Shown one piece after another: positions 1 to 39,964 of a DNA stretch of 39,964 nt (the first letter of the stretch is position 1; each line of letters opens with the position of its first letter). Source of the DNA: Mycoplasma wenyonii. GTDB lineage: Bacteria; Bacillota_I; Bacilli_A; Mycoplasmatales; Mycoplasmoidaceae. The notes under the pieces are model-generated. The model was not told where the DNA came from. It searched no databases and saw only the letters and a list, made by a program, of their open reading frames with translations. The stretch lies in assembly GCF_003265155.1 (NCBI RefSeq), contig NZ_QKVO01000003.1, positions 1 to 39,964 on the forward strand, read 5' to 3'. A program made the position numbers and the translations under genes.

Positions 1-2
1 CT

Positions 3-212
3 GGCTCTTCTTCACCGAGGCCGGAAGAAGACTTCTATCAAGAACCAGTTAAATTTCTTTACGGAGATCCAGATATAGAGAAATGTTTACAAAGTAATGG
101 AATTGGAGGAGATCAAGAAAAAAAATGTTCTGTTGTCTTTGAAAAAGGATTAACTGATTTTCAAAACCTAAACCTTACTCTAGCTTTTGAAAGATGAAAG
201 AGTAATTTCTAG
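3..212 (+). CDS. C-terminal part of an unrecognised small protein (5' truncated by window edge)
   Basis: An open frame enters from the left edge and ends at TAG 210-212, with one in-frame TGA read as Trp close to the end. The visible 69 residues have a Ser/Pro/Glu-rich start, then two cysteines about 20 residues apart (EKCLQ and KKCSV), and end FERWKSNF. Cysteine spacing, size and the absence of a known domain resemble the small secreted paralogs at the other end of this window, so it may be a member of a hemoplasma paralog family. That assignment is inference, since the N-terminus with any signal peptide is missing. The stop lies 3 nt before the proposed tsaD start. Confidence 0.55.
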
Positions 213-215
213 AGT

Positions 216-1184
216 ATAGAAGAGAAATTAATACTAGGAATTGAATGTACCTGTGATGATAGCTCTGTAGCTATCTACTCAATTAAGGAAAAGAGAATAC
301 TAGGAGAATCTCATTATTCCTCTAGTAAAGAACACACTAAATTCGGGGGAATAGTTCCAGAAATAGCTGCAAGAGCTCACGAGAGACACTTAATTCCATT
401 AATTGAAAATTGTCTCAACAAAACAACTCTAAAACTCTCAGACATTAACTATATAGCTTATTCAGCTTGCCCCGGGCTAGAGTCTTCTTTATTAGTTGGA
501 AAGATGATAGCCACTACATTATCTATCTCATTAAAGAAAAAGTTGATTCCTGTAAATCACTTAGAGGCACATGTATATTCAATTGGCTTAACTAAAGAAA
601 TTAAGTTTCCTTCCTTGTCACTATTAATTTCAGGAAAGAATACTATTATTTTTCTCTTAAAAGATAGAAATAATATAGAAGAATTGGAGAAATGTCAAGA
701 TTGTGCCTTAGGAGAGAGTTATGACAAAATAGCCAGAATAATGGGTTTTGAGTATCCGGGAGGACCTCAATTAGAGAAATACTATAGAAAGAGAATAAAC
801 CTAGAAGGGTTTTACTTAACTAAAAGAAGTAGAAACACCTCTCAGTTGAGCTTGAACTTCTCGGGTTTAATTACCTCTTCTTCTAGGATTTGAAGGAAAT
901 TATTAGAGACCCCAACTTACTCTTTAGAAGAAAAGAAAGAGATACTAAGCACTTCTTTCCAAGAGGAAGTATTACTCATTCTTTACTTGAAACTTAAGTA
1001 TTGGGCTAAAAGATTTAATTTATCAGAGATATATTGTTCTGGAGGGGTTAGTAGAAACTTAGTCTTAAAAGAACAATTAACTAATAAGTTAGCCTCAGAG
1101 GGACTAAATGTATATTTTGTAGATGAGAAATTCTCAGAAGACAATGGGGCTATGATAGCTTATAGAGCTAGTTTGTTACTGTAA
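216..1184 (+). CDS. tsaD: TsaD, tRNA N6-adenosine threonylcarbamoyltransferase
   Basis: Catalytic subunit that transfers threonylcarbamoyl to A37 of ANN-decoding tRNAs in the cytoplasm. Seen in the 322-residue product: an ATPase-like start with ILGIECTCDD, the metal-binding HERHL motif near residue 52, NHLEAH near 113, GESYDKIARIMG followed by YPGGP, and SGGVSRN near the end. These are the Kae1/TsaD signatures in order, and length is normal. One TGA near 894 is Trp. No ATG, GTG or TTG precedes the conserved N-terminus. ATA at 216 gives the start expected for the family, with TTA 228 or ATA 231 as alternatives. The stop overlaps the metK ATG by one base (TAATG), so the two are probably translationally coupled. 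A possible TsaB partner lies at 14107-14523. Confidence 0.93.
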
Positions 1185-2335
1185 TGACTAAGCTAGTTAG
1201 GAGTGCTGAGGCAGTTGGCAGAGGACATCCAGATAAGATAGCTGATTTAATTGCAGACAGCCTTCTAGATTCTTTAATTGAAAAGCTAGGAATTAAAGAA
1301 ACAAGATTATCTGCAGAAGTCTTAGTTAGTTATAAAAAAGTATTAATAGCTGGGGAAGGAAGCTCTCATCCTGAAGTAGATTTCTCTGAAATAGCTAAGA
1401 AGATACTTTATCTTTCTGGATATGAATCTAATAAGTTTGAAATACTACTAGATTACAAAGAACAATCTAAAGAACTTTCACAATTAACTACTGGTTGTAA
1501 TTACAGTAATGACCAAGGCATAGTTTTTGGATATGCTTCCAAAGATTCAGAGGAGCTTCTCCCTTTAGAACATTTATTAGTTAAGAGATTAGCTTTAAAG
1601 ATCTTTAAGTTAAGAGAGGATGGGACCTTTTGATGAGCTAAGGAAGACTTTAAACTGCTGGCTCAACTAGAGTTAACTTACAGCGATTCTCATAGATTGG
1701 AGAAGGCAAGACTTGCTACTTTAGTTTGTTCTATTCAACACTTAGAGGTAATAACTAGAGAACAAATTGAAACAGATTTAAAGATTAAAGCCATCTTCCC
1801 AATCTTAGAAGAGTTAGATATATTGTTTGACCCTAATACCTCTTGATTTATTAATACTTCTGGAAGTTTTTTGATTGGGGGATTAAAGGCTGATAGTGGC
1901 TCCACTAACAGAAAACAAATTGCAGATTCTTTTGGACCTATTGCACATCATGGAGGGGGAGGCCTTAGTGGAAAGGATCTGACAAAGATAGATAGACTAG
2001 GCGCCTATTATGCTCGCTGAGTAGTAAAGAATATTGTTGCCTCTGGATTAGCGCAAGAGTTAGAGCTCAAAATTGTATATGCAATTGGGCAACCAGAAGC
2101 TATTTCCTATTTAATTACTAGTTCCAAAAAACTTCAATTTCCTTCAGAGAAGATAACCAATTTAATTAAGTCTTGCTTTCCAACCAAAGTTAGAGATATC
2201 TTTAATTACTTCACTTCCTTTAAGTTTTCTTTTGCTGAGTTAGCAGAAGAGTCTCATTTTGGACTAAATCCCGAGTTACCTTGAGAACAATTAAATAAAG
2301 TTCAAGAGATTCGTGATTGATCAAACAAGCTTTAA
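1184..2335 (+). CDS. metK: MetK, S-adenosylmethionine synthetase
   Basis: Makes S-adenosylmethionine from methionine and ATP, the methyl donor for the C5 methyltransferase and rlmB products encoded further along. The 383-residue frame shows the [10 protein letters not shown] motif at the N-terminus, an ATP-binding GYASKDSEE segment in the position of the family's GYA motif, and the phosphate-binding loop GGGGLSGKD followed by [13 protein letters not shown]. Several TGA codons (for example at 1631, 1844, 2018 and 2282) fall at tryptophan positions. Length matches the family. The ATG overlaps the tsaD stop, and the 3' end overlaps pheS by 23 nt, so the gene sits inside a compact operon. Identification is secure, although the sequence is divergent between motifs. 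Confidence 0.95.
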
Positions 2336-3407
2336 GGAACTAGAAAGATTAATTAAGGAGTCTTCCTCGAGAGAGGAACTTGACTCTGTATTTAAGAATT
2401 GGAGAGCCCAACACACTCTCCCCATCAGAGAAAAAATTAAGCAAGAAAGTTCTACAGAAGAAAAGAAGAGACTTGGCTTATTACTTAAAACCCTGACTGA
2501 ACAATCTCAGAAGATGTATGAGACCAGAAAACTGGATTTCTCTAGTTGAAATACTCCCTTTTATGAAGCCAGAGAGTTAGAATCTCAGGCTGAAACAATA
2601 AGTCCTAACTATTCTTCCAAGAATTTACTAACAAAAGTCTTTGAGAGTGTTTATAACTTCCTAGAGACTAATAATTTTTATTTCTATGAGGAAAGTGAGA
2701 TAGTTAAAGTTAGAGAAAATTTTGACTCTTTGTTAATTCCAGAAACACATCCCGCTAGAGCAGAGAGTGATAGTTACTTTCTTTCAAATATTGAGTCAGA
2801 GAAAACAGCTATTTTCCCTAGATTCAATAAATATAGGTTCTTAAAGAGTAGTTCTGAGTCTTTAATGTTAAGAACTCATACAACCACCAGTACCTTAAAA
2901 CTCTTGAGAAAATACAAAGGTAAAAAGTTCTTAGGAGCTTCTATGGGAAATGTATATAGAAAAGAAGACAATGATTCTACTCACTTGTCTCAGTTCAATC
3001 AATTAGATTTGGTTTGAGTTGATAAGAGATTGGATATTGCTAACCTACGAGAGTTAATAGAAAATCTACTAATTTCTCTATTATTTGAAAAGGATTCTGA
3101 AATTAAGAATCACTATAGACTAAGACCCTCTTATTTCCCCTTTACCTCTCCATCTTATGAAGTAGATTTGGAATGCAATTGCAAAAAAGCTAAAGATTGT
3201 TGTTTGTGTAAAGGGACAGGATGAATAGAGTTATTAGGTTGTGGATTTCTAAGACAAGAGATCTTAGAGAAAACACACTCTAACTGTGTAGCTATAGCTT
3301 TGGGAATTGGAATAGAGAGACTCACAATTCTTAAATATGGAGTTAAGGATGTAAGAGAGTTATATAGAAACAATTTCTCTAATTTAGTAGTTTCAGCTGT
3401 TTCTTAA
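2313..3407 (+). CDS. pheS: PheS, phenylalanyl-tRNA synthetase alpha subunit
   Basis: Catalytic subunit of the alpha2-beta2 enzyme that charges tRNA-Phe. The 364-residue frame begins at GTG 2313 inside the end of metK. It has an N-terminal helical arm (about residues 1-90), motif 2-region residues [14 protein letters not shown] near 140, and the class II motif 3 [16 protein letters not shown] near the C-terminus. A Cys-rich insert (ECNCKK...CCLCKGTGW, about residues 287-307) resembles the zinc-knuckle-like segment of other Firmicute and mollicute PheS proteins. TGA codons at about 2547, 3016 and 3222 are read as Trp. pheT follows after 4 nt, as is usual. Confidence 0.95.
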
Positions 3408-3411
3408 TTTC

Positions 3412-5043
3412 TTGTTATTATCTGATAGTCTTTTACATTTTTTTCTCCCTGAGTTAAAGAAAGCAGGGTCAGCCGAGTTAGAAAATTACTTAACCAGCAT
3501 TCAACTAGAGATAGTTGAAACTTGAGAACCTAAAGTAAAAAATCCTCATCCTCTAAAAGTTTTAAGTGCCTCTCTAGCAGATGAACAAAAATATAGATAT
3601 GAGTTATGCAGCTTAAAGACAGGAAATATTTTCTATTCCTATTCTGATTTGGATGAATTAGATATAAATAAGGTTGTTTTTGTTTCTAATCAGTCAATAC
3701 CAAATAATTCTGTAATTGAAGATAAGAAGTTTCTTGCCTTTTCAGATATTTTTGAAGAAAGAAGTTTAAAGTCTAGAGCTCCAAAGGTAGTTCCGATAGT
3801 TATAGATTCAACAGACTCTCTTTTTGAAGAGTTACTTAAAGTTAATTTCTTTTTTCCAACTAGGTTCTATAGACTAAAACAGATATACAAGTATTGTGAT
3901 TTTTCTACAACTTGAGTTGTTGCTCAAGAACTATCTTTACCAGCCAATATCTCTCCTAAAAAATTTGATGATCATAAATTAGAAGAGATATTTCCAAATA
4001 ACTCTACAGGGAACTTACTAATCTCTATATTCCTAAAGTCTCTCCAATTGAAGGTAGAAAATAACTATCAAGAAAGAGCTCAATTGTTAGTAACTAATTT
4101 ATTTGGAGAGTATCTGAACTTTGTCTTCTCCCCTTTTGAAACAAAGCCTCAAAAAGCCAAGATAACTTCCCAAGTTAAGCTAAAGAAACTCCTTCCTATA
4201 TTTTCAGAGCTTAAGGATAATTGAGAAGAACAAGTAGTTCCAAGACTTTCAAAAGTTCACTTTGTTTTTAGAGCCACAGGTTTTGGAAAGAAAAAAGAAG
4301 AATGAGAGATTCAATGACCCCCTTGGTACTTTAAGAAAAGCCTTCCTCCTATTTCTGAGTTACTAGTTAAGTTAATTCCTTTAGATCAGTCTCCAATTCT
4401 ACTAGGCTCAAGTAGCTCTAATTTAGGAGAATTCAATCCATATGAGCAAGCCTCTCAATCTAGACAGATAATTAATTTTTTAGTTCAAATTAGGTCTTAT
4501 TTAAGAGAAAAGGGTTTTGTTGAGTGTCATTCTGTGAAATTTATAGAAAAAGAGAAAAACTTTAAGTTACCTTCTGTAGTTTTGACTAGCAATGCAGAGG
4601 TTAGTTTGAGAGATCATTTACATTGTTCTTTAGCCAAAGTATTAATTGAGAACTTAAATCAATCTAATGAGTTGTATCCAGCATTTGAACTTTCTTTTTG
4701 CCCTTGATCCAGCATTTGAAAACTAGGACTAGCTGTAGTAACTAACTTTGCGTTGAATAAAGATGAAAAACTTTCTCCTTATAATTTTTCTTCTCTTAAG
4801 CAACTAGTATGTGAGATGATGAGACATTTATTCAACAAAGTAGTTGAATTTAAGGAATTGCCTCCAGAAGAAAGATATATTTCTAGTTGAAAAGCAACTA
4901 AGATTTATAGATTAACTTTTAATTCCAATAATCAAGAAGAGGAACTTGGAGAACTTTTGGTATTTAGAGAAGAACAATTGGAACTCAGAAAGAAGGAGTT
5001 AATTTCCGTAAACTTAAGTATCTCTGTAAGTAATAACAAATAA
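3412..5043 (+). CDS. pheT: PheT, phenylalanyl-tRNA synthetase beta subunit, strongly reduced
   Basis: Position directly after pheS and low-level pattern matches identify this as the editing/tRNA-binding subunit. The first residues fit the PheT N-terminus. A weak tRNA-binding-like stretch follows, then a B5-like segment (about 255-330) ending in the WPPWYF strand, then a core containing SYLREKGFVECHSVKF, SNAEVSLRDHL and FELSF in the order of the catalytic-like domain. The product is 543 residues against about 800 for a typical bacterial PheT. It stops just after the core (GELLVFREEQLELR...), so the C-terminal FDX-ACB anticodon-binding domain is absent. Start TTG 3412 is inferred. Many TGA codons are read as Trp. 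Divergence is high, so the name rests on gene order plus partial motifs. Confidence 0.8.
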
Positions 5044-5082
5044 TAAAATAAAAATTTATGAAATTTGTATTTTTTCTAAAGA

Positions 5083-5850
5083 ATGCCGATTAATAAAGAG
5101 CTATTAGAGTTATCTATTCAGGAGTGTTATTCAAACTTTTTAGATTACCTTAGATTAGTTAATAATTTCATAAAGAACTCTAGAGCTTTTTGAGTAGGGG
5201 AGTTAGATTGGGGGGACATAGAAAAGATAGAACTTCAATCCAATAATTATTACTGTAAGCATCTATTAAATATAGAATGGCACTGTACTAAAAACGCACC
5301 TTCTAATACCAAACTAAGATTTTTTCTTGCTTTATTACTCTCCCTCAAAGATTTGGAAAGATGTTGTGATTATCTATATTCAATTTCTAAGATTGCATTG
5401 CAAGATAAAGAACACAAATTAAAGACAATAATTTTGAATTCAGAGCTTTGAAAGTTTATATTAGAGTACTTTCAAAGCATTTATTTCTTATTTAGAGATT
5501 CTTCTGGAAAGATAGCACAAAGAGAGTTTCAAAAAATATTTTTTGAGAAATCTAACTTACACTCAAAACTGACTGCTATTTCTAAAAAATTAAATAATGA
5601 GTTACTTGTTAGATGGGGACAAGATGTTCTTAATAGTATTAAGGAACAAACTATTAGTGAAACAGCGCAACTAGAGTTAATGGAACAATTACTATTTCTG
5701 TCTAAGTTGCTTCAATACATTTTGGTTAAGACTGATAGATTCTTGGATCATTCCTTTAATATTGTGGAAAACTTTTACTATATTAAAAATCAAGAGGTAC
5801 AGTTAAACTATGACCTTGCTTTATTAAGCGAAAGCCATAGAACAGATTAA
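5083..5850 (+). CDS. PhoU-like helical protein
   Basis: A 255-residue, almost entirely alpha-helical protein with no signal peptide. The stretch RFFLALLLSLKDLERCCDY (about residues 85-103) matches the PhoU repeat signature, a helix with DLER followed by a metal-binding-type D. The second repeat is less clear. In other bacteria PhoU is a metal-binding regulator of the Pst phosphate transporter, but no pst genes are adjacent here, so the regulatory partner is unknown. ATG 5083 lies 39 nt after pheT. The leader is AT-rich, and several TGA Trp codons occur inside. Confidence that it is PhoU-related is moderate. Confidence 0.6.
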
Positions 5851-5859
5851 AAAACTTAA

Positions 5860-6315
5860 CTGAAATATAACGACTATTTAGGGACCAATTTAAAGGCACC
5901 CTTTGCGGTTGCTTTTAAACAGCCTGGCCCTCAAGTTTCCATTAAAGCCCACAAAAAAGCTCATTCAACTCTTGTTAAAGTCAGCTTTTACAAAAGTCAA
6001 TTATTAGATAAACTGAATGAATTAATTCTGGATATAGCCGAGAAATATAAAAGCTTGTTCTGACTTACTGAAGATGTACATAAAAAGATACTTTATTTCA
6101 TTGAAGAGCCAGAAGACACTGATCCTAAGACTTTAGTAGGTTATAAAAGAAAAGAATATAAGAGATATCAACAGTTTTTATCTAAGAAATATAAGCCAAC
6201 AAAACACTTTAAAGTCCCTTTTATACCTTCATCTTTTTCCGCTAAAGCCAGTACTCAAAATTACCAAGAAATTATTGAGTACTTTAAAGGACTATATTCT
6301 GCCGAAAATAAATAA
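5860..6315 (+). CDS. Unrecognised lysine-rich cytoplasmic protein
   Basis: A 151-codon frame from just after the PhoU-like gene to TAA 6313-6315. The product is rich in Lys and Tyr (KAHKKAHSTLVKV near residue 25, GYKRKEYKRYQQF near 95), has no signal peptide or membrane segment, and has no domain I recognise. One TGA (about 6061) would be Trp. The first codon after the upstream in-frame stop is CTG 5860, and no ATG, GTG or TTG precedes the protein-like region, so the start is uncertain. It sits 9 nt after the previous gene and just before the ABC genes, consistent with the same transcript. The high charge could fit nucleic-acid binding, but nothing specific shows this. Confidence 0.5.
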
Positions 6316-6323
6316 ATCTTGGT

Positions 6324-7271
6324 TTGATTCAAATAGCTCATAAGTTCTTTAAGCACTCAGAGCATTGTTTAGATCGTTCTTGCCAGTGTAAGACCTGAAG
6401 TCGATTAAAGAAAATAGACTATAACAATTGAACTCAACAAGAAAAAAAAAGCTTTAAGCAGTTAAAAAAGAAACACTCTAAATTAACTGTTAATAAAGTA
6501 GTTAAGTTAAATGAGAAACACAAAGGTTCTATAGTAAATGAGAATAATCCAGGCTATGCCATTGAATGCAGAAATTTAGAGAAATGATACGTTAACAAAA
6601 AAACAGGAGAATACACCAGAGTATTGAAGAATCTAAATCTAAAGGTTAAATATGGAGAGCTAGTAGTTATTCTAGGGGAATCTGGTTCCGGTAAAACAAC
6701 TCTCTTGAATATTCTTTCAGGAATGGAGAGAGCTTCCAATGGAGAATCAATTGTTTTTTCACACTCTTTAATTTCTATGGATCAACAACAAATGACTCAA
6801 TTTAGAGCCAAATATCTTTCTATTATTTTCCAGAACTATGCTTTAATTCCAGAACTAACAGTTAGAGAAAATATTCAAGTTGGACAAAGAATCCAAACTA
6901 ATGTTCGAAAAAGATTAGATATTGATAGAATTGCAGAACATTTAAAGATTACTCCCCAAATGTCAAAAGTTCCCAAAGCCTTGTCCGGGGGCCAACAACA
7001 AAGAGTTTCCATTGCCAGGGCTTTGGCTAAGAATCCACAATTAATCTTTGCTGACGAGCCTACTGGAGCTGTGGATGCCGATACTTGTCGAGACATCTTA
7101 AATATTTTTGTAGATATAAATAAGAGTTTTGGAACAACAATCTTATTAATTACTCACAATAGGTTAATTGCAAAGATAGCTAACAAGGTCATACATATAG
7201 ATAGGGGAATGATAGTTTCAACTATTTCTCAGATCCCTATGCACCCTAATCAAATTGACTGACATGGTTAG
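6324..7271 (+). CDS. ABC transporter ATPase subunit (MacB/LolD-type)
   Basis: Soluble nucleotide-binding subunit of a membrane exporter. The frame starts at TTG 6324 and carries about 85 basic, cysteine-containing residues before the ABC domain. Within the domain are Walker A GESGSGKT (about residue 119), Q-loop [12 protein letters not shown], signature [15 protein letters not shown] (about 220), Walker B IFADEPTGA and H-loop LITHN. The LSGGQQQR form and the NYALIP Q-loop are typical of the LolD/MacB branch that exports lipoproteins or peptides. TGA codons at 6396, 6432, 6585 and 7260 are Trp. It lies 8 nt before a second ABC gene with a membrane domain, so the two probably form one transporter. 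Substrate unknown; mycoplasmas carry similar pairs of undefined function. Confidence 0.85.
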
Positions 7272-7278
7272 CTCTTAA

Positions 7279-9072
7279 ATGTTTTTTAGTCCTCAAATTA
7301 ATTTATTTGGAAAAAAAACCTTTGAGAAAAAAGGGGCTCTTCCAGTCAAGGAAATAAGAGTACCAAACCAAGTTGCGTTAGTCGAGTCACTAAAACAATT
7401 TGAACTTAAGAGAGCTAAATATAGAAGTGACTTTCCCCTAAGATATTGGCTGTCAAACTACAACTTTCTAATTAATCTATTCTTTTGACTATTTTTCATT
7501 TGGAGCTTTTGAGTGCTGAGCTCTATGTGATTTCCCACCAGTTCAGTCCCAATAGTTCACCCACACAACTTCACTATTCTCTTTGAAACAGCATTTGCCT
7601 ATATATTCAGAAAACATAATCTAGAGTCTCTATATAAAAACTATCAACTACAAGAACCTAAGTGACATAATGATGCCTACTACTTTATTGCTTTAGCTGG
7701 ATTCCTAGTATTTCTAGGCATATATCTCTTATTTATTCTCAAAGATTTTTTTGTAGAAATAGAAAGCATTCTTTCCAAAAACAGAATAGGAATACTTATG
7801 GGAAAAAACAAAAGATTTATGAAAAGAACTTACAAGGTAGTATTTATTCAGCTTTTGAATATTGCCTGAACTTCTTTTGCTTCAGTAATGATCTTTGGAA
7901 AAGGATTCTATGTAGACAAGGTTGATCAGACTAATGCATATACTCTTTTCTTTGGTTGATCTAAACCTAAGACACAGGGAATTACCTCAGATTTACCTTT
8001 CACTCCACAAGGCCACATTACCTTTTGGTTTAATGTTGTCTCTTTTATAGCCTCTATCTGACTCTATAGAAGATATCTCAAAGAATTCTTTGCCGGCAAT
8101 CTTTTCTTTCTTCCATTCTTAAGAAATATCTTTATGCAACTTCAAACTTCCTTTAAATCAACTCAGCCCACAAAACAAAAACTACAAAAGAAAAGAACTA
8201 AACCCATGAAAATTACTAAGAAAGAGCTAGAAAGATTAGAGAAAGAAAATAAAAACCTCCCTTTTATTCACCTGAAAGATGTAAATAAGAGATTTGGGAA
8301 TTTTCATGCTTTAAAAGACATCAATCTAAGTATTAATAAGGGAGAGTTCATTTCCATACTAGGACCCTCTGGTTCCGGTAAAACCACCCTTATTAACTTA
8401 TTAGCTGGGATTGATATTCCTACTTCAGGCTCAATGGTTATTGATAAGTGCAATACCTCTTATTTTTCAGATCATGAACTCACAGCCTTTAGAAGAGAGA
8501 AAATTGGATATATTTTCCAGAATTATGCTTTAATTCCTTATTTAACCGCCAGAGGGAATATAGAACTTTCTACAGCATTAAGAGAAAAGATGAAGAGCTT
8601 TAGTGAATCTTTCGTCTCTCTTACAAAAAGATTTAAGGAGTTTAGAGCCGTTGGATTTAACTACTTAACTGCTATTAAAGAGGTAATTAAGAGTATTTTT
8701 TTAGCTCCAGAAAGCCATGATGTTGATTACCTATTAAATATCTTTAACTTACTTCCACATGAAAACAAGTATCCTAATCAATTGTCTGGGGGCCAACAAC
8801 AAAGAGTTTCTATTGCTAGATCCTTAATTAAGAGACCTAATATTCTCTTCGCAGATGAAGCAACAGGGGCTCTAGACCATGCAACTGCCAAGATTATTCT
8901 TCAGTTCTTCAAGTTAATTAATAAATATGCTAGAACCACTATTATCATGATCACTCACAACCCAGTAATAGCCACTGTTACTGATAGAGTAATAAGAATA
9001 GATGGAGGGAGAATTGTTGAAGACTATAGGAATCCTAATCCAGTTTCTATAGATAGCCTAACTAATCTTTAG
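7279..9072 (+). CDS. ABC transporter, four-TM membrane domain fused to ATPase
   Basis: A single uninterrupted 597-codon frame once TGA is read as Trp. Residues 1-55 are cytoplasmic and basic. Four hydrophobic segments lie at about 57-82, 134-156, 187-207 and 248-268, then a Lys-rich linker, then a complete ABC ATPase: Walker A GPSGSGKT near 361, Q-loop [12 protein letters not shown], signature [15 protein letters not shown] near 502, Walker [11 protein letters not shown] and LITHN-like MITHN. About 50 extra residues lie between the Q-loop and the signature. In most mycoplasmas the comparable ATPase and permease are separate polypeptides, so this fusion is notable. It starts 7 nt after the upstream ATPase gene. 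The 3' end overlaps the convergent methyltransferase gene by 15 nt. Substrate unknown. Confidence 0.88.
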
Positions 9073-10071
9073 TATTTTTAAGATTTCTTTCGCAATAGAG
9101 TAAATTACTGGAACAGCCACTGAGTTACCAAATTGTTTATAGGCTTGTGTGTCACTAACAGGAATTAGAAATTCTTCAGGAAAGCCTTGCAATCTAGCCG
9201 CCTCTCTTGGAGTTAGTTTTCTAGGATTCTTTCCTTCTTGTTTAATTAATATTTCACTGCCATCTTTGTAGTATCTAGCAGAGATAGTATTGGTATATTG
9301 ACTATTTTCATCAAATAGAGAAAAACCAAACCCTTTACCTTCCAAAGTATTCTTTTTCTTTCTTCTTTGATGTCCCTCTCAGAGTTGATCTGAAATAGTG
9401 TATTTACTATTAAATTCTTTTTCTAAGATATTTCCTACTTTTATTCCTGAGACTATAGGTTTAGGCTGTTGGAAGTCCAAATAGTTTTTTACTAGAGATT
9501 TATGAAATCCTACAATGTATATTCTTTCTCTTTTTTGAGGTACTCCAAAATCTATGGCATTTAAGACAAATACATAGACATGATAATTTAGATTTTCAAG
9601 AGACTGAAGAATAGTGTGTAAGGTATCTCCATTATTGTGAGTTTTTAGATTTTTGACATTTTCAAGCAAAAAAGATTTAGGAGTTTTGTCTTTCAATATT
9701 CTTACTATTTCAAAGAATATGGAGCCCCTTTGATCTTTAAATCCTTGTTTCTTACCAGCCTTACTAAAAGCTTGACAGGGAAAACCAGCAACCAGAACAT
9801 CATGATTAGGGATATTGGAAGAAGAAATAAGTTGAATATCTCCATCAAGCTCTTCTCCGAAATTAGCTAGATAAGTTTGTTTAGCGAATTTATCTATTTC
9901 ACTTCCAAAAACTGTCTGAAATTTCCCAGTTAAATGAAAACCCAGTCTAGTTCCTCCTATTCCAGCAAATAAATCAATAATCTTGTACTTTGCATTTAGG
10001 TTATTCGGGAAAGGAACATACTGATAATTTAAGAGTTCTTGTTTTGAAGTATTTCTGTTTAATTTCATCAA
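9058..10071 (-). CDS. DNA (cytosine-5) methyltransferase of a Type II R-M system
   Basis: Methylates cytosine C5 in a specific DNA site using S-adenosylmethionine. The 337-residue frame has all main C5 motifs in order: [14 protein letters not shown] (about residue 33), [13 protein letters not shown] with the catalytic Cys (about 96), [37 protein letters not shown] and [12 protein letters not shown] single TGA (forward 9376-9378) is Trp, in the variable target-recognition region. It is divergent from the restriction endonuclease gene, with 113 bp between the starts that must hold both promoters. This pairing makes a cognate R-M system very likely. The recognition sequence cannot be told from the protein. 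Confidence 0.95.
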
Positions 10072-10184
10072 TAATATATTTTTGAATTAAGCAGAAATTA
10101 AGCATAATTTTTTTCTAAAAATACCTAAATCAACAAATAAATTCTCTTTATTTATTTTTTTCTAGTGAAAAAAGTAGAGATAGA

Positions 10185-10892
10185 ATGCAAAAAATATTTG
10201 CTAAATTAGGTCTGAATTTAAAAAATCTAGATTTCTTTATTGCTAATGCCAGTCAATCAATTCATGCAATAAGACAAGAAAGCTTTAAAGATTTACAAGA
10301 ACAAGAAAAGCAAGCATGAGAGAAATTTTTTAGTTTTTGTATTTCAAGGACAGAAATACAAGAAGATCCAGAATTGAGAAACATAGTATTAAATTTTTGC
10401 AATCAATTTCATCAGGATATTTATGAATTCAATTTATCTTTGACTCAAAGCAGAAGGGTTAAAGCCGGCAAAGAGTTAGAAAATATTGTTGAATTAATTT
10501 TCAAGGCTTGTGATATTCCAATCAAAAAACAAGGAATTATTAAAGAAAAAGGTGTTAAGAAAATAATAGATCTAATTTCTCCAAGCCCAGAGAATTATCA
10601 AATTAATCCTGAAAAAGTAATTTTGATTAGTTGTAAAACCACTTTAAGAGAAAGATGGCAAGAAGTTTTAGAAGAAATTAGAGACATACAAGGACCTCAA
10701 ATTTTTCTGGTTACTTTAGATGAAAAATTTCCAGACAGTTTACTAAGTTCTTTTCAAAAATTCAATATTCAATTAGTAGTTTTAGAAACAGTAAAGAGAA
10801 ATTATTTAACTAATAAATGCATTATTTCTTTAGAAGAGTTGCTGAAAATTAGTAGAAAAAATTATTTATATTGACTAAATTACAAGTATTAA
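10185..10892 (+). CDS. Type II restriction endonuclease, EcoRII C-terminal-like
   Basis: A 235-residue protein from ATG 10185. The C-terminal two thirds follow the EcoRII catalytic-domain pattern (PD-(D/E)xK fold): RRVKAGKELENIVELIF near residue 91, IIDLISPSPENY near 130, ISCKTTLRERWQEVLEEI near 152, then FLVTLDE and a final QLVVLE strand. The Asp in IIDL and the Lys in CKTT are plausible catalytic residues. The N-terminal about 85 residues are helical and unassigned. In-frame TGA codons at 10317 and 10872 are Trp, so the gene ends at TAA 10890-10892. It is divergent from a C5 methyltransferase, the usual companion of EcoRII-type enzymes. Cut site unknown. Confidence 0.8.
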
Positions 10893-10901
10893 ATACATAA
10901 A

Positions 10902-10978
10902 TGGTGGAGACTATGGGGCTCGAACCCACGACCTTCTGAGTGCAAATCAGATGCTCTACCAAACTGAGCTAAATCCCC
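10902..10978 (-). tRNA. tRNA-Ala (anticodon TGC)
   Basis: The reverse strand folds as a standard cloverleaf. The acceptor stem GGGGATT pairs with AGTCTCC (two wobbles), followed by T-A, a D arm beginning GCTC, an anticodon stem TCTGA/TCAGA enclosing loop TTTGCAC, and a GTGGG/CCCAC-type T arm with loop TTCGAGC. The 3' CCA is encoded. Anticodon TGC reads all four Ala codons. It lies 5 nt after tRNA-Ile in transcript direction and 9 nt from the convergent endonuclease gene. Confidence 0.97.
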
Positions 10979-10983
10979 TTTTA

Positions 10984-11059
10984 TGGTGGAAGCAGATGGG
11001 ATCGCACCATCGACCTCTCCCTTATCAGGGGAGTGTTCTAACTACTGAACTATGCCTCC
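10984..11059 (-). tRNA. tRNA-Ile (anticodon GAT)
   Basis: On the reverse strand GGAGGCA pairs with TGCTTCC in the acceptor stem, and the anticodon stem CTCCC/GGGAG encloses CTGATAA, giving anticodon GAT. The D arm begins GTTC, the T arm is canonical and CCA is encoded. It is followed directly by tRNA-Ala. The Ile(GAT)-Ala(TGC) order is the classic content of a 16S-23S rRNA spacer in other bacteria, but no rRNA gene is next to it here. Confidence 0.97.
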
Positions 11060-11098
11060 CTATTCTAAGTTAATATTATTTGTTAACTATCCTGCCTA

Positions 11099-12250
11099 TT
11101 AATAGTCATTTAGCAGGAAAGAATCACTGTATTCTAGTCTCAAAATAAATTGGTAGTTGTATTGATACTTTAGTTCAGCCCCTTTAAGCAAAGAAGAGAT
11201 CTTTTTCTTTAACTCTTCTAGGGAATTTCACTGAAAGCTTTCAGGTTTTAAGTAGACTTTGATGATATGTCCTCCAGCCAAAAATTCTAATTTAGAGATT
11301 TCTGACATACTAGAAAGCAAAGAGTTAATCTTTTCATTTCTCTCTTGAGTTTTCTCTAGCTGCAGAGGTCTAGCACCTAGTCTACCAGCAGACAACTTAT
11401 CCATTGCTCTAGTGATAATGAGATAGGGATTATCTACTGAATGTTCATAGTTATGGTGGGCTTCAATTGTTTCCTTGATATACTCTTCCAATTCAAATTG
11501 ATTGGCTAAATTAACTCCATCAGTTACGTGATCAGAATACTGTCCAGTCACTTTTCCTATGTCATGAAAGAAGGCGGCCCTCTTAGCTTTTAAAACATCT
11601 AGACCTAATTGAAAGGCAAAATTAGCACTTAATGTACTAACTTCCAATAAGTGTTCTAAGAGATTTTGGTTGTAGGAAAAAAAATATTTAGTCTTTCCAA
11701 TTAGATAAGCCCATTCATCATTTAGACTCTCTCTCTCATACTCTAGGAAATTAGTTAATAACTTGTAGCCCAGCTCTTTAGTTAAAGATTTTTGATTTTT
11801 TGCAATGGTAGAGTAGTATTCTGTTAATTTAGGTTCAGTCACAGAATCAAGAGTTAAGTCTTGGTTATTAATTAAGGCGTGATAGAAGGCAGTAGTGAAT
11901 TCCATTTTTTCGTAGTCAAACTTGTGCTTATTTCCTTCTTGGGGCAGATTGTCAATAAAGACTGTTAGATTGTCTTTATGTTTAGATTCTTCAGACATAA
12001 CCATTTTGCTATTAGTGATCTTTTGAACCATTTGAGCTAATTGACTTTTAGGTTCTAGTAGCTCTTGTATCTTTTTTTTGGATTCTTCTGAAAAGATAGA
12101 TAGATTTAGATGAATTCGTTTTTTAGCAGGGCTAAAGTGAATGGAGAACTCATTGTCAATCTTTAGGTTGTAGACTGATTTGAGAATTAACTTCTCAAAT
12201 AGGGAGTGGTCGAAGTTTCAGTTCTTTTCTTGATTCAGTGCAGAAATTAT
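11099..12250 (-). CDS. RNase Y-like protein B: full HD domain, KH not recognisable
   Basis: A 383-residue frame. The C-terminal half matches RNase Y (5' mRNA decay endoribonuclease) closely: LLEHLLEVSTLSANFA, FFHDIGK (about residue 226), SDHVTDGVNLANQF, EAHHNYEHSVDNP, then MDKLSAGRLGARP (the D and RPGAR-like segment) and GGHIIKVYLKP. All metal-binding His/Asp positions of the HD domain are kept. The N-terminus keeps the coiled-coil-end motif FRAKSIISAL, but the KH core (GxxG) that normally follows cannot be found, and the membrane anchor is missing. The best start is ATA 12250, overlapping the TAA of gene A. The TGA at 11228 is Trp and the frame ends at 11099. It lies directly upstream of tRNA-Ile. 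Confidence 0.82.
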
Positions 12251-13410
12251 TGATTTAGCTCGAAAGCTTCATTATCTCCATTGTGAACATAATTTGAGAG
12301 CTTTAGTCGAGTTAGGGAGATCTTGTCTTCAGAACCCTCTTCTGGGAGTCAGAAGAGAGAGAAATTTAAATTCTTAAGTTCTTTGCCTTCTCAACTTGAA
12401 TAGCTCTGAAGTAAAGGACCAAGCTTAACACTTAATTGTTTAGTTAGCTCTTCTTGATTTGCTTTCGGACATCTCAGAATAAATCAAAAATAACAATAGG
12501 AAGAAAGGATATAAAAGTGAGTGATTTTTTTCTCCGAGAGCTTACTAGTTAGAAGTTGATTTAGTGATTTTTTGAGTGATTCAGGAATCTTTGAGTCTTC
12601 TGGAACAATAAAGTGAGATTGTGAAACTATTCTATTTATAAGAGCTATTAAAGCCAGATAGGGGGAACTAAAACTTCCTAGGGGGTTGTGGTGAGAGACT
12701 ATTGCCTCTGTTAATTCGGGACTAGATTGCAACTCTGGGATTAACTCCAAGACTTTTGGGGTTGAATGTTGGTAATAAGGCAGAACCACTTTACCAATAT
12801 CGTGAAATAGAGCCATTCTCTGGAGTTTTTGGGAGTCTAGAGATAGAGCCTCAGCAATTTGTTTAGCTTCTGTAGCTACTTCAATAGAGTGTTCTAACAA
12901 GGTTTGAGTAGGAGAGTATCTCTCATTGCTCATTCCTCCAACTAGCTCAGCAAGATCAGATTGAGACTTTTCTGGCCAATATTCTGAAAGTATTTTTTGT
13001 CCCAATTCCCCTTCCTCTCTAGAAAGCCTTTCCTGTAATTGTTTGACATGTTTATTAATAGAACTAGAGGATCAACTCTTAGTGGTTTGGAATCTTTCTC
13101 CCAGTAAATGAGCTAACTTAATCTCTCTAGAGTTATATTTAGAGAGCATGAGAATAGGTTTGTCATCTGAATATTCTATGTGTGGCTTTACCCCAGTTAG
13201 TGAGAAGAACTCTTCTTTTCTCTCTCCAGATTTACCAACTAATTGTCCAACTGTTTTTTCATTAAAGTTTTTGCTGTCCGAGAGTTTGATTTCAGAGTAA
13301 CAGCCTGTAAATAGCTTGGGAGATTTATACTTAGAGAGATAATGAAGCATTTTTTTAGTGAATTTGTTGTTTTCGTTGGTATTCAAGTTGTCTTTATTTA
13401 GTGGATTCAA
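12247..13410 (-). CDS. RNase Y-like protein A: KH domain kept, HD domain degenerate
   Basis: A 387-residue frame across two TGA Trp codons (forward 13072 and 12484). Residues about 50-110 contain a KH-like core (TVGQLVGKSGERKEEFF...LTGV) in the RNase Y arrangement. Next come a short coiled coil and an HD region with LLEHSIEVATEAKQIA, LFHDIGK (about residue 200) and IVSHHN. After SHH the conserved Asp and the RPGAR segment are replaced (ALINRIVSQS), and no AGREIRV-like strand follows. The protein lacks the transmembrane anchor and long coil of a 520-residue RNase Y. ATG 13410 overlaps the divergent pseudouridine synthase start by 10 nt; an internal ATG nearby is an alternative start. The stop overlaps gene B, suggesting coupled synthesis. 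Confidence 0.8.
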
Positions 13411-14117
13411 AAGTTGTTTATGAGACTAGCAATTACCTTATAGTAGATAAGGAATCAGGAATCTTAGTTCACAAAGATAAGTTCACTGCTGAAGAAGAGA
13501 CTTTAATTTCCCAACTGAAAGAGAGATTTAGAGAAGAACTATATCTAGTGAACAGACTAGATAGAGATACTAGTGGCCTTCTCTTAGTAGCTAAAAGCAA
13601 ACTATCTCTCTTGGCTTTAAAGTCACTATTTGAGGAACAAAGAATAGACAAGAGATATTTAGCTATTCTTTCTAATCCTTTACCACACCCGAAGGTAAAG
13701 ATCTCTTTTTCTTTAGGAAGAGATAAGGGAGATAAACTAAGGTTTAGTGCCACTAACTCTAAGAAATATAAGAATGCTCTGACCTATGCAGAAACTATTG
13801 ATTCTCAATTAGTATTGTTAAGTCTTAAAACTGGAAGAACACACCAATTAAGAGCACACTTATTTACTCTTTCTTGCCCTATCCTAAATGATCCGATCTA
13901 TGGATGTAAGGGAAAGACTACAGATAAATTTGGACAATACTTACACTCATTTAGTCTTTCTTTTATAGATCCTTGAACTAATGAACTGGTTTCTGTAGTT
14001 TCTAATCCCCCTTTAGAGTTTGTAGAAAAATTGATTGAATTAAAGATTGATACTAGTTCTTTAGTTAATTTCGAGTCTAAATATAACTCTATTTCTGAAA
14101 GCTTAAGTGGGAAATAA
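13401..14117 (+). CDS. RluA-family 23S rRNA pseudouridine synthase (short form)
   Basis: Converts specific rRNA uridines to pseudouridine. A 238-residue product from GTG 13401, with the family N-terminus (YLIVDKESGILVHKD), the catalytic motif NRLDRDTSGLLLVAKS near residue 52 (catalytic Asp), the KRYLAIL strand, and the C-terminal LKTGRTHQLRAHLF motif. No S4 RNA-binding domain precedes it, unlike the paralog at 25871-26884. The TGA at 13974-13976 is Trp and the frame ends at TAA 14117. The start is divergent from RNase Y-like gene A with a 10-nt overlap, so one of the two starts may be misassigned. The end overlaps the next gene by 11 nt. Target position uncertain (RluD-like by order of motifs). 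Confidence 0.85.
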
Positions 14118-14523
14118 GGTATCTATATATCTCTTATTTAAAGAGGAGAAACTTTCAGTTAAGTTAATTAATTATTTAGAAAAAAAGGTACTTAGTCAGT
14201 TTGAAATACCTTTCTTAGAAATTGTACCCAAATTAATAGAGTTAGTAGAGTTGAAATTGGTTGAGAATCAATCAGACTTTAGTGATATTGACTCTGTTTT
14301 TTTAGCTCAAAGGGAGAGTAGATGAAATAGTAATAGATTGGTAGTGGCTTTTGTGAAGGCTTTAGGTCTCGCTTTGCCCATTAATATTTATAAGGGAGAT
14401 TTTGGGCTCTCTGGACAGCTTGATTATCAAGGGAATTGAGACAATTTCTTTGCCTCTTTCGAGAAAGTTAGTTGGAAAGAACTAGAGCCTTTATATAACA
14501 AATGTCCGATTATAAATACATAG
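14107..14523 (+). CDS. Possible degenerate TsaB (partner of TsaD)
   Basis: A 138-residue protein starting at GTG 14107, which overlaps the pseudouridine synthase end. No catalytic motif is clear. The order of features resembles TsaB: a long helix (PKLIELVELKLVE), then a strand IDSVFLAQRES at the place of the family's IDxIAVxxGPGSFTG, then a helix LVVAFVKALGLALPINIY matching the RIGxxxAKGLAxxLxxP pattern, and a C-terminal ELEPLYNK like TsaB's EPxYxR. The GPGSFTG loop itself is not conserved. If correct, it would complete threonylcarbamoyladenosine synthesis with tsaD. Alternatively it is an unrelated hypothetical protein. The 3' end overlaps the HAD gene by 22 nt. Confidence 0.4.
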
Positions 14524-15305
14524 TTATTTCTGATCTTGATGGAACACTTTGTGATGCAAGAGATGTACTTTCTAAACAAACAAAAGAGTATTTAATAGAG
14601 TTTCAAAAGGAACATCCAGAAGTTCTATTTACTTTTTGTACAGGAAGACCATGAGCTGAGGCAAAAGAAGTATATGAACAACTTCAATTAAGGTCATATA
14701 TTGGTTGTCTTAATGGCTCTTATATATATAATCCTCACACTAAACACCTAATAACTTCTTTCTTAAGTAGTAAGTTCTTGGCCTATCTTTTAAATTTCCC
14801 ATATGTTCTTAGTAGCTTAGTTAAAGGGGCTTTAATAACTGATCAACTATTAATACCTATAGAGTCAGACCTTCCTAGAGCCACTTTACAAGCATTAGAA
14901 AAGAGTAACTCCAATTTAGTAGGTATAAAGCTATTCTTTAGGGATAGTGAGTGAAAAATAGTTAATGAATTAATAGAACATATTAAAAAGTTCAGTCCTA
15001 CACCTAGAGTTAGCTTATTCTTCTACCCAGGATTGATTAATGTAGAGTTACAAAGTTCACAATTAGATAAATCTAGCTTTGTGCAGTTTATATCTAATTA
15101 TTTTGGGGTAGAATATAAAAATATCTTGACTTTTGGTGATAATCATAATGACATACCTATGATGAAAGGAGGCGTAAGGGGACATGCCTTGTCCAATGCT
15201 TTATTCTTACTAAAACAAGAGGCTACAGTAATTTCCAGATACTCTAACAATGAGGATGGAGTAATTAAGGAATTAGCTAAGTTCTTTAGCGATAAAACTA
15301 GTTAA
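14502..15305 (+). CDS. HAD-superfamily Cof-type phosphatase
   Basis: A 267-residue cytoplasmic hydrolase. Motif I VISDLDGTLCD at residues 8-18 carries the nucleophile Asp and acid/base Asp. Motif II FCTGRPW lies near 45, a Cof-type cap is in the middle, and motif IV TFGDNHNDIPMM near 213 carries the acidic metal ligands. Such enzymes act on sugar phosphates, FMN or related metabolites; the substrate cannot be predicted here. ATG 14502 starts within the previous gene. TGA codons (14652, 14952) are Trp. Mycoplasmas carry several of these proteins. Confidence 0.88.
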
Positions 15306-15316
15306 TAGACTTAAAT

Positions 15317-16762
15317 GTGTCTTTAGAAAAGCCTAAGTCTGTCGTGTCTTTAATTAGTACTCTATTAGGAAAGCTTTTAAACAAAAAACAAGCAGTCGAA
15401 GAAGATAGGTTTATTTCTGAAAAAGCTAAAGAAAGAGATATCTTTTTAAAACAATTACCACATTACATTCAGAGTGCTAAACAGATAGTAATATTCCCAC
15501 ATGTTAATCCAGATGGGGATTGCCTCGGAGGTGCTTTTGGAATGAGAGAAGTACTTAGAGATAATTTCAAGGAAAAGAATATATATGTAGTTGGATCTAG
15601 TCAAGGAATATTTCCATGAATGGAGTTTGAATTTGATGACATTCCTCTAGATTTTGATTACTCTTCTTCTTTAGCTTTAATAGTTGATTCAGGAACAAGT
15701 GATAGAATGCAAAGGTTTTCAGATTTCTTTGGAAATCCTGAATCTCAAAAATGGGGAGCTGTAATTAGAGTGGACCATCACGATGTAAAACAGGATTACC
15801 ACACAGATCTTGTGTGAGTGGATGGGAGCTATGCAGCTTGTTGTGGGCAACTAATTCAGATTTGTGATTACTATAAGTGAAAGATTTCAAGTAAGGCAGC
15901 TACTTATCTTTACCTAGGACTATTAACGGATAGTGGATTCTTTTCAAATGCAGAAGTGTCTCCTAGAACTTTGGTATTAGGGGCAAAAGCTTTAAGAGCT
16001 GGCGCAAACAGAGAATTTTTAATAAGTAATCTGAGAAGAACACATGCTTTGGAAGCTAGATTAAGAGGACATATTCTAGGAAATTATGTACAAGAAGAAA
16101 GATTAGCTTGGTACTTTATGGACAATGAGACAGTGGAAAAATTTAAGCCTTATTCTTTGACTTCCAATCAAGTGTCTACTTTGGCCAATATTGAAGACAA
16201 TGTATTGTGAATATTGTTTGCAGCAGTTAAGTTAGATGAAATAAGAGTTAGCTTTAGATCTGTTGGAACTCTAAATGTTAAGGGAATAGCTGAGGAGTTT
16301 GGAGGAGGGGGACACTTTAATGCTTCCGGAACAACCCTTACAAATGAGGATCAAGTTAAAGCGGTAGTTGTGAAAGCTAGAAAACTAGTTAAAGACTTTG
16401 TTGAACAAAATAAGGAAACAAGTAAAGATGTATTGGCAGATAAAGCAAAGGAACAATTTGATGAGCATATTAATCCCTCTTATAGATTGGAATTAACTCC
16501 TGAAGAAGAACAATCTTTATCTGCACAAAAAGCTTTGCTTGAACAAACACATGATAGATTGGCTAGTCAAGCCAAGATAAGAGAAACTGAAGATTCAATA
16601 GATTTGGATCCTTCTTTTGCTGAAAATCCTATGGATGAGCCATCAACTTTCAGCGAAACTGAAAAGCAAACAGATGACAAGACAATTCAGAGTTTTACAG
16701 CAGAAGAGTCAGTTGATGACACTCAAGTCGATCCTTCCAAAGAATCCAAAGAAAAAGAATAG
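15317..16762 (+). CDS. NrnA-like DHH/DHHA1 phosphodiesterase with acidic C-terminal tail
   Basis: Family members degrade nanoRNA and pApA or cyclic dinucleotides. The 481-residue frame starts at GTG 15317 and has a DHH domain with PHVNPDGDCLGG (about residue 60), a GTSDRM segment and the VDHHD motif (about 151), and a DHHA1 domain ending in FGGGGHFNASG (about 328). Up to about residue 350 it fits a usual NrnA/MgpA protein of about 320 residues, with about 50 extra N-terminal residues. The final about 130 residues are low-complexity and strongly acidic, rich in E, D, S, T and K, ending in PSKESKEKE. Three TGA codons are Trp. The tail is unusual for the family and may be disordered. It follows the HAD gene closely. 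Confidence 0.87.
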
Positions 16763-16804
16763 ATTAGTCTTTAATTACTTAATTTAATAAGAAGTTCAAT
16801 TTAG

Positions 16805-17035
16805 TTGCCAGAAGAGATACTAGAAACTAGAGGGGAAAGAATAGCAGAGCTAATACTGCCTGTTCAAGACAAAGATATATTTGAGCAGTGAATTGAGAAA
16901 ATTGAAAAAAGTAGATTCGTAAAGCCTGTATTAAGAACACTTAGTAGAATTAAGAATCAACTTATTAAGTTAATCAGGTTGGTTAGAAGATTATTAAGAA
17001 GAAGAAAAAGAAAGCCAGTTGAAGATTACTCTTAA
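16805..17035 (+). CDS. Small very basic protein, unrecognised
   Basis: A 76-codon frame opening with TTG 16805 immediately after an in-frame stop. The N-terminal half is mixed, with one TGA Trp, and the C-terminal half is a basic amphipathic helix with a run LLRRRKRKP. It has no cysteine and no signal peptide. It could bind nucleic acid or membrane lipid, but I recognise no family. It lies 42 nt after the NrnA-like gene and 31 nt before glpK, so it probably belongs to the same transcript. Coding status is moderately supported by length, by placement and by the absence of an overlapping alternative. Confidence 0.5.
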
Positions 17036-17066
17036 TAAGAAGTAACTCGAGATAGAAAGGGAAATA

Positions 17067-18539
17067 TTGAAGGAACAAGTAACTTTATCTATTGATTTAG
17101 GATCTAGCGCCTTTAAGTTAATTCTTTTTTCCTCTTCAAGGGGACAATTACATTGCTCTGAGACACCCTTTGAAACTAAATATTCTGGAGATAAAGTTGA
17201 GCATAAAGCCACTGAGATTTGAGAGAAACTACAGAACCAACTTTCCTTGTTATTGGATCAATTAGACTCAAAAGATCTTCCTAAATATTTATCTATTTCA
17301 ACTCAAAGGGAGAGTGTAGTTGCTTGAGATAAAGCTACTTTAGAACCATTAAGTCCCATAATCTCTTGACAAGATCGAAGAACAGATGACTACATTTCTT
17401 CTCTTGATAGGGAAATACTTCAATCCATTAGATCTAAAACAGGACTGTGAATCAGTTCTTATTGTTCAGCTCCAAAATTTAGGTATTTAATCAAGGAGAT
17501 AATACCTGATTTAACTACCGATTGGCTGTGGGGAACTTTAGATTGTTGACTTATTTACTTATTAAGTAAAGGAAAGTATTATGTCACTGATTATGTGTCA
17601 GCCTCAAGAACAGCTTTACTTAATCTAAGAGATTTAAAGTGAGACAAGGATTTATGCTCTTTCTTTGGGCTTCCGATGGAGAAATTTCCAAGTTTTTGTG
17701 AGAATGACCAAGAAATAGGTTCAATTCAATTATTCGGAAAGTATCACTTAGTACTTAAAGGAGTTGTTGGAGATCAACAAGGAGCTCTTTATGCGACTTA
17801 TAGGTTAAGAAAAGAAAAAGAGAAGTTACCTATCTCCTTGGTTTATGGAACAGGAGCTTTTTTATTGCAATTATTACCAAGCAATAAGTCTTTTGAAAAG
17901 ATCTACTCTTCTTTGCCTGAGAATAGCCCTTTATCTATTAGTTTGGCCTGAGTTCTAAAGAATCAACCTAGTTATGCTTTGGAACTAGGAATATCTAATT
18001 CTGGAAAAGCTTTAGAATGAATTCTTAATTTATTGAAGATAAAGCCCAAAGACTTAGATAATTTGTTAGATCCAAAGAATGTAAAATGGGAGTCTCTTCC
18101 TTATTCTGTTCCCACATTATCCAGTAAGTTTTTACTTTCTTCACCAGAGAGTTACTTGGCCTCTATATCTAATTTAGGATATGAAACTAAAGAAAGAGAA
18201 CTTATTCTTTCTTTCTTAGAGTCTATGTCTTATAGTGTTAGAGTATCTACTGAGTTACTTTCTTTTGATAAAAACAAGAACTATATAGTAGTAGGGGGAG
18301 GACTTAGCAAGAATAATTTCTTTCTTGAGTTACAGTCAAGCTGTCTGGACTGTCCACTAACTATCTATCAAACAGAACATCTTAGTGGTTTAGGTTCAGC
18401 TTTCCTAACTTTTTCAGAAAGTATTAAGATTCTTAATTTGGAACATAGATTAATTTCTCCCAAAAAAGAACATTTAGTTTCCTTAAATAAGAGATTTTTA
18501 GGGTGAAAAGCAAAGCTGGAACAGTGTCAAATAACTTAA
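17067..18539 (+). CDS. glpK: GlpK, glycerol kinase (FGGY family)
   Basis: Phosphorylates glycerol to glycerol-3-phosphate, feeding glycolysis and lipid synthesis. The 490-residue frame, close to the usual 500, shows the phosphate-binding start SIDLGSSAFKL, the glycerol-kinase segment STQRESVVAWD (about residue 80), ISWQDRRTDDY (about 100), PKFRYLIKE, the GDQQGALYA motif (about 236) and a late GGGLSKNNF adenosine motif (about 412). TGA codons occur throughout, for example 17328, 17370, 17448 and 18504. The start TTG 17067 is preceded by a purine-rich AGAAAGG ribosome site. Motifs separate it from xylulokinase-type relatives. Confidence 0.9.
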
Positions 18540-18541
18540 AG

Positions 18542-18547
18542 TAAAAT
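18542..18547 (+). promoter_or_regulatory. Putative -10 box of tuf
   Basis: TAAAAT in the short gap between glpK and tuf, 38 nt before the tuf ATG. The same hexamer precedes several surface-paralog genes further right. No convincing -35 element is visible. Confidence 0.4.
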
Positions 18548-18585
18548 ACTTAATTGAGATTAGAAATTTAGCTTTCTTTTAGGCT

Positions 18586-19770
18586 ATGTCAAAAGTTAAG
18601 TTCAGTAGAGATAAAGAGCACATAAATGTTGGTACTATTGGACACATTGACCATGGTAAAACAACCCTTACTGCAGCTATTTGTACCTATTGTGCTAAGT
18701 TAGGGCTTGGAGAAGCTAGAGACTATGCCTCAATCGACAGAGCTCCAGAAGAAAGAGAAAGAGGAATTACCATTAACACTACTCACGTAGAATATGAAAC
18801 TAAGACTAGACACTATGCCCATGTTGACTGCCCAGGACACTCTGACTACATTAAGAACATGATTATTGGTGCAGCTCAAGTTGATGGAGCAATACTTGTT
18901 GTTTCTGCGACTGATGGACCCATGCCTCAAACTAGAGAACACATTCTTTTAGCAAAGCAAGTAGGGGTTCAAAAGATAGTTGTTTTCTTAAATAAGTGTG
19001 ATACCTTTACAGATGCTGAGATGCTTGATTTGGTTGAGATGGAAATCAAGGAATTACTAACTTCTTATGACTATGATGGTGACAATACTCCAGTAATTAG
19101 AGGATCTGCTCTAAAAGCTCTTGAGGGAGATCCTGAATATGAAAAACAAATACAAGCTTTACTAGACCAATTAGACTCTTATATTCCTGTTCCAACAAGA
19201 GAAATTGACAAACCATTTTTGTTGTCAATCGAAGATGTTTTGACTATTACTGGTAGGGGAACTGTAGTTACTGGTAGATGTGAAAGAGGAAGATTGAAAG
19301 TTGGTGAAGAAGTAGAAATAGTTGGATTTGGAGATACCTCTAAAGCTGTCGTAACTGGAATTGAGATGTTTAGAAAGCCTCTTGAGGAAGTATTGCCGGG
19401 AGACAATGCCGGAATTCTACTTAGAGGTGTGGAAAAGAATGAGGTAACTAGAGGTCAAGTTCTTTCAAAACCTAAATCTATTACTCCTCACTCTAAGTTC
19501 AAAGCAGAAGTTTATGCCCTGAAAAAGGAAGAAGGGGGAAGACATACTGCCTTCGGACAAGGTTACAAGCCTCAGTTCTATTTCAGAACCACAGACGTGA
19601 CTGGAGAAATCTCACTACCAGAAGGAACTGAAATGGTTCTACCCGGAGACCATTCCCCAATCATTGTTTCATTAATTAGCTCTGTTGCTATTGAACAAGG
19701 ATTTAAGTTTTCAATTAGAGAAGGAGGAAAGACTATTGGAGCTGGAACAGTAACAGAAATTATTGAATAG
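18586..19770 (+). CDS. tuf: Elongation factor Tu
   Basis: GTPase that brings aminoacyl-tRNA to the ribosome. The 394-residue product is collinear with bacterial EF-Tu: G1 GHIDHGKTT (residues 18-26), the switch I region with [13 protein letters not shown]3 DCPGHSDY (about 81), G4 NKCD (about 136), domain 2 with [12 protein letters not shown], and a domain 3 ending [15 protein letters not shown] notable change is NKCD with GHIDHGK intact, as in other bacteria. No TGA occurs within it. Expression is probably strong, as the gene has its own upstream -10-like box and a hairpin after the stop. Confidence 0.99.
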
Positions 19771-19779
19771 TTTTTAGTT

Positions 19780-19803
19780 CCTTTCCCTTTACTTGGGGAA
19801 AGG
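19780..19803 (+). terminator. Hairpin after tuf, terminator-like
   Basis: CCTTTCCC and GGGAAAGG form a perfect 8-bp stem around an 8-nt loop, starting 9 nt after the tuf stop. The T-run lies before rather than after the hairpin, so it may serve as an mRNA 3' stabiliser as well as, or instead of, an intrinsic terminator. Confidence 0.45.
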
Positions 19804-19851
19804 GGCTCATCAACTATTCTTGCTCCCTTCTCTCAAATCATTTAGGAAGGA

Positions 19852-21156
19852 ATGAGTAGGAGTTTTCAACTTTCTGCACTAGTTGGACTTCAGTTCGGGG
19901 ATGAGGGAAAAGGGAAGATAGTAGACTTACTTTCTTCTTCTTATGATTACGTAGTTAGATATCAAGGAGGAGATAATGCAGGCCACACTATTTATTACAA
20001 AGGAGAAAAATGTGTTCTTAGAAGTATCCCTTCTGGAATATTTAATACCTCTGCAATTATTGCTCCAGGAGTAACAGTCAATCCAATCCTATTACTGGAA
20101 GAAATTGCTACTTTAGAGAGCCTATTAAGACAAAGCTTAAAAGGTAAGTTATTTATTGCACTTCAGGCGAATGTAATCTTTGATTTCCATGTAGAGTGAG
20201 ATAAGTTGTGTGAAAAACTAAGAGGGGATTCAAAGATTGGAAGTACTTTAAGGGGAATTGGACCCGCTTATTCTGATAAGAGCGCCAGACTAGGACTAAA
20301 GTTAGTAGACCTCTTAAATAAAGAGAGCATGAAAGAGAGATTGGAAATGAATTTGAAGTTAAAGAATCCTGTATTTGAGAGATATGGTTTTGAGTCTTTT
20401 GATTCAGGGAAGCTATCTGAGAAGTACTTTGAGATAGCTAACCAACTAAAAGACTATTTCATTGATTACTATTCCTTTATCTCTAAAGAGCTCTCTAAGA
20501 ATAAATCTTTTTTATTGGAGGGAAGTCAAGGAATGCTTTTGGATATTGATTTAGGGACTTATCCTTTTGTTACTTCTTCTAACATTGCTAGTTCAATGTA
20601 TCATGGCGCCTATCTTCCTATAAATTCTTTAGGAAAAATAATAGGAACTTGCAAGATTTACACCTCTAGAGTTGGCGCAGGACCTCTCCCGACAGAATTC
20701 ACAGAAGCTGAAAAGCACATAGAAGAGTTAATAAGAGAAAAAGGAAGAGAGTATGGCTCTAATACGGCAAGACCTAGAAGATTAGGTTGATTAGATCTAA
20801 ATGCTCTGAAATACTCAATAACTCTTGCTGGAGTGACTGAACTTTCTTTGTCTTTGGTGGATGTGCTCTCTAAAGATAATTTGTCGAGCTTTAAGGTGTG
20901 TGTTGGTTATAAAGACAAAAAGAATGAACCAATTGGTTTTTCAGAGATTATTGGGGGGAATTGCTCTCTAGCGGAAGTAACTCCTATTTACAAAGAATTT
21001 AGTTGTTGAGAGGAGGATTATTCAAAGATAACTAAATATTCTGACTTCTCAAAAGAATTTAGGAGTTTTGTGGAATTCTTGGAATCTGAACTAGGAATTA
21101 AAGTATCCATTATTTCTTTTGGAAAAAATAAAGATGATCATATATATAGGAACTAA
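19852..21156 (+). CDS. purA: PurA, adenylosuccinate synthetase
   Basis: Joins IMP and aspartate with GTP to give adenylosuccinate, the first committed step to AMP. The 434-residue frame has the P-loop-like GLQFGDEGKGKIVD, the NAGHT motif (about residue 43), the RGIGPAYSDK segment (about 138), LEGSQGMLLDIDLGTYPFVT (about 225), and SRVGAGPLPTE followed by GSNTARPRRLGW. TGA codons (20197, 20788, 21007) are Trp. An AGGAAGG ribosome site immediately precedes the ATG. Its product could supply AMP in an organism dependent on host purines. No purB is visible in the window. Confidence 0.96.
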
Positions 21157-21180
21157 ATAAGACTTAGATCAAATTCTTAA

Positions 21181-21756
21181 TTGAGTAAGTTCCTAGCTTT
21201 AGGCGTAGTTTCCACTTCTCCTTTAATAGCTTCTTCTGCTTATTATTTCTGAAGTCAAAAGAATAGGTACAAAAATCTGGATCCAACAATTATCTTAGTT
21301 AGTAAGGCTGACGGAAGTTTTATTGGTTCCTGTTCACAATATACCGGAGGGGCCATAGGGGAAGGACACCAGCAAGAATTTAGTAACTCAGATGATTTAT
21401 TGCGTTATATTTTTCCAAACATTGATCAGTCCACTCCCAATAGTTTGGTAGTTACCATGTCACCTGAAAAACTTAGACATAGGGATCAGGCAGGAAGACA
21501 ACCAATAACTATTCGAAAAGAGTTACAGTCTGATCAAGATATGCAAAAGACCTTTAAAGAATATTGAGAACTATGAATTTCAGACTGAAGCCCTAGAGAA
21601 AAAGGAGTAAAAAGAGTAGTCTATACAGATAAAAGATTTGAATCGGGAGGAGGAAATAATATTCCTAAATTAGATAAGTTATATAAGTGTCATAAAGGAA
21701 CTACTTGATATTCTCTTCAATTTAATGTCTTGGATGCTGGGGTACCAAGAAACTAA
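21181..21756 (+). CDS. Unrecognised signal-anchored surface or secreted protein
   Basis: A 191-residue frame from TTG 21181. Residues 1-23 (MSKFLALGVVSTSPLIASSA) form a hydrophobic signal peptide or anchor like those of the paralog array. The rest is hydrophilic, with cysteines near residues 52 and 174, a GGAIGEGHQQEF segment and a late KGTTWYSLQF. TGA codons are used as Trp. It has no lipobox cysteine directly after the signal. No family is recognised. It lies between purA and the convergent rlmB gene. Confidence 0.65.
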
Positions 21757-21776
21757 CCATTAAAGAAAAACACATC

Positions 21777-22523
21777 CTAATTAAGTTGCTGTCTGACTCA
21801 CTCATAAAGTAGTATTCCATTAGCTACAGAGACATTCAGAGAATCCACATTATTCTTTAGAGGAATCTTTATTCTTCAATCAACTAGAGACTCTAGATGC
21901 TTGGAGATACCAGTTCCCTCATTTCCCAGCAAAATGATACTTTTGGGACTAAATTCAACTTCATAATAGCTTTTGGAATTAGGCCCTAAAGAAGCTGCAT
22001 AGCTTCAAAAACCTAGTTTCTTAAGTCTCTCTAGTGCATTAGCTAAATTAGGAACCATAACCAAATTAAGTTGTAGAGCATATCCTTGAGAGGTTTTTAA
22101 GACAGAGTTATTTAGTCGAACATTATTAGTTGAGGAGTAGATTAAATACTTAATTCCTGCAGCCAAACAAGTTCTGATAATAGCACCAAAGTTGTAAGGA
22201 TCTTGTAATTTATCCAACATCACAATGCATTCTGGAACATCAGAGGTAGATAGTTCTTCTATGAGCTCTTGAAAAGACAGTTGCTCTTTGGAGTGGAGAG
22301 AAGCAAATACATCACTGTATTTAGAGTTTGTGTTTTTTTGTAACATCCCCAGTCAATTTCTAGTTTTGATAGTGTAGGGAATAGAAAATGCTTTGCATTC
22401 AGAGATGAGTTGTTGCTGTGAAGAAGAAAGATAGACATTTTGTATTAGTTTCCTTAGAGATTCATTTCTTATGACTTCCAGTACACCCTTTCTTCCGTTA
22501 AGAAGGAGTTTCTTTTCAATCAT
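21777..22523 (-). CDS. rlmB: SpoU/TrmH-family rRNA 2'-O-methyltransferase (RlmB-like)
   Basis: Methylates a ribose 2'-OH of 23S rRNA using SAM. The 248-residue frame has a short N-terminal L30e-like domain and then the SPOUT knot motifs: LDKLQDPYNFGAIIRTC (about residue 104), ILLGNEGTGIS (about 194) and IPLKNNVDSLNVSVANGILLYE (about 217), which form the SAM-binding trefoil knot. Three TGA codons are read as Trp. It is 42 nt downstream of cysS on the same strand, a pairing seen in other Firmicutes. RlmB (Gm2251-type) is the most likely subgroup, but the exact target is inferred. Confidence 0.88.
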
Positions 22524-22565
22524 TTGGAAAAGGCTTTTGGAGAAATTAAAGGGTTAAGGAGGGAA

Positions 22566-23867
22566 TTATGGAATTAATAACTTAGATTGAAGTTGAGATC
22601 TAAGGAGATCAGCCTGCTGGTAGTTTTTTGAGTCTATTAACTCAAACCAAGTTTTAACTTGATGAAATTCTTCAGGAGAGATCTTAGGGAGAGGGAAGCC
22701 AAGCCAGTTTAAGTGAAAGCTTAAAAGATTTTTGTAAGAGATGATGTCACTTATGTTGTGAGTTTTGATGGCATTTAGAAGTGATTGTTTTCAGCTTTCA
22801 AGAAGGGATAATACTTCTGGTAGGTTTAGGTCATTTTCAAGACTCTCTATAACTTCTTTGGATAATTCTTGAGTATGTGAAGGCTCAATATCTTCACTTA
22901 TTCCTTCTCTATAAAGAGTTATTTGAGAGTAGTTGAGGGCACTAATGAAACTTTTTCATTCCGCTCAACAAGTATCTAAGTTTTCTTGTGTAATGGTTTG
23001 TGGCTTATTGTATTTAGTTTTTAGGAATATGTATCTTAAAAGCTCTCAAGAATAGTTATTAGCACATTCTTCTACTTTTCAGCTGTAATTAGAGGATTTA
23101 GAAAGCTTACCTTCTTCATTTAAGACTTGACCAATGTGAACTCAGATATCTGCTATTTCGCAGTTGCAGGAAGTTCTGCAAAGCAAATTGACATTTTCAT
23201 GGTGTGGAAACTTTAGATCCACTCCACCCCCATGAATAGTGATTGGAAGCTCAAAATATTTGTGTAACATAGCAAAACACTCTATGTGCCATCCTGGAAT
23301 TCCACGGAATCAAGGAGACTCATAATCTTCTGGACTGTTTACATTCTCTTTTCAGAGAGCGAAGTTATGTTCTTCAATCAAGTCATCTTTATAAGAAGTA
23401 AAGTAATTAAGTCCTTTATCTTTGGTTGGCTGTAAGAACTTAACTGTTTGTGTGCTTTTATCTCAATAAGCTTGATTACTTGAGATTAGACTACTAATAA
23501 TTCACTTAATCTCAGATAGGTGCTCACTAACTCTAGGGAGCTCATTAGGTTGAATTAAGTTAAGTTTTCTATATATATTGAAGAATGAAACGGTGAATTC
23601 AGAGGTTAATTCAGAGGTAGTTAGACCTCTATTTTTAGCACTGATAAAGATCTTTTCATCAATATCTGTGAGATTTTGAATGTATTTGTAGGTTAGTTTT
23701 TTGTGTCTCAGGTATCTAATTAAAAAATCAAAGATAACTATTGGTCTTAGATTTCCAAGATGTAGGTAGTTATATAAGGTGGGACCACAAACATATATAG
23801 AAATAAGTTGTTTTTCTGGAAGATATTTATCTGTTTGAGATAAGCTATCAAATAGCTTTAAAGCCAT
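22566..23867 (-). CDS. cysS: CysS, cysteinyl-tRNA synthetase
   Basis: Class I synthetase charging tRNA-Cys. The 433-residue frame shows the HIGH-type motif [17 protein letters not shown] (about residue 26), the zinc/cysteine-site region with WHIECFAM (about 206) and [15 protein letters not shown] (about 226), and the KMSKS-type KLSKS (about 269). Length is normal, with a short C-terminal domain. Many TGA codons fall at Trp positions, including the conserved WHIE. It is divergent from rpmA across a 57-bp AT-rich gap that must hold both promoters. Confidence 0.96.
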
Positions 23868-23924
23868 ATACTTTAAAGATTTCTAGTAAATTAATATAAA
23901 TTTAGATATTTTTAAGAATTAAAA

Positions 23925-24218
23925 ATGGCCTCCAAAAAGGGAGTTGGTTCCACAAAAAATGGGAGAGATTCAGCCCCAAAGTTCTTAGGAGCAAAGTTAA
24001 GTGATGGACAGTTTGCTAAAGCAGGACAGATAATTTATAGACAGAGAGGATTCAAGATTCATCCGGGAGAAAATGTTGGTTTTGGGAAGGACCATACGTT
24101 ATATGCAAAGATTTCTGGAATAGTTAGTTATCAAAGCTTTAAGGGAAATAAGAAAAGAGTTAAGGTGATTGAAAAAGTTCAAAGAGACCAAGTATCGGAA
24201 CTAAAATCAAATAATTAA
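23925..24218 (+). CDS. rpmA: Ribosomal protein L27
   Basis: Large-subunit protein near the peptidyl-transferase centre. The 97-residue product begins [16 protein letters not shown], followed by [17 protein letters not shown] and [14 protein letters not shown], diagnostic of L27. In most Firmicutes and mollicutes the protein carries an N-terminal extension ending in FF that the Prp protease removes. Here the start is already the mature-type N-terminus. The usual partner rplU is not adjacent. ldh follows after 12 nt. Confidence 0.97.
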
Positions 24219-24230
24219 GACTCTTAGGCA

Positions 24231-25196
24231 ATGGAAACAGTAAAGATAGCAGTAATTGGTTGTGGGGCTGTAGGTTCTTCTTTTCTTTATTCAGCTATTC
24301 ATCAAGGACTTGCTTCTGAGTATGGACTATTAGACTACAACACTGAATTTGCTAGAGGACAGGCATTAGATTTGGAGGATGCAATCCCACATTTTGATTT
24401 CAGACCAAGAATTAAGGTAATTACCGATTACAAAGAACTAAAGAACTATCAATTTATTGTTATTACTGCAGGAAGGGCTCAAAAAGAAGGAGAAACAAGA
24501 CTTCAAATGATTAGAGACAATGCAGTTATTATGAAGGGAATTGCAGAACAAGTAAAGAGTTCAGGTTTTTCTGGAATAGTTCTTATCTGTTCTAATCCAG
24601 TTGATGTTCTGACTTATATATTCCAAAAGGTAACAGGGTTTGATGAAAAGAAGGTTATTGGTTCTGGAACAGTACTTGACACTAATAGATTAAAGGTGGA
24701 GGTGATTAAGGGGATGGATGTGGCACCTGCAAGCCTAGAAGGAGCTTTTGTACTCGGAGAACATGGAGACAGCTCTTTAGTTACCTTCTCATTAATGAAG
24801 GTTTCAGGCTTAAGTATTAATAGATGTGAAGAAGTAAGTTATCCTAACTCTCCGTTTTGTTGTTCTGATTATGAAGAAAAACTAGAAAAGGTTGTTTATA
24901 AGAAGGCTTATGAAATCATTAGTAGAAAGAGAGCAACTCACTATGGAATTGGAGTGGCTATGACTAAGATTCTTAAGACCATTATTTATAACACTAAGGA
25001 AATATTGCCAGTTAGCTCAATATTACATGGTGAATATGGTTTGTCGGATGTGGCAATCAGCGTACCAACCGTTGTAGGTTCTAATGGGATTGAAAGAATA
25101 GCAATAATTCCACTTAAAGAAAAGGAACAAAATAAATTAGTAGCTTCAGCAAAGATTCTTCAAGAAAATATTGCAAAAGTTCGGGACTTGATTTAG
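24231..25196 (+). CDS. ldh: L-lactate dehydrogenase
   Basis: Reduces pyruvate to lactate and regenerates NAD for glycolysis, the main energy route in these organisms. The 321-residue product has the Rossmann start IAVIGCGAVGSS, the substrate loop AGRAQKEGETRLQM, where the Gln favours pyruvate over oxaloacetate (malate dehydrogenase has Arg there), SNPVDVLTY, the GSGTVLDTNRL segment and the active-site GEHGDSS. There is no TGA. It is collinear with rpmA and probably cotranscribed. Confidence 0.95.
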   Translation: METVKIAVIGCGAVGSSFLYSAIHQGLASEYGLLDYNTEFARGQALDLEDAIPHFDFRPRIKVITDYKELKNYQFIVITAGRAQKEGETRLQMIRDNAVIMKGIAEQVKSSGFSGIVLICSNPVDVLTYIFQKVTGFDEKKVIGSGTVLDTNRLKVEVIKGMDVAPASLEGAFVLGEHGDSSLVTFSLMKVSGLSINRCEEVSYPNSPFCCSDYEEKLEKVVYKKAYEIISRKRATHYGIGVAMTKILKTIIYNTKEILPVSSILHGEYGLSDVAISVPTVVGSNGIERIAIIPLKEKEQNKLVASAKILQENIAKVRDLI

Positions 25197-25206
25197 CGAT
25201 TTCTTT

Positions 25207-25884
25207 TTAAGCTCTCTCTCCTCGGGGGAGGGAGATGAGGAATCTATAGATTTAGAGAGAGTAAAGGTTAGACTTAGTTGGCTATTTGGCTCTTCTCTTT
25301 ATCTTTCTTTCTTTTCTTTTCTCTTATATATAGTTGGGTTTTCAGCCATTCATTTATCTGGTCAGATTAAAGACAAATATTTAATTGAAAAGATATTTTT
25401 CTTTATAAGTCCTACTGTTTGGCAAAATTATCTTTTTTCTGGAGGAGGATTATTTAACAGTTTCAGAAGAGCTGATAATTTTGGAGAGTCTATTTTTATC
25501 TCTATTAATTTAGGGTTAATAGCAATCTCATTCATTGCTTTGATATTTAATCTAATAGTTATTCATACTACTTGACAAAAGGCATTAAAGCAACTAAGAA
25601 TAGCTTGTTATACTCTTTGCTTTCCTGTATTCGGTGGTTTCTTGACTTTATTAATGATTGGTTACTGAAAAGGACTGGAATATAAATCACATATTCTGAA
25701 GTGATTTAGCGGAAGACAACACATGAATAAGCTTTGGGATAAAGCTTCAGAGATTATTGAGAAAGTTGGTACCGAAAAGAGAGAATTTAAGCCTAAAACT
25801 CTTGCTTTCTTGGAGTTAAAGAAAGAGAATAAAGTTTCAGAAATATTAGGAAGATTAGATAAGTATGTGATTAAGAAGATTTAG
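25207..25884 (+). CDS. Unrecognised membrane protein with three TM segments
   Basis: An open frame that continues from within the ldh end. The first plausible protein-like start is TTA 25207 or ATA 25246, so the N-terminus is uncertain. It has hydrophobic segments near the N-terminus (LFGSSLYLSFFSFLLYIV), in the middle (NLGLIAISFIALIFNLIVI) and later (TLCFPVFGGFLTLLMIGYW). A basic cytoplasmic tail of about 70 residues follows. TGA codons are Trp. A hairpin-forming CT/GA-rich segment at about 25213-25233 lies within the proposed N-terminus. The 3' end overlaps the convergent pseudouridine synthase by 14 nt. No family recognised. Confidence 0.6.
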
Positions 25885-26884
25885 AGCTTTTTAGGAATTT
25901 AAGTAAAGGATTAGCTTTAGAAAGAACTGCAAAACTACAAGAAGGAAGTTCCAAAGATTTTGTGAGAGAATCATTGAATATTAGCTGATAAGAAACCAAA
26001 GCTATTTCTTTAGAGTTAAAAGGCAATCTTTTAATTTCTTGTGGCTTAGTAGTGGCTTTAAAGCTCTCAGAATAGTATTTTCTGTCTCCTAGAATAGGAA
26101 AGCCTAGATAAGCTAGTTGAGCTCTTATTTGGTTTTTTCTTCCAGTAATTAGATTTATCTCTAGATAGCTGTATTTAAAAATTTTCTTCAGCTTTTTAAC
26201 TTCTAGAATAGAGAGCTTAGCCTCGTTAGTTGGTTCCTTTAGTACCTTAACTTTGGAGTGCGTATCTATTATTCAATTTCTGAGTCTTTGGGTTTCTTGG
26301 GGGAAATTTCCAAACACGAGAGCTCTGTAAATCTTTTTTATTTCTCTATTTTTCAGAGCCTCAGATAGTATGTTGTGAGAATTTGCTGTCTTTGCACCAA
26401 TTAGTAGTCCTGAGACAGGTTTATCAATTCTGTGAACAAATTTAGCTTTGTACTCTAGGTGAACAGAATTCTCTTTCCCTTTTAGATAAAGCTGTAAGAG
26501 CTCTTCTAGAGAGTAACAACTTAATTTAGAGGAAGGTTGAACAATTTGACCAGCCCTTTTGCTTAGAATAATGAGCTGTGAATTTTCAAAAACAATTTGT
26601 TCTTGAAGGGAGTTTGGTTCAGGTACCTTTGATTTCAGAGATTTAGAGTATGAGAGTGTTTTAGGTCTTTCTTCTTCAGGGACAGGAATAATAGAGATGA
26701 CATCACCAGTCTTTAACTTATATTGGAAGTAACTTGTTTCATTATTTACCAGTATTTTCTTTAGTCTTAGCTCTTTAATTATTAGTAATTTGGTGTAGTG
26801 TGGGAGAGCTAACTTAATATATTTTCAGAGGTTGTAGTTTTCTCAACGAGAGTCATCTACTCTAAGCTCTATGACAGATAACAT
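25871..26884 (-). CDS. RluA-family pseudouridine synthase with S4 domain (RluC/RluD-like)
   Basis: A 337-residue enzyme. Residues about 20-75 form an S4-like RNA-binding fold (IKLALPHYTKLLIIKELR...KKILVNN). The catalytic motif FVHRIDKPVSGLLIGAKT lies at about 157, KKIYRALVFG near 190, and the C-terminal INLITGRKNQIRAQLAYLG at about 250. It is the longer of the two pseudouridine synthases in this window. TGA codons at Trp positions include two in the first 25 residues. It is divergent from gltX with only 18 bp between start codons. The rRNA target is unknown. Confidence 0.87.
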
Positions 26885-26887
26885 TAA

Positions 26888-28366
<1,479 letters not shown>

Positions 28367-28369
28367 ATT

Positions 28370-28891
28370 ATGAGCATAATTCCTAAAACATTAATTGCCT
28401 TCTTTGGGATTGGGGCAGGGGGAGTTGCCCCTTTAGCTTATATGGTCTCAAAAGGATTTAATTTCAGTTCTTCTAAAAAGCCATTAAAGATATTGGGGGA
28501 ACAAACAAGTTGAGAGTGTCGAATTCAAGGATTTGAAGAAATGGACTTAAAGTGAGTGTTTTATAATGCCCCTTTCTTTAAGAAACTTCATTGTTATAAA
28601 GAGTCAATATATGATTGACAAATATTTTTACCTAAGACTTTATTTAAAGATGAAAATTTCGATGAAAGTAAGTCCTTGAACTTAATTTCTGAACAAAGAG
28701 AACACAATATAAGTCCCATTAAGATAGTTCAAGAGTCCAAAACACTTTCAAAAGATTGACTTTTAATGAGACTTATTAATAGTTACAACCTTTCTGGAAA
28801 TAGCGAAGAGAATCCTAAGTATTTGAGTCTATATGAATTTGAACTTCTTAATTCTGATAGAGAAGGGGAGAAAGCCTGAGTAAAACTGTAG
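28370..28891 (+). CDS. Signal-anchored surface paralog, no homopolymer tract
   Basis: A 173-residue protein from ATG 28370. Its N-terminal segment (PKTLIAFFGIGAGGVAPLAYMV) is a signal peptide or anchor. The body has cysteines near residues 51 and 76, several TGA Trp codons and no recognisable domain. It ends at TAG 28889. The start lies 3 nt after the gltX stop, so it may be expressed from the gltX transcript. Size, signal type and location match the paralog array that follows, but unlike most of those it carries no G or C tract, so it should be constitutively in frame. Function unknown. Confidence 0.65.
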
Positions 28892-28971
28892 GAATTTTTA
28901 GGAAATAAGTCGGTTAAACATATTTCTGAAGAAATCAAGAAATAATAAATTAAAAACTAGGAAAGCAGAAA

Positions 28972-29573
28972 ATGCTGAAAAAGCTAATTGGCTTTCCTGC
29001 TATTTCTTTAACAGCAATTGTTCCTTTAGCTAAATTATTAACATTTTCCTTCTCATCTGACAAGCACTTAATGCCTCCGCCCCCCCCAGCCAACAACAGA
29101 AAGAGAAAACCTCTGAAACTTGAAATTGAAGGAAATACTGGTTAGATAATTGCAAACCATTTAATAACTCAGAAGAAACAATATTTGTATGTCCTAACCT
29201 CAGCGGAGAAAGCCACCCCAACTTCTACTTCTACCAAGTGAAATATTTAGCAGAAGATAAGAAACATAAAGTTCCGTATTTTACTTCTGCAACAGAGATT
29301 AAAAACTTAAGTTACCAAGCTCAAAGAGATATTTTGATAGTTGAATTAATTGGTGGAGGAATTAAGGAATCATTAAAGGTGTTTCCGCAGGAGTTTAAAA
29401 ATCTAAAACCAGATTATTCTCTAGAGCTAAGTAAAGACTGTAAATGAGACAATAGCAAATTAAAAGGAACAGGGACTCCTTTAAGTTGTAGAAAAGAGAA
29501 AAATGGAGAATTTATGGATATTTCTTTGGAGAAAAATAGTAAATTGAGAATTCCCGAATTTATTATCTCTTAG
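28972..29573 (+). CDS. Phase-variable surface paralog, out of frame (OFF) at a C8 tract
   Basis: ATG 28972 begins a signal peptide (KKLIGFPAISLTAIVPLAKLL). The frame then meets eight C (29080-29087) and ends at TAG 29143-29145 after only 57 residues. The rest of the protein is open in another frame from directly after the tract to TAG 29571-29573. It contains SEETIFVCP, an FYFYQV strand and LSCRKE, a close match to the gene at 32187. Nine or six C would join signal and body into a product of about 200 residues. Taken literally the gene is switched off. A 27-nt stretch (29169-29195) is identical to 32382-32408, suggesting recent recombination or conversion. TGA codons are Trp. Confidence 0.72.
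29080..29087 (+). repeat. C8 homopolymer tract, phase switch
   Basis: Eight consecutive C directly after the signal-peptide coding region of the gene at 28972. With eight the reading frame is broken; one extra C restores it. Confidence 0.8.
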
Positions 29574-29599
29574 CTAAAAAATCTAAATAACTACTTTAT

Positions 29600-29908
29600 T
29601 TATTCAACTAAGTCACAAGAAGATTTATCTCCATCGAAGATAATTCCTTTATTTTGATGTTTGTCTCTGTTTGCTTCTTCTACACTATTTCTCATCGTTG
29701 CTCATAAAACAGTTTGCTCACCTACTTTTAGTCCAAAATTTCTAGTACCATGACACTCTATCTTTTCTCCTCTACTGTCCTTGTATTGAAACTTTGAATT
29801 TAATGAAGAAGGTTGAGTTGACTTTTGTAATTGAGTTACTAATATTGGAGTGCCAATTAAAGCTCCTCCAGCAAGCCCTCCTAGTAATAACTTAAGAATA
29901 AAAATCAT
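29600..29908 (-). CDS. Small signal-anchored protein, unrecognised
   Basis: A 102-residue frame. The N-terminus (FILKLLLGGLAGGALIGTPIL) is a Gly-rich hydrophobic anchor. The remainder is hydrophilic, with two cysteines (ECHGTRN and SSCDLVE) and one TGA Trp. It ends at TAA on forward 29600-29602 and lies 33 nt after rplA on the same strand, so it may be read from the ribosomal transcript. Its orientation is opposite to the flanking surface paralogs, and it has no homopolymer tract. It may be a distant member of the same type of secreted protein. No function assigned. Confidence 0.6.
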
Positions 29909-29941
29909 CGAGAAGACTTGATTTAAATTTTACAGATTTGA

Positions 29942-30580
29942 TTAATAATTCAAGGTTGAAAGAGTTAATTCATAAGACTTACCCATAGTTGCAGATAAGG
30001 AAATCTTCTTAATAAATTGGGACTTAACAGTAGGAGGTTTTTTGGATCTCAAGAACTTAATTAAGTAGGTAAAGTTTTCTTCTAGTTGTTCTATTGAGAA
30101 TGTAGTTTGACCAATTGATAAGTGTACATTCCCCCCACTGTCATTTTTAAGAGTTTTTTGCCCTTTTCTAAAGATTTCAACAGCCTCTCTGGTATCTTTA
30201 ACTACAGTTCCATTCTTCGGAGAAGGAAGCAATCCTTTTGGTCCCAATATCTTTCCTAATTTAAGTAATTTAGGCATAGATTGATGGGAGGCAATAATTA
30301 ATTGGAAGTCCATTCATCCCTGTTGAATTTTTTGAATAGTATCTTCTCCCCCTAAATAGTCTATGCCCGCTTTTTTGGCCTCTTCTTCTCCCAATGACTC
30401 ATCAAAAACCAATATTTTGATGGGCTTTTTAACTACTGGATTAGGAAGTAAATATCTTTCTTTGATGTTTTGTTCATGTTTTTTTGGCTGAATAGCTAAA
30501 AGAATAGCTACATCAACACTCTCAACAAAACTACTTTTTTTATTCTCTAGTATCTTCTCTAAAGCCTCTCTTAATTCCAT
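29942..30580 (-). CDS. rplA: Ribosomal protein L1
   Basis: Forms the L1 stalk of the large subunit. The 212-residue frame, after reading one TGA (forward 30314) as Trp, contains the L1 signature around KLLKLGKILGPKGLLPSPKNGT and the family's KVVFDES-like strand as ILVFDESLG. The sequence is somewhat shorter than the usual 225-230. Its ATG overlaps the rplK stop by one base. The order rplK-rplA is conserved across bacteria. L1 often represses this operon by binding its own mRNA; no such site could be recognised here. Confidence 0.95.
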
Positions 30581-31017
30581 TACTCTAAATCCTTTTTGAT
30601 GATTTTTACTCCCATTTGTCTTGCTGTCCCTGAAATCATTGAGATCATACTTTCTAAATTATCTGTATTTGATTCCTCCAGCTTAATCTTTGCTATCTCA
30701 ACTATTTTGGAATAATCTAAGGTCGCAACAGTTGTTGTTTTTGAGTTTGAAGATCCTTTTTCTATGGATGCAGCTTTCTTAATTAGAGAAGTTGCAGGAG
30801 TTGTTTTTAGTTGAAACTTAAAAGATTTAGAAGGAAGAATCTCAATAACTACTGGAATTCTTTCTCCCATTCTATTAGCACTCTTCTCATTGAATTCCTT
30901 AGAGAATTGAACCATATTAATTCCTAAGCTGGCCAAAGCAGGACCTGGTTTAGCTTGCCCCCCAATTAATTCCAATTTAGCTATTCTATTTTGGGACTTA
31001 AAGAACATCTCTAGCAT
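30580..31017 (-). CDS. rplK: Ribosomal protein L11
   Basis: Component of the GTPase-associated centre. The 145-residue product shows the L11 N-terminal strand KLELIGGQAKPGPALASLGINM, a Phe-rich central region, PATSLIKKAA and the C-terminal RNA-binding ISGTARQMGVKI. ATG 31017 overlaps the rpsO end by 20 nt; the internal ATG at 31008 (MFFKSQ) is an equally possible start. It is coupled to rplA by a TAATG overlap. Confidence 0.95.
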   Translation of the reverse strand: MLEMFFKSQNRIAKLELIGGQAKPGPALASLGINMVQFSKEFNEKSANRMGERIPVVIEILPSKSFKFQLKTTPATSLIKKAASIEKGSSNSKTTTVATLDYSKIVEIAKIKLEESNTDNLESMISMISGTARQMGVKIIKKDLE

Positions 31018-31240
31018 TGGTAATTTCTTTGAGAACCATTCTGTAGTTTTCTGGAGACTTTCTCTTTAGATAACTAAGAAATCTTCTTCTCTTAGAAAGT
31101 AACTTGGCAAGAGCTAACTTACTGTAAAAATCCTTTTTATTCTTTTTAAGGTGTTGTTGAAGTTTTTTAATTCTTTTTCAACATTCTCTTAATTGAAAGA
31201 CATGATCTCCACAGGTAAATTCTTGTTGTAAATTACTCAT
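30998..31240 (-). CDS. rpsO: Ribosomal protein S15
   Basis: An 80-residue, basic, helical protein with the S15 pattern: a GDHVFQLRECWKRIKKLQQHL helix, then KKNKKDFYSK, the KRRRFLSYLKRKSPENYR core and a final Lys/Glu helix. One TGA (Trp) lies inside, so a standard-code search would miss it. ATG 31240 opens the rpsO-rplK-rplA run. S15 beside L11/L1 is not the usual bacterial order, which suggests genome reshuffling. Confidence 0.88.
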
Positions 31241-31610
31241 TAATTATTAGAATTTGACACTTAATTTTGATTCTAAAAGTTCTATATATAAGTTAGATTT
31301 ACTCTATTTAAACTCAAACTCAAAATAAAGTTCTCACAGCCTGAGTTACTAATCTCCTTGAAAGTCTTTTGGTGTTTTAGGAATCAGTTAAATTGCCCCT
31401 TTTTTTTATTTGTTATTAGGTAATAAGTTTTCAGCTAAATATCCAATTGTCTCTTCAGTTTCGTTATCTAGTTTTGCTGATTGGGGAGGGAGATAAGGAA
31501 GTTAAGTTACCTTTGATTAGAAAGTAGGGAGGAAAAGATAATAGATGGTGTGTTTTATGTGACAGGCTATGGAAAGATAGATCACTGTATAGGTAAGTCA
31601 GCTTAGTGGG
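31241..31610. other. Gene-free stretch between rpsO and the paralog array
   Basis: About 370 bases with no convincing gene on either strand. It must hold the rpsO promoter on the minus strand. It contains a T8 run (about 31405-31412) and a GGGGAGGGAG stretch near 31483. Short open stretches with hydrophobic starts occur near 31358 and 31420 and resemble decayed signal-peptide regions, but none leads into a paralog body. Probably a remnant of lost array members plus regulatory sequence. Confidence 0.4.
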
Positions 31611-32047
31611 GTGGATTTCTTCAAAGCTATATTAGTTACTTTAGGGGGCTTAGCTCCTCTAGGCACTGTTATGCCTGTGGTCCTCGCGGGAGGGGGTTGA
31701 AACCTAAGAATTAGACTACAGATATTAAAGAATCTATTGATAATCTAAAAATCTCTTATTGCGGAAAGATAAATGTGGATCCTAACTTTAGGTCTTTTGT
31801 TGGCCACTTTGCTACATATTTAGTTTCCCCAGTAAAACAAGAAGGAGATATCAAGAAACCCACCATATCTTCAATTAGATTTACAGCCTTTCCATATAGG
31901 ATATCGAGTCAATTGCTCCCTTCAGATAACAAAGATCTTTGAAGCATTTGAATTAGTGATTGAGACACATTTAAAAAGGAAGAACTCATTTTTGCTTGAA
32001 GAAACTTGAGTGATATTGTGTACAGATCTAATACCGAGAAAAATTAA
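31611..32047 (+). pseudogene. Decayed surface paralog
   Basis: GTG 31611 starts a good signal peptide (FKAILVTLGGLAPLGTVMPVVLAGGG). Its frame drifts into a short tail ending at TAA near 31744. The protein-like body (KISYCGKINVDPNFRSF... to EKN, TAA 32045-32047, with TGA Trp codons) lies in a different frame that also has a TAG at 31712-31714, between signal and body. Only five G remain where family members have a long tract. A single base change cannot repair it, because the body frame is also blocked by the TAG. I read it as an inactivated copy rather than a switched-off one. Confidence 0.55.
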
Positions 32048-32186
32048 TTAGAGTTCTATAAATGTATACAAAGGAAAGTGATATTTTTTTGCAATTCAAT
32101 TTGAAAGAGATTGACAAGAGAAAGTTCTTCTAGATCTCATTAGTTTCAATAGCTTTAAATCACTTAAGTCTCCTTAGTAAATTAAC

Positions 32187-32741
32187 TTGCCTTTAAAGAG
32201 ACTAGCAATACCTTTTTTAACTATTTCTGCGACAGCTCCATTAGCAATGCATTTAGCTAAGGGGGGGGAGGGAGAAAAGACTTTCAGTCAATCCAGAATC
32301 GCCTCTGATACTGAGTCATCTGGAATGAATCAATATAGTTGAAGGAGCTACTGACTTGAAAAGTGTAAGCCTTTTAGTATTTCAGAAGAAACAATATTTG
32401 TATGTCCTGAGATTTGAGAAGATCAAGGCCCTTCTTTTTATTACTACAAGATTGAATACAAAGGAGATAAGAAAGACAATGCTTTCTCTTTACACGCACA
32501 ACAAGTTAAAGAAATAAGTTACAAGTATCAAACAAATGTTGTAGAGGCAGGATTATTAGATGGGGAAAAGATTCTTATTAAAGAGTTTCCAGAAGAATTT
32601 AAAAAATTAGAAAAAGATTGAGTTATAGAACCAAATAAGAGTTGCAAGATAGACGGGAATAGTTTAGGGGGAAAAACAAAAAAACTAAGTTGTAAATTTC
32701 TTAAAGTGGGAGAATATACATATATTTCTTTAGCCGAGTAA
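32187..32741 (+). CDS. Phase-variable surface paralog, in frame (ON) through a G8 tract
   Basis: TTG 32187 starts a signal peptide (PLKRLAIPFLTISATAPLAMHL), then a G8 tract (32261-32268) encodes KGGE and leads in frame into a 184-residue protein. The body has C-K-P-F then SEETIFVCP, FYYYKIEY, VKEISYKYQ, KSCKIDG and KLSCKF: four cysteines that could form two disulfides. TGA codons are Trp. It is the closest relative of the gene at 28972, which is OFF. As written, eight G keep the frame; a change by one would truncate the product soon after the signal. Function unknown, presumably exported or surface-exposed. Confidence 0.75.
32261..32268 (+). repeat. G8 homopolymer tract, phase switch
   Basis: Eight G directly after the signal-peptide coding region of the gene at 32187. 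The current count keeps the frame open. Confidence 0.8.
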
Positions 32742-32778
32742 TAGTAACTTCTTAGCAAGAAATTAATTAAGTTATTTA

Positions 32779-33279
32779 ATGCAGATTAAAGCTTTTGGTA
32801 TATTTGCCTCTTTTTGTTCTGTAGCTGTAACTCCATACACACTGTTTAAGTCTTTAAGTAAGTCACAAGATACTTCAGCCCCCTCTAACTCTATAAGTCT
32901 TGTAGGAGAAGATGAGTCTGAATTAAAAAAGTTAGATAATTTCTTTGTTACTTATTGCAGAAAGGTAAGAGATACTGTGATTGTTTGCAAAAATAGAGAG
33001 GGATTTCCTTGACCAGAGTTTTACTTTGTAGATAAGACAGAAGGATCAGAAAAACCACAAAAGATTCAAAGCTTTATCTTTCAAGTGGTTGATAAGGTTC
33101 CTGTCTTAGAGTTTGAATTAGAGCGAGGCCAAAGAAAGAAGATAGATGGCCTTCCAACTGGGTTAGGTCTTGAGCTTTTTGAGAAGATCTCTTTGGAGCC
33201 TGATTCAGACTGTATTCTACTTGATAATGCTGCGGAGGGGGGGGCATGCAAAAGCCCAATTCCATTACTTGTAAAGTAA
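32779..33279 (+). CDS. Surface paralog with a G8 tract near the C-terminus
   Basis: A 166-residue product from ATG 32779 with an N-terminal hydrophobic segment (AFGIFASFCSVAVTPYTLF). The body has cysteines in VTYCRK, VIVCKN and DSDCILL, and one TGA Trp. The G8 tract (33237-33244) lies only 12 codons before the stop. With eight G the end reads GACKSPIPLLVK. With nine G it would run on to TAG 33321-33323 and include NSITCKVSRG, which restores the LTCK/LSCK cysteine motif seen at this place in other members. So the tract may switch the C-terminus rather than expression as a whole. Confidence 0.7.
33237..33244 (+). repeat. G8 homopolymer tract near a C-terminus
   Basis: Eight G in the 3' part of the gene at 32779. 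One more G swaps the last 12 residues for a longer tail containing the conserved final cysteine. Confidence 0.75.
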
Positions 33280-33337
33280 GTAGAGGTTATTGAGGAAGTC
33301 AATGAGTGAATCTTCCTTTATAGTCTTTAACTAGTTA

Positions 33338-33870
33338 GTGTCTCTTAAGTCTTTAGTAATATTTGCTGGGCTTAGCTCTTCAGCAGTTCTTCCAATTTCT
33401 ATCTTTTTAGGGAAAGAGTCTAGTTTTGGCACCTCCTTAAGCGGGGGGGGCAATTAGGAAAGATACAGAACCCCTATTATTGAGGATTAACTACTTATTT
33501 TGATAGTCTTAAGTGTCAGAAGAGTTTAGAACGGGAGAATAACTCTCAAGTATTATTGGTTTGTTCAGATGGGTCTGAATTTCAGTTAATCTCTTGAGAG
33601 CTTGATTATCTTAAGGAATCTGGCGAGTTAGGTGTCTTTATCAAAAAACCTAATAAGTTAAAAGAAAAACCTGTGACACTCTACTACGATCACAATGAAA
33701 AGAAATTTAGAACAAATAACTTAAATTGTTGGATTTGAAGTATTTTTGATAACAACAAATACTGTTTAATAAATTCAGAATGAGAGGATACAGTTAGAGT
33801 GCAATTACTTTTTAATTTGAAGACCAGAGAAGTAGATATAAAGAGCTGACAACTAGAAGGTAAAAGCTAA
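33338..33870 (+). CDS. Phase-variable surface paralog, out of frame (OFF) at a G8 tract
   Basis: GTG 33338 starts a signal peptide (SLKSLVIFAGLSSSAVLPISIF). The frame crosses G8 (33443-33450) and stops at TAG a few bases later, giving about 38 residues. The body is open in another frame from just after the tract to TAA 33868-33870 and has KCQKS, VLLVCSDGS, LNCWIW and YCLINSE plus TGA Trp codons. Nine or six G would join the two parts into about 177 residues. The body is only distantly similar to neighbours, apart from the cysteine positions. No canonical TAAAAT box is seen upstream; TTATAGT lies about 15 nt before the start. Confidence 0.65.
33443..33450 (+). repeat. G8 homopolymer tract, phase switch
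   Basis: Eight G after the signal-peptide region of the gene at 33338; the frame is broken as written. Confidence 0.8.
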
Positions 33871-33873
33871 TAG

Positions 33874-34103
33874 GTGTTGAGTCTAAAACACTTGATTACT
33901 TCATTGGCTTCTGTTTCTCCTTTTGTCCCTTTTTTGTCTTTAAACCTACAAAGAACAAATAGTTCAATTCAAAATATTTCTGGGGGGGGCACAGAATTGT
34001 GGATTTAACTAAAGACTGCATTAGTTTGGATAAATATCTAGTGTCTAATGAATTTGAGACTATTTTCTCCTGCCCCCATCTTCCTTCTTTAATAATTACT
34101 TAA
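33874..34103 (+). pseudogene. Truncated surface paralog with G8 tract, out of frame
   Basis: GTG 33874 (or TTG 33877) starts 3 nt after the previous gene and encodes a signal peptide (KHLITSLASVSPFVPFLSL). G8 at 33982-33989 throws the frame to TAA 34006-34008. In the restored frame (nine G) the body would end at TAA 34101-34103 after only about 37 more residues, with KDCISL and TIFSCPHLP, matching the first two cysteine positions of other members. So it is truncated even if switched on. Probably a remnant, or a source of short recombining sequence. Confidence 0.55.
33982..33989 (+). repeat. G8 homopolymer tract
   Basis: Eight G after the signal-peptide region of the truncated paralog at 33874. 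Confidence 0.8.
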
Positions 34104-34117
34104 GAGTTAGTTCAAGA

Positions 34118-34139
34118 TTATTGGGATTAATCCCAATAA
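34118..34139. repeat. 22-bp perfect palindrome between paralogs
   Basis: TTATTGGGATTAATCCCAATAA is its own reverse complement. As RNA it can form an 8-bp stem around ATTAAT. It lies 14 nt after the truncated gene and its right end overlaps the putative -10 box of the gene at 34174. It could be a terminator without a T-run, or an operator. Confidence 0.6.
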
Positions 34140-34142
34140 AAT
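34137..34142 (+). promoter_or_regulatory. Putative -10 box of paralog at 34174
   Basis: TAAAAT, 31 nt before the ATG. Three consecutive downstream paralogs have the same hexamer at 25-28 nt. It overlaps the right end of the 22-bp palindrome. Confidence 0.45.
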
Positions 34143-34173
34143 CACAGTTACATTAGTTTATATAGACCAAGAT

Positions 34174-34721
34174 ATGTTTTGAGGATTTAAATTATTAACT
34201 GCTCTTCCTACAGTTTTTGGAGCGGGGGCTGTATTTTCCTTAGCAACAGCTAATCAAGAATATTTATTAAAAAAGTTAGAGTCAATCTTGCCCCCCCCGC
34301 AGCAAAACCAACAGTAACTAGCTCTCAAGCTCAATTACCACAGGTATTAATACAACAAGTAATTAAGGACAATAATTATGAAGGATGTGGTGTCTTAAAT
34401 GGATTTAGAGGAAGCAAAGCCATATGATATATCTGCTCTGTTAAGAATAACTTAAATAAGCCTGCTCTTTACAACTATGACAAGTCTAGAAATACAGAGT
34501 CCAGAATTCAACAGGTAACTTCTATTTCTTCTAAAAAAGAAGTTAGATTTGTTAAAGGAGGCAATGAGAACTTAACACAATCACCTTTTTGAATGCATAA
34601 ATTTGGAGGAAAAGATCTAAATCCAGCACAGAATTGTAAATTTGAGAAAAATGGTAGTGGAAGCTCATCCTACAACTTAAGCTGCCATAGCCATGTTATT
34701 CAACACAACATTCAGTTCTAA
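34174..34721 (+). CDS. Phase-variable four-Cys surface paralog, out of frame (OFF) at a C8 tract
   Basis: ATG 34174 encodes a signal peptide (FKLLTALPTVFGAGAVFSLATA). Its frame crosses C8 (34291-34298) and stops at TAA within ten codons. The body, open in another frame to TAA 34719-34721, has GCGVLNGFRGSK, WYICSVKNNLNKP, LYNYDKSR, the SPFWMHKF segment, NCKFEKNG and YNLSCH, the same plan as the genes at 34789, 35410 and 36040. Nine C would put signal and body in one frame of about 182 residues. TGA codons are Trp. A TAAAAT box precedes it. As written it is OFF although otherwise intact. Confidence 0.75.
34291..34298 (+). repeat. C8 homopolymer tract, phase switch
   Basis: Eight C after the signal-peptide region of the gene at 34174; nine would open the frame. 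Confidence 0.8.
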
Positions 34722-34754
34722 GAAGACATTAGATTTTTAGCTATTTTGGAATTC

Positions 34755-34760
34755 TAAAAT
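34755..34760 (+). promoter_or_regulatory. Putative -10 box of paralog at 34789
   Basis: TAAAAT, 28 nt before the GTG start, in the context TTGGAATTCTAAAAT. Confidence 0.5.
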
Positions 34761-34788
34761 CCCAAGTAAAGATAAATATATATAGCTA

Positions 34789-35346
34789 GTGTCTTCTGTA
34801 GTAAAGTGATTGTCTGGGTTTTGTAGTTCAGGTCTTGTAGCCACTTGCTCACTTACTTTAGTTCATCAAAATAGACAAGAGGGATTGTCTCAACAATTAG
34901 TAGAGAATGTGCCCCCCCCCAGGGAAAATATAGAAGAGTTTTCTTTAGTGCAACAAATAATAGAGAAAGGTTATAAGAGTTGTTTCATATTACCTAATAG
35001 TCAAGGCCGTTCCTTATTTTATGTGTGTCTGAGAAATGATGATTCCTTAAATCCTTCTTTCTTCTTTCATAACAGATCTAACTCTAAAGAACAACAAAGT
35101 ATAAAGAAAGTAGAGTACATTGAAGGAAGGGATGAAACACTCCCTAGGTTTGCAGTTATGAAATTTGTAGATGGCAATTCTCTTACCCTAAAGTTTGCTC
35201 CATATTTCTGGAGCAGAAAAGGTATTCAAATTAAACCAGAAGAACATTGCACAATAACCAAAGACTTACAAGACAGTAAGTTAACTTGTAAGACACCAAA
35301 CTTAAAAGGGATGGAGTACTCTAAAAAGATTCGATTTATTATTTAG
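34789..35346 (+). CDS. Phase-variable four-Cys surface paralog, in frame (ON) with a C9 tract
   Basis: GTG 34789 gives a signal peptide that includes one TGA Trp (SSVVKWLSGFCSSGLVATCS). Nine C (34912-34920) encode Val-Pro-Pro-Pro and keep the frame open to TAG-free TAG/TAA at 35344-35346, giving 185 residues. The body follows the family plan: LVQQIIEKGYKSCFI, LFYVCLRND, PSFFFHNRS, the FAPYFW segment, EEHCTITKD and SKLTCKT, with four conserved cysteines. This gene has nine C where its OFF sibling at 34174 has eight, the strongest internal evidence for length switching. Presumed exported; function unknown. Confidence 0.75.
34912..34920 (+). repeat. C9 homopolymer tract, phase switch
   Basis: Nine C, the longest tract in the window, in the gene at 34789; frame open. 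Confidence 0.8.
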
Positions 35347-35378
35347 GTTTTTAGATAATCTAGGTCTGGATTTGGCCC

Positions 35379-35384
35379 TAAAAT
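35379..35384 (+). promoter_or_regulatory. Putative -10 box of paralog at 35410
   Basis: TAAAAT, 25 nt before the ATG, in the context TTTGGCCCTAAAATCAC. Confidence 0.5.
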
Positions 35385-35409
35385 CACAGAAAAGACTTAG
35401 TTCTCACTA

Positions 35410-35982
35410 ATGTCTTGAATAACTAAAGTATTAGCTGTCTTTCCGGCTATTGCTGGAGTTTCCACTTATCCTCTGACTTTAGCTATTCAGAGCAAAGTAA
35501 CAGATATTAAAGAAATTGCAGAAGTTGTGCCCCCCCCAGTAACTAGCGTGCCAGCAAAAGTATCAGCTAAAGAGTTGATGAAACAAATAATAGTTACAAA
35601 GCAATATGAAGGGTGTGCAGAGCTAAGAAATACAGTTAGTGGAGGATCTTTATGATTTGTTTGCTCTAGCAAAAATAATTCAAATAAACCTTCTTTATAT
35701 AACTACAACAGAACTAGAAGAGATTCTCAGTTTATAGTTGCTGAGGCAACTTCTATAAACCCTTCAAAAAGAGAAATAACACTTTCAACAGGAACAACTG
35801 AAAAATTTAGAATCCCTCCTTCTTGATTGCATCAATTCAGAAACCAAAATTTAACTCCAAATAATGATTGCAGTGTCACTGAAGATGGTCAAGGTAGTGG
35901 TGGGCAAAAATCCTATACCTTAAAGTGTCACGAAAAAGAAGTACAAAAAGGAATTCAGTTTGAAATCACAAGAAACAACTAA
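35410..35982 (+). CDS. Phase-variable four-Cys surface paralog, in frame (ON) with a C8 tract
   Basis: ATG 35410 starts a signal peptide (SWITKVLAVFPAIAGVSTYPL, with TGA as Trp). Eight C at 35530-35537 read as Val-Pro-Pro-Pro and keep the frame to TAA 35980-35982, giving 190 residues. The body shows MKQIIVTKQYEGCAEL, WFVCSSKNNSNKP, LYNYNRTR, the PPSWLHQF segment, NNDCSVTED and YTLKCHEK, and is closest to the OFF gene at 34174 (shared NKPxLYNY and WxHxF motifs). The base after the tract is A, so eight C is the open count here, unlike in the gene at 34174. Function unknown. Confidence 0.75.
35530..35537 (+). repeat. C8 homopolymer tract, phase switch
   Basis: Eight C in the gene at 35410; frame open as written. 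Confidence 0.8.
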
Positions 35983-36005
35983 GTAATTTAGGTCATTTTT
36001 GCCTC

Positions 36006-36011
36006 TAAAAT
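36006..36011 (+). promoter_or_regulatory. Putative -10 box of paralog at 36040
   Basis: TAAAAT, 28 nt before the ATG, in the context TTTGCCTCTAAAATTCC. Confidence 0.5.
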
Positions 36012-36039
36012 TCCATAGACACAGATTTAACTCCCTTAA

Positions 36040-36606
36040 ATGCCTGTAGGAACAAAGCTCTTAACAGGATTACCTATTGTTACAGGAATTTCAGCGTATC
36101 CTTTAGCTGTAGTTGTTAAAAATCAAGGATTAAAGGTGGAACTAAAAGAGGAAGTGCCCCCCCCAGCGACAGCCCCAATTACCTCCCCTATTAGTTCTGG
36201 GCCAGCTCTAGTTCAAGAAACTATAAAAAAACTATTTGAAGCTGGATATAGCGACTGTACATTAATAAATGGTTATAGAGGTCCTGGCGTTTTATATGTG
36301 TGCTCATTCCAAAAAACAGATGGAGCATATACCCCAACATTCTTTTATTACAACAAGAAAGATATTTCCAGACCGATCAAGGATAGATTTAGAAAGGTAA
36401 CTTATATTTCAACTAAGCAGGGAAATTCAGGGGTACGCTTAGAAGATGGTGAAACCATTAAGTTTACTGGCAGAATGTATCCTTTCTGAATGAGTAAGAT
36501 GAGTGGAGAATTATATCCAGAAACCAATTGCACTATTGATAAACAAGCAGAAAGTAGTAAATTGACTTGCAAAGGGCATGTAATGAATCAAAATCAAGAA
36601 AAATAG
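36040..36606 (+). CDS. Phase-variable four-Cys surface paralog, in frame (ON) with a C8 tract
   Basis: ATG 36040 starts a signal peptide (KLLTGLPIVTGISAYPLAVVV). Eight C (36157-36164) encode Val-Pro-Pro-Pro within a Pro/Thr/Ser-rich linker. The frame continues through one TGA Trp to TAG 36604-36606, giving 188 residues. The body has VQETIKKLFEAGYSDCTLI, VLYVCSFQK, PTFFYYNKK, the MYPFWMSKM segment, ETNCTIDK and SKLTCKG, the full four-cysteine plan. It is the last plus-strand member and meets the minus-strand expression gene of the second family 55 nt further on. Confidence 0.77.
36157..36164 (+). repeat. C8 homopolymer tract, phase switch
   Basis: Eight C in the gene at 36040; frame open as written. 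Confidence 0.8.
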
Positions 36607-36661
36607 ATTAAATCCTCTTTTCTTTTAATTAACTGTTCCTTTATTAATACTTATTAGTAAT

Positions 36662-37324
36662 TTAGGTTACTACGTTTAGGGAACATTCAACTCCCTTTTC
36701 TTTAACTTCACACGATCCAAGAGAAAGAGTCACTTTCATCTCAGCACTGCCATCAACAACGTTATAGAGACCACTGCCTCCTCGTCTAGTATTTGCACTA
36801 TAAAGTCTGGAGCCTCTGCTTCCAGTAACCCTAATATCGCTATTGCGACATGTCAGCGCTACGCCTCTCTCTGTCCCTATATCTCTACTATTCTGCATAA
36901 CTGTGTATTGAATAATAAGACTGAAGGTATCATTTCCGGAGCCAGTCGAAACCCAAAGAGTACCAGGCCCATACCCTTGAATAGGCTTTCATCACTTCCA
37001 TTCTTCACCATTCAATCTAAGAGATACCTTTGTTTCCATAGCAACCATTTGATCTTTCGTCAACTCACCTGCCTTATCTTCCAAATCAGCGACTCATCTC
37101 AATGAGACCCCTCTGGCTCCTTTCTTCAGCGCCCCCCAATCATAATTGGGCCCACTACATTCAACTTCTGCACTTATTGTTTTAGGTATCTCTATATTTC
37201 ATTTATGGGTCGGGGTCTTATCGGCTGTTTCAGTAGAGCGATTGTTGGAGATGGAAACTCCAACAACGCTCGAGATGGTGCCGATAAGGCCCGCTACACC
37301 ACTTATAGAACCGAGCTTACTCAA
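36662..37324 (-). CDS. Complete surface protein of the cassette family (putative expression site)
   Basis: A 220-residue uninterrupted frame from TTG 37324 to TAA on forward 36662-36664. Residues 1-25 (SKLGSISGVAGLIGTISSVVG) form a signal peptide. The mature part starts with a Thr/Lys-rich stretch, then KWNIEIPKTISAEVECSG, GVSLRWV, EEWKWWKP, YGPGTLWVSTG, IIQYTV, TCRNSD, and ends SLGSCEVKEKGVECSLNVVT. TGA codons are Trp. It is the only member of its family here with a start, signal peptide and TAAAAT box (forward 37355-37360, 30 nt upstream). Blocks at both ends are nearly identical to the plus-strand copies at 37545-39964. No known domain; probably displayed on the cell surface and varied by recombination. 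Confidence 0.78.
36666..36712 (-). repeat. 3' conserved block of expression gene (inverted match to 38061-38107)
   Basis: 47 nt, 45 identical on the opposite strand to positions 38061-38107. It encodes CEVKEKGVECSLNVVT. The same end is present in weaker form at about 39466-39500. Confidence 0.8.
37151..37210 (-). repeat. 5' conserved block of expression gene (inverted match to 39589-39648)
   Basis: 60 nt, 59 identical on the opposite strand to 39589-39648. It encodes THKWNIEIPKTISAEV and lies just after the signal-peptide region, marking the junction between the constant and variable parts. Confidence 0.85.
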
Positions 37325-37354
37325 GCTCTTAGAGGGCTGGAAGAGTTATTTTTG

Positions 37355-37360
37355 ATTTTA
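37355..37360 (-). promoter_or_regulatory. Putative -10 box of the expression gene
   Basis: TAAAAT on the reverse strand, 30 nt before the TTG start, the same hexamer and spacing as in four paralogs of the other family. The plus-strand cassettes lack such a box. Confidence 0.5.
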
Positions 37361-37371
37361 GAGCCCCTTAC

Positions 37372-37470
37372 CTAAGATATGGAGTCTTTCATCCGAACAA
37401 AGGCCCACTTAGTATCTTTTCCCCAAAACGAAAAGACATACAACGAGAAAACCAACAACTTCTTACTCAC
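37372..37470 (-). other. Short signal-peptide-like frame upstream of the expression gene
   Basis: A 32-codon frame from GTG (SKKLLVFSLYVFSFWGKD) to TAG, upstream of the expression-gene promoter and on the same strand. It resembles the hydrophobic start of a paralog that lost its body. It may be a remnant or chance. Confidence 0.25.
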
Positions 37471-37544
37471 AAATTGCAATACCAAATTAAAACCTGAAAA
37501 AAATAAAAGCTCAATGTAAGACGATATTTTTAAAAAACAGTTAG

Positions 37545-38138
37545 AAATTTTTCTTATCCCCCACAAAACCCAAACCAATAAGTGCAGAAGTTAAGTGTAG
37601 TGGTAATGTGTGAGATCCTAGAACTAGAGGGAAACCAAAAATTGACGTAACTCTTAGTTGATCTTTCATCTTAGGTGATAATGAAAAGTCTATGTTAAAC
37701 ACAGGAAAGAATGTAAGTAAAACAACCACTATTGACATTAAGAGGAGGAATGCCGAGGGAGACTTGTGGCCCCTAAAACAAGGAAAAGCTAATGAAAAAT
37801 TAGATATTATTGCTGATCCAACGAGAAGAGATAAAGTGGTGATTATTAAATTGAGTGAGGTTCCGAGTAGTACTGGGAGAGCTAGGGTAGTTTATTCAAC
37901 GACAGGCGGTAATGGTGAGCTAACTTGTCTAGACAAAGATTTGAATATTATGACGAAAGAACAGAGAAACATATACAGTCGAACGATGAGGAAAGGGGCT
38001 GGAATAAGCTACCAGAAGAACAATGATGGATCTTTAAAAATTGATGTTTCCTTGAGCAGGTGTGAAGTTAAGGAAAAGGAAGTTGAATGTTCCCTAAACG
38101 TAGTAACAGGATCTGATAGAAAAATGAATTCTTATTAA
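37545..38138 (+). pseudogene. Silent cassette 1: intact body, no signal peptide or start
   Basis: Open from just after TAG 37542-37544 to TAA 38136-38138, 197 codons with TGA as Trp. It begins PKPISAEVKCSG, continues DVTLSWSFILGD, DLWPLKQGKANEKLDII, KVVIIKLSEVP, GELTCLDKD, and ends SLSRCEVKEKEVECSLNVVT. It has no signal peptide, no ATG/GTG/TTG near the conserved start and no TAAAAT box upstream. Its central part differs from the expression gene and forms a second subtype shared with cassette 2. Its 3' block matches the expression gene at 45 of 47 bases. Best read as a donor copy; an unexpressed pseudogene is the simpler alternative. Confidence 0.65.
38061..38107 (+). repeat. 3' conserved block of cassette 1
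   Basis: Inverted near-identical copy of 36666-36712 (45 of 47 bases). Confidence 0.8.
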
Positions 38139-38224
38139 TTTACTTAAAAGCAAATAGAGTAGGTTTTTAAATTTTTGAAATTTGAAAGAGAATTTTTATT
38201 TTTAATCCAGTCTTCATAAACGTC

Positions 38225-38824
38225 GAAATATAGAGATACCTAAACCAATAAGTGCAGAGGTTAGTTGTGAAGGTGATGTCGCAAAATCTACTGGGAAAAG
38301 GAAAGGAAAATGTAACCGTAACTCTTAGTTGATCAATGATACTAACTACAGGTGGCATAGAAATATTAAAAGAAGGGAAAACAATTAAAAAAAGAACAAA
38401 CATTTCTATTAAAAAAAATGGCAACCGAGAGGATTTATGATCCCTAAAAAAGGGAAAGGCAAATGAGAAATTGGACATTGTTGTTGAAACTAGGAGGATT
38501 GGAAAGGTGATCATTATTAAGATAACTGAATTTCCGAGTGAAATTAGAGGAGGGAACGTGTACTGGTCTTATGGAGACACAGAGCTCGGGGAGTTAACTT
38601 GTGAATAGACGGATTTAGTTGTTGGGGGCTTAATAAAACGAAGTTTGTACAGTCGTACGATGAGACAGAAGAGTTGAGAAGAGTGGTGACCAAGTAACGA
38701 TGGAACTTTAGATGTTGGATTTTCTCTTGAGAAGTGTGAGGTTAAAGGAGAAAATGTTGAATGTTCCCTAAGAATAATTAATTGCGTAAGAACAATATTT
38801 TTAGTTTCTATTTATACAAAGTAA
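38225..38824 (+). pseudogene. Silent cassette 2: frameshifted, with an in-frame stop
   Basis: Starts with the conserved IEIPKPISAEVSC segment. A frameshift near 38307-38315 is needed to reach VTLSWSMILTTGG, then DLWSLKKGKANEKLDIV, VIIIKITEFP and ELTCE. A TAG follows at about 38606 where cassette 1 continues with LDKD, and then the frame resumes with LYSRTMRQKSW and EKCEVKGENVECSL. It is clearly homologous to cassette 1 but cannot be translated as one protein. Segments between the lesions could still donate sequence. TGA is Trp. Confidence 0.6.
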
Positions 38825-38938
38825 ATAATTTCCAAGAAATAATCAAAACTATAAGTTACTTTATTTGGTCTTAAAACAGTGAAAAATAAATTTTTTGAGA
38901 TATAAATTTTCAATCTATATTATGCTTTTTCACCTTAA

Positions 38939-39511
38939 TACTGCAACTATAAATGATGAAATATAGAGATACCTGAACCAATAAGTGCAGAGGTTAAATG
39001 TAGTGGAAATATTCACGATCATCGAGCAGGAACACGAGGACAAACTCAGCAAATTGAAGTGGATCTCAAGTGAAACTTAGGCTTAGAAGAGGGCGACAAA
39101 GAATGATTATTAAAAGGACAAGATATTACTAAAAATGCAAGAGTCACGATTGACCAAGATGGGAACAAGTTTGATTGATGGTTTGATGTTCAGACATACG
39201 GTCCTAGTTCACTTCGGATTTCAACTGATCCCAGAAGTAACAAATTGAACTTTTCTATCCATTACACTATCGCAACTATTCGAAGGTGGCTAGGGCGAAA
39301 CGGAGGAATGTCTATACCTTGCGGGGATGATAGTCTTATTAAAACAGGTTCAGTGGAAGAGCTTATTTATAGCGAAAATACGAGAGCAAGGGAAGGGGGA
39401 ACGTATAACAAGGTAGATATAGGTCAGGATTTAGAAGTTGGGATTTCGCTTACTAATTGCGAAATTGAGGAACGAAAAGTGAAATGTTCCCTAAACAAAA
39501 CTGTCGAATAA
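38939..39511 (+). pseudogene. Silent cassette 3: intact body, no signal peptide or start
   Basis: Open from after TAA 38936-38938 to TAA 39509-39511, 190 codons with TGA Trp. It begins KWWNIEIPEPISAEVKCSG, then VDLKWNLGLEEGDKEW, KFDWWFDV, YGPSSLRIST, SIHYTIA, SIPCGDD, LIYSENTRAREGGTYNKV, and ends SLTNCEIEERKVKCSLN. The central part is the same subtype as the expression gene (WW...YGP...ST order). There is no start codon ahead of the conserved block, no signal peptide and no TAAAAT box. A conserved AT-rich spacer precedes it, also found before cassette 4. Confidence 0.65.
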
Positions 39512-39588
39512 CAAACTTAAAAACTAAAAACAAAAGCCGGAGTAAATTTTTTAGATCGAAATTCTTAATCTATTCTCATCAGCCTCCA

Positions 39589-39648
39589 ACCCATAAATGA
39601 AATATAGAGATACCTAAAACAATAAGTGCAGAAGTTAAATGTAGTGGG
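39589..39648 (+). repeat. 5' conserved block of cassette 4
   Basis: Inverted near-identical copy of 37151-37210 (59 of 60 bases). Weaker copies begin cassettes 2 (about 38225) and 3 (about 38958). Confidence 0.85.
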
Positions 39649-39964
39649 AGTGTATACAATCACCTAGAAAGAGGAGGGTATCAGGACGTTAATGTAGATC
39701 TCAAATGGGAATTAGATTTAAATGACAGTGACAAGAAAGTATTAATGAAAGATAGGAGTATTACTAGGAAAGCAAAGGTCACGATTGAACAAGATGGTGA
39801 AGATTGAGACTGGTGAGTTACCACTGAAAGGTTAGGTCCTAGCCAACTTTGAGTTTCAACTGGTTCAGATGGTAAAAGTCTTAGTATTAACGTTCAATAT
39901 ACTGTTGCTGGCGGGCGACACACGGGGCACACAGGTGCAATCAGTTTAGGTTGTTCGCTTGAAG
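39589..39964 (+). pseudogene. Silent cassette 4 (cut by window end)
   Basis: Begins THKWNIEIPKTISAEVKCSG inside a 60-nt block that matches the expression gene at 59 of 60 bases in inverted orientation. It continues VDLKWELDLND, EDWDWWVT, LGPSQLWVSTG, LSINVQYTVAGG and runs off the right edge. No start or signal peptide is seen upstream; the frame is open through the spacer, but that stretch is not protein-like. TGA is Trp. More cassettes may follow beyond the window. Confidence 0.65.

Follow-up and report, generated by a model that had tools for sequence, protein, structure and literature searches.

A candidate antigen-diversification locus in Mycoplasma wenyonii with one expression head facing a bank of truncated cassettes

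Hemoplasmas are not culturable, and the blood infections they cause are persistent and cyclic; for over a decade their large paralogue families have been held responsible for antigenic variation. In M. haemofelis, M. haemocanis and M. suis this role has long been suspected for tandemly arranged paralogues whose products are small, secreted and hypothetical (PMC3496576, PMC3196708, PMC3091866). The accessible parts of the hemoplasma literature propose antigenic variation from paralogues and describe neither a mechanism for it nor an expression site or donor bank. Does a locus of the M. wenyonii INIFAP02 draft genome, in which one complete gene faces several truncated relatives, hold such an expression site with its donors? 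The window analysed here is contig 31 (39,964 nt). If the answer is yes, this cattle blood mycoplasma would change its coat from a parts bank of spare surface-protein copies. Having a single fixed head and cassettes that can be counted, the locus is a small concrete target for long-range PCR and sequencing straight from blood.

The candidate expression gene, E1, and its upstream region comprise the following features.

36662–37324, minus strand: E1, candidate expression gene; open frame of 220 aa, TTG start at 37324, stop at 36662
37355–37361, minus strand: E1 promoter box CTAAAAT, 37 nt 5′ of the start codon
37247–37324, minus strand: hydrophobic N-terminus of E1 (signal or anchor, about 26 aa), from hydropathy; cassette 5 homology begins directly 3′ of the signal
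37362–37544, no strand: spacer from the E1 promoter to cassette 1, unique in sequence

The first-pass annotation had described E1 as complete with box, start and signal, and all three were found, the N-terminus having a mean Kyte-Doolittle value of 1.83 over 15 residues. This value falls among those of three signal-bearing family members (1.67–2.10), whereas open cassettes of the same family (family 1) give 0.16–0.50. Across 134 kb of the genome, CTAAAAT lies 20–50 nt (observed 28–37) 5′ of the start of an open reading frame of at least 110 aa at 10 of 18 sites, versus 1 of 18 for its reverse complement used as a control. E1 alone among the bank members has both the box at its usual spacing and a hydrophobic N-terminus, which counts for reading the facing copies as a donor bank, and the bank contains no near copy of the E1 signal region. 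E1 is probably the only transcribed copy, and its protein is probably surface-exposed. On the other hand, three signal-bearing paralogues lie outside the bank (C22:67826-68623, C22:69003-69755 and C3:5228-6028), so that E1 is not the sole family gene with a signal, which counts against that reading. These three and cassette 6 also extend about 20 residues further at the C-terminus than E1, which ends at the 3′ block. Judged by its sequence, E1 is thus not the longest family form, and its want of a constant 3′ part of its own is a further point against a donor bank.

The cassettes on contig 31 are as follows.

37545–38138, plus strand: cassette 1 (subtype B); 197 open codons, without start, signal or box; homology from 37568
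38225–38779, plus strand: cassette 2 (subtype B); degenerate, with a frame shift and a TAG
38939–39511, plus strand: cassette 3 (subtype A); 190 open codons; homology from 38956
39578–39964, plus strand: cassette 4 (subtype A); interrupted by the contig end

At least four plus-strand homologs had been noted, and they were found at 37545, 38225, 38939 and about 39578. Together with cassettes 5 and 6 on contig 22, the bank amounts to at least six, all of them without box, start codon and signal. The common exact start point once ascribed to the cassettes did not survive closer alignment; their starts spread over a zone of ~65–70 nt just 3′ of the signal, with cassette 5 flush with the signal end and cassette 1 the latest. 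The division of the middles into two subtypes, also proposed earlier, was recovered as E1 and cassettes 3, 4 and 6 versus cassettes 1, 2 and 5. Between the cassettes lie spacers, from tens of bp to about 200 bp long, that are unrelated or weakly related.

Could the cassettes be independent genes, either translated from internal GTG codons into proteins that are not secreted or expressed from promoters that escape recognition? Internal GTG starts are present at 37608 and 39059, and hemoplasma promoters are poorly known. However, both GTG codons fall inside the conserved domain, 3′ of the 5′ block, and conserved cysteines, like the paralogues, suggest that the protein is exported. Neither CTAAAAT nor TAAAAT occurs on the cassette strand of the bank, which is a weak argument as chance alone would place about one TAAAAT there. 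We regard independent genes as very improbable.

Following the bank rightward to count cassettes, as had been suggested, leads off contig 31; contig 22 carries, at its right end, a further two cassettes as well as the end of cassette 4. When contig 22 is reversed, its start agrees with the final 45 nt of contig 31 at 43 positions. In four relatives gltX and an HD gene are adjacent, and in INIFAP02 the bank sits between the two; because of this synteny the contig 31–contig 22 join is supported at the sequence level, which counts for the donor bank. Nevertheless, the assembly comes from short reads at about 7× coverage (PMC6256526), which counts against it. This coverage, the contig ends within both this bank and the second bank described below, and the two mismatches in the 45-nt overlap would fit an artefact, in which repeats of low coverage were wrongly joined into a chimaeric bank or inverted junction. 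Against this, the longest exact repeat between E1 and a cassette, 48 nt, is shorter than the top k of the assembly (127-mer), the spacer between E1 and cassette 1 is unique, and the flanks are supported by synteny, making an artefact exceedingly improbable.

Similarity between E1 and the cassettes is concentrated at the two ends.

37152–37251, minus strand: E1 5′ block; 100 nt, 94% identity to cassette 5
37151–37221, minus strand: E1 5′ block as compared with cassette 4; 71 nt, 93% identity
36714–37151, minus strand: E1 variable middle; about 46% nucleotide identity to cassettes
36666–36713, minus strand: E1 3′ block; 48 nt, 96% identity to cassette 1
36666–36688, minus strand: core of the 3′ block, GAATGTTCCCTAAACGTAGTAAC, identical in E1 and cassettes 1, 4b and 5

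Matches reported earlier for the two blocks were reproduced exactly: in the 5′ block E1 agrees at 59 of 60 nt with cassette 4, and equally with cassette 5 of contig 22, and in the 3′ block it agrees at 45 of 47 nt with cassette 1. A shuffled-sequence control for the 60-nt block gave about 31/60. A repeat search returned inverted pairs of 71 nt (93%), 51 nt (92%), 48 nt (96%) and 38 nt (95%). Exact matches of at least 13 nt between E1 and the cassettes lie only within or adjoining the two end blocks, one of them being a 17-nt match to cassette 6 that adjoins the 3′ core. Where E1 and the cassettes encode the same residue, their codons agree in 92% of cases in the 5′ block and 71% in the 3′ block, versus 48% in the middle. 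This contrast in codon use and the confinement of exact matches to the ends both count for a donor bank. E1 and cassette 5 differ in subtype, yet share the 59 of 60 nt, the left boundary of the similarity being sharp and immediately 3′ of the signal, and E1 and cassette 4 have a common KTIS variant and 48 identical nt. Such sharing of the 5′ block (E1–cassette 5, E1–cassette 4) bears, as far as alignment can tell, the marks of past exchange and again counts for the donor bank.

Between E1 and every visible cassette of the incompletely assembled bank, no exact match of at least 13 nt was found in the middle, the closest cassette being cassette 6 with 73% identity over 258 nt; therefore, the present E1 body was not recently copied from an assembled donor. 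The first-pass annotation had read the locus as a donor bank from which the middle of E1 is segmentally converted. Its layout stood, and was strengthened by a second bank, but the conversion of the middle did not find its donor. The middle being in no visible cassette counts against a donor bank, as does the shortness of the end blocks for efficient RecA exchange.

An array of decaying, 5′-truncated paralogue duplicates, with occasional ectopic conversion homogenising the end blocks and no selected switching, would accommodate this orphan middle, the broken cassette 2 and the unrelated or weakly related spacers. Such a relic should be weighed against the reading frames: cassettes 1, 3, 4, 5 and 6, five of the six, keep an open frame, and with four cassettes of the second bank (family 2) the open frames add up to 1664 codons, while the other two frames of the strand have 0.068 stops per codon. 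Frames are kept although synonymous sites in the middles are saturated, and dN/dS is 0.46 and 0.38 in the two alignable family-2 pairs; these observations argue against a relic and count for the donor bank. Diversifying (positive) selection was considered and is not claimed, both pairs being below 1.

The second, related bank lies on contig 34 and has the same design. Its cassettes begin at (P)SHLWKVEKVG without a signal, and its exact blocks measure 32 nt at the 5′ end and 36–39 nt at the 3′ end. That two related families are truncated at the same position further disfavors a relic array, which we consider unlikely. Over 223 nt, one family-2 cassette, k2, and a contig 5 gene are 94.6% identical, the identity ending at the 3′ block edge. 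This pattern is suggestive of what duplicative exchange would leave in sequence, and together with the second bank it counts for a donor bank. The contig 5 gene retains its C-terminal tail, and its 5′ head lies beyond the contig end, a truncation that counts against; a contig 5–contig 34 join is plausible from orientation and shared paralogues.

What would move bodies to the head? RecA is encoded in the assembly, which counts for a donor bank, and neither tyrosine (PF00589) nor serine (PF00239) recombinases were found in the 94% complete assembly. We favor, as somewhat probable, an antigen-diversification system with one expression head, a donor bank and RecA-dependent exchange across short end blocks. 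The head at 37361–37247 (CTAAAAT promoter, start codon and signal) would drive E1, a putatively secreted or surface-anchored, mostly beta protein, and the at least six head-to-head, 5′-truncated, promoterless cassettes would hold alternative bodies. RecA-dependent homologous recombination would bring new bodies to the head, anchored in the 5′ block (about 40–100 bp) just after the signal and usually a second time in the 3′ block (about 23–48 bp at the C-terminus), most likely by gene conversion of the intervening sequence. That exchange takes place during infection, and in this direction, is what we infer.

Reciprocal inversion is a rival reading. A crossover between the E1 5′ block and an inverted cassette 5′ block would flip the segment, so that the head gains another body and the old body is silenced. 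E1 is opposite to all cassettes, the head is exactly between the minus and plus bodies, as inversion requires in every state, no duplicate of the E1 body is visible, the E1 body terminates like an ordinary cassette, and inverted 5′ blocks of 36–71 nt are present. However, inversion would not require the 3′ block to be conserved or to have a shared right edge, the body shared by k2 and the contig 5 gene is duplicated, neither recombinase family was found, and a head-to-head layout is normal also for the gene-conversion system vls (PMC11499132). Gene conversion is favored, inversion being quite unlikely. More tentatively, and rather doubtfully, this reduced genome may run at least two parallel head-and-cassette systems, in which RecA acting over inverted blocks of 25–100 bp attaches highly divergent bodies (about 30% aa identity) to one head of promoter and signal, whether by inversion or by conversion, without a dedicated recombinase.

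By analogy, the outcome of such a quite unlikely inversion would resemble vsa switching in Mycoplasma pulmonis, achieved without a dedicated recombinase. In vsa, one gene is tied to the expression locus and the others are silent, which is also the layout proposed here, and inverted copies of 5′-end sequence on expressed and silent genes (36–71 nt here) are common to both. Switching of vsa is carried out by a site-specific recombinase, of which no PF00589 or PF00239 family member was found here, and vsa bodies, unlike these, have tandem repeats. In Anaplasma marginale, msp2 has short conserved ends around a strongly divergent middle, and its functional pseudogenes are dispersed rather than gathered in one facing bank. 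The M. wenyonii locus is like msp2 in its ends and middle, but belongs to another phylum and has a single facing bank. Hemoplasma authors have already used the msp2 analogy (PMC3146833, PMC3196708).

In Mycoplasma synoviae, vlhA has one promoter and 5′ end and a regional reservoir of promoterless partial genes, from which variants arise by recombination, and the stretch replaced can begin at the 5′ constant part and run through to the C-terminus, giving a body with only 37.6% aa identity to the one before (PMC2825196, PMC4206340). A mollicute host, a single promoter and regional promoterless partial genes are found here too. E1 has no significant match in Pfam or NCBIfam, and so none to the VlhA haemagglutinin family. 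Its constant head is much shorter, it is inverted relative to the bank, and switching, demonstrated for vlhA, is proposed for the present locus. In Borrelia burgdorferi, vls places an expression gene head-to-head with promoterless cassettes, with mirrored 5′-end sequence and mostly open frames (PMC11499132). The layout and the mirrored 5′ end recur here. Unlike vls, whose cassettes are contiguous, about 90% identical to vlsE and on a linear plasmid, the present cassettes have middles of about 46% nucleotide identity, are separated by spacers and lie on a chromosomal contig, and the lack of Pfam and NCBIfam matches sets the protein apart from VlsE. The first-pass annotation had taken the inverted arrangement as undescribed in hemoplasmas; this agrees with the accessible literature on these organisms, but the head-to-head layout as such is standard in vls. 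In the hemoplasma paralogue islands, as far as the accessible reports go, many members have signal peptides, whereas the cassettes here are signal-less.

A family 1 profile (A1) hit 0 of 28 related genomes at E ≤ 0.001, and a further scan of related genomes' contigs for this family found none; a family 2 profile (A3) hit 0 of 6 same-genus genomes at E ≤ 1. The E1-family profile had no match below E 0.49 among PDB sequences, and a PDB fold search with an AlphaFold model of E1, built with 11 sequences, returned nothing at E ≤ 0.001, with TM-scores of about 0.2. The model (mean pLDDT 68.5) consists mostly of beta strands, and E1 is predicted to have a mostly beta fold. Incidentally, a G-quadruplex search near E1 returned one motif, inside the neighbouring gene at 36188.

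The candidate expression gene E1 and its bank of cassettes form a real, well-bounded feature. They lie in the cattle hemoplasma Mycoplasma wenyonii strain INIFAP02, sequenced on MiSeq at ~7x and assembled with SPAdes (PMC6256526), whose genome has 596,665 bases in 37 contigs, the window being contig 31 in full. TGA was read as tryptophan in every frame translation. E1 (36662-37324, minus strand) is a 220-codon open frame starting with TTG; its N-terminus is hydrophobic, and a CTAAAAT box is placed 37 nt upstream of the start. The start, signal and box claimed in the first-pass annotation were thus all found, as were four plus-strand relatives in the window.

CTAAAAT occurs at 18 sites in 134 kb sampled. 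Because 10 of them sit 28-37 nt ahead of a long-ORF start, against 1 of 18 for its reverse complement in the same sample, CTAAAAT is very probably a promoter element in the M. wenyonii genome. The sites in the window at 28-37 nt before start codons are as follows.

24201, plus strand, CTAAAAT box
34754, plus strand, CTAAAAT box
35378, plus strand, CTAAAAT box
36005, plus strand, CTAAAAT box
37361, minus strand, CTAAAAT box

Related paralogues in the sampled sequence usually start with a hydrophobic segment, but the open cassettes do not, their N-terminal hydropathy being 0.16-0.50 versus 1.67-2.10 in three signal-bearing family members. They also have no start codon ahead of the conserved domain and no box, as had been described, and an open frame is kept in five of the six. 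Homology to E1 starts just downstream of the signal, flush with its end in cassette 5. The common starting point proposed earlier holds as to this position, but the starts are spread over a zone of ~65-70 nt. Another 5′-truncated copy of this family, with an open frame, a full C-terminal tail and no signal, lies near one end of contig 14 (215-853).

E1 and the cassettes share a 5′ block just after the signal and a C-terminal 3′ block. The identities first counted for these blocks, 59/60 and 45/47, were reproduced exactly, while shuffled sequences gave ~31/60. All exact E1-cassette matches of at least 13 nt, which reach 48 nt, are in either block or, in one case (cassette 6), directly beside it. 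At same-residue positions, the same codon is used in 92% of the 5′ block, 71% of the 3′ block and 48% of the middle. Judged by this codon sharing, block conservation exceeds protein need and the middle is saturated, in line with the earlier claim of constant ends around a divergent center. E1 differs in subtype from cassette 5, yet the two are 94% identical over 100 nt of the 5′ block; the most plausible reading of such sharing across subtypes is recombination within the blocks.

When cassettes were counted rightward, the bank ran past the window, with two more cassettes and a cassette end on contig 22. The right end of that contig, once reversed, carries them in the orientation of the window bank.

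contig 22:98780-98555, bank orientation after reversal, end of a cassette
contig 22:98345-97719, bank orientation after reversal, cassette 5
contig 22:97559-96948, bank orientation after reversal, cassette 6

Contig 31 ends in 45 nt that agree at 43 positions with the start of reversed contig 22, and joining the pieces gives one complete cassette. The two differences (window 39920-39964 vs contig 22:98736-98780), one silent and one Ser/Pro, may come from mixed alleles in the sample, from errors at low coverage, or from the pieces belonging to two distinct cassettes. Synteny supports the join, because gltX and an HD-domain gene sit directly next to each other in four same-genus genomes and 4.9 kb apart in a fifth (G002), and in INIFAP02 they lie on contigs 31 and 22, respectively, with the bank in between. 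Thus, an island of ~16.5 kb houses a bank of six cassettes or more, and further copies are possible in the gap. The paralogue island inserted between the two genes covers 28363-39964 of the window plus 93840-98780 of contig 22; in G002 this site is occupied by a different paralogue island, of 4.9 kb.

A related family has a second bank at the left end of contig 34, with at least four plus-strand cassettes (k0 to k3), and its profile A3 matches E1 at 2.3e-7. Cassettes with an assembled 5′ end start just past the expected signal position, at (P)SHLWKVEKVG, and the exact blocks are 32 nt (5′) and 36-39 nt (3′). A contig 5 gene, running off the contig end, retains the C-terminal tail, and k2 is 94.6% identical to it over 223 nt, with identity ending at the right-hand boundary of the 3′ block. 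This pattern is what duplicative exchange would leave, with the contig 5 gene seen without its 5′ end. The dN/dS values of the computable pairs, 0.46 and 0.38, indicate that protein function is maintained in sequences with no evident way of being expressed on their own. On contig 5 (3261-4666) and contig 34 (1752-4554), signal-bearing paralogues occur in matching pairs, which suggests that the two contigs carry related islands.

RecA was found in the genome, and tyrosine and serine recombinase families were looked for in the assembly and not found. For this reason, RecA-dependent exchange through the end blocks is favored, most likely gene conversion that would place a body onto the E1 head (box, start and signal). 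Counting against conversion, the E1 middle has no match among the visible donors and the E1 3′ end looks like that of a cassette. With the inverted layout, simple inversion through the 5′ blocks is possible as well, and it would reattach the head to a different body and leave no duplicate body. The duplicate seen in k2 and the contig 5 gene tilts the balance from inversion to conversion. We infer switching at the locus.

The E1 architecture is well supported and resembles vlhA, vls and vsa in layout, though by protein homology it belongs to none. In Mycoplasma synoviae, one vlhA promoter recruits promoterless partial genes, and a replacement reaching from the constant region as far as the C-terminus was seen at only 37.6% amino acid identity (PMC2825196). 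Rearrangement in Mycoplasma pulmonis vsa links other genes to the 5′ portion of the one being expressed (PMC10502178). The expression gene and cassettes of Borrelia vls are head to head, like E1 and its bank, but unlike here the cassettes are contiguous and share ~90% identity with vlsE (PMC11499132). In the portions covered of open-licence hemoplasma genome papers, paralogue-based antigenic variation is proposed, in some by analogy with Anaplasma, and neither an expression site nor a donor bank is described (PMC3196708, PMC3146833, PMC3091866, PMC4423628, PMC3496576). The E1 locus is the best candidate known to us for a hemoplasma expression site with a donor bank.

A family member on contig 3 (C3:5228-6028) carries eight consecutive G near its start, and within 5228-7482 two neighboring frames start just past GGG runs, where slipped-strand phase variation is possible.
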